Part shown: positions 1 through 64,000 of the stretch, in pieces
Numbering within the stretch: the stretch's first letter is position 1
Layout of the letters: every line of letters begins with the position of its first letter
From: Gracilaria domingensis
Taxonomy: Eukaryota > Rhodophyta > Florideophyceae > Gracilariales > Gracilariaceae
Assembly: GCA_022539475.1 (NCBI GenBank)
Contig: VCMS01000118.1
Coordinates: 62,001 to 126,000 of the forward strand
Direction of reading: 5' to 3'
Length of the DNA stretch: 64,000 bases
The notes under the pieces: generated by a model
Told to the model about the DNA's origin: nothing
Seen by the model: the letters and a program-made list of their open reading frames with translations, nothing else
Databases searched by the model: none
Translations under genes and position numbers: made by a program

Positions 1-689
1 TCATCTGCACCTGCAGCAGGAACAGGGCTCGCTTCATGCCCCTCCAGTTCAACGTCCTCATTATCGTTCGAAATTTCCATTCGTTCCCAAAGAGCATGAG
101 CAACTCGCTTTGCTTTCACTACCTCAGGAGGACATAGCGGTGATCCGGTTGGAACGGGTGTACGGTGCAGATTGTTAAACTTTCTGCGAATAGAATCTGC
201 AGATCTACCTGTTTCCGGGTATTTCCTACAATGCCGAACCGCCACTGAGTCCCACTCGTTAGGTCCGATCGGCAATATGTCTTCAATGCCCTTTAGAAAA
301 TGAAGGCATTCAGCGCTGGTGAAACCCAGTCCACGGCGATTCCGTGCGTTGGATCTTGCCCTCGCATTACCATTCGAAACTGTATTGGTTTTGCGCACTC
401 GATTTGCGGGACTAGGTCGCAAGATGCTGCGCGTGTTACCAGCAGCTCTCACAGGAAGTGTGGTCTGCCGCGTAAGAACCGGCGCAGGAGACTCATGCTC
501 TGCTTGCGGTGACATATCGCACGGTTGAGCTGGCCTACCGATACAGTCTCGGGACGGAGCGATTGGTGGCGTCGGGCTTATGGCGGGTGGGGAAGTTTGA
601 ACTTCGTCTTCATCGTCCGGAAACATTTGCGCGGCAGACGGCAACGCAGCCGAGTTCAAGGGTGGAAGCTCCGCCTCGCTGAAATCCAT
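1..689 (-). CDS. DUF6818-type Myb/SANT-like protein, C-terminus beyond the window
   Basis: An open minus-strand frame starts at the ATG at 689-687 and runs off the left edge after about 229 codons. Residues 1-110 are Pro/Ser/Arg-rich and look disordered (begins MDFSEAELPPL). From about residue 145 there is a compact domain with ILPIGPNEWDSVA, then RKYPETGRSADSIRRKFN, then RTPVPTGSPLCPPEV. This is the pattern I know from DUF6818 proteins: a GP-x-EW helix, an S-x-RRKF helix, and a PTG-x-P-x-CPPEV turn. The fold is Myb/trihelix-like and probably binds DNA, but no target is known. Such genes form large dispersed families in oomycetes and some algae. No stops or shifts are seen. The family call is from memory of the motif; the role is inference. 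Confidence 0.7.
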   Translation of the reverse strand, partial: MDFSEAELPPLNSAALPSAAQMFPDDEDEVQTSPPAISPTPPIAPSRDCIGRPAQPCDMSPQAEHESPAPVLTRQTTLPVRAAGNTRSILRPSPANRVRKTNTVSNGNARARSNARNRRGLGFTSAECLHFLKGIEDILPIGPNEWDSVAVRHCRKYPETGRSADSIRRKFNNLHRTPVPTGSPLCPPEVVKAKRVAHALWERMEISNDNEDVELEGHEASPVPAAGAD

Positions 690-1050
690 GGTAGGCCGGC
701 GAGGTTTGAGAGAACTGCAATCAAACCAATCCTGGGGGCGCACCAATGCGGGGAGGAGTGTAAAGGGGCAGACGGTATTTCTGTGCAAGCCCAGCACTTG
801 GAGTTCGTAAGCATTGCGGGTAGACTACATCGCACAGAGGGAACTGGCGCGGTCCCATTCGGTGCGAAACGAAACCACACATTCGGTTTTTGAGAGAAGG
901 CCGACACAAGATGCTCATTTGTTCGGAGCAGCACGCAGCTTCGTCGGTGCTCGAACGGAGAGCAAAACGGACGCGCAATGTCACGTCCGGCATCAAAACG
1001 TGACGTTTTGCTTCACGCAAAATGTGTTTTTCCCATTTTCGAATGTTCCC

Positions 1051-1088
1051 AGTGAGGGGCGTCCTTAACAAGTGTTGACGTTGCGTTC
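1051..1088 (+). repeat. terminal-repeat-like sequence, inverted partner at 32.1 kb
   Basis: About 35 bases containing CTTAACAAGTGTTGACGTTG match the reverse complement of 32080-32119 with only a handful of differences. The start (AGTGAGGGGCG here, AGTGTCAGGGCCG there) looks like a transposon tip. The family is unknown. The partner lies next to a Harbinger remnant. Confidence 0.5.
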
Positions 1089-1119
1089 AACGCGATCAAC
1101 GAACCTTGGAAACTGCGGA

Positions 1120-1143
1120 GGCCGCAGACAAAATTTGATTGGC
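1120..1143 (+). repeat. 24-bp CCAAT/GCGGCC unit (copy 1)
   Basis: This begins GGCCGCAGACAAAAT and ends GATTGGC. It matches the reverse complement of 24918-24941 at 23 of 24 positions and the reverse complement of 1845-1868 at about 20 of 24. Each copy carries an inverted CCAAT box next to a GGCCGC block. It may be a promoter module or a subterminal transposon repeat. Confidence 0.6.
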
Positions 1144-1742
1144 CGTAGAGCGGCCGCAACGACGCAAAAGTAAATATAGATCTATGACCTTTATAGAAAC
1201 ACAAAAAAACAACAAAACAAACATAGTGGAACACGGACACCATTTCATTGGATCCGAGCCGCGCATTCCAACTTCTCTGCTCAACGTGACTGTCACACTT
1301 CTGGATACCAGGCTTTCGTTCTCAGTTATACTAAATGCTTACTATGTAATTTCTTTATACTAAACCCATATCTTGCATAAAACACAATTTCCATAATGTC
1401 TTCAAATGCAGCGATATTAACAACATGCTTATCAGAGAAACAGTTTTTTTCTAAGTTCATCATTATACTTGTTCTCATAGAGCTTTCCTTATATATAATA
1501 AGTTATCGTGGTCTCAAAGCAACATGCTCCACTTCTTTCAGTACCTACGTTTTGGTAATCAATCATACCTTTTTTCTCAACTATTATTGGGAAATTGCCA
1601 AATGCCAATGCGTATCAACCAAAAAGTCCCAAATAAAATGGTTTAATTTTACATGTAACCTACTAATATTTACAAACCGTATGCACTCTTCGCAACAACG
1701 TTTTACTGTCTCAGCCAATAAAACCACATTTAAGACCCTATC

Positions 1743-1807
1743 AGGCCGCATGTGGCCTTTGCCAACCAATTGTATCGGTTTGGCGGCTTTAAGGCCCCAT
1801 GCGGCTC
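1743..1807. repeat. long imperfect foldback
   Basis: GCCGCATGTGGCCTT (1745-1759) pairs with AAGGCCCCATGCGGC (1791-1805), 14 of 15 positions. Inside it CCAACC pairs with GGTTTGG around a short AT loop. It is a strong hairpin in otherwise AT-rich DNA, in the style of a small foldback transposon. Confidence 0.6.
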
Positions 1808-1844
1808 CTGGCAGCCAATTGAACGTTTTTCCCGACGACAAGGA

Positions 1845-1868
1845 CCCAATCGTATTCTGTCTGCGGCC
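1845..1868 (-). repeat. CCAAT/GCGGCC unit (copy 2)
   Basis: CCAATCG...CTGTCTGCGGCC is inverted relative to 1120-1143 and in the same orientation as 24918-24941. With copy 1 it brackets about 0.75 kb of gene-free DNA. Confidence 0.5.
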
Positions 1869-2354
1869 TCTTCGATTGTTTTACTTCATTCAGTACCGTC
1901 TATAAGCACCAACGTCATCCTGTTTTTTTGTTATAACACAAGGTGATTGAGACATACATGTCTTCTCTCATTCCGTTTTTCAAAATTTAATTATGTTAGA
2001 CGTTGCCAACGGCATTTTTCCAAAATGATTTGGAATTTTTTGTATTGATCCCGACTCACGTTACCCTTGGTACATCACATGTAATGACTTTAACGTCTTG
2101 TTTTATCCCCTCATGGACGTAGTCGTTACGTCGAACGGTCATAAAGGTTTTATAACGAATCAATGCCATATCCAACGGCAAGAAACCGTAGATATCTCTG
2201 CTCCCCACTTTACATCTCTTCTAACGTACTACTTACCGTTAACAAAATTTTCTAGTAACGCTTCAAGTAATGTTCTCTATGATCGCGAACTGAGAACGAG
2301 ACCATACTCTTTGCTTTTATTTCTACTTAACGATTTAGACAACTCGAACTCGTC

Positions 2355-4181
2355 ATGCCAAATTGCAAAGTCGATATGATTGCTTCATATATATTTTCAT
2401 CGCCTCCAAACGAAAGAACATCTCTTAGACATACACTTATTAATAGATTGGAAACCATCGTCAATCTCGCAAATTTTTTGGAACATGTTGCGTATGAAAA
2501 GCCATATGGAGGATCAATTGCATTCGCAATCTATGCAAAATGTACAAAGAGAGGAGAAAAAGAGGCTCATCCATCGGCAAAAACATTTTGCTTGACGGGT
2601 CCCGAGCTTTCGATCTGCATTGAAGTAGACGACGTCGTCGACAGTGACCTTCCCTGAAACTGAAAGGAATATGAACAATGTATCCGTCCTATTCCTGTTT
2701 TGGATTCTGATTTGGATGAGGTGCAACCAAACCGGATGGAGCAAGACACCTTGAACATTCCGGATAGTTCGCTTCCAACCACAGCTTTAAATGAAGTCAA
2801 TCAAAGGACAGATTTTTCCCGTGGAGAAGTTCAGGAGACAAATGCTTCCTGTCAAAAAATTCGTGAGACAGATATGTCCCGTGCAGCTCATTCTGCACTT
2901 TATCCTAAATCTGGGGTGGTCACCACCGGAAGACATCCGCCTTTGATTCCATAGTCACATCCTTTTCTTAATCTCGTGCCATGTGAGCGGGATAGCCTTA
3001 ATGTTCGCCCAGCTACTATATCTTTCGGTTTACTAGCTAGGACTTTAAATATGGGTGGTGTCAAGAAGAAGAAAGCAGTTCAGAATACCTTCCGACTATC
3101 CAGCCATGCCGTTGCCACTTGTCTGTCATTACTTTTAGATGCAAGCTCAGTAACATTGCATTCCTGCAGCAAGAAACCGAGAACCATAGCTTCTGTGAAT
3201 GCTCGTGTGGGTGAAAAAATTGTGATAACTGTATTTCAAAAGGAAAAGGACAGAAGGAGAAAGAATGGAGGAAATGTAAACGGCATGAAATATACGACGT
3301 TGATTCCTACTCAACTGCAAAAGAAAAACGTGACCTTGGAATTTCCTTCTCTTGAGCTTGTGCGGAGCAAGACAGAACCTTACCAATTTCTGCGCCATAA
3401 ACGAATTTCGACCCACGTTTCGAAGGCAAGCAAGAACTCTAAAGAGACAAATATCGCACTATTATCATTTATGTTAATGAACGAAACTGTGAATACGAGC
3501 ATTCGGGAGGACATGGAGAAATTTGCATTCGAAGGACTTCAGAAATGCAGAGGGGTTTTAGATTGCAAAACAGAATGTATGAATCGGGCTCTATTCAAAA
3601 ATGGAATATATATAAGTGACGCTCATGATGAAGATCAAAAACTTGGTTTCGGCACAGTTGATCCTTTCGCCACTTACATATTGGGCAAAAGAATTCCATT
3701 ACACTCACTGTTAGTGAATTTCGAAAACTTGGTTAACCCATTGCTACTTGAAAGCTCGGAAAATCTAGGCATTAGTCAGTACCAGATCAAGAGGTATCCT
3801 GTAACTTGGAAACGAAGTGCAATTAGTCGTGTACTCGTGAAAAGCAAATTCTCAAAAGATCTAGGGACAGCAATTATGATACGAGAAACACTGGTAGAAG
3901 GTCCAGTTTCAGAGAACCACAATATGGATATCAGTTATGCATGTGAACTTTGTGACTTCAAGCTTTTGGAAGATCCAAAACATGACATTCCACCGAATGC
4001 TGGGACGGATATGTCTCGATCTGATACCTTGGGTATAACGTATCCATTTTCAGAATGGTACAGTTTGAGAAGCATTGCGCATCTGAGGAAGAAGCATTTT
4101 GAGAAAATGCCAATTACAGTATCAGACTTGTTGAAAAGTAGAGCGTTCATATGGCACAAAACTTATACCGCCAAAACGTAA
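2355..4181 (+). CDS. unknown protein of the KDZ/Pif1 cassette, interrupted
   Basis: One frame runs from the ATG at 2355 to the TAA at 4181, about 608 codons. It is broken by TGA at 2655 and 2661 and by TAG at 2952, with no frameshift. The uninterrupted part has its first ATG at 3051 (MGGVKKKKAVQNTF). No domain is recognised. The C-terminal third has a CELC pair and a HLRKKHFEKM stretch that could be part of a zinc-binding module. Two palindrome copies lie inside (2865, 4002), both read as D-M-S-R. It stands convergent to the Pif1-like gene and upstream of the transposase on the same strand, so I take it as an element gene. It is not a Helitron Rep protein: I find no HxH motif or paired catalytic Tyr. 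Confidence 0.5.
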
Positions 4182-4467
4182 TGATTCGAAAAGGTAAACA
4201 GAAACAAAAATTATAATTTAGAATTGGTTGTACTTGTTTACGAGCAACCGCCACATTATAGATATATCCGAGACATATATGTCTCAGATTCGGGATTCAC
4301 CAAATATAATTGGTATTATTGACGCACTTTCGTCAGGAAAAGTTTACGTAAAAGAGAAATATATCCCTACAAGAAAAGTAATTCTTCTCTTATCACTTGA
4401 AATGAAACTGTGGAAACCATACAACTCAGTTCTGAAAAGGCTCCTAGGATTTGCTACATGTTTGGCC

Positions 4468-5853
4468 CTAGCTTTCGCTTTCCGAAATTACCCTTCCTGG
4501 ATAATGCTTCTTAAGTTTCTCAATGTACTTCATATAGTCCTCAGCAGCGTTACTATATTGAATATGTTCTTTTGTGAGACCTTCCACCCATAATCCTCGT
4601 AATGATTTGCATCTTGAGAGGGCAACATACACCATACCATTCGGTTTCCACTGGCTAGGGATGAAGTCAAAAGCTACATTCTGTAGGGTTAGACCTTGGC
4701 ACTTGTGAATGGTCACGGCATATGCGGGTATTATTGGAAACTGCACTCGGGACGCCAAAATAGACGCATCCCTAGCACGTATTGAGAACGTTTCCTTCCT
4801 TAGAAAATGTTCATCGTACCCATCCTCAACCCTACACTTCAGATATTGTACATATCCTGATGGTCCAAGCTGAACTTCGGATACAATCAGCTTTTCTCCA
4901 GGAAGAAATGCCCCAGACTTTCTAGTTAACAACACAGCACCACCTATTTTGACCCTGACAACATCTGGCGTCGCATTTTGAAGCCTCTCTTTTAGCATTT
5001 GGCGAGAAACTTGACTCCTAGAACACATCGGGACATATATGTCTCGCGCAATGCAATCATACAATTTTCCAGACAACCGACTTAAAATCCAGTCGTTATA
5101 TTCGGAGACCTGTGAACGATACAGAAACAGCTTTGTGTGAGACCTAGTTGGTTTCAAGATTCCCTTACTTGTCCTATTTATGCAGTTGACGTCATCATCT
5201 GTAACCTTTCCTCGACCAATACGTTGAAGAATGGAAAAAAACTGTTTGTCATTCTGTTGTCTATGATTCGTGGAAAGCATAGATACAATGCCGGTCCCAA
5301 ACCCGCCGAAAGTAAGAGACCACGGACGGGAAAGATGAGCGTATCGATTTTCCGATGGGAGAGATTCGATTTGCTCCACAGGCCCCAATTGGAATATATC
5401 GCCCGGAAGAACTACTTGTCGGCCTCTAAATGGTAGAGCATAGTCCACATCATTTCGAGCTAAATATCTTAGTATCGCATCGATTGTGTCCAAAGTCTCT
5501 GAATTAAGCAAGAAAACTTCTTCGATAATTAGAACCTGAACCTGACGAATTTCACTCATTCTCCATTTGTTCTTCTTAATTTCTTCAAGAAGCTTCTCTT
5601 TCGTCAGGGTCCAGTTAGCATGAATACCAAAGACTGTACTCACTGTTCTTTCTCCAATTGGTCTTGAAGCTTGGTGAGTATGGGCATAGGCGACCACTAC
5701 AGGATACTCACCAATATGTTTTGAAGCGTACTGAAGCATAGATTGAACTAGAAGCGACTTTTTGCTTCCTGCACAGCCAAGAAGAGCAATGGATTTCCCA
5801 CTCATGAACGCCTCCATTGTGCGCCGTTGAAGAGGATCCAGAATATGGCTCAT
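4468..5853 (-). CDS. Pif1-like helicase, divergent Walker motifs
   Basis: An uninterrupted frame from the ATG at 5853 (MSHILDPLQRRTMEAF), about 461 codons; it extends a little further upstream without an ATG. It has the order of SF1B Pif1 helicases: Walker A region GCAGSKKSLL, Walker B region LIIEEVFLLN, motif III GDIFQLGPV, motif V IHKCQGLTL and motif VI VYVALSRCKSL. The family normally has GTGKS in Walker A and DE in Walker B. Here they are GSKKS and EE, so ATP hydrolysis may be weak or lost. It is the only long gene in the cassette with no stop, and all its Gln and Trp codons are standard. It lies on the opposite strand to its neighbours. Its role in the element (replication or excision of transposon DNA) is inference. 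Confidence 0.85.
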   Translation of the reverse strand: MSHILDPLQRRTMEAFMSGKSIALLGCAGSKKSLLVQSMLQYASKHIGEYPVVVAYAHTHQASRPIGERTVSTVFGIHANWTLTKEKLLEEIKKNKWRMSEIRQVQVLIIEEVFLLNSETLDTIDAILRYLARNDVDYALPFRGRQVVLPGDIFQLGPVEQIESLPSENRYAHLSRPWSLTFGGFGTGIVSMLSTNHRQQNDKQFFSILQRIGRGKVTDDDVNCINRTSKGILKPTRSHTKLFLYRSQVSEYNDWILSRLSGKLYDCIARDIYVPMCSRSQVSRQMLKERLQNATPDVVRVKIGGAVLLTRKSGAFLPGEKLIVSEVQLGPSGYVQYLKCRVEDGYDEHFLRKETFSIRARDASILASRVQFPIIPAYAVTIHKCQGLTLQNVAFDFIPSQWKPNGMVYVALSRCKSLRGLWVEGLTKEHIQYSNAAEDYMKYIEKLKKHYPGRVISESES

Positions 5854-6258
5854 GACTGTGTCGAGACAGGTATGTCTTATGGGTCGAAGGAATATTACGA
5901 ACACAAGTTCGTCAAACAAGTTCGTTAAGAGAGGAAGCAACAGAAGTTATTTCCATCCGTTTGTAGGTTGTGGGAAAGGATGGCTCTGCACGCTTTCTAC
6001 AACCTGTTTCTGAACCGAGCTCCCAAACGTGGATAGTTTACTGCAAGTGTTTTCAAATTTTGGCGCGAAGGTTTCCAATCCAGATCTGTTTGCCAGCAGT
6101 GCAGCAGTGGAAGCAAGGTTTCACTATTTCGCGTACCTTTACAGGACAGGTAAAGGCACCAAACGTACTACTTCGAATCTGCTGCGACGGAGACATCGGA
6201 AGAAGAAGCAAAACCATATCCTTCGTCTTCTCACTGCTTCCTTCTCTGGGCTACTTCC

Positions 6259-9200
6259 ATGGATGCAGTATGGACCGATTCTGAAATTCGTCGCATGAAC
6301 ATTGCGGTGAATCAGATAGAATTGAATACGGGAAGGAAGAATTTACCGAACGAATATTATACACTTCGATATCCCCCCATTGCGAATAATGATGGAACAG
6401 ACCAACTTCCGGACATATCTGTCTCAAATCGTCAATCTTGTGAAGAACTTCCCTGTTTCGGATTTGACCTTCAAACAATCAGTCAAATGAACACTGCTAT
6501 AAAAGAACTTAATCGGAACGAACAGGAACTACCGAAAGATGAAGAATTCATCGATGAAACTGTTCCCTTGACAAGCAATGATGAGGTGTTTACCTATCCA
6601 ACTCTGTTACAATCACGACCAGGCACAAAACATGGGAAAGGTGGGCGTCGTCACGCTTCTGGGGCTGTAGATCAGAGAGCCCAAATCCCCGCTTCTCTGA
6701 AGACGGTTGTGTGGAAATTTCTTTCTCACGCTTTAGGGGGCATCGAAAAGGCCATTGACAAGATTTCTGGAGGCTTGAGATGTAGATCTTTTGTCGTTTC
6801 TTTACCACTTGGATGGGAAAGAAACTTGAGGAATTATCTTGGAGAACTCTTGCGAAATGTAGATCGTGTCGCTGCCTCAATGTTTCAACTGGTTCCGAAC
6901 TGCCCAATGCTTTGCATCTGCACAAGAACATAGTTCTCACAGGTTGGAATTGATAAATGTAACGCAATGGAACGTCATGCTGCGTGCACATGGATATCAT
7001 TCGATGGTGTCATTCGTTGCACATGTATTGGACTGACTACATTTCGGATCCTTGGCACTGATGAACAACCAGAAGAGAACCAATGCACACATGTTAAAGG
7101 CTTGCACGGATTTCTGCAAGGTATAGCCAGTATTTGTGGGATCAGCTGCTCAGATGTTGGGCAACTTCTGGCCGAGATGTATAGAACTTTATTTGGATCT
7201 CACCATGAGACATATATGTCCCATTCCAATGCTCATTTTCTCTTCAATAATAGAATATGCGTACTGTCTTTTGCCTCAAAGGTTTCCGCCAAGGATGTGC
7301 TTTGCATGGTTCCTGTTCGATGCATGCGCCATGGGCAATACATATGTGCATTTTGTGACACAGCCTATCATGGAGGATGTGAACACACCCGAGTAGTTCA
7401 AACAGAAGTACAAGTTCGTAATGATGAACACAGCCACAATTTAAATGCCGAAAGTATGGCTAAAGAAGATGATGAGGTGTTCGGGACTCCGTTTTATACG
7501 AAGATTTTGTCCCATCTACCCTTACTACCAATCAGTTGCTCTAAATCGATACAGGTTGACCTGAAAGCATGCAAATTGGCATCTACTGGAACACCATTTC
7601 AAATACATTCACCTACACACTGCCCCAAATGTGGCTCTCCAAGACAGGAAACTTCGCGAAAAATATGGAAGGATGGGGTGCTCATGTGTACAAGAGGACC
7701 ATGTGCCCTTCATGTAGAAGAATTCATTTGTAGTAATCCAACATGTCGCTCAAAAATTCAACCAGAAGGAAGGGGACAATTTGTTTTCCTTTTGAACATG
7801 TGCACTGCTGGGACTCATGCGCTAGGAAATGGAACTTTAAACAGTCGTTTAAAACACTTTCATTCACAGGTGCAAGCCAACGTAAATGCTGGATACTTTG
7901 GCTTCGCTTCTGTTCCATGCAGATCCGTTAGAACCATCCAGGACATGTGTGTCCTGATGGTTAAGCTCATGACGATGGAACCAGATAAGAAACTATTTAG
8001 GTGTGACATCTGTGAGAAATCTTCTGAAACCATTCCGATCATATGCATCGACGGTATTCAATTGGGGTATTTGAAGAACAAACAAGTGAAGCTTAGGAAT
8101 ATATAACAAATATGTGAACCGCTTCCGCGCTCAATGACGAGGTCTAAGGGAAGCACATATCGACCACTAACCGGACTTATACGAAGGAAGACAGTGGTCA
8201 AATTGTTTCTGTCCACATTGAAAGGGAATATTGGGACTTGCACCAGAACAAATGTGAAAGATTTTGCCATGTGCATTCGTATTGTTTGTGACAATACTCT
8301 TCCTCATACATTTTGTACAGAATCTATATGCGGTAACACACCAAATGATACCTCAAATGATATTGGAAACTTTTGCCATTTGTTTTCACTAAGAGCTCTA
8401 GTGAACTCCTTCTTCGAGCCAGCTTCTCTTTTATACCGTTTTCTGCTACCACTTAATGATTTTATCTCTGGCGTTTCTGCGACCCTATTGGAAAGTTATG
8501 GAGCTTTTGGGTCGGATTCAAATTCTATTAGAAACCTTATTTCGAACATGATCGAATTGCTCCGAAGCGAATCTAGTCTACAGAACACCGGGATACCTTG
8601 GTCAAATTTATTGGGGTCCAATATAGGACATGATCGAAGGAAAGAGTTGTTTCAAATGTTTGCTATGTTCTTCACAGGTCTAGTATGCCAGTTTATTAGA
8701 AAATCTGATCTTTCCTCAGTTTGGCACCTGGGACATATATGTCTTTACTGGGACATGCATGCAATTCTTAACATGTTACAAAAGCCCGAAACACTTGTTA
8801 CTGCTTTCGAAGAGACGAGTATTCTCTCCACTTCACGTTTGATTCAAGCAGGAATACAGACAATTACCGAAATTGAGCGTCATGGATCTGTCGAAGGAGG
8901 AACAGAAATGCGATTTGCAATTGGTCGAATATTGCTAAGTTGCCACAAATGCGTGCAAACATTCTATAGGTATTACAAAGGTCCTCCTCGAAAAAGCTCG
9001 GCGTTTACATACGCAGAAGAATGGGGTTCTTAAAGCAAGAAAGAGCTCTTACAAAAGATGTGCATAAAGTATGCAGGTGGCATTGAGAGAAGTATATCAA
9101 GCTTGGATGAAGCAATGTGTACCGGATCATATTTTCCAGGAAGAGAACAAGTTCGACCTTTGCCATTCAATAATGATGAAATTGGAGAGTCCCAAATGGG

Positions 9201-9768
9201 GATCTTGGGTTTATGCTCAAAGCAATATTTTCAAAAGCAAAAAAGTTTTACACCTGGTGCTATGACAATTTCCTGTGCGTGTGCCAGCCCTATTACACTT
9301 GGAACAAAAGTTCTTTATCGTAATGAGGGCCCGAAAGTTGTACTGGACATGATTGTTTCTCGGTTTGCATAGATTCCGCGGTTTATTGTGTACGACTTTT
9401 CTTGTGGACTATTTAATTCCTGTGTCAACACTTTATAGTGGGCATTAGAGGATACAACTATTGTAAGTGACAAATTTCACATTGAAAACCATAAGAATTG
9501 CTCTCCTTCCTATAATCAAAAGGCGAATCTTGAACTGGATACAAAAAATACTGTTTCCCATGAACAGAGAAATAGTGGCATCAGAGTCATTGCAAGATCA
9601 TTGAGAAACGGAGGCCATGAGTATTATATTTCTTTGCTCGCCTATCAAGCATTGATTCAAAATATTAAGGCTAAAGCAAAGCTGACTGAGAAGTTTCGAA
9701 GCAGAGACTACTTTGTTTCAGAGCATGATTTAGAATGGTGTTATTTTCATTGTTTGAATATGGAATAA
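6259..9768 (+). pseudogene. KDZ-type transposase with Cys-rich (CxC) domain, five in-frame stops
   Basis: One frame runs from the ATG at 6259 to the TAA at 9766-9768, about 1169 codons. It is interrupted only by TAG at 6931, TAA at 8104, TAA at 9031, TAG at 9370 and TAG at 9436; there is no frameshift. Order of parts: an N-terminal region without known domain; a Cys cluster near 7.6-7.75 kb (HCPKCGSP, CTRGPC, CSNPTC); then CDICEKSSETIPIICIDG with the first Asp of the catalytic core (about 8.0 kb). After a helical insert come VYDFSCGLF, SDKFHIENHKNCSPSY and NTKNTVSHEQRNSGIR near 9.39-9.6 kb. This is the KDZ (Kyakuja-Dileera-Zisupton) signature: a YDF-x-C strand, an FH-x-x-NH-x-x-CS loop and a final EQ-x-NS helix. 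Five stops make it probably dead. Four palindrome copies lie inside it. Confidence 0.75.
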
Positions 9769-9996
9769 CTCTTTCGAACTATATGTTACATTTAAAAGAG
9801 AAATTATCGAGACATATATGTCTCGGTTGTTGACCACTTTATATTATTATCGTTTTTTAGGGTTTTCGAAAATTTTGTGCGACACTGCGAATCATCTTTT
9901 TTGCTAAGAATGCACCAAAACCTAACCGAGCACCTCCACCAGAATATAAACACAGCACGCCTTCTTGATAGCTCGAAACTTTCTTAGTGTTCTCGG
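9769..9996. other. AT-rich spacer, right edge of the cassette
   Basis: There is no gene. It contains a perfect copy of the 16-bp palindrome (9809-9824). The end of the transposon should lie in or near this stretch, but I see no clear terminal inverted repeat matching the left side. Confidence 0.4.
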
Positions 9997-11992
9997 ATGC
10001 TTCGTAACTAACGTCCTCGACAATTGTCGAATACTGGCGACAGCAGTTGCCAGCAACCCGTGCCTGATCGTCTTAGTCGGCCTCTAGATTCTTTTTTTTC
10101 CGTATCCGTGGGTGTGGCAAAGGGCCCATTCGCGCACTTCGCAAGCGCTGATTATACTCCTGATGTAGAAGACTTGATATCGGATCATCCGGCTGGTCCC
10201 TTATCAGTTGCCGCAGTCGCCTGCTTTGCGATCATCGCTAACGCTTCGTCTCAAGCACTGCCCTTATGAATAGCTGCGGACCCAGAACTGGACACTGTTT
10301 CTATTCCGCGTCAACTTTACTATCAGGAACGAGGACCTGCTTTGTCTGTATGGCTTCCCGAAACACGCAGCGACATAGTTAAGTGTGCCGGACTGGCTGT
10401 GTTGACCCCAGATAGCGTCTTGCGTGTGTTCCGGCAACGCTCTATAAGGTCGTCGGGCGCTCCGACATGTCAAGAACTTCGCGTGCTGGCTTCTCTGATT
10501 CAGTCTTCAGGCGTCGAAGATTGTTTGGCACTTGACGTCGTGCACGTTCCTAAAGCAAAGGCTTTGTTTGTTTTTGGTTCTCAGAATAGTGCTGCCATCG
10601 TGTCCTTGCGGGCAGCCCGTTTAGAAGTACGTCCCCTCCAGCAAAGTGTCCACAAATAATTTTCTCCCATGCGCTTCGGATCTGCACTTTAATCAGCTAT
10701 CCTCTCAATCAGCATCGGAATCGGTGGGAGAGATGAGAGCCGGGTACGGGGCATGGGGATACATGAAATCGTTTCTACTAACTAGGTCAAGGACTGTTCG
10801 GTGTTAGTGCGAGCTGGCGGTGAAGTTGAAAAATGGAACACTCGCGGACTGATATGGTCGTTTAACGTGTTTGACTTCATCCCAGGTCGTGACACCCGCA
10901 ATCGAGAACAAAGCAGTGGAATTACGAGTGATGGCACGATTGTTGTTGCTCTACAGACACCCTTACGAATTTCATCGTTTTCTCCCGACGCTGCATAAAA
11001 GCATTAAGGACGGATTATTAAAGTTGCAGAAAGATGCTGGTGGTTCGGATGAATTGGAAGTCTTAGAATCTGTGTCGTTCAGAGCAGATATGAGGCGCAT
11101 AATTACCTCCGTTGTCTCCAAGGTTCGTTGGATAGAAGGGAAGAGAACTATGAACTCTTCTCAAGTGACCAAGACGATATGGAATGCATTGAGAATTCGG
11201 TTTGTGATACTAGAAGCTCTCGTGGTGTTGTTGTCGATAAGCATCTGCGGAGTTCTTGATCGAGACTTGCCCGCAAGCTTTACATTCCCCGAGAGCCATT
11301 TACGAGGAACAATGCTCAAAAGCGGCGAATTTACTCACAAAAACATTTGTTCGGAACGCTTAACTTCATTGCTCTCGAAATATCTTAGGAAAGACCGTGA
11401 ACAGTTCCCAAATCTGTCTTGGATGCATTGGTCTTCAACTGGCTACTTTGGAGAGCGCATTAACTCACTTTTTAAACAGGTCCACTGTGTCAGCGTGCCC
11501 GAAAACATAGGCTCAAAAACAAGTTCATTCAGCCTATGCAGCATTGCGAAGCGGGCTCTGGAGGCAGTTAAGAACGAAGGTGAGCAATGTACCCAAGACC
11601 AGGGAGGCATGTTAGGTGTTATGATCGCTCGCTTGTTTATGATATCAGTTCAGGACGATTTCAGTCCAAATCATGACGCTCTAATGCACCGAGCAGATCT
11701 TGTACGTCATATACTAGAAAATTCGCCTGCTGACAGCGACAGCCTGGCAAAACGGGTTGTAGAAGCATTGCGCGTTGTCAAAGTATGTGAAACCATGGGG
11801 GACTTGACGGGGGTGGACTTAGGAGATTATGTCTGGAGACGATGTGTTGAGCTTCAAAGCGCGCTATGGATACCACTCGCTCAAAGCTTATCCGCGATTA
11901 GTGAAGTGAGGCTCCGTGAAAAACTCAAGAACACAACACTTTTCAAGGCTGTTCAAGAATGTGGACTAACAGCCAGTAGTAATGTGCTTTAG
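9997..11992 (+). CDS. propeller-plus-solenoid protein, possibly a nucleoporin of the Nup133/Nup155 type
   Basis: Frame 9997-10626 joins 10786-10866 through a clear intron (10627-10785) and continues in a new phase from about 10886 to the TAG at 11992. The first part has strand-rich repeats (AGLAVLTPDSVLRVFRQR, KALFVFGSQNSAAIVSL, SVLVRAGGEVEKW) like propeller blades; the rest is helical (RRIITSVVSKVRW, ALRIRFVILEALVVLL). That architecture and the VEKWNTRGLIWSFN stretch recall Nup133/Nup155 N-termini, but I cannot prove it. Oddities: in-frame TAA at 10009 and TGA at 10267, and a phase change at 10867-10885 that a 19-nt GT-AG segment would explain. The ATG at 9997 is tentative. Base composition is even and unlike the AT-rich cassette just upstream, so I read it as a host gene. 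Confidence 0.45.
10627..10785 (+). other. spliceosomal intron, 159 nt
   Basis: Donor GTACGT follows ...CGTTTAGAA, and the acceptor is TACTAACTAG just before GTCAAGGAC. Branch sequence and 3' site overlap as TACTAAC-TAG. Joining the flanks gives RAARLE-VKDCSVLV in phase 0. The intron contains stops in the exon frame, so splicing is needed. Confidence 0.7.
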
Positions 11993-12000
11993 ACGTAATT

Positions 12001-12035
12001 GACGGCGGGAATCTCAATTTGAGATTTCCGCCGTC
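12001..12035. repeat. 35-bp near-perfect palindrome behind the stop codon
   Basis: GACGGCGGGAATCTCAA and TTGAGATTTCCGCCGTC are inverted at 16 of 17 positions with one base between. It starts 9 bases after the TAG of the nucleoporin-like gene. It may be an mRNA 3'-end hairpin; the function is unknown. Confidence 0.7.
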
Positions 12036-12182
12036 CTTGAAGGATAGTTAGATGGTCGAAAGCGGTTGCGCAGAGGCAAGTAAACCGGTTGGTACGGACC
12101 ACGGTAGCACTAACCACATCATGACGATGCTGACTTCGTGTAACACGAATTTCGTCCTAGACAAAGAGTATTTGCTTGGTGT

Positions 12183-12216
12183 CAGGGGCCCTGACTCAGG
12201 GCCCCTGAGTCAGGGC
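12183..12216. repeat. overlapping GC-rich palindromes
   Basis: CAGGGGCCCTGA-C-TCAGGGCCCCTG (12183-12207) and a perfect 29-bp palindrome at 12188-12216 share arms, so two alternative hairpins exist in one 34-base block. Confidence 0.7.
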
Positions 12217-12800
12217 TCGCCTTCAGTCGCTGAAAGGCATAGGCTTCTTTAACGTTAGAAACAGTTCTGTCCTACGCTTGGTAAACAAAACTTGAGTTCG
12301 CACTTCGAAGAACTATTTTACTAATATTTCTTTAAGGTGGGGTGCTTCAGTCTCATTCGGAAAGGTTCATGTTAGTATGGGATACAACTCAAGATGTTTT
12401 TGCAGATAATGGGAATCAAATAGCATACATTTGTTCAACTCCTCCCTGCGAGGTTTATAGTTTTGGAACCTTAGCTTTTTAAGCACATCTGATGTGTTCC
12501 TAACTTGTGTGTCGTTGGAAAATTTATCTTCTTTCATGCTTGTTCTTCCTCATGCGCACTCTTTTTAGAGAAAATGAAAAGAAATAGAGAACCTAATGCT
12601 TCCTCACGGAATACTGGAATGAGTTTCAATCGGCTGTTTCTTTAAGAGTTTGAATGTAATAAGTGTATCCCAACTTCAACCGTCGAAAGAAAGAAAAAAT
12701 ACGTGGGTTGACTATCGATGGACACCAGAACCGTTTGCTGGTTTGATTGTACCCGTACCTCCTGGTTAGAGCTCACGTTAATGCCTGAGTTGCATATGCT
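12217..12800. other. gene-free AT-rich spacer
   Basis: I see no gene. Just before 12801 the pyrimidine tract CTCCCTTCTTCTTTAG looks like a 3' splice site, so a first exon of the ARL2-like gene could lie here. No ARL2 N-terminus is recognisable. Confidence 0.3.
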
Positions 12801-13406
12801 GCTCCCTTCTTCTTTAGTGGAGACGTTCCGCGCCGGAACTTCCGACGGGCACCCAAAAACATTTCCAGTGAGATTCGTGTTTTGGTGCTTGGATTGGATA
12901 ATGCCGGTAAAACAACTATTATGAAGCGTCTAAAGGGAGAAGGTGTACATAGCGTTTCACCAACTCTCGGATTCGATATAAAGACTTTGGAGTTCCACAA
13001 GTACAAGCTCAACATGTGGGATGTGGGAAGACAACAGACCATCCCAACATACTGGAGAAACTATTTTGAACAAACAGATGGAATCATCTGGGTTGTTGAC
13101 TCTGCTGACGTGGCCCGCTTATCCGATTGTCGTACAGAACTGGAGAAACTGCTAATGGAAGAACGGTTTGCAGGGGCCTCTCTGCTAGTACTAGCAAATA
13201 AGCAAGACCTAAGCGGCGCACTCACAACAGAGCAAATCATCGAGCATTTGGCTCTGAATAATATGATCGGCAAGAAGCGCCATTGGCAAGTATTTGCGTA
13301 CTGAGCTCTTTTAAGCGAAGACAATACAAATATTGAGAATCGATTAACAAGAAGCATCGAATGGCTCGTTCAAGAAGTATCGTCTAGAGTTATGCTTGCA
13401 GACTGA
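12801..13406 (+). pseudogene. ARL2: ARL2-like small GTPase, probably inactive copy
   Basis: The frame matches ARL2 almost end to end: G1 GLDNAGKTT, SPTLGFDIKTLE, G3 region WDVGRQQT, YWRNYFEQTDGIIWVVDSAD, G4 NKQDL, then HWQVFAY, a stop, and in the same frame the expected C-terminus (SIEWLVQEVSSRVMLAD). ARL2 acts with tubulin cofactor D in tubulin folding and as a release factor for lipidated cargo. Three faults are seen: the second Gly of DVGGQ is Arg, the CSA motif (G5) reads Y-stop-A with TGA at 13302, and the usual amphipathic N-terminal helix with its ATG is missing. An upstream exon ending at the AG near 12816 is possible. I read it as a decayed or retro-copied ARL2 rather than the working gene. 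Confidence 0.75.
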
Positions 13407-13746
13407 TACTGGGTGCTCTGAGGATTAGCACGAATTGAAGCGACTTATCGTGCACTTTCTATGTTTACAGCTTCTCTACGGCAAGTGAATTAATGGTATC
13501 TGTAGGAAACAAACTCAGCTTGTCCAACTACGGTTAAATTGAAAACTAACGGTTGAATGAGCAGGATATCTGTAAGTGACGTGGTAGAATTGTCGATCGG
13601 TCATGGTACAAAACTTTTGAAGTATGCGGGTGCAACAAAGTGCTAAAAAGACGACTCGAAAAAGAGAGCGACAACTGAAGTGGTAAGGAGAATTGGTGCT
13701 TCTGCAGGAAAACAGTCGAACGCACACCCAGGGTCACAAAGATCAT

Positions 13747-14091
13747 CTACCCATTTGTGTTCAATCCCATACTTCTTGGCGTATTACCGGCATCCCAACG
13801 TATTTTCTGGCCATCAAGCGTTAGTATTTCCTCACCGACTGGAAGTGAAGAAGCGAACAGCATATCCTGGCCATTAAATCGAGCATACACAAGTGCATGC
13901 TTGAAGAACAACGACAAAGTAGGAAACACGTCCAAATCCCTAACAAACTGGTATTCGACGGTACCTCTCGATTTGCCATCAACGAAGAACATATATTGCT
14001 TGTACGCTGTACGCCGTAACTTAGTACGCACTGCGTGTGAGCATACCTGCTGTTCGCTTTCACCAACACCACACGCCTCACGCTGTTTCAC
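13747..14091 (-). CDS. hypothetical protein fragment
   Basis: A 114-codon frame with balanced composition, including FFVDGKSRGTVEYQFVRDLD and LVYARFNGQDMLFASSLPVG. It reads like a beta-rich domain but I do not recognise it. It lies between the ARL2-like and b561 genes on the opposite strand. No good ATG context is seen. Competing frames on the other strand are of similar length, so coding status is uncertain. Confidence 0.3.
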   Translation of the reverse strand: MKQREACGVGESEQQVCSHAVRTKLRRTAYKQYMFFVDGKSRGTVEYQFVRDLDVFPTLSLFFKHALVYARFNGQDMLFASSLPVGEEILTLDGQKIRWDAGNTPRSMGLNTNG

Positions 14092-14237
14092 GCTATTATC
14101 AAGCGTTGCATCTGATAATCGAATACGAACACATCCTGCGCTCTTCGCAGCTGCCCTGTCTCGCGCCGGCTGTCATACATGAGGCGGCTCTGAGCGTTGT
14201 CGCATTCAGATTCAGCGCTAAATCAAATACCTTACAG

Positions 14238-14972
14238 ATGCCGTCCACTGCAACTTCACGAGCGGCATGAGGTTTGCTGGCAGCCTCGTACGCAACATGG
14301 ATTCTCACGCTGCTGTGGACGCTTTTAGCACTCGGTGGGTTGGACACAAGCGGCTTGCGACTTTTCAATTGGCATCCCGTGTTAGCATCCGGTGCAACAC
14401 TAGCTGTGCTGACACCAGGTGTATTGGTGCAGCCTGCACGACGCACAAACGACGGTACGCGTGATTGGCGAGTGAAGGCGGCGCATGGCTTTTGTTTGGT
14501 GGTGGCGTTTGTGGTGCTCTCTGTAGCGATTACGGTTGCTTATTCAAGCCACGTGCAGCAGAACAAGCCCAACTTGTATTCGCTACATAGCTGGCTGGGC
14601 ATTGGCACTATATTTCTCATGAAGGGTATCATTGTGGCGGGTTTGGCATCATCGATGTGCGTTCGGTTCAGAGGCGTGGGCTTGTTGGAAAGATCTCATC
14701 TATTGACGGGTGTTCTGGTTTGCTTGATGGCGTTCGTGAGTGCTACGGCTGGGTTTGCAGAGTTGCAGATGAAGCTTGCACAGGTCGCGGAGAGTGTTTG
14801 GCAGTTTAAGGTTGTGGTGGCTGGCATTATGGGCGCTGTCACCATGTGTGTAGGCGTCGGGCCCATTGCGCTACTGATGAGCCGAGAGTTGGATAGACAC
14901 CTCGAAGAACGAGACGGTTGTGAGGTTGTGCGAAAGATACTGCCCGATGAGCTGAGCAGTAGCGGCGCTTGA
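14238..14972 (+). CDS. cytochrome b561-type transmembrane protein
   Basis: From the ATG at 14238 (MPSTATSRAA) one frame runs to the TGA at 14972, about 244 codons, with a single in-frame TGA at 14268 (codon 11). Six hydrophobic segments follow. Family marks are FNWHPVLASG (first haem His), WRVKAAHGF, NLYSLHSWLG and LLERSHLLTG, which give the four conserved haem-ligand His in helices 2 to 5. CYB561 proteins pass electrons across endomembranes, usually from ascorbate to ferric iron or monodehydroascorbate. The early TGA (CGA or TGG by one transition) may kill the copy or be bypassed by an unseen upstream start; no other in-frame ATG precedes helix 1. A small GCAGC/GCTGC hairpin follows the stop. 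Confidence 0.75.
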
Positions 14973-15301
14973 CTTGGCAGCGTAGAAAGCTGCGAAGGTG
15001 TGTGTACCGATGGTAAATGTTGTATTGCGCGCCGCGATGATTGGCAGTTCCGAAGCTCAACTTTGCATCGAAGGTGTGTGTGGTCGAAGCAGACGCAAAC
15101 ACCACCCCCCGACGATTGTCTAAAAATTAAAAACTCATAGTACACCTTGTGCGGCGCTTGGCGTATTGGAAGCACCCCCCTGACGGACCTGTACAAGCCT
15201 CGTTCTTGTACGCGAACGGCGCAATGATTGGTATCAAGCAGATGAATGCCATCGTGGCATTCCTTGGGGTTGAACCCGAAAACAGGTGATGACAGGCGCG
15301 C

Positions 15302-15697
15302 TCAAACCGAATAGGCGAATTCAATGGGATTGTTCGACCGCGCATTTGCTCGATAGGGCGCAGTATGAGGGAGTGAGCCATCCTGGTCATTGAGCCTGGC
15401 AGCATAGGCGGCATCACTAACTGACACGATGGTGGGATCATAACGCAATCGTTCCTCATGGATTTTCTCCATGGATGACGCTTTGGACATGGTTCCATCC
15501 GCTAACTGTATATCCATCAAGCTACAGAAGGCGGGCAAGTTCTTGACGTTAACGACGGTAACATCGAATGGTCTGTCAGAAACGTTAGAATGCATGAAGA
15601 CTTTTCGAAACGGAAACGGGGCGGTATGGTCGCGTTCGACGTATCTGTAGGCAACGCCTATGTTGCGCTGGAACTGCTTGAGGGTTGTTGGAGTCAT
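15302..15697 (-). CDS. hypothetical protein
   Basis: A 131-codon frame from the ATG at 15697 (MTPTTLKQFQRN). It contains PFDVTVVNVKNLPAFCSL and KIHEERLRYDPTIVSVSD. No domain is recognised. After its stop the same frame stays open to about 15133. It is transcribed away from the coiled-coil gene; about 240 bases separate their starts, so that gap could hold a shared promoter. Confidence 0.35.
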   Translation of the reverse strand: MTPTTLKQFQRNIGVAYRYVERDHTAPFPFRKVFMHSNVSDRPFDVTVVNVKNLPAFCSLMDIQLADGTMSKASSMEKIHEERLRYDPTIVSVSDAAYAARLNDQDGSLPHTAPYRANARSNNPIEFAYSV

Positions 15698-15935
15698 TAT
15701 GCCCGCTTCTATCTGCTGTTGAGACCGAGAAATTTCTCAGAACTATCTGTCATTAGCTTTTCAATCCGATTCCTATATGTGGCAATTTTTTCTTAGTACT
15801 CCAATATCTTTTAAATGGAAATTACATGTCAAATTTTTTGGCTTGCCATCTCTCAATAGAAATTCAATATGTTACTGTTTTCTTCAATTAACAGAGTTCC
15901 TAAAGGATTCTTCTTGAAACGTGAATGAAATCTTA

Positions 15936-17885
15936 ATGACAGACGCACTCCAGTATTTCCGCCTGGGGAAACTGCGTTCCGAAGTGAGTGCGAGTACTCA
16001 GCGGACGACAGCGATTGAGGAAGAGTGTGAGCGACTATGGAGGGAGTTGGACGTTGTACGAACGGAGAACAAGGAAATGCGCACATCACTGCGCGAGGTC
16101 AAATCTGGGCATCCGGTGAGCGAAACGGAGCAAATGGCTGCTAACTTGAACATGCTGATTGCTGAGCTGGAGCGAATGTTGAGAACAGAGACCGAGAGGC
16201 GTAATGAAGTGTCGAACCTACTTGCTAACGCGGACAGAGAACATGATGAGTTGCGAGATGTGGTGAAGCGGTTACGCAAGGAAATAGATACAGCGGTTTC
16301 GGACCTGAAGGCTGCAAAAGAAGCAGTTCCCAACACTGAAGTGCGCAACCCCGTGATAAAAAGGAGTCTCTCTCGCAGTAGCCAGGACCAGCAACACGTC
16401 ATTGAGGAGGAGCGCGATGCGGCGATTCGTGAGTTGTACCGAGTTCGCAAGGGATTGAACAAGGAAACCTGCCTGCTGAAGAAGGAAAGGGCGGAGCTTG
16501 TTCAAAAGCTAGCAGATGGGCCATCAGAGGAAGCCTCCGTTGCCCTACGATCACAACTTTCAGCGTCAGAAGCTCAACGTGAGAAAGTCGAAGTTGAACT
16601 GGATTCAGTGAAGGGAGAAATCGAAGACGCCAAGAAGCAGCTGACTGCTGAACGAGAAGTGACAGCGGCAGAAGCTGGCAAGCTGAACGCTCTTCGAGAG
16701 ACTCTGAAGACAAATGAGGAAGAGCTTCGAGTGCTGACAACAAAGGCGGGAAGGATGGAAGCTTCTCTCTCTACTAATGAAGAAAAGAACCACATGAAGG
16801 TGCAGCAATTAGAGGACGAGAAGGAAAGCTTTCAAAAGCAAGTTGAAGCGGCGAGAAATGAGATTTTTGAAGCGCAGTCACGGATACGAGAGCGAGAAAA
16901 AAAGCTAAACGAACTTAGGCGGCAAGTGAACGAGCAAGTTGCTTAGCTGGAGACAGAGAAAGGGCGCACGGAGAGTGAGAGCACCGCTAAAAAGAAGGTG
17001 GAAGAGATGGTGGAAGTTTTGACGTCGAGAAATAGCTCACTAGCGTAGAAGCTTTCCGCAGAGAGCTCGGCACGTATATCAGCTGAGAAGCACGTGAGCG
17101 AAATGGAGTCGGACTTGAGGCGCGTCGGTCAAAGGGTGTTTGAGCTGGAATCGGTGGAGAAGAAGCTGCGCAGTGATGGAAAAGCAATGAGTGAGGAGAG
17201 GAAGACACTTCAAGCTGGAATGGATGAAGTAAGGACGTAGCTTGCTGTGATGGAACAAAGTTTATCAGAGAGCAAGAGTGAACTGGAGCGTAGTTTGCAG
17301 CGTTTGGGTGAATCAGAGAGCCCCAAGGCGCACTTGATAGGGGAAATGAAAGGGTTGAAGGCGAGAATCGCGGCTTCGGAATCAAGTCTAGAAGAGCTTC
17401 GCAGAAGTGTGCACGACACGAGAGATCAACTGAGCTCAGGGGAAGAAGCGAAGCGCTCTGTGAAGGCGAGCAGCACGTCGATGGTGCGACAACTGTCTGA
17501 GGAACGAGACGGTCTGGAGGACGAGAATCGGTCGCTGCAGTCGGAGCTGGAGGGTATGAAGGACGAGTTGACGCACCTGAAGAAGCTAAACTCGACGCTG
17601 CTGTCGACGGAGGACGCGGCGGAGCTGATGACGTCCAGAGACTGGGCGCTGTCCGACGTGCACTCGCTGACACGGGCGAACGAGGCGCTGCAGCACAGTC
17701 TGTTGAAGGTGCGGGAGGAGTCGGAGGGGGTGAAGAGCGAACGCAGCGCGGCGGCGAAACAGATGCGGTCGATGAGACAGGAAGTAGAGAGGGCGGAGGA
17801 GCAACTGAAGAGCAAGTGTGAAGAAGTTCAGTATGCTGACCCATGGCCAGGCGTCCGACCAACACCAAGACCATACAAGACATAA
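15936..17885 (+). CDS. long coiled-coil protein with three in-frame TAG codons
   Basis: From the ATG at 15936 (MTDALQYFRLGKLRSEVSAS) one frame runs to the TAA at 17883-17885, about 649 codons. It is almost all heptad-rich and Glu/Lys/Arg/Leu-rich, like myosin-tail, SMC or Golgi-tether rods, without a recognisable head. TAG interrupts it at 16944, 17046 and 17238. Each falls where the heptads run on (QVA-stop-LETEKG, SLA-stop-KLSAES, VRT-stop-LAVMEQ) and each is one C-to-T change from CAG. There are no frameshifts in nearly 2 kb, odd for an old pseudogene. A poly(A)-signal-like AATAAA sits just after the stop, and a degenerate copy of the 16-bp palindrome at 17906. Confidence 0.7.
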
Positions 17886-17905
17886 GACAATAAAATAAAA
17901 TTGCT

Positions 17906-17921
17906 GAGACATATATGTTCC
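17906..17921. repeat. outlying 16-bp palindrome
   Basis: GAGACATATATGTTCC differs from the array consensus at one base. It lies 20 bases past the stop of the coiled-coil gene. Confidence 0.7.
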
Positions 17922-17966
17922 GTGTTCATGGACTTTAAATACACCCATGAAAATGGTTGGGTTTTT

Positions 17967-18052
17967 CGAGGAACCTCGTCTAGTTGGTGTGGCCTAGTTG
18001 GCTAGGCCGGGCGGACCAGGTGAGACTGGGCGTCGGGTGGGCGCGCCCACCC
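17967..18052. repeat. cluster of three hairpins
   Basis: CGAGG-AA-CCTCG, then GGCCTAG-TTGG-CTAGGCC (17991-18008), then the perfect palindrome GGGTGGGCGCGCCCACCC (18035-18052). The middle hairpin contains a Pol III box-A-like TGGCCTAGTTGG, but no tRNA can be folded around it. Confidence 0.55.
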
Positions 18053-19036
18053 CATTCTTCGAACAATGGGCGCTTTTGCTGAAAATTTTTTGGACGAACA
18101 GCATTGCCTCACGCGCTACAAAATCTCGTGTCCCAGATCTCATGCTTCAGTCTCTTCTTATCTGTGAAGCCAAGTGTTTCGGCTGGTTACAACTCGCTAC
18201 ATCAATCCTCCAGCTCTCGTTCCCAATCATTTTTGATTCTTGTACCTTCGGTATATCATGTGTCCAAAGTAAGTTTTATTACATCTCAAAGGGCGACACC
18301 TACTAAAGACTGAACAAACACTAACGTTAACCCTGGCAGAATCATACAATGTAGAGAACAGATCTTATTGCGTCCAACACACTGCTGCCGATCCACCACG
18401 CCTCAATACCGTGCATAACTCCACCATCCATATGTCGCGTCTTACTCGCAACTTCTTCTCAGAAGCGCGTGCGTCGTTATCGCTTGCATTGCCGTTGTGT
18501 AGCAGCACTAACATTGAGTTGTTGAAAGTGAATACTCTGAAAGAGATCGGAAAGCTTTTGTGGCAGAAAACGTCTGCGGCGCTCCATACATCTTCGGCAC
18601 TTCATTGCGTTCGAGCTGTTGTGACTCGACGGTTTCCTCCGCGGTATGAAACAAGTTCGCATCGTTCTCGGTGTCTCGCAGCGGAAGGACAAGAAGTGGT
18701 GCGTTAGTGACTGACGCGTTTCTATGGCAGGCTGGAGCAACATATCGCCAATGGTTCAATCATTGGGCGCTTGTTGCCAACCTGTGGCAGGTTCATCTAC
18801 ATCACTACGAGGTTTTTAAGCTGACGCTTTTGTCAAATGCAGCATGTTCCCTTTTTTTTACACTCTACGCTGCGCGTCGCTTGCCTTGTGCAGTCAGGCA
18901 GCACGTAGTGTCCGTGGAAGAGTTGTAGCGAAGCGCCGTTCTCGAATGTGATCAATACAACTTTTCAGTACGCTGTTTTTTCTTTATGAGGACTTGCTTG
19001 TGGAAGTGAGAAGTTACAAGCACACAGGATTCGTTC
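18053..19036. other. no supported gene
   Basis: The longest frame is 98 codons (18411-18707, plus strand; begins MHNSTIHMSRLTRN). It has no recognisable domain, and overlapping frames on the other strand are almost as long. Confidence 0.3.
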
Positions 19037-20179
19037 CTAACGCTTCAATATTTCTTCAATGTTATCCCAATGTTGGAAGTTTTCTACTTCTTCCCGGGAT
19101 TGATCTTCGTCTTCGTCCGATGGATGCTCTTCCTCAATACTCTGAAGAGGACTTGATTCCTGTCGAAACTCCTGCGTGTTGAAATGCACAATACAACTAT
19201 CTTCTTGAACTCGTTTCATAATCGCCCAAGGTTTATACGTTCGTGGAGTAACGCGCAAGGTTTCCATCAAAAGAGCATTCATGTTCTGAAATTCGTCGAG
19301 TTGTTCCACGATGGTAGCCTTTTGTGCATCATATATAAGCTTCGCATCGTTTTCGGGTGTCACAAATTCGTATATGGGCAGTAATGAAACAGGAGGAGAC
19401 GGTGGTGTGGCTTGGAAACTGCTTGATTGCGCTAAGATTGACATAGTCCACGTTATCATTCTCGCAGTGGGCATCCGATGCTTCATAGCCAATTGAATGG
19501 TAAAAGGATGTTCGCCGGCAACAACAACAATATCGCAACAATGCAAACGGTGTTTGTTGGACCCTTCTCTGAAGTACGCCTCGAGAGAAAGGCCATGTTG
19601 TCGATCTCCGTTTCGGGAGTAAGAGATCACTAACGCGTCTTTTCGTGCAATAGCGACAGACGCATACTGAGAATCCCACCCCACCTGACTAAGCATTTCT
19701 TCGTTACAAATGCTTTCGTTCCCAAGAAAAGAAAACACTCTGTAGGCCACAAATGGATTCATATCGATAAAGTAGGAAGAAGAGAACCCTGAAATCGAAG
19801 GAAGAAGGAGTTGGGCAAAGGATAGTTGAAACTGTTGCGAAAACTGTTCTTCGAACTGGAATGATATGTCTTTCATAACCTTATACAGTAATGTGTTAGG
19901 AGAGAAATGACTGCGTCTTGTGATCCACTGACTACGCGATTCGTCACCCAAGCTTGTCTCCAACGTTGTCCCTAACACATTTTTCTCCCAATCCTTCTTT
20001 CTCAAGCCGAGTCCCCGTTCGCTTTGGAGCTCAGGTTCACTAGCGCTCGAGTTGCGAACAGGAAATCCATCGAGAAATGTTGGGAAATCTGTGCAGAGAA
20101 TACCTTCGCAGCCTTTCGTAGTGAGGTCATTGAACCACTGATTTCTTCTCTTCTTCGCGAAGAGAGAAATTTCGATCAT
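19037..20179 (-). CDS. unknown protein, 380 residues
   Basis: An uninterrupted frame from the ATG at 20179 (MIEISLFAKKRRNQWF) to the stop at 19037. The middle is hydrophobic and aromatic (FSSSYFIDMNPFVAYRVFSF, DIVVVAGEHPFTIQLAMKHR); the C-terminus is very acidic (EEEHPSDEDEDQSREEVE). It has no predicted membrane anchor and no known domain. It lies downstream of the Ulp1-like gene on the same strand, separated by about 165 bases, so the two may belong to one transposon-like unit. Confidence 0.5.
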   Translation of the reverse strand: MIEISLFAKKRRNQWFNDLTTKGCEGILCTDFPTFLDGFPVRNSSASEPELQSERGLGLRKKDWEKNVLGTTLETSLGDESRSQWITRRSHFSPNTLLYKVMKDISFQFEEQFSQQFQLSFAQLLLPSISGFSSSYFIDMNPFVAYRVFSFLGNESICNEEMLSQVGWDSQYASVAIARKDALVISYSRNGDRQHGLSLEAYFREGSNKHRLHCCDIVVVAGEHPFTIQLAMKHRMPTARMITWTMSILAQSSSFQATPPSPPVSLLPIYEFVTPENDAKLIYDAQKATIVEQLDEFQNMNALLMETLRVTPRTYKPWAIMKRVQEDSCIVHFNTQEFRQESSPLQSIEEEHPSDEDEDQSREEVENFQHWDNIEEILKR

Positions 20180-20343
20180 TTTCCGAGTTGTAGATCGGGA
20201 CAAAGAGAGAGATCGACAGCCTACGGATATGTGGGACCGTATTCGCGTTCGTCCGGAACTGGTTCAAAGGCTTGAAAAGATACGCGGTTGAATTTGACAC
20301 GGAGATTTTCAGCTTTACTAACAGATATCTTTTCGCTATCAGA

Positions 20344-21523
20344 TCACGAGTTCTGAAATCTGCGTGGTGAGCGCTTCAAACGCTTTGAAGGCGAGCGGAA
20401 GTGTATAAGATTTCTCTTGTTCTTAATCTTCTTTGGCTCCCTTTCAGAAACAGAGCTGGCTTCGAGAGACGAATTTGTAACTTGGGCTTCTTTCGTTTTC
20501 TCATTTCGTTTCCTTTCACAGCCTGTCCTGCCCGGAGTATCTTCTAGTTTTCGCAACAAGGCGTCTTTTTTCGTTTTCACCTTTGCTTTTCTGGGATTGT
20601 AAAAGTGCTCTATTGGAGCAACAGGACGTCCTCTAATGAAGAGCTCTGCCTTACTTCGTAAGAGGGATATTTCGTTGTTCGAATAAGGGCACGGCTCCAC
20701 GCTCTAAGTATTCCATTACGAAAGCGACGAATAAACCGCATGACCCACCATCCGTCTGTTTCGGATATGCCGCCTTCTCGAGAGTAACCCAATCCTTTTC
20801 CTTTCCGCTTCGTTTTTGTGCGACAAAGTTCAAGAACTGTTTCAATAACTCGGCAGCCTCCGAAGCAGTCTCCGTGTTTCTGGAAAACGAAACGTACATT
20901 GTAACCATATCATCTTGAAAATTAACGGCAAGCAGGAACCAATGGCGCCCTGATAGATAAGGACAAAGAATCTTCTCTGCTTCCTCAAACGTCCAAGACG
21001 TCTTCTGGAACCAACGATGTAGATCATCAAAGACTTCATTTCGTTTATGGTTGTCACGTGCATGTCTCAACCGGGAAACAAAGAAGCTGTCCAGCACAAC
21101 CACCTTTTCACCAACCGAATGCTTACGTACGCGCTCAACGTTTCGATTCCGCAAGCGAAACGCGAACAAGTCCATGAAATCGTTTTCTACCCAACCGTCT
21201 GCTTGCCGCAGTTGCCCAATTCTCCCTGCTGAAAGAGTTATCTTCTCCACAGTATAGTTTTCGGGCTCTTCTTTGAGCAAATCTTCTTCTTCCGCTGAAA
21301 GGTTTTCCAGGGGCGAGATCTCAGGGCTCTTTTCGGAACTACTGTTCTTCAGAATCGGTGTTGTTTCCATTTGTTTTGGGGCATGACACTTTCGGGGTTG
21401 GGATTTCTTCGGCCTCCATTGGCAGGATACGGATGGATTTCCAGTTTCTTCAAGAGCCCTTCTTCTGTCAAAGTGGTCCTCGATATTGCTTTCGATATGA
21501 TCAAATATAGTACGCTCCATCAT
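20344..21523 (-). CDS. Ulp1/SENP-type cysteine protease with basic tail
   Basis: From the ATG at 21523 (MMERTIFDHIESNIEDHF) a 290-codon frame ends at 20651. A second frame (20700-20344) continues as a Lys/Arg-rich tail, so a shift near 20.7 kb is likely. Residues 115-280 carry the C48 pattern: QADGWVENDFMDLF, GRHWFLLAVNF with the catalytic His, then KQTDGGSCGLFVAF with the oxyanion Gln and catalytic Cys. The family Asp that follows His (usually Y-D-S) reads Y-V-S here, so the triad looks incomplete. Ulp1-like proteases mature or remove SUMO. Many DNA transposons carry one, and the neighbours here (unknown genes on the same strand) fit that. I see no polymerase or ATPase gene that would point to a larger virus-like element. 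Confidence 0.65.
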
Positions 21524-22207
21524 GTATTACTATGATATTCACTCACGCCGCGAGAAGCAAGAAGAAGCGACACGTTCGCGTTTGCACGTTGCGCTTCACG
21601 AGGAAAGCGCCCGAATCGGTTCGCATCCAACAACAACGAAAGAGACCAGACGCGGAGCAGTGAACAGCGAAGTGGCGCGCTATGGGGTGAGCGGGATCAA
21701 TTTGGAGAGTGCATGCCCAGTGTGTGGAACTTTGGTGTGTGCTTGTTTTTTGCACTTTGGGAGTGGAATCGCCCAGCTGCTGATGCATACTGCTGATGCA
21801 TACGGGACTCGCCCGGTCCGCCGGTGAGCGCGCGCAACCATCACCGTCCCCGCTTCAGCCCGCTTCAGCGGGTATTCCTTCAAGACTCGCATCTGCCCCC
21901 GCGCCACAACACCACACTCACCGCACCTCTCTCGCGCCCTACTGAAGGGCGCCCACCATCGCGTCTGCCGCAAGCGCAGCCACTCAAAACCCGAGACTTC
22001 GCCGACGCAGACTTCGCCGACGCCCGCCGATACTTTCATTGCGCGCTGACTTCATTCCTAGTTCACGGTATCGACGTCACCAAAATTGGTATTAGCTGCC
22101 CGCGCTGGCAAGCTGCTTGTGCTTCTTGATAGTTCTGGCTGCTTCCCTTTTTCCCTATTGCGTGTGTTGTCAGTCATGCCGTTGTTCCCTCGAAAGGAGT
22201 AACGCAG

Positions 22208-22903
22208 GCCCGTGGTGGATCCGCCGCGTTCCATACATATCCTCTTCCCTATCGAAATCCTGCTGCGCCTCATGCCAATGCGCCTGCTGCACGTCGTGTT
22301 AATACCGGACGTCACTCATAAAAGGATAATTCCAAGCGTTCTGACGAAGGCCATCTTCGATGGCCAAAACGCGCCGTTCAAAGGGAGCGTAAACAAAATC
22401 GTGAACTTCATCAACATGCCGTCCTCAAAAAGTCGCTCACCACCCACCGTAGACGCTCGGCCAAGTTTGCTGCACTCTTTGCGGCACATAATGGTCGCAA
22501 TCTTGCAAAGAATTGCCTCCGCTGCTTTTCGCGATGATGCCACATTCGGGAGGGATTTGTTGTCGCTTTGGTCACCTTGCTTCGGAAAGAACACACTACG
22601 TTTGATATGCGTCGTAATGCTGCCTATGCTATTGCTGAGCTTGCGGTACTGGAAGCCTGCGAAGATGAACTTGTGGGCGTAGGCTCTGTGCCTTTGCTCA
22701 TCTGGTTTCTCAATCAGGCCAATAATCGCGACCGTTCTACACTTGCAAGCGCTTGTAAGGGATTGCGTAATTTGCTGGGCGGCAAACAAACTACAGCTGA
22801 GCAAGCAGCCAAGTATGGCTGTGTGGAGCATCTACTCGCCATTATCGAAGATCCAATCTGTCCTTGCAAGGCTTGCGTTTTCAGCGCATTTGAAACACAG
22901 TGA
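22208..22903 (+). pseudogene. armadillo-repeat, importin-alpha-like fragment
   Basis: One frame runs to the TGA at 22901-22903, with TAA at 22319 and TGA at 22535. The first half is basic (KDNSKRSDEG, KRAVQRERKQNRELHQH), resembling an importin-beta-binding segment. The second half has armadillo helices (FVVALVTLLRKEHTTFDMRR, NAAYAIAELAVLEA, SVPLLIWFLNQ, ASACKGLRNLLGG). Importin-alpha carries NLS cargo into the nucleus and normally has about ten repeats; here only two or three remain and the frame ends. The start is unclear, since no in-frame ATG is near. It is encoded opposite to its neighbours, so it may be a captured host fragment. Confidence 0.45.
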
Positions 22904-22991
22904 TAGTTTACGAAGGACTGAAGCACGAACAACATAACACTTGAAGCACTGAAGCGATTTACGAACAACTACAACACTGCTCAGCGCAGTT

Positions 22992-24434
22992 TTAAGACAT
23001 ATGTTGCAGTCGTTCTTCTAATGCAACTTTCATGTTGTAAAGCTTTTCTTTTGAGATATATTCCAGGTTAGGATGAACTCTTGATTTTGAGAGGCGTCTC
23101 GTACCGGAGTGTTTAGATTCTTTTTCAGCACGAAGCTTTTCCAGCTCACTTTTCAACTGTTCCATCTCTTTGAGCCACGTTTTCTCCTTCTCCTTGAACT
23201 CCTGCTTCATAGAGAGAATAACATCTTCACCTTTTCTGTTTTCGAGCTTAACACTAATAGGAGTTTTTGGATCGTCACTGGGATTGTTTCTCAGTTCAGC
23301 ACTGGTCTTGCTATAATCTCTTACTTTCCTTCGTTTCGGCTCTGGTGACTGAGTGTCTGTTTTAGCAGCAGAACTGCGCTTTTTCTTATGCGATTCTTGC
23401 AGGTCTTGGCTAACTTGCTTAGCTCTTTGACGACCTCCCGCAAGCTTCAACATAAATTCATCAAGATTTCTAGATTTAGCCGCCTTCACATATTGCGTGC
23501 ATAGCGGTGCTAACTTTAAACCGCCATTTTCTCCGACACAATGGTGTCTTAACCGCATTCTTTCCGCACAAGCAACAACTATTGAACACAACTGTTCCGA
23601 CGATAGTTCTCCGGCATACCCAATATGCGTATCTTTGAAATCCGGCATAAGTTGATGATTCTCCCAAAGAACGAGTATATCCAAAACAGATTTATGAGGT
23701 CTAAGATATGAAATAGGTTCAGACAGATATGTCTCAATTAGTCGCATGCATCCTAATAGTTGACGGTTTAAATGTCTTGGAGAAAGAGTTTTGTTGTAGA
23801 GAAAATGGTTTCGGTTGTGATCATCTCCTGAATCGTACTTGCCTTGCCCAAAGAAACGGTTTCAAAGAAACTCAAACCCACCATAAACCTTTTTATTCGA
23901 CGCGTACGGTTTCGGAACGACAGGATCGTCGTATACCAATGTTTGTAGAACAACAGCTTGATTTAAAGGCGAGCATGACTTGGGAGAAACGTCACGGGTG
24001 TTGGTAGCAACAGCAATATATCGTAGCGCTCTGTGTACTAAGCGTCTTGTACCTTCCAGCCATAGAGCGTCTTTTCGCGCCGACCGATGCATACACTTTA
24101 CGGCATCAAAAACGTCCAAGATTTTTTGCTTCGATACTTCGTGAGCATAGACAAGATGAGTCAGACAGTCCCTAGCTGCAACAACTCGATGATTGCCGCC
24201 AACAACATAACAAGGAAAGGTGATTGAAAAACCATTGACGCTGAAGAACGGTTCGGTGATTGTCACTGGTTCACTCTTTCGAAACAATTCGTGTAACATC
24301 TTGTTGCTTAACGACATTGCATTGAGCATATTGACGGGTCTGATGATTTTCTCGAATTGAGGAAGATGTCTTATGAGTTGCAACCGGCATCGCTTGTGGA
24401 GCGGTAAGACGTATTTTGCGTTTGACCATATCGG
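22992..24434 (-). CDS. protein with ParB/sulfiredoxin-like motif and coiled-coil basic tail, one in-frame TGA
   Basis: One frame of about 480 codons is open from 24434 to 22992 except for TGA at 23864-23862 (context FEFL-stop-NRFFGQG). The N-terminal part has VGGNHRVVAARD, like the GG-x-HR-x-x-A core of ParB/sulfiredoxin-fold proteins. The middle has no known domain. The tail has an NLS-like run (EPKRRKVRDY) and a Glu/Lys coiled coil (MEQLKSELEKLRAEKES). Bacterial ParB binds a 16-bp palindrome; that a 16-bp palindrome array lies in the same window, with one copy inside this gene (23720-23735, read as ETYLS), is suggestive only. The start codon is uncertain: the frame opens after a TAG at 24437-24435, and the first in-frame ATG lies inside the ORF. 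Confidence 0.45.
23720..23735. repeat. outlying 16-bp palindrome inside a gene
   Basis: CAGACAGATATGTCTC differs from the consensus at two positions. On the minus strand it is read as E-T-Y-L-S, the same phase as the copies at 4270 and 7207. Confidence 0.7.
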
Positions 24435-25239
24435 CTAGGACAGTTGTCATTGAGAGTTGAGTATTGCGATTTATGTGTGAGAGCAGTACAAGCTTCTGTC
24501 TTGAATTGTAGTGCAAAGATTAAGTGATGCTGAAAAGCGGAGCTGGCGTTAAGGCGGTTATGGTACTATCGTTGGGTTCAATGAGAAAGCTCAGTGATGA
24601 TGTGTCTAAGCTGATTTGATTTACGAAGCAGGAGGGAACACAAAACAATTGAAAAGTACAAATTATGGTTTGGTTTTTGTTTTACATTGAATGTAATATA
24701 CATCGCCTTCAACGAGACATTTTATGGCTCAATATGAGCGTCACATGGCTCAAATTGATCGTCACGGTGTGACCATTCCAATCTTAGTGGAATGACATGG
24801 TTTCCAGTTTTCCAGCATATGGCAAGATGAATGAGGCCGTAGTGTTTCGTTGGCAAATAGTATTGTACTTGCGGCTGTTGAGTAGCCAATAGTTTCGGTT
24901 CTGCGGCTCTTGTAGCAGCCAATCAGATTTTGTCTGCGGCCGCTACAGTTTCTTCCTTTGTGATCAACGGTTGATGAAGAGAAAGCAGCCATTCATTGGC
25001 CAATGAAACTTTTAAAAGTTTTAGCAAAAAGCTTTACTACTTTTATTAAAGACCCCAGAAAGAACCACGGTGTAATGCTAGCAAATGCATTGCGCACATT
25101 ACGCTCTGTGCGTCGCAACGAGATCTACTCTGTAGTGCAAACTCTGCACTATGCTCTCTTTGCTCTCGATCTATAATCCCGCCCCCCACATGTTGTGCAC
25201 TTTCTTGCGTTCCTTTCCTCCTTTCTTTCGTTCCCTAGA
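24435..25239. promoter_or_regulatory. divergent intergenic region with CCAAT/GCGGCC units
   Basis: Between a minus-strand and a plus-strand gene, 24830-24945 holds two tandem units of about 33 bases, each GCGGCT...AGCCAAT, ending in a third GCGGCC (24918-24941 is the best match to 1120-1143, inverted). CCAAT boxes in a divergent spacer suggest a bidirectional promoter. The alternative is subterminal repeats of a transposon end. Confidence 0.45.
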
Positions 25240-26845
25240 ATGCAGCCAACTCCGCCCAACAATGTCCCACTTGCACCACACCCGAACAATGAGACACTGC
25301 CGGAACCTTTATCTGAAAAGAACCAGCACAAACATAATCAACCAAGTCGAACACAGATTTTGCAAAACCAAGCCCCTCTTCTTAACTACCCAAGAGAAAC
25401 TGCCGACAGTTCCAGTCCTTGCAACAATCTATCCAGCACCCAGTCAACCGCGCTAACTCCCCGTAAAAGTCCTCGAAAGCATACTGGTAATGCACACAGT
25501 CCGCTAAGTACGAATCAAGAAGCACTACAACTACTCCGAGAAAGCGACTTCGAAAATCGCAATGATGTTACAAGAGTCTATTCTTTCTTGCGCCGACAAG
25601 TTGTGCGGGATCTTCATAAGATCAATAAGCCCTAGCTAAAGGTACATGATAGAACAAAGGATGAACTTATCGCTCGCATTTTGGTTCACGTTTTTGTGAT
25701 GAACACAAAAGTTACCTCTTTAACTGCTCTGCTTTCCAACCACCAAGCGCTAACAGGATACGAAGATTGGGAAAAAAAATCAATTTCTTCATTGTGTACG
25801 TGGGAACTTCTACCAGACTTGATAACGATTGTGAATCAAGTGTTTCAAGATGAACGAGTGCAGGTTATTTCGGTGGTTTGGAGATCAATTCAAAGACAGA
25901 AGAGAACTGAACAGAGGCTTCACGGCAAGGCAGAGCCAGCAAATTCGTTTACTGAATTTGCGCGATTACTTGTGCTATGGCGAGAGGTGCTATGGCGAGA
26001 TGATCCGCTATGTCGTTTTGCGATACAGAAAGCGTTGGGTGATCAGATGGATCGGAAGAAACCGGCTAATCGCGTTACAAGATATTCGTACTGGATGATT
26101 GTTGAGAAGCGCTTCAATAACAAGGCCGTTCATTCTAAAGAGAGTTTCAAGGGCTTTGTCGATGAGATTGGCTCTAACAGGCGTCCACTGAGGCATAGAC
26201 CTGGAGGGCTACTGAAGACCACTTACTTTACCAACAAGGCTGTGTTCACCAAAGTTTTTGACCGGTGGTCAGCCTCAGGACAAAACGACCAAGCTCGGAT
26301 CTACGAGTTTCTAGAGTATGACGGTAGCTTTCAGTTGAACGCTAAGTCCAAGCGCATTCTGCTGTTCTTCGTCGTTTGCAAGGTGTTCACAGAACACTCC
26401 GTCATGGAGATTCTACAGATTTCAACAAAGTTGATTAAAGGTCGGCGAAAATCACGCAGATGATGATGGCAAAGATCCCGGTACGGATATTGCGCGTGGT
26501 GCAAAATCGACATCTCAGAAACGGAAAAGTACCGATCTGCAGCAGAGTTTTGACGACATTTCCAAGCGAATTGATAGATGAAATAACATAATGGAGGCCC
26601 AGGTTGAGCTGCAGAGGGCTCAAAGCGCTACAACCGATCGAAAACGAACGAGATCTCAAGAAGAATGCCTACTTTTCGACGAGGTCTTGGACTGCGTTGA
26701 TAAAGTTAAGCAGGCTAAAGATGGAGGGGACGAAGAGGTGGCAAGAATGGCTGAAAACCTTTTACAGCGAAAGAAACAAACGTACAAGACGTTTATTGAA
26801 GGAGTTGATAATGATAAGAATCATCAACCTGAGGATCAAAGGTGA
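25240..26845 (+). pseudogene. unknown protein, interrupted
   Basis: From the ATG at 25240 (MQPTPPNNVPLAPHP) a frame runs to 26440 with one TAG at 25633 (INKP-stop-LKVHD). It resumes in the next phase from about 26460 to the TGA at 26845, with TGA at 26579. The first 100 residues are Pro/Asn/Ser-rich; the centre is helical (TSLTALLSNHQALTGYEDW, LLKTTYFTNKAVFTKVFDRW); the end is acidic then coiled-coil (QKRKSTDLQQSFDD, NIMEAQVELQRAQSA, VDKVKQAKDGGDEEVARMA). Order and composition resemble the DNA-binding accessory proteins found with DNA transposons, but I recognise no domain. The phase change could be a frameshift or the 19-nt GT-AG segment at 26441-26459. Confidence 0.45.
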
Positions 26846-27218
26846 CTGACCAGTCGTATCATCTTTTTGTTTTGTTTTCCTTGTGTCTAGATTCTATTTT
26901 GGTCGTGGTGACTCTTGTTTCGCAGAGCACCGGGTGGTGGAAGGAACGATCACGTTGTGTAGTTACTAAATTCTGCTGGACCATCTTCTTGTGGTCAATT
27001 CTTTGAAGGATTCACTCTTTGCTTTGCATGTGATGTATATCTTCCTCGCTCTTCAGCGTAACAAATCTCTCTTTCTCTTTCTGGGTACGGAGCTTCTTTT
27101 CACTCAGATCTCGGACAAGGCAGCTACGAGATCAGAGCATGTTTTCTACCTCACTGTGTATGCCTTCAAATAACTCAATCTGGGTCGAAGACGTTCGGAA
27201 GACAAGACGATAATACTT
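26846..27218. other. gene-free spacer
   Basis: I see no gene, repeat or motif that I can support. It lies upstream of the amine oxidase remnant, whose promoter and N-terminus would be expected here. Confidence 0.3.
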
Positions 27219-29022
27219 GTGAATCCCAAGGCTCCAGCAGCCGAGTGTTCCGGACGACCAGACAAGGGAGTGCCACAAACCAAGAATTTAACCCCGCCCA
27301 CTTCAGCGGAGATTCGTCAAGCAGCACGTCTAGCTCGAGATCATTTATCCGAAGGAATACGATTCTCAGGAATAACACTTGATGAGAAATACCTTAGTCG
27401 TGCCGCCGTAGTAATTGGAACTGTTCCGCCAGATGCGACTGCCTACAAGCTTCAGGTTGAGCTCAAGTCCTTCTGAAGCCCGTGAGCTTCCGGTTGCAAA
27501 AGGTGCCCAGCCAGTACTAACTCCAAATGATTGCGTTTTGGCGGAAGCAATCGTGAAGCGTGATCCTCGTGTGCGAGAGTTGGTTTCAAAGAGATTTGGG
27601 ATGTAAGATATCGACTTTTTGGGCTGTGATCCATGGAGCGTGCATATCGCCGGAGAGTATGAGTCTCTCAATTTCCGAGAAGATGGTCAGTTGGCGAGAT
27701 TGGTTCAGACTTTTCTCTATAGGCGCGATCATTCCGTTGACAACCATTACCCCCCTCCAATTGACATACTTCCAGTTGTCGATCTCAACTTGAGAACAGT
27801 AGTATCTGTTGAAGGAGTGGAGCGCGCTCCGCCTTTACTATCGAGTTCAGATGTTAATTACCATCCTGATCTTCTTCACAATAATGACTATCTGGATTCA
27901 ACGTTCCGTAAGACGTTACGTCCTCTTCAAGTAGTACAACCAGAAGGGCCCAGCTTTGCTGTTCGAGAGAATTATGTAGAGTGGGAAAAATGGAGCGTCA
28001 TCATCGGGTTTAACTACAGAGAAGGGCTTGTACTGCACGACATCCGGTTCGACAACCAGTCGGTAGTGAAACGAGCAAGTCTCGTGGAAATGGCCGTGCC
28101 ATACGCAGATGCGAATCCTTCGTTTGAGCGAAAATGTGCTTTCGATGTCAGAGAATATGGATTGGGATACTGTGCCAACAGCCTCGAGGTTGGGTGTGAT
28201 TGCCTAGGTGCAATTCACTACTTCGATGCGGTTTTGTCAGACAGCAGCGGAGAGCCATATACTATAAAGAAAGCCATACGTATGCACGAGGAAGATGTGG
28301 GCCCTCTTTACAAGCATATAGAATATCGCACGGGTCATTCGGAAAGTCGACGTGCAAGACGACTGGTGGTTTCTTTCATTGCAACAGTTGTGAATTACGA
28401 GTATTTGTTTTACTGGTATCTTCACCAAGATAGTTCCATATCGCATGAAATCCAGCTTTCTGGCGAATTGTCTACCAATCTATTGAGCGACGGAGAAGTT
28501 GAACCTAAAGCTAGGGTAATGGTGGCGCCAGGGGTATATGCACAGATCCATCAGCACTTGTTCTGTGCATGTTTGGAAATGGCAGTCGATGGTGTTTGCA
28601 ACTCCGTACAAGAGGAGAATATGATCGCTGCAGAAGCTGGGAATCATAATCCTTATGGAAACGCTTTTCGAGTCCAAACAACGTTGTTGCGTACTGAGGA
28701 AGAAGCTCAACGTGATGCGGCGGCTGCCCGTTGTTGGCGAATTTTTAACCCAAACCAACAGAATTCCATACCCGAGTTTCCAACTCAGAGCGCCGGCGGT
28801 GATGGCCTGCCGCGATGAACGCCCAAGAATTGCTCGGTAGTGGAGGAGCGCCTCGTAGTATGGCACAGCTTTGGGGTTACATATGTGCCAAGAACTGAAG
28901 ACTTCTCCGTGATGCCGTGCGAAAGCAATGGTTTCAGCCTGAAACCGGATTGCTTTTTGCTCGGGAATCCAGGAATTGATCTCGCTCCGCAAACGGATCG
29001 GGCAAGTGTATGCTGCTCGTGA
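27219..29022 (+). pseudogene. copper amine oxidase, decayed copy
   Basis: Strong match to primary (copper/TPQ) amine oxidases, which oxidise primary amines to aldehydes with release of ammonia and peroxide. In order: an N2-like domain (PPTSAEIRQAARLARDH), LGCDPWSVHIAGEY, VVQPEGPSFAVREN, NYREGLVLHDIRF, CAFDVREYGLGYCANSLE, the catalytic-base strand YFDAVLSD, the TPQ site VVNYEYLFYWY, the copper site IHQHLF, and the C-terminus HSFGVTYVPRTEDFSVMP. Damage: a frameshift near 27470, TAA at 27604, TGA at 28816 (exactly where the family has Trp in GLP-x-WT), and a missing stretch of about 80-90 residues after FNPN that should hold the third copper His. The copy cannot be active as it stands. Usual length is about 650 residues; the ATG is not evident. 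Confidence 0.85.
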
Positions 29023-29190
29023 TCACCAATTGGAACAATTGTGTATCCCAACTTAAGGCAGTGAAGCCGTATCATCCTCGACTCAACTGCTCGAAGTTTC
29101 ATTTTTTCCGCGAACCTCGGGAAGCATATGTCGACAACGCTGCAATTTGAGCAAGACATTGATATCGTCACCAAGGTGTATTTGAGGCGA

Positions 29191-30344
29191 TCAATACGCA
29201 AAACTGAATGCATGAGCACGGTCGAATGCAACACGGAGCTCTTCTTTTAGTCGGCGCGGCTCAAGATCTTTATCTGGTAAGAAATGGGTGTCATGGTTGG
29301 GGTCCTTTCCGAAAATCTCTTCTTTAATGGATTGATCTTCTTTACTGTGATCCTTAGATCCCCATTCCGAAACTATGGGAGTATTATCTACGTAGATAAT
29401 TCTATCTTCTGGAAGGCCAAAAACGTTTTTGGCCACTGTCAAAGATTTGTGACAAAGATGCCTCTCTTCTCGTTCTTTTTGCGTTAGTTATTCCTCTCTC
29501 CGCAACGCTTTTCTAAAAGGACAGCGTAATACAACATGCTCTACGCTTTTCTTGACGGATTGGAAAGCGTGGAACTCTTCGGTGCACTTAGTTTTTGAGA
29601 GAAAGAAGAATCTGAATCCAGATCACCTTCAACACTTCCTTAGTCGGGGTCAGAGCTGCGCGCTTGGCTTTTCGCTTCACTGGTTTCATAGCAAATGTAG
29701 CACTTGCACATGAGCACGGTCGGGTTTTTGTTGCACTTCAACCCTTTTTCGAAGCAGTTCTTCTCTGAGCGCGACTCTAATCTTTTTGTTCTCTTCTTTA
29801 TTTCGGGCATCGACCTCTAATTCCTACGTCGAAGTAGAACATTCGTTACAGAAAGTTCTCTCCCGTCAAGAAGGCCAGCAACCTATGTGGGTGTTCTCTA
29901 ATCAAATCTTGAAGACTAAGATGCTATCTTGCAGTTAACGAAGGAAGTCTTTCTCGGCGAGAGGTGTTCGTCAGAGGACATCTCAGTATTGCGTGGTCTG
30001 GGTCCTTTTTGATGTTTGTACCGCAACTACATCTCTCAGTTCTCCCTGTTGATGTACGATAAAACTGGGTGTACAGTCAGAACGTGTCCCGTGAAAAGCT
30101 GGGCCAACAGAGCCTCCGTTTTTCGTGCCGCGAATATATTTGGCGTATCGCTGCTCGCCTGTGGTAGGTCTAGTCTTCTTAGAGACGGTTTTTTTGAAGA
30201 ACTTTGGATAAAGCGGTTGCGCTTTGCTTCTCTCTTAGCTATATTTGCTGTTGCTGAAACTTTCTTGAAGCACCGGGCGCCTGAACCCTTAATGCTGCGT
30301 TTGACCCACCTTGATAACATTTGTGGGAAGAAGGTAAGCTTCAA
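29191..30344 (-). mobile_element. LINE (non-LTR retrotransposon) 3' remnant
   Basis: The minus strand carries scattered C-terminal polymerase pieces: KTEALLAQLFTGHVLTVHPV near 30.1 kb (the LAQL-x-TGH stretch common after RNase H domains) and a zinc-knuckle-like KCTEEFHAF...SVEHVVLRCP near 29.55 kb. These are spread over several frames with many stops, so the copy is old. No reverse transcriptase core or poly(A) tail is recognisable. A different retroelement class with the same C-terminal fold is possible. Confidence 0.4.
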
Positions 30345-30449
30345 AGATAATTACAACGGAATTTTCCGATTGTTCATGGAGACCTTGTCTCTGGGGCAGT
30401 TCAAAGTTTACACGCTGCAAGCCCAAATGAAAACTGTACCATTATAAAC

Positions 30450-31055
30450 TCATGATGATCACGATGATAGTCGCCTTTTGGCTATGAAGAATGAAGTACA
30501 AGATATCCTACTAAGCCAGCAGGAGTGGTCAATTTCCCGTCAGCCTTAAACATAAACGGCAATGTGAGCAACATTTCGCCAATGCGAGTTTCCTCTAAAA
30601 GCCCTCACCCACCTCCGACCCTGGCAGTCCAAGTGACCTCCTCTCGACCTCCGAGTCGTTCTTTCACCGCTCTGTGGTTATATATGTGAACTCTTTGGTC
30701 GCATGGTATGGTGCTACGAAAGAGTTCATGATGGACATGGCCACTGAACTGTACAGGAACAGCAAGTCTCCATTTAAGAGGTGTTGAGTGAGATGCATCC
30801 AAAACTGGATGGAATTGCTTCAAGATCTTGTAAATGGAGTCTTGAGCAGATGGTTCAAATCTAAGCTTGATTCCAGTAGAAATAGCTCTTTATCTTTCGC
30901 TGGTGCCAAATCAAAGCGTGAGCTCGTAATATCGCTGTGAGCCAGAGAGTCTCTGGGACAAAAAACGTTCAGTCACTGAGAATAACTTTCTCTAATCAGC
31001 CGCTTTCCCCCTAGACCAGTACGAGGGCTACAAATATGCCTCCCAACTACCATGC
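30450..31055. other. no gene seen
   Basis: Short frames only, without recognisable domains, between LINE and Harbinger remnants. The missing 5' part of either element may have decayed here beyond recognition. Confidence 0.3.
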
Positions 31056-31600
31056 TCACTCAAAGCGATGAACAGAAGCCCCCCGAACGGAAGGTCTTCT
31101 CAAACATTTGTCTTTGATGATCTTCACCAATGCCTCCCTCTTTAACGAACGGCATTTTTCGTCCCCTTCGTTTGATCCAGAACCCACGTCAGCCCAGCGC
31201 TGATCTTTGCACGTTTTGTACCACGACCTCGCATCGTCACTCGCCTGGCATTCCTCATGGTTTGATATGTCCTTTACACTATTGCCACGATTCCCTACAC
31301 AGGAATTGTGCAGTTTCATGCACAAGGAAACAGTCCGACAGCGCACTGGGACATCGAAATGGATTGTAGCTTGTCGAATACCTCTTTGTTCATTCGAAAT
31401 GACTTCTTGAAAGACTGCGCATTGAGAGTAGGCTCCAAATTTTCGAATGATCTGGTGCGCCGCACTAGCGATGGCCGCCTAACTGCAACGGGCTTCTGGA
31501 TTTTTTGTGTCTTCAATATTGACACAGAGGTTTGCACTAAATCTAGTGTGACAGCGGCTTGCATAAAGATTAAATTAGGAGCCGTTTGGATTGCTACCAT
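31056..31600 (-). mobile_element. Harbinger/PIF transposase remnant, core deleted
   Basis: The minus strand keeps an N-terminal piece (SFKKSFRMNKEVFDKL, like the FRM-x-x-x-FD helix that precedes the Harbinger DDE core) and, directly after it in another frame, a C-terminal piece (CMKLHNSCVGNRG, the LHN motif after the last catalytic residue). The DDE core between them, normally about 200 residues, is gone. This is the shape of an internally deleted, non-autonomous copy. A terminal-repeat-like tip lies at 32080-32119. Confidence 0.5.
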
Positions 31601-32079
31601 GTTGAAAGTATTGAGATTGCAGTGTTATTATCTGTAACAAGAGCTGTTACATGTAGAGCGAAAGCACGAGAGCTTTGTAGAAGCACAGCGACAATATATC
31701 AGAAAGAAGGAGTGGAACTTGATTGCGTAGGGCTCTTTCTGTGTTCTACGTGCTCATCGGAAGTCTGGTTGATGGATGATGCTGTGTGGAGATTGCGGTT
31801 TTTGATCGAGAGCGCAGGTGCTAGCGATTGAATCGTCTTCGGCAGTGTGCACACTATGAATAAGACATTCGTGTTGATCGCCCTCTGGGCTTTGGGACGT
31901 AGGTACGAGTTGCTTTGTCGGTACGCAGATCACGGAGCAGTCTTTGGTGCTACGCTGGGAGCGAAAATGCAAAGTGTCTTGGCGATGCGCAGATCACGGG
32001 GCAGTCGTTGGCGATACGCAGACACGAAAGACATTAAATTACTCTACATGATTCTTTGAGGATCTCAAAGTATGCGTCA

Positions 32080-32119
32080 ACACAACGCAACGTCAATACT
32101 TGTTAAGAACGGCCCTGAC
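32080..32119 (-). repeat. terminal-repeat-like sequence, inverted partner at 1.05 kb
   Basis: Contains CGTCAATACTTGTTAAGAAC followed by GGCCCTGACACT. Read on the minus strand it starts AGTGTCAGGGCCG and points left towards the Harbinger remnant, whose right tip it may be. Confidence 0.5.
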
Positions 32120-32324
32120 ACTCAGAAAGAACCCAAACACACACACACAAAAACACGCTTTTACTGTGGTGTTCCGGGCTGAAAATGAACGGAGTTGACA
32201 GTGCCAGGCTTAATTCTGTACACCGACTGGTTCATTATCTTTCGATCTACCACCGCTGGAAAGCCCCAAGAGAGCTTTGGTGGCATTGCGGTTGCTGTCG
32301 ACTGCCCCGAAAACCTTTCGACGC

Positions 32325-34165
32325 CTAGCACCAATAGTACTGCGGCGAGGCCAACGAGCAATAGGAACGTTCTCCAGCTCCTCCAAAAGTCATCTCCTTA
32401 CTTGCAACTTGGTCTATGCAAGGGCCAGCTGGTGCCATATTCTCCTTCTCTGACATCACAGCAGCTTTGATCGACGTCTGTGAATGCAACTTAGACCTCG
32501 GTTTCCGCTGCTTGCTCTTCAAGAGAGCAAGACGCTTTTTCATACTTTCAACAGTGAGCAGTTCTGCCTCATTTCCTGTGCCTATAACAACATTCTTGGC
32601 TGCAAATTTTGCGGCCTTCGCGCAACAGGACAGACATTCTTTCGTAGGATCTGGTTGACAATATAGCTGTTCTCTATTAAAAGTGCAATCTTTGAGAGCA
32701 CTCGTGAGGCTCTGCATCCTGGTGCAGATATCTCATGAATTTTTTCCACCAACAAACGGGAAACGCGTTGGTGGCGACAATTTTGGAGAGCGTTAATGTC
32801 AAAACTGTCATGGGCGATATTGCAACCACTGCGTAATACTGTGCACGATGATTTTGATGCTCTGCTGTGTTCAAACGGCGTCAAAAAGCGGAAGTCCATT
32901 GGCCATATACGAGCTTCCTCGAACGCTTTCTGCGCAATCGTGGGCGTCAGGGCTGTAAATCCAGCTACTGCCATCTTGATCTTGAGGGCCACGTTTGCAT
33001 TGGTTATATGGCATTGCTTCATCAAATTATCCCGCGTCAATCTTATGGTGGTTTGGAACTTCTTGTTGACAGCTCTGTCGCACGGCTGCAGAAAATGGGT
33101 GGTATTTGCTGGCAGCTTTATAACAAGAAGTTTGAAAGCTTCACAGCTCTCGAGCCAAGTAAGACTAAAGCGAGAACTGTGTCTATCGATGAGAAGAATC
33201 ACTGGTAGAGGAATATCATTCAAAGATTGAATGTGTTCATGAATATGCTCCACAACGAGGTGTATGTTTTCCATATCCACAGAACCATTAGGGCTCATTA
33301 TTATTCTTGTCTGTGGGGGGCACCAACTGTCTTTTGTGAGCCAGTGGGGTCGTCCTTCGGCATCAATAAAATCGTTCCGGTTTAACGGTTCTAGCCAATA
33401 AGACATCTTACGTTTCCGGTATAAACAGAACCGGGGCGATTTCACCGGCGGCAGAAACGGCAATGCCAGCAGTAACATGTTTGCCATTTTCTTTGATTCC
33501 CAGGCGCGTCCCTCCCTTGTTGCTGTTTGACGGGCAAAAACATTTGACTTTCTTGCCGTACTCTGGGAGAACGCTAGTTTCGTCGTAATTCCAGATTCTT
33601 CTTGGATCTTCCAGAAGACCAGGATGTTCTCGGCCAATTTGTTGTAGTACATTCTTCAAAGATTTGACATGGGAGTACGACTGCGCAGCCAGTCGTGCTG
33701 CAGAAATATTTTCCGAACTGCGAAATGTCAGTTGTCTATGATGGGCTCTAAAGCGTCGAATAGTGTCATCGGAGGGAATGCCGTTGCCGAATCCTTTTCT
33801 CCCGTCTTGAGATATGCAAGTGAAGAGCTGTATCATCTGATTTTTGTCACTGGCAAATGCCCGACTGGCCACATGTTGAGCACGATTCACCACGAGTAGT
33901 TGCTCAGCTTTCTCCAAAACAGGGGGTCGTCCAGGATGGTTTCGGGGTCTAGCAGCTTAGACAGCCGGCGTTCGTCGGGCGATTTGAGAGCCAGAACAAG
34001 GTTCTGAACTGTGCTTTTGGACACAGAGGTTTGCTCTGCCGTTTTTCGGATCGACACTCCTTTTCGTAGGAGCTCAACGGCAGTCTTTCTTCGATGCGCT
34101 TCACGATTGCGGTTATCAACGTTTGGCTTTTTAAGCGCGGTCATCACTCGCAATGAGTGCGACAT
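32325..34165 (-). pseudogene. pogo/Tigger-type transposase, about three frameshifts
   Basis: From the ATG at 34165 (MSHSLRVMTALKKPN) the parts follow on the minus strand in changing frames: a psq-type helix-turn-helix (KTAVELLRKGVSIRKTAEQT, SKSTVQNL), then IPSDDTIRRFRAHHRQL, then the DDE core with WNYDETSVLPEYGKK (first Asp), HVTAGIAVSAAGEIAPVLF, VILLIDRHSSRFS (second Asp) and HFLQPCDRAVNKKF (third Asp), and a Cys-rich tail near 32.65 kb. Frames change near 33.9, 33.42 and 32.7 kb, so the copy is inactive. This is the Tc1/mariner superfamily, DDE_1 family. An inverted pair, CAGGCTTAATTCTGTAC (32205-32221) against GTACGAAATTAAGCCTG (34325-34341), brackets it and may be part of the terminal repeats; I cannot see a clean TA target duplication. 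Confidence 0.8.
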
Positions 34166-34341
34166 TGCGCTTGGAACACATGCTGAGATGCCAGCAACAT
34201 GGTGGCAAGAACTTTGGCTTTACCATAAAGACTACCTCTGACAGTGAAGCGCAATTGCTGCGCGTCAATTCAAAGAGCTCGCGACGACGGCGCTCATAAA
34301 TTCAGGTGTACATAATATTGCCAAGTACGAAATTAAGCCTG

Positions 34342-36040
34342 AGAGAAGGATACCCGAACTACACCTTACACGTGTAAAATATAAGTAAGGCACCCCAATA
34401 ATACAATCATCCTGAGCAGGTGCAAAATAAGTCCATACTTATCACTCTCTACTGTCGCAGTCGTAATCGGCGTTGTCACAAAACAAGACCGTTCACGTGT
34501 GCAACAATAGTAAGGCAGTTTATCTCATTAAAGCATAACATGGCAATTTGTACAACTGCGGCAGTTGGAAGTCCCAACTTCGAACCAACTGCCGCAATTG
34601 TACAAATTCCCATTTCCGCAGCCATACACAACCACTGCACAGTCTCCCTTGTGCCTTTTCCCGTCACGCCATCACTGTCCCTGCGCTTAGTGGCTTACCG
34701 TCCCGAGGTCTCCCGCCGCGCCATGGCCGCTTCACGCCGTAGCTCGCCGCCCCACCAACCAGGCGTCATACAAGAGTAGCTCACGGAAAACATTTAAGCC
34801 ACTAAAAGCTATCATTATTAAGGCATGCTGTAAATGTCCGAGGCAACCCATCACAGAAACCGGGTTTGAGCCGATCGATGACAGTCAAAGTGCTCCGAAA
34901 AAAAAAGTAGGTAGTAATATGGTTTCCATTATGTAAAGATTGGGTGCGTGAGAAAATCATCCACGATGGGGTGCTAGCCCATTTCTAGCCTTATGTTGCA
35001 GTGCAAAATGAAGCAAGGAAGTCTTATCTTTTAAAAGAGGAAAGAAAACGTGCTCCGCATCGCTGAGTGACTGGTCAATCTACGGGCCATACCTTATCGG
35101 ATAGAAACAGAGGCAAGTGAAGCATATCGTTTGTCTGCAGAGTCATATGTCTTTCAAAGGGGTTTGATACCTGAAACGCGCCAATACGTACAGAAACGTG
35201 GGGATGGATGGCGAGCGACCAAGATTTGGGAACCCCTTCGCAACCCAAACAGTATTGAGCGGCGGATTTGGTCGTCGTTGGTGCTTACTTTTGGACGTTG
35301 CCTGCCACAAGTTGCTGGCCATGGTCTATAGAACTCTGACATCGAAAAGGCGCGAGTCAGTTTCTGTTGGTGGGCCTCTGTTGTCGCACGTTCGTCATGA
35401 ATGCCTTGTTGATTATAGCATAAATGAAAGAAGGTCGATTCCAAGGGGTGCGAGTATTCTTACGGGTTCTAAGAGTGCGTGTCCCGTGATCGGATGAACG
35501 GCCTTTGTCAATGTGGTGCACAAGACACCGCCAACGAAAAGATCACCAGAACGAGTTTGTATATTGTACAACTCGCGATCTCAGAAAGTGTGAACAGCAG
35601 TTACGGGCCGCCACCCATTTTGCGTTCGTAATAACATACCAATTTGAGGCTGTTCGGCTGTGCGCAAGCCATGGTATGTGTGTATATAATGACGGTGCTT
35701 GATTGTAATGGTGGTTTTTTCAGCAACAGTCAGACGAAGAAACCAACATTAAAATCGAGGATCCATATGCGTCCAACCAATAATCGTGTGGAGCAATCCC
35801 AGAAAGGGAAAAGCCACAGAGGCAGTTCGAATCTCCGCTTTCAGGAGAGGTTCGCACAGCGACACCGCACCTCGTATCCTCCGGTGTGGGTGCAAATCCA
35901 CGAGGACTTCAGGCTATACCACAGGGTTGATAAAGAATGCCCGAACGGGAAAAAGGGCCAGAAAGGGCGGGCACAGTAGTGTAGATCGTAGTTGACCAAT
36001 GACGGTATCTGTAGCCATATGTAGACCTTCAAATCCTCTG
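34342..36040. other. no supported gene; one strong hairpin
   Basis: Frames are short (up to 119 codons, 34420-34779) and overlap across strands without any domain. A 24-bp hairpin lies at 34545-34608. Further on, CCTCGT (35870-35875) can pair with ACGAGG (35900-35905). I see nothing else to report. Confidence 0.3.
34545..34608. repeat. 24-bp-arm hairpin
   Basis: AATTTGTACAACTGCGGCAG... (34545-34568) is inverted at 34585-34608 with one mismatch in 24 and a 16-base loop. The match extends outward with a few mismatches. The arms are AT-rich outside and GC-rich inside. Confidence 0.7.
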
Positions 36041-36448
36041 ATGGCTCAGATTCATACCGGTTCCCGTTCTGTTCCTCTGCCTCCAACAGTACCTCTTGGT
36101 CAAGCCCTGGACGTAGGCGCGTGGAACGCTTCCTATCCTATGCCGACCGTGCCGGCAATTATAACTTAGATTCCGCGTAGCTTACTTATCAACCGTGATC
36201 CATTGCAGGACCCCCGATTGTATTCACGGGCACCTTGGTTCCATACCGTAGCGGTAAATGACGCCGCATTGTTGGACTCGTATGCCGAGAATGGTGTAGT
36301 CCCTGGTGACGTTCCAGTTGCGGTTGCCCAGTCGTGGGATTGGCGCGTGCGACTAGCGATACCTCTTGGTCATCTCCGCGTGAGACATGGTCAGACTCGT
36401 GACGACGAGAGAAGTAACTGTAGAGCAAACCCAAAAAAAGGGGGATGA
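36041..36448 (+). pseudogene. truncated tandem copy of the 37.6-39.1 kb gene
   Basis: From the ATG at 36041 (MAQIHTGSRSVPLPPT) the frame gives a Pro-rich head, then SRAPWFHTVAVNDAALLDSY and SWDWRVRLAIP. These align to the downstream gene (SRAPWFHPTAVNDEALIDWY, SRDWQTRIAVE). The upstream flank (SLLINRDPLQDPR) also aligns (SLLNRSPRRDG). Only about the first 80 residues of the shared domain remain, and the frame has one interruption. It is an old partial duplicate about 1.6 kb upstream, much diverged from the better copy. The family is not recognised. Confidence 0.6.
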
Positions 36449-37484
36449 TCCACAGGATGTCCGAGTCCTGCTCCCTATATGGGCAGTCTCAGTGACACAG
36501 CCCTCTGTCCGTGCTCAAGCGAGAAGCAAGCCGGGTGTAAGACCGGAGACGGTGACTGGCTATACCTACAGAGGTGAAACTGAGAAAAGAGTGGAGCCCG
36601 AGTGGGTAACGAGGTAGAGCCCGAAAGATGGGATCACGAACACGCAACCGTGTGGACGGTGTATACGGGAACCGACCACGGAGCGGAGCTACGGCCCGTG
36701 CCAACCGGCGGGAATAGGGCCGATAGCGCCGCGACGACCACGCAGTGGTGCCAACAGAATGTACCAAAGTGGGGCCAGAGGATACCCGTACGGGGGCGGA
36801 AGCAGTACCTAAACCAAGTGGCTATGTCCAGAGCGACGCCACTCCTTGGCCAAGACGCTCGACATTTGCCGATATCGGAACAGTAACAAGAAACCAACAA
36901 TAGGTGCAAGCTTAGGCTTCCTCAAGGACCCTGAGGGGTAGATATGTCAAGACCAGTCGTGGTTACCCTCCGCGAGGAGTCGTGAACCTACGTAGGCAAC
37001 AATATCTATAGCCCGGTCCTGGGAAATAGGACGCCACTCAGGTGAGTTTACTTGGTGGGCTCCAGGGCGAGATGGCCCGAGCCTATGTAGGAGTCTACCA
37101 AGAATTGAGCTATTGCTAACTACAGTTGGGGTGTGCACCTCTCGAGGTTCAAACACGTGAACGACCCAGTGTCAGGGTTCCTGTGCACAACCCCGGCGGG
37201 TACACCTTGAGTATCTACATTACAGGTCGGCTACGAAGTCCAGCGTCCGCTCGTATCCCGGAGCCAATTCCCACATCTACCTATAAGGGTTCCTGCCAAC
37301 TTCTTCCGAAATTTAACCAAAACTGGGGGTGCCATTCATAGTGTGTGCCACGTCACCCAAGGGGGTCAGTGCTCATTATGAGATGCGTCAGGCGCCGATT
37401 ACCAGATGGTGTTTGCTCCACATCTCCCCGTTCTTAGGCCAGCATTCCCGTCGCGGGCGAAGAGGGAGGCGCAGTCGGCGGTCG
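36449..37484. other. no supported gene
   Basis: Probably the worn-out 3' part of the truncated copy and the spacer before the better copy. I could not align it by eye. Frames are short. Confidence 0.3.
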
Positions 37485-37492
37485 TATAAATA
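37485..37492 (+). promoter_or_regulatory. TATA box
   Basis: TATAAATA in GC-rich surroundings, 118 bases before the ATG at 37603. This fits a start of transcription near 37515. Confidence 0.5.
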
Positions 37493-37602
37493 ACCAACAC
37501 ACGATGGAGGGTACCGCACTTTCCGTTTCATCAATAACAGGGCTCACAGAGATCTTACAGTGCTCAAGACATCCAAATGCGAGAAAGTTTCCTTCCTCAG
37601 GC

Positions 37603-39102
37603 ATGAACCCGTTTCCAACGAATCCTTTGCCGGCGACGTCGGCGTCTGCAGCCCCACAGGGTGCGGTGTCTGGTGCTCCGGCAGACAGTGGTTCCCAACA
37701 GGGTGGTCAGCCTCAAATTCCTCCCTTCTAGGGTCATCCAACGCAAGCCCATCTGGGATACTTTGGTGGCTTCCGTTCCGCGCCGCTTCCACGAGGTCAA
37801 CCGTTGCAGCAGCCAACTTATCACCCTCTGGGCGCGCAGTACTATCAGATTCCCCACGTGGGTGCTCCATAACCGATTCCCATGCAGGGCTATCCTCCAA
37901 ACGCGGCTCCGCAGGCTCCTGATGTGGAGGCCTTGGCTTAGAATAAGAAGCAAGCGATGCCATTGACGGTGAAGGCCAGGGGCTGGATCTCGCGCGAGTC
38001 GTTGCTCAATCGTTCGCCCCGCAGGGATGGTGTCATTTTCTCACGGGCTCCGTGGTTCCACCCGACAGCGGTTAACGATGAGGCTCTTATTGACTGGTAT
38101 GCCGATGAAAACGGAATGCTCCCAGGGGAGATTCGAGGCGATATGGTGCGCTCCCGCGATTGGCAGACCCGCATAGCGGTTGAAACTCACTTGATCTTCC
38201 GCGCGCGCCGCGAATCGTTGGATAATGCTCGAGGAGATATGGCACGCCTAGCGTACGAGCAGGTACACCGAGTTCGGGGAGAGCATGCCGTTCCGCCGGA
38301 GTATGACTTCGATGTCTCTCACTACCGTACGCACGGTGAACGCCCTTATGGAGATGCTTTAGCCGAGCTCCCGGAAGCTGAGTTTCGTGCCGACACGCCG
38401 AGGATTGATCCTGATATGCTCCTGTGGAGTCGTCCCCTTCTTAGGGCTGAATTACGATACCTTCGTAGGCGTCCTAACAGAGATATGTACGACTTTGAGA
38501 TCCGGACTCGGTTTGAGAGAGGTATGCGTTCCCGAACGGGCTACTTAGTTCCTTATCTACACTTGGAGACGGAGCGTCTGCGTCACAATGCATTGCCTTC
38601 CTGGTTCGTTGGGCTTCTCTCCTGGTGGAGTCGTGTTGAGATCGCTCGAGGGTGCTTCGCGGAACTCTCTCCATCGATCTATTACATCGCTTTTCGGTTG
38701 ATTAGAGATCCCCAGTTGAGTTATTGGGCCTCGGTGGCGGCAGAATGGGGTGCCCGCGTAGCGGCTCATCTCATTTGGGATGTTTATGATCATTATAGGA
38801 TCTGGTACTTGCCTCCTTTGCTCCGATGGATTATTAACCGGCTTGATCTGACTATCCCTTTGGGCTCGGAAGCGAACCAAGATGAGGTCGGAACTCTGTT
38901 GACGGCGATAGAGCGTGTTAATTGGGACCAAATTCCGGTCCACTGGCAGCCCGATGGGACTCCAAGATGGAATGACCGGTCGCCGGGACGAGTTGCTACC
39001 CGCTGGGGGGTTTGGGTGTACTATGATCCGTGGGAACAGCAGGTCATCTCAGAGCAACAGGCCGAAGCCATGTCACAGGTCCAGACCCTGGTAGAAAAGT
39101 AA
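37603..39102 (+). CDS. unrecognised protein with Pro/Gln-rich head, interrupted
   Basis: One frame runs from the ATG at 37603 (MNPFPTNPLPATSASAAP) to the TAA at 39102, 500 codons. It is interrupted about three times, all in the first 110 codons, which are low-complexity Pro/Gln/Ala/Tyr-rich. The remaining 380 residues are an uninterrupted, Arg/Trp/Tyr-rich globular or helical protein (APWFHPTAVNDEALIDWYAD, RYLRRRPNRDMYDFEIRTRF, WASVAAEWGARVAAHLIWDV). No domain is recognised. A disordered Pro/Gln head plus compact body would suit a structural or coat-type protein, but that is a guess. A worn tandem relative lies at 36041-36448. Two inverted repeats follow the stop. Confidence 0.55.
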
Positions 39103-39132
39103 GGTTTTCTGTAGATGTTGCATAGGTTGCAG

Positions 39133-39208
39133 AAATAGCTTTTATTATTTCACAAGGGCGAAAGCTATTTATCACCTCGTAAGACGCCATTTTGAGTCTC
39201 AAAATGGC
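39133..39208. repeat. two inverted repeats behind the stop codon
   Basis: AAATAGCTTT (39133-39142) pairs with AAAGCTATTT (39161-39170). GCCATTTTGAG-T-CTCAAAATGGC (39186-39208) is a perfect 23-base palindrome. Position and shape echo the palindrome at 12001-12035 behind another gene. Confidence 0.65.
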
Positions 39209-39597
39209 CTCATTATACCCTATAAAATGTTTCCTTTGCTTCCCAGGTATGTGACATGTTAATTTGCTACAACTATATTCACTATCTACTGCCTACCTTC
39301 TCGCCGCCGTTCATCAGTCTACTGAATAGCTACTCAACTCCAAATGGCTGTTTCAGAATCATACTCAATCCCTAGTTTTACCATAACGGTACTCATTGTG
39401 TTTCTTGTCGATAGATCATTATGATATTTTATATTTGGGGACGTTTCTTTTACGTCTTTCCCTACAACTAGTAGAGCATATGAATTCAATCATTTGTATC
39501 TTCATTGACTGTCTCTTTCACTCCCCGCAGCGTCCTATTAATTCCATCGAAGCCGATCGTTCCCAATTCAAGAAGTTTAAGCTTTGCGACAGCCCGA
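39209..39597. other. gene-free AT-rich spacer
   Basis: No gene is seen. The end of the CACTA element should lie here, but I find no convincing CACT-type tip. Confidence 0.3.
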
Positions 39598-42500
39598 TCA
39601 ATGAAGTATGTTCTTCTCCTCGGCACTTTTGGAATCACCATAATACTTGTATGGCCGTTCAAGAACGCCAATGAGGCGCGTCATAATGTTTGCATCCTCG
39701 AAAGAGGGTGTTTTGAACGTCGTCGCTGCTCCTGACTCGCTATATATTTGACTTTGTTGCCCAAAAAGTAGACTTTGCGCCCAGTCCATGTCTACAATGA
39801 CATGATTCTGCCTTAACGATGGGCGCTCTACCTGTAAAAGATCTCCAAATCCACTGAGGTCTATCTCCATTATATATCGAACTCCTCTATAGTATATATC
39901 AGCGGTATTGTTCAACTCATCGATGTCCATCTCTGCGGCAACAACTCAGTCCCATCTTTTCATATTGTTCTTAGACTTCCCGGCTAAGTCGAAGCATCCA
40001 CCAATCTTTTGCTTCCTAAAAACACTATCCCTCAGTTCTAAAAAACTCCAGAGTAGAACACTGGTTACAAAGGAGCAAGTGCGAGCCACATCTTCGTTGC
40101 TGATTTCGATAAACTTACGACGAAGATAGAGAGAAAATAATCTCCTGAAACGAGCAGCATATCGTGAGCCATGTGGGAAAGAGAGCACACGTTTTGGGCC
40201 CTTCAAACAATAACAGCTATTCAGCGAATACTCAGTTTCCGTTTGCTGTACAAATTGCTCTCCAAAGAAGTACTTGTAGGCTTCCCTTTTCCTTTCTCGT
40301 AAGAACATTGCTTCGGCGGCAAGTGTTCTTGAAGTCAATCGGCTCTTGTTCCACCCAATGTACCTCTCAACCCAATATTGAGATACTGCAATTAGTGGCT
40401 CATAACGCTTCATGTCTTCATGAAGATGTAGAATAGAATGGAAGACGGAAAGACACCAGTTCGTTCTATTTCGACCGTATTTGACAAATTCTTTCTCAAA
40501 AAACTGAAAGAGAGACACAGCGCAAACACGAAACCCTTCAATATCTTGTTCTCGTACTGATGGTGTGGGACATAACTCCAACAGTTGACAAAAGAAGCGC
40601 AGACCTTCCATTATAGAGACCTTTACGTAGCCATCAAATACAGCAAGAGAGAAAAACGAGAAGAACTGTTTAACTGAGTTCGCTTTCCACTTGGGAAACG
40701 ACGAAAGCGAGAGTAGTTTTTCCATTAGAAACTGGTTCGGTGTGCGGGCGTACAAACGTGATAGCGAGTCATTCATTAATTTGAGAGTTTCCTCAGACAA
40801 ACAAAAATCTTCGTTCTTCGTGGTAACCATCCGGAGCATTAAAGATTTACCAACGTAAGTGAAAAGGTGCATGGGGTCATTCGGGAATGAAACGAAAGGA
40901 ACCAGTCCTGGTACTTTGAATATACACGATCTGCTCGATATGCCGGTATTTTTCTGTAGTTTTTTCTTCTCTTTCTTGATTCCACAGACATCAATTTGGT
41001 CCATGTGATTGTAGCATTCGCTGACTGATCTCAATGGCAATTCCAAGGGGTTGTAAAGAACCATAATCGTATTCGGTGCATCTTGGGACGCTTGTTGGGA
41101 TGGAAAGTAATAATGACGGCTTTCATCATCGTAAATTCCATTTATGTTGCAGTTTCGACATGGGGACTTTCCATTGTGCCCTTGGAGACCAGCCACTTTT
41201 GCTATAGCTGGCTGATCTCCAGAAAAATAGACCATATGAAATCTAACAGACCGCTTCACGCCGTCGTAAAAGGTTATCAAGCTCATTTCTTCGTCGTGAC
41301 TTTCTTGAAACTCTGATATCAATGGGTTCAGGAATGATACCAAATCCTTTGGAGTTCCTGGACCTGGTATGAACATTAGTGGAATAAGTTTATGTGCATT
41401 GTAACGTTCTTCTGGTGGCAGATTCAAATTTAGAGCGGGCACCACCCAACAGGTGTAGTCTTGTCCTGTTCAAAACGCTTCAAATCCATCTGTTGATACA
41501 GCAAAAAACAGATTACACCTCAAGTTCTCTTCGCCACCGTACTTTTCACGCAATGATCGATAGTAAGACCCATCCAAGTAGTCTCTCATTACGCCAGGCT
41601 GTGATCCGCGATTCCAGCGGTAGTCATAAAGCTTCTTACAAGCCGTCTCATTACCTACTAGTAACGATACTCGCTGAAACAAGGATAGATAGTAAAACCT
41701 TCCTCTGGATACTGACACCTTGGGTGGTTTCTGTTTTCCATAAAACGAGCACGGCAAGATGTTCAGCTCATCAAAAGTACATGCGAAAGCGCAGTGTCCT
41801 TCCCACAGTGAAAAGGTTTGAATTGCTGATCCCACGCCCGAATACATCTCTATGTAGCGCAAAACCGTACGCCGTGTCTTGCAAGGAGCTTTAATTCCTG
41901 GTAGTTTGATAACATCGTCCATGATTGCATCAGGCAGCCCATGCTCAATATATAATCTCAATACATCGTTATTGGTGCGAATCCATTCCAAGGTAGTGCA
42001 AACTTCACTTACTCCCTCATCCTCCAAACTAAGCTCATCAATTTCTTTGCTTTGGTCGCAGAAGGTTTCATTGGATGAGCCATTGAGTGCCTCATTGTCG
42101 GGGGCAATGGAGTTCTGAGCCCCTTTTGATCCTTTGGAATCCGTATGAGATGCCGTAGAGTAGCTTCTGTGGACACTCAAATCTTCTTCACAACGTGACG
42201 AACCCCGATCATGAATTGCGTTGATCTGTGGTTGTGACAGAGAGACGTTGACGTTTGCAACGGCGTTATCTTCACAGAACTGCTGGGAAAAGTCTTGACT
42301 CGTTTGATGCAGAAGTCGTGATCTCTTTGCATTGCGTTCTTTGTATCTCCAAGCGGTAGGAACTTCATCGTCGGTATCGTGTTCAGATAATGTTTCAAGT
42401 GGTTCGAATCTTTCATGAATCTCATCCATTGAAAGGTTCCCAGTGCTGAAGCCTTTCCTGAAATGACCTCGCCCAATTCTAGTGCGCTGAATGTTGGCGG

Positions 42501-42603
42501 CACGGCAATGTGATAGCATGGTAGACTTAGAAACTGCGTCACCTGGTGCACATGAGCACTGAAACCATGACGGGCAAACCCAATCCTTGATGGTCGGACT
42601 CAT
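39598..42603 (-). pseudogene. CACTA (EnSpm) transposase, Tnp2 type, two in-frame TGA
   Basis: One minus-strand frame runs from the ATG at 42603 (MSPTIKDWVCPSWF) to 39598, about 1002 codons, with only two interruptions: TGA at 41472-41470 (DGFEAF-stop-TGQDYTCW) and TGA at 39948-39946 (KRWD-stop-VVAAEMD). Parts: an N-terminal Cys/His cluster (CPSWFQCSC, TMLSHCR), an acidic/Ser-rich linker, CNLFFAVSTDGFEAF, VPALNLNLPPEERY, LIPLMFIPGPGTPKDL, the zinc-like SPCRNCNINGIYDD, and FPNDPMHLFTYVGKSLM. This is the Transposase_21/Tnp2 order. Both stops can come from CGA or TGG by one transition and there is no frameshift, so the copy died recently or is only point-mutated. The element ends were not found. 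Confidence 0.85.
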
Positions 42604-42994
42604 GTTGTCTATGAGTAACCGTGAATCACAGGATGCAAACAAAATCAAGATGCGGTTTTCATGGGGGTGGTATCAATCAAACGTTTTGATGGCTCCGCAA
42701 ACAAAAGGCAAAAAGTTAGCGACCTTTCGCTTCGCCGCAAATATATTGTTCAATGCTTCTCTTACGTTTCGATATCGATGCACCATAAAGAAATGGCGAC
42801 GAGAGTCCGACGATGTAGTTTTGAAGAACTGCACGCGATTGTTGGCTTTCGCAGATTCCGAACGTCATGAATGAAGCAAACAATGTCTCGTTTGCTGATG
42901 ATTTCTACACGCTGGTTAGAAATCAAAGCTGTATGATTGAACACGGCTGCGTGTTCTCGAAAGAAGGCTTAACATACTGCAAAGCCGACCGAAT
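42604..42994. other. divergent spacer beside the CACTA transposase
   Basis: It separates the transposase start from the plus-strand ORFs. It has a 60-codon frame (42867-43049, MNEANNVSFADDFYT) that overlaps the next ORF in another phase and could be its first exon. Confidence 0.3.
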
Positions 42995-43531
42995 GTGTCA
43001 CCGATTCCACGGCCTCCCCAAAAGGCGGCTGGTAGGTATCCTAACATAGCGGGTTTCCTGGGTCGCAAAATAGATGAAAGAAATCAGGACATTGCTGAAC
43101 CAAACAGGACCAGATCTACTTATAATCAGTTCGAAACGTACATTCGGTTCAATGAAAGAGACAATGCCATCGTTATTAACACACGCTTGAAGAAGACGGT
43201 CGGAGATATCATGACTTTGTGCTTTCCGGATGGGTGGGAGCAGATGTCTTGGTCAGATTTGAAGAAGAATCACAAGAAGAGCGTATTAAAGGCTGTCGAT
43301 CGTGCTCTAAACTCACCGGATATGGTTGTTGTGAACCAGTGCATGTCCCAATGGGCCATTAAAAGCCTGATGGAGCAGAAACTTCATTCCATACAGAGTA
43401 AACCAACCAAACGCGCGACGAAAGTGAGAAAAGAAGGACAGGGAGCACCGAATGTTGTAACGGGAAACTCTGCCATTCATAGTATTCATTTTGACGTCTC
43501 CCAAACTAGAAGCTACCAAAAAACCTGTTAG
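42995..43531 (+). CDS. hypothetical protein, possible second CACTA gene
   Basis: A 178-codon frame, basic and soluble (FLGRKIDERNQDIAEPNRT, FETYIRFNERDNAIVINTRL, ALNSPDMVVVNQCMSQW). No domain is recognised. It is divergent from the transposase; CACTA elements usually carry a second, fast-evolving DNA-binding gene (TnpA-like), which is one possible role. No ATG is well placed; the upstream frame at 42867 may supply one by splicing or after a shift. Confidence 0.4.
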   Translation: MSPIPRPPQKAAGRYPNIAGFLGRKIDERNQDIAEPNRTRSTYNQFETYIRFNERDNAIVINTRLKKTVGDIMTLCFPDGWEQMSWSDLKKNHKKSVLKAVDRALNSPDMVVVNQCMSQWAIKSLMEQKLHSIQSKPTKRATKVRKEGQGAPNVVTGNSAIHSIHFDVSQTRSYQKTC

Positions 43532-43635
43532 TCTCCATGCAGTTCAGTAAAGAGTACATTATCTCAACCACTTGATGCGAATAATATTCATGGTGAAACA
43601 GATTTTTTCAAACCCGTCGTTTGGAAGACGCAAAC

Positions 43636-44100
43636 ATGGCTAGGAGTGAATCGCAACGCTCACAATTGATCAGAGGCGTCTATAAACATACGGTTGTTGA
43701 GAACAGGGGTACTCTGGTGACTATTTCGCCCAAAATTCTCCAACGAGAAGTATCTTCGACTCCCGTGATCCAACGTCAAATGCTTATGGAGAACATGGAA
43801 CGCACTCCTCAAAGCGCAAACATTATGGGCAAAAGAAATACAACAAGAAGCTACTTTGCGCCACACTTCAGTGCCAACCTGACGAAAGAGATGCCGGACA
43901 ATTTCTCTGCAGAAAATGCAAGCCGTGAAGCTATAAGCTTAAGTAACCGGCTACTTCAAGCAAGTAGAAGAAGCGATCATCTGCATACACAACACGTTAG
44001 CGAGCCAGAAATAGGAATCAAAGCAGCAATGACACCCAATCATGGTAAGAACAGATGTACGATCAAAGCGGAAGACAGGAACAAGGCGGAATGCAGATGA
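43636..44100 (+). CDS. hypothetical basic protein
   Basis: Starts at the ATG at 43636 (MARSESQRSQLIRGVYK); 155 codons to the TGA at 44100, Ser/Arg/Asn-rich and probably disordered. No domain is recognised. Same strand as 42995-43531, about 100 bases on, so it may be a further exon of the same unit. Confidence 0.35.
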   Translation: MARSESQRSQLIRGVYKHTVVENRGTLVTISPKILQREVSSTPVIQRQMLMENMERTPQSANIMGKRNTTRSYFAPHFSANLTKEMPDNFSAENASREAISLSNRLLQASRRSDHLHTQHVSEPEIGIKAAMTPNHGKNRCTIKAEDRNKAECR

Positions 44101-44834
44101 GACACAGAGTTTGACAAGGAAATCGTCTTATAAGGCGCCCCATTTCTTTGAAAGGTAGAGAATTACTTAGAAACGCACAAGGTGGTAACGCTGAATTAGA
44201 CACAGATATTACCTAACCCCAATGGTGAATATTTTGTTTGATACCAATACATACGCCAACGTTTCAATTCTGGTAGCTTTGGAGCTTTGGGAGGGTTTTG
44301 GAAGGCAATAGACAAGTTTTGAGAAAAATGCGATAATGAAGACATGAATCCTGTGTATTATCGAGCATTGGATGTGGTCAACTGCAACCCTGCCGAGCAC
44401 AATGAAGCCTCTCAGATTCACGGGAGTCAGATCAAGAATTGAAGCTTGGGCATATTACATGCTTCTCTGGACCAATAGGTTAACTGACGTAGTGCATCAA
44501 CTCGTCGGAAGTCAAAATGAGCAGAAAAACATGTGTGGGAGTGCTGAAATGATTTATGTCGCGCCATTTTCTAGTTCAAGGATACGGTTCAAACTGGGTT
44601 CATGGCCAGCAGGTTATGTCGTTCTTTCATCATCGGGGTGTTCGGAACGACCATGCTCAGATCCAAAAGTAGGGTTAGAAGACCATAAAGCCTTAACGAT
44701 ACACGAATTGCGACACACAGAATGCATACGTGTGCGTACACTAGTGGTTACCAGTGCGCAGGACACCAAATGAAATAAGGCCTCTGGTTATTCTCCTCCC
44801 CTCATCTACCTGGTGCCATGTTCGCTCTCAGCTC
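44101..44834. other. no supported gene
   Basis: One 133-codon frame (44372-44773, plus strand; begins MWSTATLPSTMKPLRF) has no domain and ends where the next ORF begins. It may be an exon of the same unit. Confidence 0.3.
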
Positions 44835-45605
44835 ATGAGCACCATCCGTACAAGCAACATTGACATATACTTCTTCTCTGTCCATAGTACTAGTATGGAC
44901 ATCACATTTGCTCAAATTGCTGCAAGCGGTGAACGTCTTGCACTTGTTTCCTACGCTTTCTCGGAATCAGAAACCAGTGTTCAGTCGAGTGCCGATCAAT
45001 CAGCAAGTGATGAAGTTGTATTGGTCCCAAACAAGATCATCCCGACTCATTTCAAAAGGTTTTCCATCAATATAAAACGAGCTCCAGAGCTTGATTCTGT
45101 GACAAGGCTCACAAGACATAGTCTGGAAGATGTTCCGAGACTAGCAGAAGAAAGTAACGGTACTAGTGAGGATTCAAGTGGACAATTGTCGAAAAATTGC
45201 GCTGATGGGGGTGCGCTGTCAAAAGAAGTGCTAAGGAAACGTAAGTATAGAGCAATCAATAAGAACCGCGAAAGGGAGAACAAGAAACGTCGCGACAGAT
45301 ATATGAAGAGGAAATTACCATTTACGTCAGATCTGGTGCAGAAGTTTGACCCACTACCTGATGCTAAGGTACGCGGCGGCTTTATACCTTATGAGCGAAA
45401 TATTCGCCTCCCGATCCGAGTGGCTCGCAATGACTGCGATGGAGAGCTGAGGATTATTCAAGTGCTCCGAAGGTACGAAATTGAAACATGGTACCACCAG
45501 TGGATACCAAATGTAAATAGTCAGCCAAGCTGTGCAGGACCATTGTACGCAATACAGAGCATTATGGGCAAGAGATCGGTGATCCACATTCAGAATGAAC
45601 AGTAA
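44835..45605 (+). CDS. hypothetical protein with bZIP-like basic stretch
   Basis: Starts at the ATG at 44835 (MSTIRTSNIDIYFFSVHS); 256 codons to the TAA at 45605. Its centre has a very basic run (EVLRKRKYRAINKNREREN followed by KKRRDRYMKRKL) like a bZIP basic region, but no leucine zipper follows. A charged C-terminus (ELRIIQVLRRYEIETWYHQW) comes next. It is likely nuclear and DNA-binding. It may be transposon-encoded. Confidence 0.4.
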   Translation: MSTIRTSNIDIYFFSVHSTSMDITFAQIAASGERLALVSYAFSESETSVQSSADQSASDEVVLVPNKIIPTHFKRFSINIKRAPELDSVTRLTRHSLEDVPRLAEESNGTSEDSSGQLSKNCADGGALSKEVLRKRKYRAINKNRERENKKRRDRYMKRKLPFTSDLVQKFDPLPDAKVRGGFIPYERNIRLPIRVARNDCDGELRIIQVLRRYEIETWYHQWIPNVNSQPSCAGPLYAIQSIMGKRSVIHIQNEQ

Positions 45606-46412
45606 GGAAATCGACGTAGAGCAATGAGAAGGATATTGACACAGCCAGCAGCGTGTGCGACTGACTTTGATTTACAATATTTTTCACGACAAACATGCTC
45701 GTGATTGAAATTGCCTCGGCCATAGTTGTTCTTATCATGAATAATATCTGGTGCAGACTTTGCTTGAATACGAAAACCCCCATTTTGACATTCAATGCGT
45801 TTCTTACAACCCACTCATGGGGTTGTGCATTATCTTTGGAACTGGTTCGGGTTTTACTCAGAACAGCTTCATTGTAATATATACCGCTCTCATTGTATTG
45901 CTTGTTAAGCCAGTGGGAACTGTATTGGTCTCTAACATGGTTTTCGGGACCATAGAAACACCATTGGCGCGATTGCTTCGTAAAAACTGGGTTTGTTTGC
46001 ACCGACATTCTCGATCGATCCCCCAATTCATATGAGCTTCCAAACTGTATCCCAACTTGGCCTTCTTATTGGCCGTAGGAGTACTTATAGTTACCGTACT
46101 GCATACCAACTATGGATATTTTCGAGATCTGTCTCCGTTGTTTTCGCTGGTGGTCGCGCAACTCCCGAGATCGAGGAAAGCTTTATTATCCTCTCCCTCT
46201 GGAGCGAAGAAGAGCAGCTCATTGTTTGCGGGTGCTCGACCAACAAGCATTTTCAGGCACAAAAGCTTGCTTCGGTCTTCTTCTAGAAGAGATTCGTGGA
46301 GCTCGTATGCAATTGCCGCTTCAGCATTTGGGCGCTCATAGTCTTTTAGCTTTACAAACACCATGGATGGATTTGCCAAGATTGTGGAAGACCAGAACGA
46401 AGCGAATATTGC
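45606..46412. other. no clear gene
   Basis: Overlapping frames on both strands (for example 45562-46026 minus, 46112-46543 plus) of similar length and without domains. None can be preferred. Confidence 0.3.
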
Positions 46413-46808
46413 GTGGTCATTCAATCTTCACTCCTTCTCCCTATTACTCAGCAGCGTTCGTTGGCGCATCTGTCTCAACTGGGAGTGCGTGCAAGACAGA
46501 GCGGTGTGGTGTTTGTATGTGCGGAGGACCAGGACGCGTTTGAGGTGGTGTTAAATCGGAGAAATCTGCAGAAGAGCAGCACGTCCTCAAAGTGTGCGCT
46601 GATCGGCAAGGTGGCCAAGATTGCGGCTGATATTGAGGGAGAGTTTTTCGCGGCAAACGGAGTGGCTCTTCCTCACGGCATGTTTCAAGAAATGCGCAAA
46701 CGACACGAGAAGGAGTATAATGGGCTTTTATTGGCGTATGAACGCACGTACGAAGGCAAGATCGAACGGGATGAGGCTGCGGATGGCTTACGGCACTATA
46801 GAGAATAA
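46413..46808 (+). CDS. hypothetical protein fragment
   Basis: 131 codons. From about residue 25 it reads like a normal charged helical protein (RQSGVVFVCAEDQDAFEVVL, FQEMRKRHEKEYNGLLLAYE). The first residues overlap a better-looking frame on the same strand (46112-46543), so a shift near 46.45 kb is possible. The family is not recognised. Confidence 0.3.
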   Translation: MVIQSSLLLPITQQRSLAHLSQLGVRARQSGVVFVCAEDQDAFEVVLNRRNLQKSSTSSKCALIGKVAKIAADIEGEFFAANGVALPHGMFQEMRKRHEKEYNGLLLAYERTYEGKIERDEAADGLRHYRE

Positions 46809-47416
46809 GAGCGTGAACAGTTCGAATTGAAAGGCAACAGGGCCACAGAGGCCTAAGTGGAGAAAAAAGTTTGAGCTCAGTAATGCTCCGTGATTTAATT
46901 AGAAGCTAGCTACGTATAGAAAGTATATTTTCAGCACTATAAAGGCACCTGATCGCGGAGATTCGCGATCAGAGAGGACGCCAGAGGGACGAAGCCATCT
47001 GACGCTCAGTTTCATGGTGCCGTATCGTGATCTTTGGCCGTGATTTGGCACAGTTATAACTTTCGCGATATCAATTCGCGTCCATTGATGACAGAAAGCA
47101 CCATGGCAGAAGTTGGTAACACAGCAAAGGGCACCGTTCCGCAGAGTACAATTGTTGGACTTGAAGCTCTGATGAGGAGTGTAGACGAAGAGGGATACGT
47201 GCGCCGCGCTGGAGTTGGCTGCTGGCCGAGTTGCGAAAGATGGGGACAGTGATCGGGCACACTTTCAGAGCTGGAAGAGATGGCGGTTGCTTTGCTCCTG
47301 AAGGTTGCTCTCGTCTTAGCGACGGTAGCTTTTATTAAGAAATGCCCAGACCGAGCCTTGGCAGCTAGTCTTCCTTATCAGACGCCTGAGGGATTCCACT
47401 CCGAAGAGCTAACCTC
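46809..47416. other. spacer before the Copia array
   Basis: Short frames only. It ends at the 5-base target site AATAA (47417-47421) of the Copia array. Confidence 0.4.
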
Positions 47417-47421
47417 AATAA

Positions 47422-47885
47422 TGTAGAGAGTACACACGCTAAACATGTAAGTGTGTCAGAAGGTTACGAGAGATATACAGATCTGTTATTGAGCAGATCA
47501 CTTAGTATTGCTATATGTTACGATAGAAGTTATTGTGAGAGCTCCTGCTGTAGTCTAGCTCAATGTGGGGCGCTGGTTTAGGCAGGTTTACAGCGTCTGG
47601 AAGTACATAAGTTGTTGAGTAGAATAGTTGAGGAGGAAAAAGATGAGGACCATCCTATTCAACGTAAACTACTATCACAAGTATCTCATTCTCCGTCAAG
47701 CAGCTTCATCAGGAGCCGTAATTGGCACGCAAGCAGCTCTAGTTAGAGCCGCCACTGCGTTTGGCTCGACAAGCCGTAGCACAGTCCTCTACAGGACCGG
47801 TCGCCGACTGTCTCGCCTTCTCTGTTGTCTATTGTTCGGACCACTTTTGGTCAGACTGTAGTCAACCTTCACAGTTTTGTGAACA
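47422..47885 (+). repeat. Copia LTR 1
   Basis: 464 bp, TG...CA ends, preceded by the target duplication AATAA. It contains a short open frame shared by all three LTRs, with no recognised function. Confidence 0.95.
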
Positions 47886-47940
47886 GTTATAACTGTTTCA
47901 GCTGTTTTGGTGCACCAGCAATTATAACGCACACCTAGAA

Positions 47941-50900
47941 ATGGCTACTTCGGACAACAGCATCGCTGAGGAAGTAAGAGTATCCGATCCTGGACCTTCA
48001 AACGACGAGATGGAACGGATTGGTTCGTTTCCAATTGCTACGGACGAAACTCTCAATGAGATTGGTGACCCTGACCCACCTCCTGATGGTGCCTCTCCAG
48101 AACTTGTCGCTCAGTACAAGAGCGATGTCGAGTCCTACGCCAGAGAAATGCTGGAAGCTTTCAAGGAAACCGATGTCAAGGACGAATGGCTATGGCTTGA
48201 GTTCACAGCTACGTTCCGAGCGCACACAATTGGAGTTCTCTCGAAGGCGACAACGTTGAAGTGGATAGAGTTTCTGATCGAGCGTGGTGTTTATGTCAAA
48301 CGCCAGCAAGGATACCCCCGAAAGAAGGCCCTCGCCGAATGCCTCACTCAGTCGACATTTGTTGCAACTGAAGGTACACACCCTGTTTCAAGAGAAGGCC
48401 CAGCAGTTAACGATACTGCTCTCGAAGGAGTTCAACGAGCTCAGCAGGATATCAGTCGGCACGCTGTGTCATCCAGACCACGCCACTCGTTACAGAATAA
48501 GAACAATCCTGTGCCGAATTACGAACCTCCTGCAAACAAACAGACTTATGGCGAGCACCAACCAGAAGCACCTGTTTCACATCGTCAAGAATCATACAAG
48601 CCGGGCTCCAGAACCAGGGTTCACGATATTCTTCCGAACATTATTGCCCATTCATCCAAACAGGTGAAGAACAAGTCTGACGGTTCGAATATCAACGATG
48701 GGAACGAACGCTCACTGGGGCTCAATGGCATCATCAAAGCACATCAAGGGCGTAAGCGTTTCTGTGGCGGATTCGATGAGGATCTTCGACAGTTCCTCGA
48801 GTTCTATGACACGATGGCTCGCGTATGCAAACTAACGGACCTAGAAAAGGTTGAAGCTTTGCCAGTGATGCTCGACGAGGACGCATTGTCGCTGTACATC
48901 GAGAACTACCGTCCAGAAACCTCTTATGAAGAGATGCTACAACTGCTCATCGACAATTATGTCAGTGAGGAGCAGCGTAACAGAACTCTGATTCTATGGC
49001 AATCGCTCAGGTTGTCTCAGTTCATGAGAGAACATCCCGAGAAGAGCGAACTAGAAGTTTTCAGATCTTTTTGCCACAAGCTCTCTACTCTTCAGAAACA
49101 ACTCGATCCGTCATACCGTACAGACAACTTTCTCAGGGACCAGCTGATCGTTGCGGTGGATACAAATCGAATCACGCAATCACTCCGCGAACGGATCCCA
49201 ACTACGTCGCAAGATGCACGCAGTAGAATTGCTACTTTCCTCTCTAGCGAACCGCAGTCGGCAGGAGCGTTTACAGTTTCCTCGAGAGCTCAAGGCTCCC
49301 GTAGAGAGGCACATTACAGCCTTGGAAACACATATGGTGGGGATGCAAGGAAGAACTTTAAAGGGTTCACGAAGAACAGAAGTCGAAAGATATCTTCCCG
49401 ATCCTTCAGAGGCAAGAAAGGATGTTACGTTTGTGGCCAGGACCATCTTGCACGAACCCGCCACAGTCCTTCCGAGGTCAAGGCTGCCATTGATCGTATG
49501 CGAAAGCACAGACCATCTGCGTATCTTACAGTAGAGGACATGGCACATGTGATGGACGACGTGCTGGAAAAAGATTCTGGTGAAGAGGAAGCCGACGACG
49601 TTAACTATGTGTACTCTTCGGATGAAGACTCTGAACACGAGGAAGATGGCATATGGTACATTGCAGAAGACGGAATGTCTCTGCATAAAGGGGACGAACA
49701 GCGCCTCGCAAATGCGTCTTTCATACACGGATCTTCGTACAATTATGACCTCCACTCAGCTCTATCTGCCATGAACGAAGAACTTTCACAAGGCGAGGTC
49801 GAGGAGTTCAAGGGCATTCTTCTAGATACATGTGCGAATCGCTCAAGTGTCATGTCTTACTCTCAAAACAAAGCTTATTGCGATGCATTTTACGTACCTT
49901 GCCGTTTGGAACAGGATAACACGAGAAGTCTGACAGGAATTGGGGGCACAAAGAGAGCCATAGGTACCGCGACGATTCCTATTCCGTTCAAGGACTTAGG
50001 GCTGGTAATCGATGTCCAATTTCAGATTCTCGCCGGGAACGTACCAAGCCTTCTCAGCATAAAGGATATGGTTGAAAACGGGCTGGAAATCAGTATTCAG
50101 AAGCGCCAAGTGTTGTACAAACACCTTACACAGCCTCTCACATTTAAGAACTATTTTCTTGTCCACAAATGGGACCCCGAAGATATTGATTACTGTCTTT
50201 ACACTGAAGCTGAGTTGCGAAAGCTCCATCGCGTGTTCGGACATCCAACTGTTCATACATTTCTGAATTTCTTGAAGCGAGCCAGGCCAGATGAGATGAA
50301 CAAGGACGTTCGCGATGCTGTCGATGAACTTACGAAAGCTTGCAATACCTGTGCAACTCACGCCTCCAGCCCCCGCAGGTTTAAGTTAACTATCGGTACA
50401 GACGACCTGAAATTCAATCACATTGTCGCAATTGATATAATGTATATCAACAACAAGCCTCTCCTACACGCTGTCGACGAGGCAACGCACTACAGCGCTG
50501 CATTATTTCTGAACCATGTGCGGTCCTCCGATGTTTGGAAGGCTTTTCTGCGATGTTGGTCGCGTTTGTATCTCGGTCCCCCAGATTTTCTTCGAGTCGA
50601 TCAAGGCAGTAACTTTGTCTCGAAAGAGTTTCTCGATACCGCAGAAACCGATGGAATATCCGTCCTACAGGCCCCAGTGGAGTCCCCTTCGACAATGTCG
50701 CATGTCGAAAGATATCATGGGCCTTTACGGAACGCATATCTCAAGATCAGGGAGAACAGTCAAGGACCAAGACAGATGCAGATTGTCTACAAATGGCCAT
50801 CAAATCTGTGAATGACACCGTAGGACCCGAAGGCCTCTGCCCTACACTCCTGTTGTTTGGTTCTCTACCTCGCCCAGCTTGTAGGATTCCAGCCGAGACA

Positions 50901-51346
50901 CAGTTGCAGAGATCAGCAGCAATCGAAGCTGCCAAGAAGGAAGTGCAGAAAGAGCAAGCTAAACGAAGACTCTCCTTTGGTTTGAAGCACAGCGGTGGCC
51001 CGAAAGGGAAGGAGCACAGCGAGAGGCTAGTCAAATTGCCTGCAGGCTCCCCTGTTTATGTGTATCGTGACACATCAAAACTCTGGGAGGGTCCATTTTC
51101 CCTCATCCAAGTGGAAGGAGAAACGGTAGTGGTTCAGCTGCCTCACGGAAGACGTATTTTTCGGTCGCATGTGGTCAAACCTGTAACTGATTCTGATTTA
51201 AAACTACACAATGCAGTCAAATTCAACCAGAAAAAGTCTGGAGTGAGAGGTGACGTTCCAACCTCAACTTGGAAAACGAAGGAGAACGTTAACTCTAAAC
51301 GATCAAACCCGCTGAATGAAAAAGCACTTTCCGATGTTGTGGTAAC
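47941..51346 (+). other. Copia body 1: gag, protease and integrase part
   Basis: Gag-like head (MATSDNSIAEEVRVSD), a zinc-knuckle-like CYVCGQDHLA, a protease-like LLDTCANRSS, the integrase zinc domain (HRVFGHPTVH, ACNTCATH) and integrase core (VAIDIMYINN, VDQGSNFVSK, SHVERYHGPL). Treated as a fossil part. Confidence 0.85.
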
Positions 51347-53040
51347 TGTGAGAGCGAATGAGTAGTGAGGCGTTGGAGAACAAGACTGTGTGTCTGGTTC
51401 TCCTCAGCACTGCTTTAATAGTGAAAGAAGCAGATGCTTAAACGGGTGCTAATTTATGTAAATGGGTGCCACCTAATGTACAGTACTACTGACACCCCCC
51501 CTCGATCGGTACGGGTTTAAAGTCGTAGGACTATGAATCAGTAGGCGGTCGAAATCTACAATAGGTGTGCCCCAGATTTGAACTTTTCTATTCAGTGTTA
51601 AGAAATAGGTTAAGAATTACAATCATTGAAGTAATCCAGCAAAATAAATATAGTGGTTACAGTGATATTTCTGTTCAACCATAAAAAATATATTTGTTGT
51701 GCTTTGTTCACCACACCCAGTTCCTTATGGCCTGGTGTAAATGTTTAGTGCGTGGCTCAACACAATCATCCTTGGTTCGCATTGAAAGCGATTCCAATAA
51801 GTACCGACATTAAAGGCGGTTGAAAAACTTGAATGGTGTCCAAGTAATTTGTCGCGGTAGTTATCCATTCAATTCAAGAAACCAAATCTCTTACTATCTT
51901 CTTCAGCCTCCGGCATCATTTCTATATTAATTTGTCAGGAACCGACTGCCATCTTAAGTAGTGCTGCTTCTTTTGATATAGTTCAGCACAAGAAAAGAAA
52001 AAAAGATGTGCTCAAATTGCGGTTACGGATGTAAAATGTGCGAAAAAGAAAGATTCGGCATGAGAATGCAATAAAAGCATCGTAAATGCGAGGGCAGCGT
52101 GCCCGTAGGTCCATTAACCTGTGAGAGCGAATGAGTAGTGAGGCGTTGGAGAACAAAACTGTGTGTCTGGTTCTCCTCAGCACTGCTTTAATAGTGAAAG
52201 AAGCAGTTGCTTAAACGGGTGCTAATCTATGTAAATGAGTGCCACCTAATGTGCAGTACTACTGACACCCCCCCTCGTCCGGTACGGGTTTAAAGTCGTA
52301 GGACTGTGAAGCGGTTGGCGGTCGAAATCTACAATAGGTGTGCCCCGGATTTGAACTTTTCTGTTAAGTGTTAAGAAATTGGCCAAGAATTACAATCATT
52401 GAAGTAATCCAGCAAAATAAATATAGTGGTTACAGTGATATTTCTGTTCCACCATAAAGAATATATTTGTTGTGCTTTGTTCACCACACCCAGTTCCTTA
52501 TGGCCTGGTGTGAATATTTGGTGCGTCGCTCAACACAATCTTCTTTGGTTCGCATTGAAAGCGATTCCAATAAGTACCGACATTAAAGGCGGTTGAAAAA
52601 CTTGAATGGTGTCCACGTAATTTGTCGCGGTAGTTATCCATTCAATTAAAGAAACCAAATCTTTTACTATCTTCTTCAGCCTCCGGCATCATTTCTATAT
52701 TAATTTGTCAGGAACCGACTGCCATCTTAAGTAGTGCTGCTCCTTTTGATATAGTTCAGCACAAGAAAAGAAAAAAAGATGTGCTCAAATTGCGGTTACG
52801 GATGTAAAATGTGCGAAAAAGAAAGATTCGGCATGAGAATGCAATAAAAGCATCGTAAATGCGAGGGCAGCGTGCCCGTAGGTCCATTAACCTGTGAGAG
52901 CGAATGAGTAGTGAGGCGTTGGAGAACAAGACTGTGTGTCTGGTTCTCCTCAGCACTGCTTTAATAGTGAAAGAAGCAGATGCTTAAACGGGTGCTAATC
53001 TATGTAAATGGGTGTAACCTAATGTACAGTACTACTGACA
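51347..53040 (+). mobile_element. nested miniature (TRIM-like) LTR element in tandem form, body 1
   Basis: Three 148-bp LTR-like repeats (51347-51494, 52120-52267, 52893-53040; TGTGAGAGCG...CTACTGACA) separate two non-coding stretches of 625 bp. The unit is flanked by the 5-base duplication GTAAC (51342-51346 and 53041-53045). Short LTRs, no coding capacity and tandem sharing of LTRs fit the TRIM class. It sits inside the Copia body. Confidence 0.85.
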
Positions 53041-53049
53041 GTAACTGCC

Positions 53050-54619
53050 ATGTTTGGGAGCCCCACGACTCTCCAAGATATCACGGACAACCCCTCGAGC
53101 CATGCATTTGTCGAGTCAAGGAAAAAGGAACTCTCTCAATTGGAAAAACGCAACACGTTCAAGGTCGTGGATTTGGACTCAGTGCCTTCCAACGTGCGGA
53201 TATTCGGAAGCCGATGGGTCGATCTGGTGAAGACCGTGAATGGAAACACTTTCGAGAGATCGAGATTGGTTGCGCAAAACTTTCGGGATGAGGGCGCATT
53301 ACATATCGCCACCAAGTCTCCTACAGTGTCACGCCTTGGCCAACGAGTGACTCTCTCCGTAGCGGCACTGTTTCCCAATTACAGTGCATATGTGAGGGAC
53401 ATTTCCCAAGCATACGTCCAATCTGCTTCCCCAATCAAGCGAGATATTTACCTCAGGCCACCTCAGGAAATGGGACTCGCAGAGAACAAGGTGCTACAAG
53501 TACTCAAACCACTCTATGGTATACCAGAGAGCGGGCTTTACTGGTTTGTAACATACCATGCTCATCATAAGGACAATCTGGGAATGTTACCCATGAAGCC
53601 AGACGTTTGTTTGCTCTACAGGAGAGGACAGGCAGAACTGGAGGGAGTCGTTGCTCTGCAAGTAGATGATTCACTGGGAGTAGGAAATGAAGACTTTTTG
53701 GAAGATGAAGAACGAGAGTGTCAACGTTTCCAGACCGTACAGAGCAAGCCGAGGAAGGTATTGGAGACTGGTACTAGTGTGGACTTCAATGGCACTGTTA
53801 TTTCCAAACTCGCGGATAATGTGCTTGAAGCGACGCAGAGGAAGAAGCTTCAGTCTGTAGCGAAGGTTTCGGATGCCAAGCAATTTGGCAGTATCAGAGC
53901 TCAGATACAATACATAGGATGCTGCACGAGGCCGGATCTTTGCGCTTCAGTTCAGCTGCTTGCCAGTTCCTGTAATAGTCCAAGTCCAAAGGACTACAAA
54001 GAGTTGAACAAAGTTGTACACCGCTGTGCAAGCACTGTCAATGTTGGCTTGAAGTTCGTACCGCTGGACATCAGTTCTGTTCGTCTGGCGTTGTTCACAG
54101 ACGCTTCATTTGCCAACGCAGATGAGATGAAGTCGCAAATTGGGTTTGTGTTGGTTCTTGTGGACGGTACGAACAGAGCAAACATATTGCACTACGGAAG
54201 TTCTCGATGCAAAAGAGTTACACGATCTGTCATGGCAGCGGAGATTCATGGTCTACTGTACGGTTTTGACAATGCGTTTGTCGCGAAGAGCATGTTGGAG
54301 GAAGTCTTGGGACGAGAAGTAGCGATTGATGCATATGTTGACTCCCGAACTGTATTTAACGTCATTGCCAAGAGCAGTGCCACACTGGAAAAGCGATTGC
54401 AAATCGACGTCGCATCGATGCGTGAATGTCATTCGAGGGGTGAACTACGTTTTCTTGCGTGGATACCGGGCTCTGAAAACTATGCCGACGGTTTAACGAA
54501 GTCTTTAGTTTCAGATTCACACCCACTTTGGCACCTTCTGGTAACAAATGAACTGAAAATCAATCCAAGAGGTTGGGTACAAACAGCTTCGAACTCTTTT
54601 CGAAAGAGAAAACTTGGAG
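53050..54619 (+). other. Copia body 1: reverse transcriptase and RNase H part
   Basis: Copia-type reverse transcriptase (SRWVDLVKTVNGNTFERSRL, KPLYGIPESGLYW, active-site region ALQVDDSLG) followed by RNase H (LALFTDASFAN, SVMAAEIHGL, AYVDSRTVF). A purine-rich stretch (GAAAGAGAAAACTTGGAG) precedes LTR 2 as polypurine tract. Treated as a fossil part. Confidence 0.9.
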
Positions 54620-55083
54620 TGTAGAGAGTACACACGCTAAACATGTAAGTGTGTCAGAAGGTTACGAGAGATATACAGATCTGTTATTGAGCAGATCACT
54701 TAGTATTGCTATATGTTACGATAGAAGTTATTGTGAGAGCTCCTGCTGTAGTCTAGCTCAATGTGGGGCGCTGGTTTAGGCAGGTTTACAGCGTCTGGAA
54801 GTACATAAGTTGTTGAGTAGAATAGTTGAGGAGGAAAAAGATGAGGACCATCCTATTCAACGTAAACTACTATCACAAGTATCTCATTCTCCGTCAAGCA
54901 GCTTCATCAGGAGCCGTAATTGGCACGCAAGCAGCTCTAGTTAGAGCCGCCACTGCGTTTGGCTCGACAAGCCGTAGCACAGTCCTCTACAGGACCGGTC
55001 GCCGACTGTCTCGCCTTCTCTGTTGTCTATTGTTCGGACCACTTTTGGTCAGACTGTAGTCAACCTTCACAGTTTTGTGAACA
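54620..55083 (+). repeat. Copia LTR 2 (shared by both bodies)
   Basis: 464 bp. It serves as 3' LTR of body 1 and 5' LTR of body 2. There is no target duplication on either side, which shows the array did not arise from two separate insertions. Confidence 0.95.
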
Positions 55084-55138
55084 GTTATAACTGTTTCAGC
55101 TGTTTTGGTGCACCAGCAATTATAACGCACACCTAGAA

Positions 55139-58100
55139 ATGGCTACTTCGGACAACAGCATCGCTGAGGAAGTAAGAGTATCCGATCCTGGACCTTCAAA
55201 CGACGAGATGGAACGGATTGGTTCGTTTCCAATTGCTACGGACGAAACTCTCAATGAGATTGGTGACCCTGACCCACCTCCTGATGGTGCCTCTCCAGAA
55301 CTTGTCGCTCAGTACAAGAGCGATGTCGAGTCCTACGCCAGAGAAATGCTGGAAGCTTTCAAGGAAACCGATGTCAAGGACGAATGGCTATGGCTTGAGT
55401 TCACAGCTACGTTCCGAGCGCACACAATTGGAGTTCTCTCGAAGGCGACAACGTTGAAGTGGATAGAGTTTCTGATCGAGCGTGGTGTTTATGTCAAACG
55501 CCAGCAAGGATACCCCCGAAAGAAGGCCCTCGCCGAATGCCTCACTCAGTCGACATTTGTTGCAACTGAAGGTACACACCCTGTTTCAAGAGAAGGCCCA
55601 GCAGTTAACGATACTGCTCTCGAAGGAGTTCAACGAGCTCAGCAGGATATCAGTCGGCACGCTGTGTCATCCAGACCACGCCACTCGTTACAGAATAAGA
55701 ACAATCCTGTGCCGAATTACGAACCTCCTGCAAACAAACAGACTTATGGCGAGCACCAACCAGAAGCACCTGTTTCACATCGTCAAGAATCATACAAGCC
55801 GGGCTCCAGAACCAGGGTTCACGATATTCTTCCGAACATTATTGCCCATTCATCCAAACAGGTGAAGAACAAGTCTGACGGTTCGAATATCAACGATGGG
55901 AACGAACGCTCACTGGGGCTCAATGGCATCATCAAAGCACATCAAGGGCGTAAGCGTTTCTGTGGCGGATTCGATGAGGATCTTCGACAGTTCCTCGAGT
56001 TCTATGACACGATGGCTCGCGTATGCAAACTAACGGACCTAGAAAAGGTTGAAGCTTTGCCAGTGATGCTCGACGAGGACGCATTGTCGCTGTACATCGA
56101 GAACTACCGTCCAGAAACCTCTTATGAAGAGATGCTACAACTGCTCATCGACAATTATGTCAGTGAGGAGCAGCGTAACAGGACTCTGATTCTATGGAAA
56201 TCGCTCAGGTTGTCTCAGTTCATGAGAGAACATCCCGAGAAGAGCGAACTAGAAGTTTTCAGATCTTTTTGCCACAAGCTCTCTACTCTTCAGAAACAAC
56301 TCGATCCGTCATACCGTACAGACAACTTTCTCAGGGACCAGCTGATCGTTGCGGTGGATACAAATCGAATCACGCAATCACTCCGCGAACGGATCCCAAC
56401 TACGTCGCAAGATGCACGCAGTAGAATTGCTACTTTCCTCTCTAGCGAACCGCAGTCGGCAGGAGCGTTTACAGTTTCCTCGAGAGCTCAAGGCTCCCGT
56501 AGAGAGGCACATTACAGCCTTGGAAACACATATGGTGGGGATGCAAGGAAGAACTTTAAAGGGTTCACGAAGAACAGAAGTCGAAAGATATCTTCCCGAT
56601 CCTTCAGAGGCAAGAAAGGATGTTACGTTTGTGGCCAGGACCATCTTGCACGAACCCGCCACAGTCCTTCCGAGGTCAAGGCTGCCATTGATCGTATGCG
56701 AAAGCACAGACCATCTGCGTATCTTACAGTAGAGGACATGGCACATGTGATGGACGACGTGCTGGAAAAAGATTCTGGTGAAGAGGAAGCCGACGACGTT
56801 AACTATGTGTACTCTTCGGATGAAGACTCTGAACACGAGGAAGATGGCATATGGTACATTGCAGAAGACGGAATGTCTCTGCATAAAGGGGACGAACAGC
56901 GCCTCGCAAATGCGTCTTTCATACACGGATCTTCGTACAATTATGACCTCCACTCAGCTCTATCTGCCATGAACGAAGAACTTTCACAAGGCGAGGTCGA
57001 GGAGTTCAAGGGCATTCTTCTAGATACATGTGCGAATCGCTCAAGTGTCATGTCTTACTCTCAAAACAAAGCTTATTGCGATGCATTTTACGTACCTTGC
57101 CGTTTGGAACAGGATAACACGAGAAGTCTGACAGGAATTGGGGGCACAAAGAGAGCCATAGGTACCGCGACGATTCCTATTCCGTTCAAGACTTAGGGCT
57201 GGTAATCGATGTCCAATTTCAGATTCTCGCCGGGAACGTACCAAGCCTTCTCAGCATGAAGGATATGGTTGAAAACGGGCTGGAAATCAGTATTCAGAAG
57301 CGCCAAGTGTTGTACAAACACCTTACACAGCCTCTCACATTTAAGAACTATTTTCTTGTCCACAAATGGGACCCCGAAGATATTGATTACTGTCTTTACA
57401 CTGAAGCTGAGTTGCGAAAGCTCCATCGCGTGTTCGGACATCCAACTGTTCATACATTTCTGAATTTCTTGAAGCGAGCCAGGCCAGATGAGATGAACAA
57501 GGACGTTCGCGATGCTGTCGATGAACTTACGAAAGCTTGCAATACCTGTGCAACTCACGCCTCCAGCCCCCGCAGGTTTAAGTTAACTATCGGTACAGAC
57601 GACCTGAAATTCAATCACATTGTCGCAATTGATATAATGTATATCAACAACAAGCCTCTCCTACACGCTGTCGACGAGGCAACGCACTACAGCGCTGCAT
57701 TATTTCTGAACCATGTGCGGTCCTCCGATGTTTGGAAGGCTTTTCTGCGATGTTGGTCGCGTTTGTATCTCGGTCCCCCAGATTTTCTTCGAGTCGATCA
57801 AGGCAGTAACTTTGTCTCGAAAGAGTTTCTCGATACCGCAGAAACCGATGGAATATCCGTCCTACAGGCCCCAGTGGAGTCCCCTTCGACAATGTCGCAT
57901 GTCGAAAGATATCATGGGCCTTTACGGAACGCATATCTCAAGATCAGGGAGAACACGTCAAGGACCAGACAGATGCAGATTGTCTACAAATGGCCATCAA
58001 ATCTGTGAATGACACCGTAGGACCCGAAGGCCTCTGCCCTACACTCCTGTTGTTTGGTTCTCTACCTCGCCCAGCTTGTAGGATTCCAGCCGAGACACAG

Positions 58101-58542
58101 TTGCAGAGATCAGCAGCAATCGAAGCTGCCAAGAAGGAAGTGCAGAAAGAGCAAGCTAAACGAAGACTCTCCTTTGGTTTGAAGCACAGCGGTGGCCCGA
58201 AAGGGAAGGAGCACAGCGAGAGGCTAGTCAAATTGCCTGCAGGCTCCCCTGTTTATGTGTATCGTGACACATCAAAACTCTGGGAGGGTCCATTTTCCCT
58301 CATCCAAGTGGAAGGAGAAACGGTAGTGGTTCAGCTGCCTCACGGAAGACGTATTTTTCGGTCGCATGTGGTCAAACCTGTAACTGATTCTGATTTAAAA
58401 CTACACAATGCAGTCAAATTCAACCAGAAAAAGTCTGGAGTGAGGGTGACGTTCCAACCTCAACTTGGAAAACGAAGGAGAACGTTAACTCTAAACGATC
58501 AAACCCGCTGAATGAAAAAGCACTTTCCGATGTTGTGGTAAC
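55139..58542 (+). other. Copia body 2: gag, protease and integrase part
   Basis: Nearly identical to 47941-51346 and holds the same gag, protease-like and integrase parts. It is more worn than body 1, with a few breaks. Confidence 0.85.
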
Positions 58543-60234
58543 TGTGAGAGCGAATGAGTAGTGAGGCGTTGGAGAACAAGACTGTGTGTCTGGTTCTCCT
58601 CAGCACTGCTTTAATAGTGAAAGAAGCAGATGCTTAAACGGGTGCTAATTTATGTAAATGGGTGCCACCTAATGTACAGTACTACTGACACCCCCCCTCG
58701 ATCGGTACGGGTTTAAAGTCGTAGGACTATGAATCAGTAGGCGGTCGAAATCTACAATAGGTGTGCCCCAGATTTGAACTTTTCTATTCAGTGTTAAGAA
58801 ATAGGTTAAGAATTACAATCATTGAAGTAATCCAGCAAAATAAATATAGTGGTTACAGTGATATTTCTGTTCAACCATAAAAAATATATTTGTTGTGCTT
58901 TGTTCACCACACCCAGTTCCTTATGGCCTGGTGTAAATGTTTAGTGCGTGGCTCAACACAATCATCCTTGGTTCGCATTGAAAGCGATTCCAATAAGTAC
59001 CGACATTAAAGGCGGTTGAAAAACTTGAATGGTGTCCAAGTAATTTGTCGCGGTAGTTATCCATTCAATTCAAGAAACCAAATCTCTTACTATCTTCTTC
59101 AGCCTCCGGCATCATTTCTATATTAATTTGTCAGGAACCGACTGCCATCTTAAGTAGTGCTGCTCCTTTTGATATAGTTCAGCACAAGAAAAGAAAAAAA
59201 GATGTGCTCAAATTGCGGTTACGGATGTAAAATGTGCGAAAAAGAAAGATTCGGCATGAGAATGCAATAAAAGCATCGTAAATGCGAGGGCAGCGTGCCC
59301 GTAGGTCCATTAACCTGTGAGAGCGAATGAGTAGTGAGGCGTTGGAGAACAAAACTGTGTGTCTGGTTCTCCTCAGCACTGCTTTAATAGTGAAAGAAGC
59401 AGTTGCTTAAACGGGTGCTAATCTATGTAAATGAGTGCCACCTAATGTGCAGTACTACTGACACCCCCCCTCGTCCGGTACGGGTTTAAAGTCGTAGGAC
59501 TGTGAAGCGGTTGGCGGTCGAAATCTACAATAGGTGTGCCCCGGATTTGAACTTTTCTGTTAAGTGTTAAGAAATTGGCCAAGAATTACAATCATTGAAG
59601 TAATCCAGCAAAATAAATATAGTGGTTACAGTGATATTTCTGTTCCACCATAAAGAATATATTTGTTGTGCTTTGTTCACCACACCCAGTTCCTTATGGC
59701 CTGGTGTGAATATTTGGTGCGTCGCTCAACACAATCTTCTTTGGTTCGCATTGAAAGCGATTCCAATAAGTACCGACATTAAAGGCGGTTGAAAAACTTG
59801 AATGGTGTCCACGTAATTTGTCGCGGTAGTTATCCATTCAATTAAAGAAACCAAATCTTTTACTATCTTCTTCAGCCTCCGGCATCATTTCTATATTAAT
59901 TTGTCAGGAACCGACTGCCATCTTAAGTAGTGCTGCTCCTTTTGAATAGTTCAGCACAAGAAAAGAAAAAAAGATGTGCTCAAATTGCGGTTACGGATGT
60001 AAAATGTGCGAAAAAGAAAGATTCGGCATGAGAATAGCAATAAAGCATCGTAGATGCGAGGCAGCGTGCCCGTAGGCCCATTAACCTGTGAGAGCGAATG
60101 AGTAGTAAGGCGTTGGAGAACAAGACTGTGTGTCTGGTTCTCCTCAGCACTGCTTTAATAGTGAAAGAAGCAGATGCTTAAACGGGTGCTAATCTATGTA
60201 AATGGGTGTAACCTAATGTACAGTACTACTGACA
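58543..60234 (+). mobile_element. nested miniature (TRIM-like) LTR element in tandem form, body 2
   Basis: Same insertion point, same GTAAC duplication (58538-58542 and 60235-60239) and the same three-LTR form (58543-58690, 59316-59463, 60087-60234) as in body 1. The nested insertion and its own doubling therefore came before the Copia array was doubled. Confidence 0.85.
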
Positions 60235-60243
60235 GTAACTGCC

Positions 60244-61811
60244 ATGTTTGGGAGCCCCACGACTCTCCAAGATATCACGGACAACCCCTCGAGCCATGCA
60301 TTTGTCGAGTCAAGGAAAAAGGAACTCTCTCAATTGGAAAAACGCAACACGTTCAAGGTCGTGGATTTGGACTCAGTGCCTTCCAACGTGCGGATATTCG
60401 GAAGCCGATGGGTCGATCTGGTGAAGACCGTGAATGGAAACACTTTCGAGAGATCGAGATTGGTTGCGCAAAACTTTCGGGATGAGGGCGCATTACATAT
60501 CGCCACCAAGTCTCCTACAGTGTCACGCCTTGGCCAACGAGTGACTCTCTCCGTAGCGGCACTGTTTCCCAATTACAGTGCATATGTGAGGGACATTTCC
60601 CAAGCATACGTCCAATCTGCTTCCCCAATCAAGCGAGATATTTACCTCAGGCCACCTCAGGAAATGGGACTCGCAGAGAACAAGGTGCTACAAGTACTCA
60701 AACCACTCTATGGTATACCAGAGAGCGGGCTTTACTGGTTTGTAACATACCATGCTCATCATAAGGACAATCTGGGAATGTTACCCATGAAGCCAGACGT
60801 TTGTTTGCTCTACAGGAGAGGACAGGCAGAACTGGAGGGAGTCGTTGCTCTGCAAGTAGATGATTCACTGGGAGTAGGAAATGAAGACTTTTTGGAAGAT
60901 GAAGAACGAGAGTGTCAACGTTTCCAGACCGTACAGAGCAAGCCGAGGAAGGTATTGGAGACTGGTACTAGTGTGGACTTCAATGGTACTGTTATTTCCA
61001 AACTCGCGGATAATGTGCTTGAAGCGACGCAGAGGAAGAAGCTTCAGTCTGTAGCGAAGGTTTCGGATGCCAAGCAATTTGGCAGTATCAGAGCTCAGAT
61101 ACAATACATAGGATGCTGCACGAGGCCGGATCTTTGCGCTTCAGTTCAGCTGCTTGCCAGTTCCTGTAATAGTCCAAGTCCAAAGGACTACAAAGAGTTG
61201 AACAAAGTTGTACACCGCTGTGCAAGCACTGTCAATGTTGGCTTGAAGTTCGTACCGCTGGACATCAGTTCTGTTCGTCTGGCGTTGTTCACAGACGCTT
61301 CATTTGCCAACGCAGATGAGATGAAGTCGCAAATTGGGTTTGTGTTGGTTCTTGTGGACGGTACGAACAGAGCAAACATATTGCACTACGGAAGTTCTCG
61401 ATGCAAAAGAGTTACACGATCTGTCATGGCAGCGGAGATTCATGGTCTACTGTACGGTTTTGACAATGCGTTTGTGCGAAGAGCATGTTGGAGGAAGTCT
61501 TGGGACGAGAAGTAGCGATTGATGCATATGTTGACTCCCGAACTGTATTTAACGTCATTGCCAAGAGCAGTGCCACACTGGAAAAGCGATTGCAAATCGA
61601 CGTCGCATCGATGCGTGAATGTCATTCGAGGGGTGAACTACGTTTTCTTGCGTGGATACCGGGCTCTGAAACTATGCCGACGGTTTAACGAAGTCTTTAG
61701 TTTCAGATTCACACCCACTTTGGCACCTTCTGGTAACAAATGAACTGAAAATCAATCCAAGAGGTTGGGTACAAACAGCTTCGAACTCTTTTCGAAAGAG
61801 AAAACTTGGAG
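60244..61811 (+). other. Copia body 2: reverse transcriptase and RNase H part
   Basis: Nearly identical to 53050-54619, with a small number of breaks. Treated as a fossil part. Confidence 0.85.
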
Positions 61812-62275
61812 TGTAGAGAGTACACACGCTAAACATGTAAGTGAGTCAGAAGGTTACGAGAGATATACAGATCTGTTATTGAGCAGATCACTTAGTATTG
61901 CTATATGTTACGATAGAAGTTATTGTGAGAGCTCCTGCTGTAGTCTAGCTCAATGTGGGGCGCTGGTTTAGGCAGGTTTACAGCGTCTGGAAGTACATAA
62001 GTTGTTGAGTAGAATAGTTGAGGAGGAAAAAGATGAGGACCATCCTATTCAACGTAAACTACTATCACAAGTATCTCATTCTCCGTCAAGCAGCTTCATC
62101 AGGAGCCGTAATTGGCACGCAAGCAGCTCTAGTTAGAGCCGCCACTGCGTTTGGCTCGACAAGCCGTAGCACAGTCCTCTACAGGACCGGTCGCCGACTG
62201 TCTCGCCTTCTCTGTTGTCTATTGTTCGGACCACTTTTGGTCAGACTGTAGTCAACCTTCACAGTTTTGTGAACA
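61812..62275 (+). repeat. Copia LTR 3
   Basis: 464 bp, followed directly by the target duplication AATAA (62276-62280). It differs from LTR 1 and LTR 2 at only about one position that I noticed. Confidence 0.95.
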
Positions 62276-62474
62276 AATAAGACTGTAAAACCCGCAAATG
62301 CGAATTTTGCACACGCAACTGTCAGGTTTTTCGTACACCGAAAGGATCTATCGCGGCTCATTTACCGTTCTCAATTGAGCTATTCTCGACTCCTACCGGG
62401 ATTCCAGACAGCGTCCTCGGGACTCTCTTATCACTTCATCGTGCTGTAGTGACGAAATACAACAAGCTCCGTTG

Positions 62475-63341
62475 TTGAAGAATATTGATGTTACGTCAAT
62501 CTCACTGTTTCTTAAAGACCGGAAGATTTACGAACGCAGAGTAGCCGAGAAGAATAAATAGTTAGGTATACGAATCACTCCAACTTCGTACAAGGCGTTT
62601 ATCACTGAGACCGTTTTGGAAATAATGGTCGATGGATGCTATGTTAATGCAGCCACAGTGGACGATGTCACTGAAGACATGCTGCGACAAAGCCTTCGTA
62701 AGCATTCGGAGCTAGAATTTCGGAGACTCCGCATAGATGATTGGGAGAAAATTGTTGGTAAGTTGAGCATGAACATGAATCTTTCTGACGACAAAAGTCG
62801 TGTATGGCAGCTTGTGGTAGACTACAAGGAAGCAGTGCGTGACGTGCGGTATCTAGAAGCTATTGAACACTGCCCTGAAGTCGCTATCCGTCACCTGCGG
62901 GAACGTACCCGGCCTCCGGAATTGCAAGATCGAATGGACGAAATTATTGTGATGGAGAGGCGAACAAAGTTGCATAAGGACAGCTTCTGTGATTACGCAA
63001 AGAGGCTTGCAGAAGAACCGCAGATTGTCGAACAGGCTGGTGTGAGTAAGTCATCACTAGAGAACCGAGAAGCAGTTGATGTGCTTCAGGTAATCCCTAA
63101 TTGTACTGGGAATGTAGGGAAGAGAGCCTGCACCCCGGACGATGTCGCAGTAAATTCCCTTGCAGAGCGGAAGAAAGTCCGTCTTTGTTGGAATACAGAA
63201 ACGTGCCCTGGTGAGGCGCATCTTCTGAAAGATTGTCCACGAACATCATTAGAGGAAAGGAAGAAGATCTGGTCGCGCATTCGCGAAGAAGCAAAGAAGG
63301 GAAAGATGTCGACGGAGAGGGATGGAGAGACAGATGCATAA
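62475..63341 (+). mobile_element. gag remnant of another LTR retrotransposon (probably Ty3/Gypsy-type)
   Basis: The frame resembles plant-, oomycete- and algal-type gag: VTSISLFLKDRKIYERRV (the FLK-x-R-x-x-YE stretch), a helical body (HSELEFRRLRIDDWEKIV), and a C-terminal zinc-knuckle-like CWNTETCPGEAHLLKDCP. No protease, polymerase or LTR is seen nearby, so only a piece remains, with about one break. It is unrelated to the Copia gag. The Gypsy assignment is tentative. Confidence 0.5.
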
Positions 63342-64000
63342 GACATTTGGCTTTCATCTTTGTTCTGGGACCCTGATGGATCTGTTTTGGTTGTGCGATG
63401 TACAGCGTTGTGTGTCTGGAGATGCACTGTTGACGTTGGGAGAGAGATAATGGAGTCTGTCTTGGAAGACAGAAGAGTTAGTAGTGCACTACCTGGTTTG
63501 AATGAGTGAAAACCAGTGGAAATGTGCTGAAACTACGAACTGCTCCACACTCTCATCTACCGAAATGAACTACACACTTGTTGCAGCTGGATAGTCTGCC
63601 AGTCGTTCTTGTTCATTGGGCACTATAGAAATTTGAACCATTCTGTGGCTCACTTGGGCGCTTCTTATTGGGTTGCACTTCTGCTTCAAGTTCCTGGGAA
63701 CCCAGGAGGAACGACGACCTCGCTACCCGTCAGCAGTACTTCAAAACTGTGGTTCATGTTCTCGTCTGCACATCCGCCCGTCATCGTCGCACCATCACAG
63801 TTGCCCAGGCCCATATTTGTGACTGACTGACTTGATATAAATATCAGAGCTTCGACAAGCATGCTTCTCAAAGAATAGGTCGCAAACCTCCTCCAGAGAG
63901 AGAATTTGTGCTTTTACGTAAAGCATAGCTACAAATATTCACGGAAAGAAATTGAAACAAAACGTTTTGAGCTGCAGAGAAAAGGTCCTTATATTATAGA
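63342..64000. other. no supported gene
   Basis: Short frames only. A TATAAATA at 63836-63843 could be a promoter for a gene beyond the right edge. Confidence 0.3.

What the first reader, a model, noticed from the sequence alone, without database searches (positions are those of the whole stretch)
1949..9824. A 16-bp palindrome is scattered at quasi-regular spacing through one transposon-like cassette, in all reading frames
Eleven copies of GRGACATATATGTCYC (three perfect) lie between 1949 and 9824, usually 700-900 bases apart, and only two elsewhere (17906, 23720). Copies inside genes are read in three different phases (ETYMS; DIYV or DISVS; GHICL), and others are non-coding, so the sequence is kept at DNA level. 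Sixteen bases is not a multiple of three, so simple insertion of a mobile palindrome into genes is unlikely. A plausible reading is a dispersed binding site for an element-encoded protein, acting in partitioning, silencing avoidance, target marking or transposase assembly. I know of no described KDZ element with this feature.
Basis: seen in the sequence. Interest (0 to 1): 0.85.

Follow-up and report, generated by a model that had tools for sequence, protein, structure and literature searches.

The report
Regular palindrome array in a transposon
A transposon-like block of genes carries about eleven copies of one short mirror-symmetric DNA word, spaced fairly evenly through genes and non-genes alike, which looks like a row of docking sites for a paired DNA-binding protein that coats or marks the whole element; the protein itself is not identified.

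Summary
Ten palindromes within 3 mismatches of GRGACATATATGTCYC, plus a weaker eleventh at 7940, lie in window 1949-9824; shuffles of 1900-9900 give 0.12. The unit is an inverted repeat, RRGACA-N4-TGTCYY, with a fixed 4-bp spacer (10 of 11 GACA..TGTC pairs). GAC is invariant in 22 of 22 half-sites; preference extends to about 18 bp. Sites fall in all three codon phases and in non-coding DNA, and fixed protein sequence does not explain them. Spacing is more even than random (P 0.0001 with 11 sites, 0.004 with 10). A sharp score gap separates these sites, and 17906 and 23720, from the rest of the window. Best reading: an element-wide array of sites for a homodimeric DNA-binding protein, probably element-encoded, acting on chromatin or silencing across the element, as VANC does in Arabidopsis VANDALs. 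The dimer-site part is well supported by anatomy; the protein and function are inferred. The KDZ label was not confirmed (no Pfam match); the Pif1 helicase was. No relative was found in the collections I could scan, which hold no eukaryote genomes, so conservation between copies, the key test, was not possible.

The parts
1949..1964 (.). site 1 GAGACATACATGTCTT, non-coding left part
2865..2880 (.). site 2 GAGACAGATATGTCCC, in ORF A frame, codon phase 0
4002..4017 (.). site 3 GGGACGGATATGTCTC, in ORF A, codon phase 0
4270..4285 (.). site 4 GAGACATATATGTCTC, perfect palindrome between the convergent ends of ORF A and the Pif1 ORF
5030..5045 (.). site 5 GGGACATATATGTCTC, inside Pif1 ORF (minus strand), codon phase 1, from residue 301
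5863..5878 (.). site 6 GAGACAGGTATGTCTT, N-terminal part of Pif1 ORF, codon phase 2, from residue 23
6410..6425 (.). site 7 CGGACATATCTGTCTC, in transposase-like frame, codon phase 1
7207..7222 (.). site 8 GAGACATATATGTCCC, in transposase-like frame, codon phase 0
8730..8745 (.). site 10 GGGACATATATGTCTT, in transposase-like frame, codon phase 2
9809..9824 (.). site 11 GAGACATATATGTCTC, perfect palindrome about 40 bp after the transposase-like frame ends
17906..17921 (.). outlier site GAGACATATATGTTCC about 20 bp after the end of a coiled-coil frame
23720..23735 (.). outlier site CAGACAGATATGTCTC inside an unknown minus-strand frame (22995-23861), 2 kb from a Ulp1-like protease gene
2331..4178 (+). 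ORF A: one frame of unknown function with in-frame stops at 2655, 2661 and 2952; no Pfam hit
4471..5946 (-). Pif1-like helicase ORF (PF05970, E 2e-17)

Best explanation
The palindromes are an element-wide array of binding sites for a homodimeric sequence-specific DNA-binding protein. Each subunit reads YRRGACAKA and two subunits sit at a fixed geometry (4-bp spacer). The sites are spread so that every base between the first and last site, genes included, lies within about 0.6 kb of a site. The protein is most likely encoded by the element (ORF A or the cysteine-rich part of the transposase-like protein are the candidates) and most likely acts on the element as a whole, by opening or shielding its chromatin against host silencing, as VANC proteins do for VANDAL transposons. 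Shown: the array, fixed spacer, symmetry, frame independence and even spacing. Inferred: binding by a dimer, that the protein is element-encoded, and anti-silencing as the function.
For: Far beyond chance and concentrated in the cassette. Strict spacer: GACA-N4-TGTC makes 10 of 11 pairs for N0-N15 in 1-10000. In a scan of 6811 half-site/spacer classes (one mismatch allowed, second Copia copy left out) this motif holds the top places (8, 7 and 7 copies in 8 kb) against 4 for the next independent class, which comes largely from Copia repeats. GAC in 22 of 22 and the following A in 21 of 22 half-sites, purines at the two bases before in 43 of 44 cells; 8 of 11 sites have unlike halves, as expected of two separately read half-sites (read). 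Score gap: 13 sites at 16.6 or more, next best in the window 10.0 (matrix trained on the 11 cassette sites, so 17906 and 23720 are the untrained ones). Synonymous-codon permutation keeping proteins fixed: 4 coding sites at <=1 mismatch against 0.45 expected, 0 of 3000 reach it; exact matches 2, reached by 7 of 3000; <=3 mismatches 7, reached by 1 of 3000. Even spacing, CV 0.317 against 0.926. Precedent: VANC21 binds motifs enriched in its own element; loss of non-CG methylation spreads over the whole element, CG loss stays local (PMC5735166, outline and sections 7-9).
Against: No DNA-binding domain was recognised in any cassette frame and both structure models are uninformative (pLDDT 29.0 and 35.8). 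Only one copy of the element was seen, so selection on the sites between copies is untested. The genes look decayed (five in-frame stops in the transposase-like frame, three in ORF A). VANC21 targets are asymmetric, mainly in non-coding DNA and often in tandem repeats, unlike these. Two sites outside the cassette exceed chance (2 against 0.04), so a host-wide role is not excluded. Even spacing is weaker without the weak site 7940 (P 0.004). By mismatch-tolerant 10-mer counts one A/G-rich word elsewhere ties with the motif (11 in 8 kb).
Confidence: 0.4

Rival explanations
1. The sites are operators or roadblocks for an element-encoded repressor that limits its own transcription, as stoperators do in cluster A mycobacteriophages.
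For: Dispersed sites inside and between genes; the L5 repressor is predicted to bind more than twenty sites throughout the phage genome (PMC9283540, passages).
Against: Stoperators are asymmetric, correlate with the direction of transcription and sit in short intergenic spaces; these sites are symmetric and 8 of 11 lie inside frames. The 207-bp interval 5947-6153 between the divergent frames has no site, though one would be expected there only about 0.3 times, so this is weak.
Confidence: 0.13
2. The sites load a ParB/KorB-like or viral-E2-like tethering protein that keeps an extrachromosomal or replicating form of the element, or pairs and condenses it.
For: Dimer-type sites dispersed over a mobile DNA; KorB acts at a distance from OB sites on plasmid RK2 (PMC11790492, passages). 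A Pif1 helicase hints at element-linked replication.
Against: No ParB-like domain in the cassette frames; no evidence of an extrachromosomal form was available; the cassette sits among other transposons and host-like genes.
Confidence: 0.12
3. The sites are internal transposase-binding sites for assembly of the transposition complex.
For: Site 11 lies near the right edge of the low-GC block and sites 1 and 11 are the best inverted match between the two flanks searched, though any two palindromes would be.
Against: Known transposase sites cluster at the ends (recalled); these run evenly through the middle, and site 1 is about 0.9 kb inside the left edge of the low-GC block. No terminal inverted repeat or boundary was found (ungapped search), though two fungal Kyakuja families also lack one (PMC12730594, passages).
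Confidence: 0.12
4. A host factor recognises the palindrome; the array exists because the element exploits it, or because the host marks the element for silencing.
For: Two sites outside the cassette also exceed chance, one just after a coiled-coil frame and one inside another frame.
Against: At <=2 mismatches density outside is 2 in 54.1 kb against 9 in 8.0 kb; a host mark for silencing would be expected to be lost by the element (inference).
Confidence: 0.15
5. A tiny mobile palindrome inserted repeatedly, or the repeats are relics without function.
For: About 18 bp of preferred sequence keeps frame in any phase and has no stop codon. In two of the three Pif1 alignments shown (two near-identical chains) the helicase has seven extra residues at site 5030.
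Against: No flanking direct repeats beyond chance for units of 16, 18, 20 or 22 bp; sites differ from each other; even spacing; the third Pif1 alignment has only a one-residue gap at site 5030.
Confidence: 0.06
6. An RNA hairpin (6-bp stem, 4-nt loop) in the transcripts is the conserved thing.
For: Any such palindrome can form a hairpin; site 7940 pairs fully with both outer pairs changed.
Against: On the sense strand 5 of 8 coding sites lose a pair; three sites are outside the frames.
Confidence: 0.02

Closest known systems
VANC / VANDAL anti-silencing system of Arabidopsis (VANC21 motif YAGTATTAY)
   Same: A short DNA motif highly enriched in one transposon family and rare in others, many copies per element, effect extending over the whole element (PMC5735166 sections 7-9).
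   Different: [quoted passage not shown] here it is palindromic, evenly spread, 8 of 11 inside frames. No VANC-like protein identified.
Stoperators of cluster A mycobacteriophages
   Same: Element-encoded repressor with many dispersed sites (PMC9283540 passages).
   Different: Asymmetric, monomer-bound, oriented with transcription, intergenic; prokaryotic.
KorB OB sites of plasmid RK2
   Same: Operator sites from which a dimeric protein acts at a distance on a mobile DNA (PMC11790492 passages); that the sites are scattered over the plasmid is recalled.
   Different: Bacterial ParB-family sliding clamp; no ParB domain found here.
KDZ (Kyakuja-Dileera-Zisupton) transposons
   Same: Large elements with long transposases that can carry accessory genes (PMC12477816 passages); two Kyakuja families lack terminal inverted repeats (PMC12730594 passages).
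   Different: No KDZ Pfam match here. In PMC12730594 the one passage with 'palindrom' concerns ends of TET genes; PMC12477816 was searched only for KDZ, Zisupton and helicase. So whether KDZ elements elsewhere have such arrays is not known from my reading.

Membership tests
KDZ transposons | KDZ transposase domain (Pfam) | tested here: not met
   No Pfam match at E<=1 for the read-through frame; four pieces at E<=10 gave only sub-cut-off matches to unrelated families, best Zn_ribbon_8 and MtxA_IG-like at 0.19. HMMER can miss diverged members; KDZ-like residues (YDFSCGL..DKFHIENH..C) are recalled, not tested.
KDZ transposons | 7- or 8-bp target site duplication at element ends | tested here: inconclusive
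   No terminal repeat or boundary could be placed (25 of 86 inverted pairs listed; ungapped flank search); TSDs not determinable.
VANC-type anti-silencing system | motif concentrated in one element family, rare elsewhere | tested here: inconclusive
   True within 64 kb; no genome held.
VANC-type anti-silencing system | VANC protein (DUF1985/DUF287) encoded by the element | tested here: not met
   No such Pfam hit in cassette frames.
VANC-type anti-silencing system | motifs mainly in non-coding DNA, often in tandem arrays | tested here: not met
   8 of 11 sites in frames, dispersed singly.
VANC-type anti-silencing system | loss of DNA methylation on binding | not testable with these tools
   needs methylome and protein expression
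Stoperator system | asymmetric site oriented with transcription | tested here: not met
   sites are inverted repeats
ParB/parS or KorB-like system | ParB-like protein in the element | tested here: not met
   no such Pfam hit
Pif1 helicase family | PIF1 domain | tested here: met
   PF05970 E 2e-17; Pif1 structures, best E 4.4e-30. Walker A reads GCAGSKKS, which departs from the usual GxxGxGKS (recalled).

The most novel reading that the evidence does not exclude
A eukaryotic DNA transposon that has written a regularly spaced, codon-phase-independent array of dimer sites into its own genes, so that one element-encoded protein coats the whole element and keeps it open to transcription or replication: an anti-silencing or self-marking system unlike VANC in site symmetry, spacing and use of coding DNA.
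Probability: 0.3. Interest if true: 0.82.

Novelty: new variant of a known kind. Interest (0 to 1): 0.62.

Why it matters
Element-internal binding arrays with a known protein are worked out in few transposons (my understanding; VANC is the case I could read). An array that runs through coding DNA at even spacing would mean that selection on the element acts on site density along its whole length, and would give a clean, sequence-defined handle (one 16-18-bp word) to find the binding protein and to test how transposons outside flowering plants resist or attract silencing. If it is a host site instead, it would point to a sequence-specific transposon-recognition factor.

Tried and rejected
Arrays in other elements: exact 8-10-mer enrichment in 8-kb windows found none at P below 1e-6 outside the cassette and the Copia region (top four words per window). 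With one mismatch allowed (Copia stretch 51.2-62.2 kb left out, low-complexity words filtered, first 31 rows seen), words elsewhere also cluster: TTCAAAGAGA 11 copies in 8 kb (a tie with the motif by raw count), GTTTGGAAGA 9, TTTCGTTTCC 9, ACGACTGCGC 8 (all within 31411-37469) (two of them looked at with one related word). None of these passes, and I did not take them further.

Terminal inverted repeats of the cassette: none convincing in the lists seen. Helical or nucleosomal phasing of the sites: 11 periods tried, smallest P 0.077. RNA hairpin: disfavoured. Insertion with target duplication: not supported.

Relatives: four cassette proteins or segments gave no relative in IMG/VR and one segment (6934-8103) none in the GTDB genome collection; these tools find close relatives only and the collections hold no eukaryote genomes. 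Exact palindrome scans: 6 viral stretches for the strict word, 19 including those for the degenerate word, and 55 bacterial or archaeal stretches for the strict word (about 60 expected by my arithmetic for 257 billion bases of equal composition). In the 74 stretches held, 578117 bases, two hold three sites at <=3 mismatches and none holds four.

Papers: the three exact palindrome strings gave one listing, on a yeast polymerase subunit, not opened; 'KDZ transpos' with Pif1 and helicase gave none; 'dispersed palindrom' with transposable element, binding site and coding region gave one listing, a duck genome, not opened; KDZ with red alga gave one (passages read); 68 papers hold a KDZ name, 30 listed. 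The founding KDZ paper was not held. These few searches do not establish that nothing is in print.
Full report
What is there. The window looks eukaryotic: Copia elements in tandem, a Transposase_21 gene, a DDE_1 gene, a Ulp1-like protease, a copper amine oxidase and a cytochrome b561. No genome is held for it. The stretch in question is a block of lower G+C (36-45% in 500-base steps from 1001 to 10000, against 52-57% just left and 49-52% in the first kilobase to the right, where it then falls back to 42-46%). It holds three long frames: ORF A (2331-4178, +), a Pif1-like helicase (4471-5946, -) and a 1204-codon transposase-like frame (6154-9765, +).

The palindromes. Shuffling the 1900-9900 stretch 200 times gives at most 2, mean 0.12. 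At two mismatches or fewer there are 9 against 0.00. In the 54.1 kb to the right there are 2 (17906, 23720) against 0.04, so these two are probably real relatives of the sites as well; the 1.9 kb to the left has none. Requiring only RRGACA-N4-TGTCYY adds an eleventh site at 7940.

Architecture. For GACA followed at any distance from 0 to 15 by TGTC, the first 10 kb has 11 pairs, 10 of them with a gap of exactly 4. Treating each of the 11 sites as two half-sites, GAC is invariant in 22 of 22, the next A is present in 21 of 22, the two bases before are purines in 43 of 44 cells, and the base before those is C or T in 20 of 22. The two halves of a site differ in 8 of 11 sites (read). The dinucleotide at the outer edge is CG or TG in 16 of 22, against 31 of 135 at isolated RRGACA hexamers elsewhere in the window. 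The unit is therefore best written YRRGACAKA and its mirror, about 18 bp. A symmetric weight matrix scores 13 places in the window at 16.6 or more (the 11 sites plus 17906 and 23720); the next is 10.0. The matrix was trained on the 11 sites, so the gap, not the scores, is the point: there are almost no half-decayed sites.

DNA-level constraint. Eight sites lie in the three frames, in codon phases 0 (3 sites), 1 (3) and 2 (2); three are outside. Permuting synonymous codons within each frame, so that proteins stay fixed, leaves 0.45 sites at one mismatch or fewer on average against 4 observed, and none of 3000 permutations reaches that; for exact matches (2 observed) 7 of 3000 reach it, and at three mismatches (7 observed, mean 2.7) 1 of 3000. 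A hairpin in the transcript is an unlikely target, because 5 of the 8 coding sites lose a pair on the sense strand.

Spacing. With 11 sites the gaps have a coefficient of variation of 0.317 against 0.926 for random placement between the same ends (P 0.0001; 20000 simulations); with the ten strict sites it is 0.411 and P is 0.004. No helical or nucleosomal period was significant (11 tried). The 207-bp interval between the divergent Pif1 and transposase-like frames (5947-6153) has no site; the nearest are 5863 and 6410. That is expected by chance in so short an interval and says little.

Is it unique in the window? In a scan of 6-base half-sites and spacers 0-12 with one mismatch (6811 classes with a match, second Copia copy left out) the motif stands first with 8, 7 and 7 copies per 8 kb in its three registers; the next independent class has 4 and comes largely from Copia repeats. 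No other element has such an array by exact k-mer enrichment. By mismatch-tolerant 10-mer counts, one A/G-rich word ties and three others reach 8 or 9; told under Tried and rejected.

What it most likely is. A fixed-spacer inverted repeat whose halves vary separately is what a homodimer site looks like. An even row of such sites through genes and spacers of one mobile element fits a protein that acts on the element as a whole better than one that regulates a promoter or assembles at the ends. The nearest worked example that I read is VANC21 of Arabidopsis VANDAL21, whose motif is enriched in its own element and whose presence goes with loss of non-CG methylation across the element and of CG methylation locally (PMC5735166, outline and sections 7, 8 and 9). 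I therefore put anti-silencing or chromatin opening by an element-encoded dimer first, at 0.4, with host recognition, transcription roadblock, tethering or partition, and transpososome assembly as rivals. That the sites bind a dimer at all is inference from anatomy, which I hold at about 0.85; that the protein is element-encoded, about 0.6.

What is not settled. The KDZ label: no Pfam KDZ match to the transposase-like frame or pieces, although some residues look KDZ-like from memory. Two fungal Kyakuja families lack terminal inverted repeats (PMC12730594, passages), so the lack of one here does not argue against KDZ; giant KDZ elements occur in a brown and a green alga (PMC12477816, passages). 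Structure models of ORF A and of the C-terminal 681 residues of the transposase-like frame were useless (pLDDT 29.0 and 35.8, one sequence each). The transposase-like frame has five in-frame stops (TAG 6931, TAA 8104, TAA 9031, TAG 9370, TAG 9436) and ORF A three (TGA 2655, TGA 2661, TAG 2952), with no frameshift, so this copy may be dead; the sites could then be inherited from an active past. With one copy, selection on the sites cannot be measured.

Relatives were sought in IMG/VR with four cassette proteins or segments and in GTDB genomes with one, none found; neither collection is meant to hold eukaryote genomes. Exact palindromes in GTDB occur at about the chance number, and in the 74 stretches fetched from both collections none holds four or more sites.

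Noticed in passing
6154-9765, 2331-4178, 15918-17882: Three long frames keep one reading frame over 1204, 616 and 655 codons yet contain in-frame stops (TAG and TAA; TGA and TAG; TAG only) and no frameshift; each stop could be a C-to-T change, which is untested. CpG observed/expected is 0.83 in the cassette against 1.11 and 1.03 in its flanks and 0.90-1.10 in the rest of the window, which would fit a cytosine-directed mutation process.
   Followed up: partly
site edges, e.g. 9808-9825: The outer edge of the half-sites is CG or TG in 16 of 22; TG and CA are deamination products of CG, so the ancestral word may have been CGAGACATATATGTCTCG with a CpG at each end.
   Followed up: partly
1120-1142 (-), 1846-1868 (+), 24919-24941 (+): A 23-bp motif CCAATCNNATTNTGTCTGCGGCC occurs three times (none in shuffles; the pattern was drawn from these copies), twice as an inverted pair about 700 bp apart beside the cassette; a second mobile element or a promoter block.
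   Followed up: no
1055-1087 and 32084-32116: A 33-bp inverted match, 91% identical, between the left edge of the cassette and a region near a DDE_1 gene.
   Followed up: no
47422-62275: Copia elements in tandem: 47422-55083 and 54620-62275 match over 7664 bp at 99.75%, with internal direct repeats at about 773-bp spacing.
   Followed up: no
31411-37469: ACGACTGCGC with up to one mismatch occurs 8 times, all within 6 kb around a DDE_1 transposase gene (Copia stretch left out); no exact word there passes.
   Followed up: partly
L007-L061: 16 of 55 exact GAGACATATATGTCTC stretches in the GTDB collection come from Psychrobacillus, Planococcus, Planomicrobium, Bacillus, Peribacillus or Metabacillus, which may be a conserved bacterial operator with the same word; viral contig L065 carries three related palindromes, GGGACATATATGTCCC among them.
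   Followed up: no
4471-5946: The Pif1-like helicase has GCAGSKKS where Walker A is usually GxxGxGKS (recalled), so it may be inactive or diverged.
   Followed up: no
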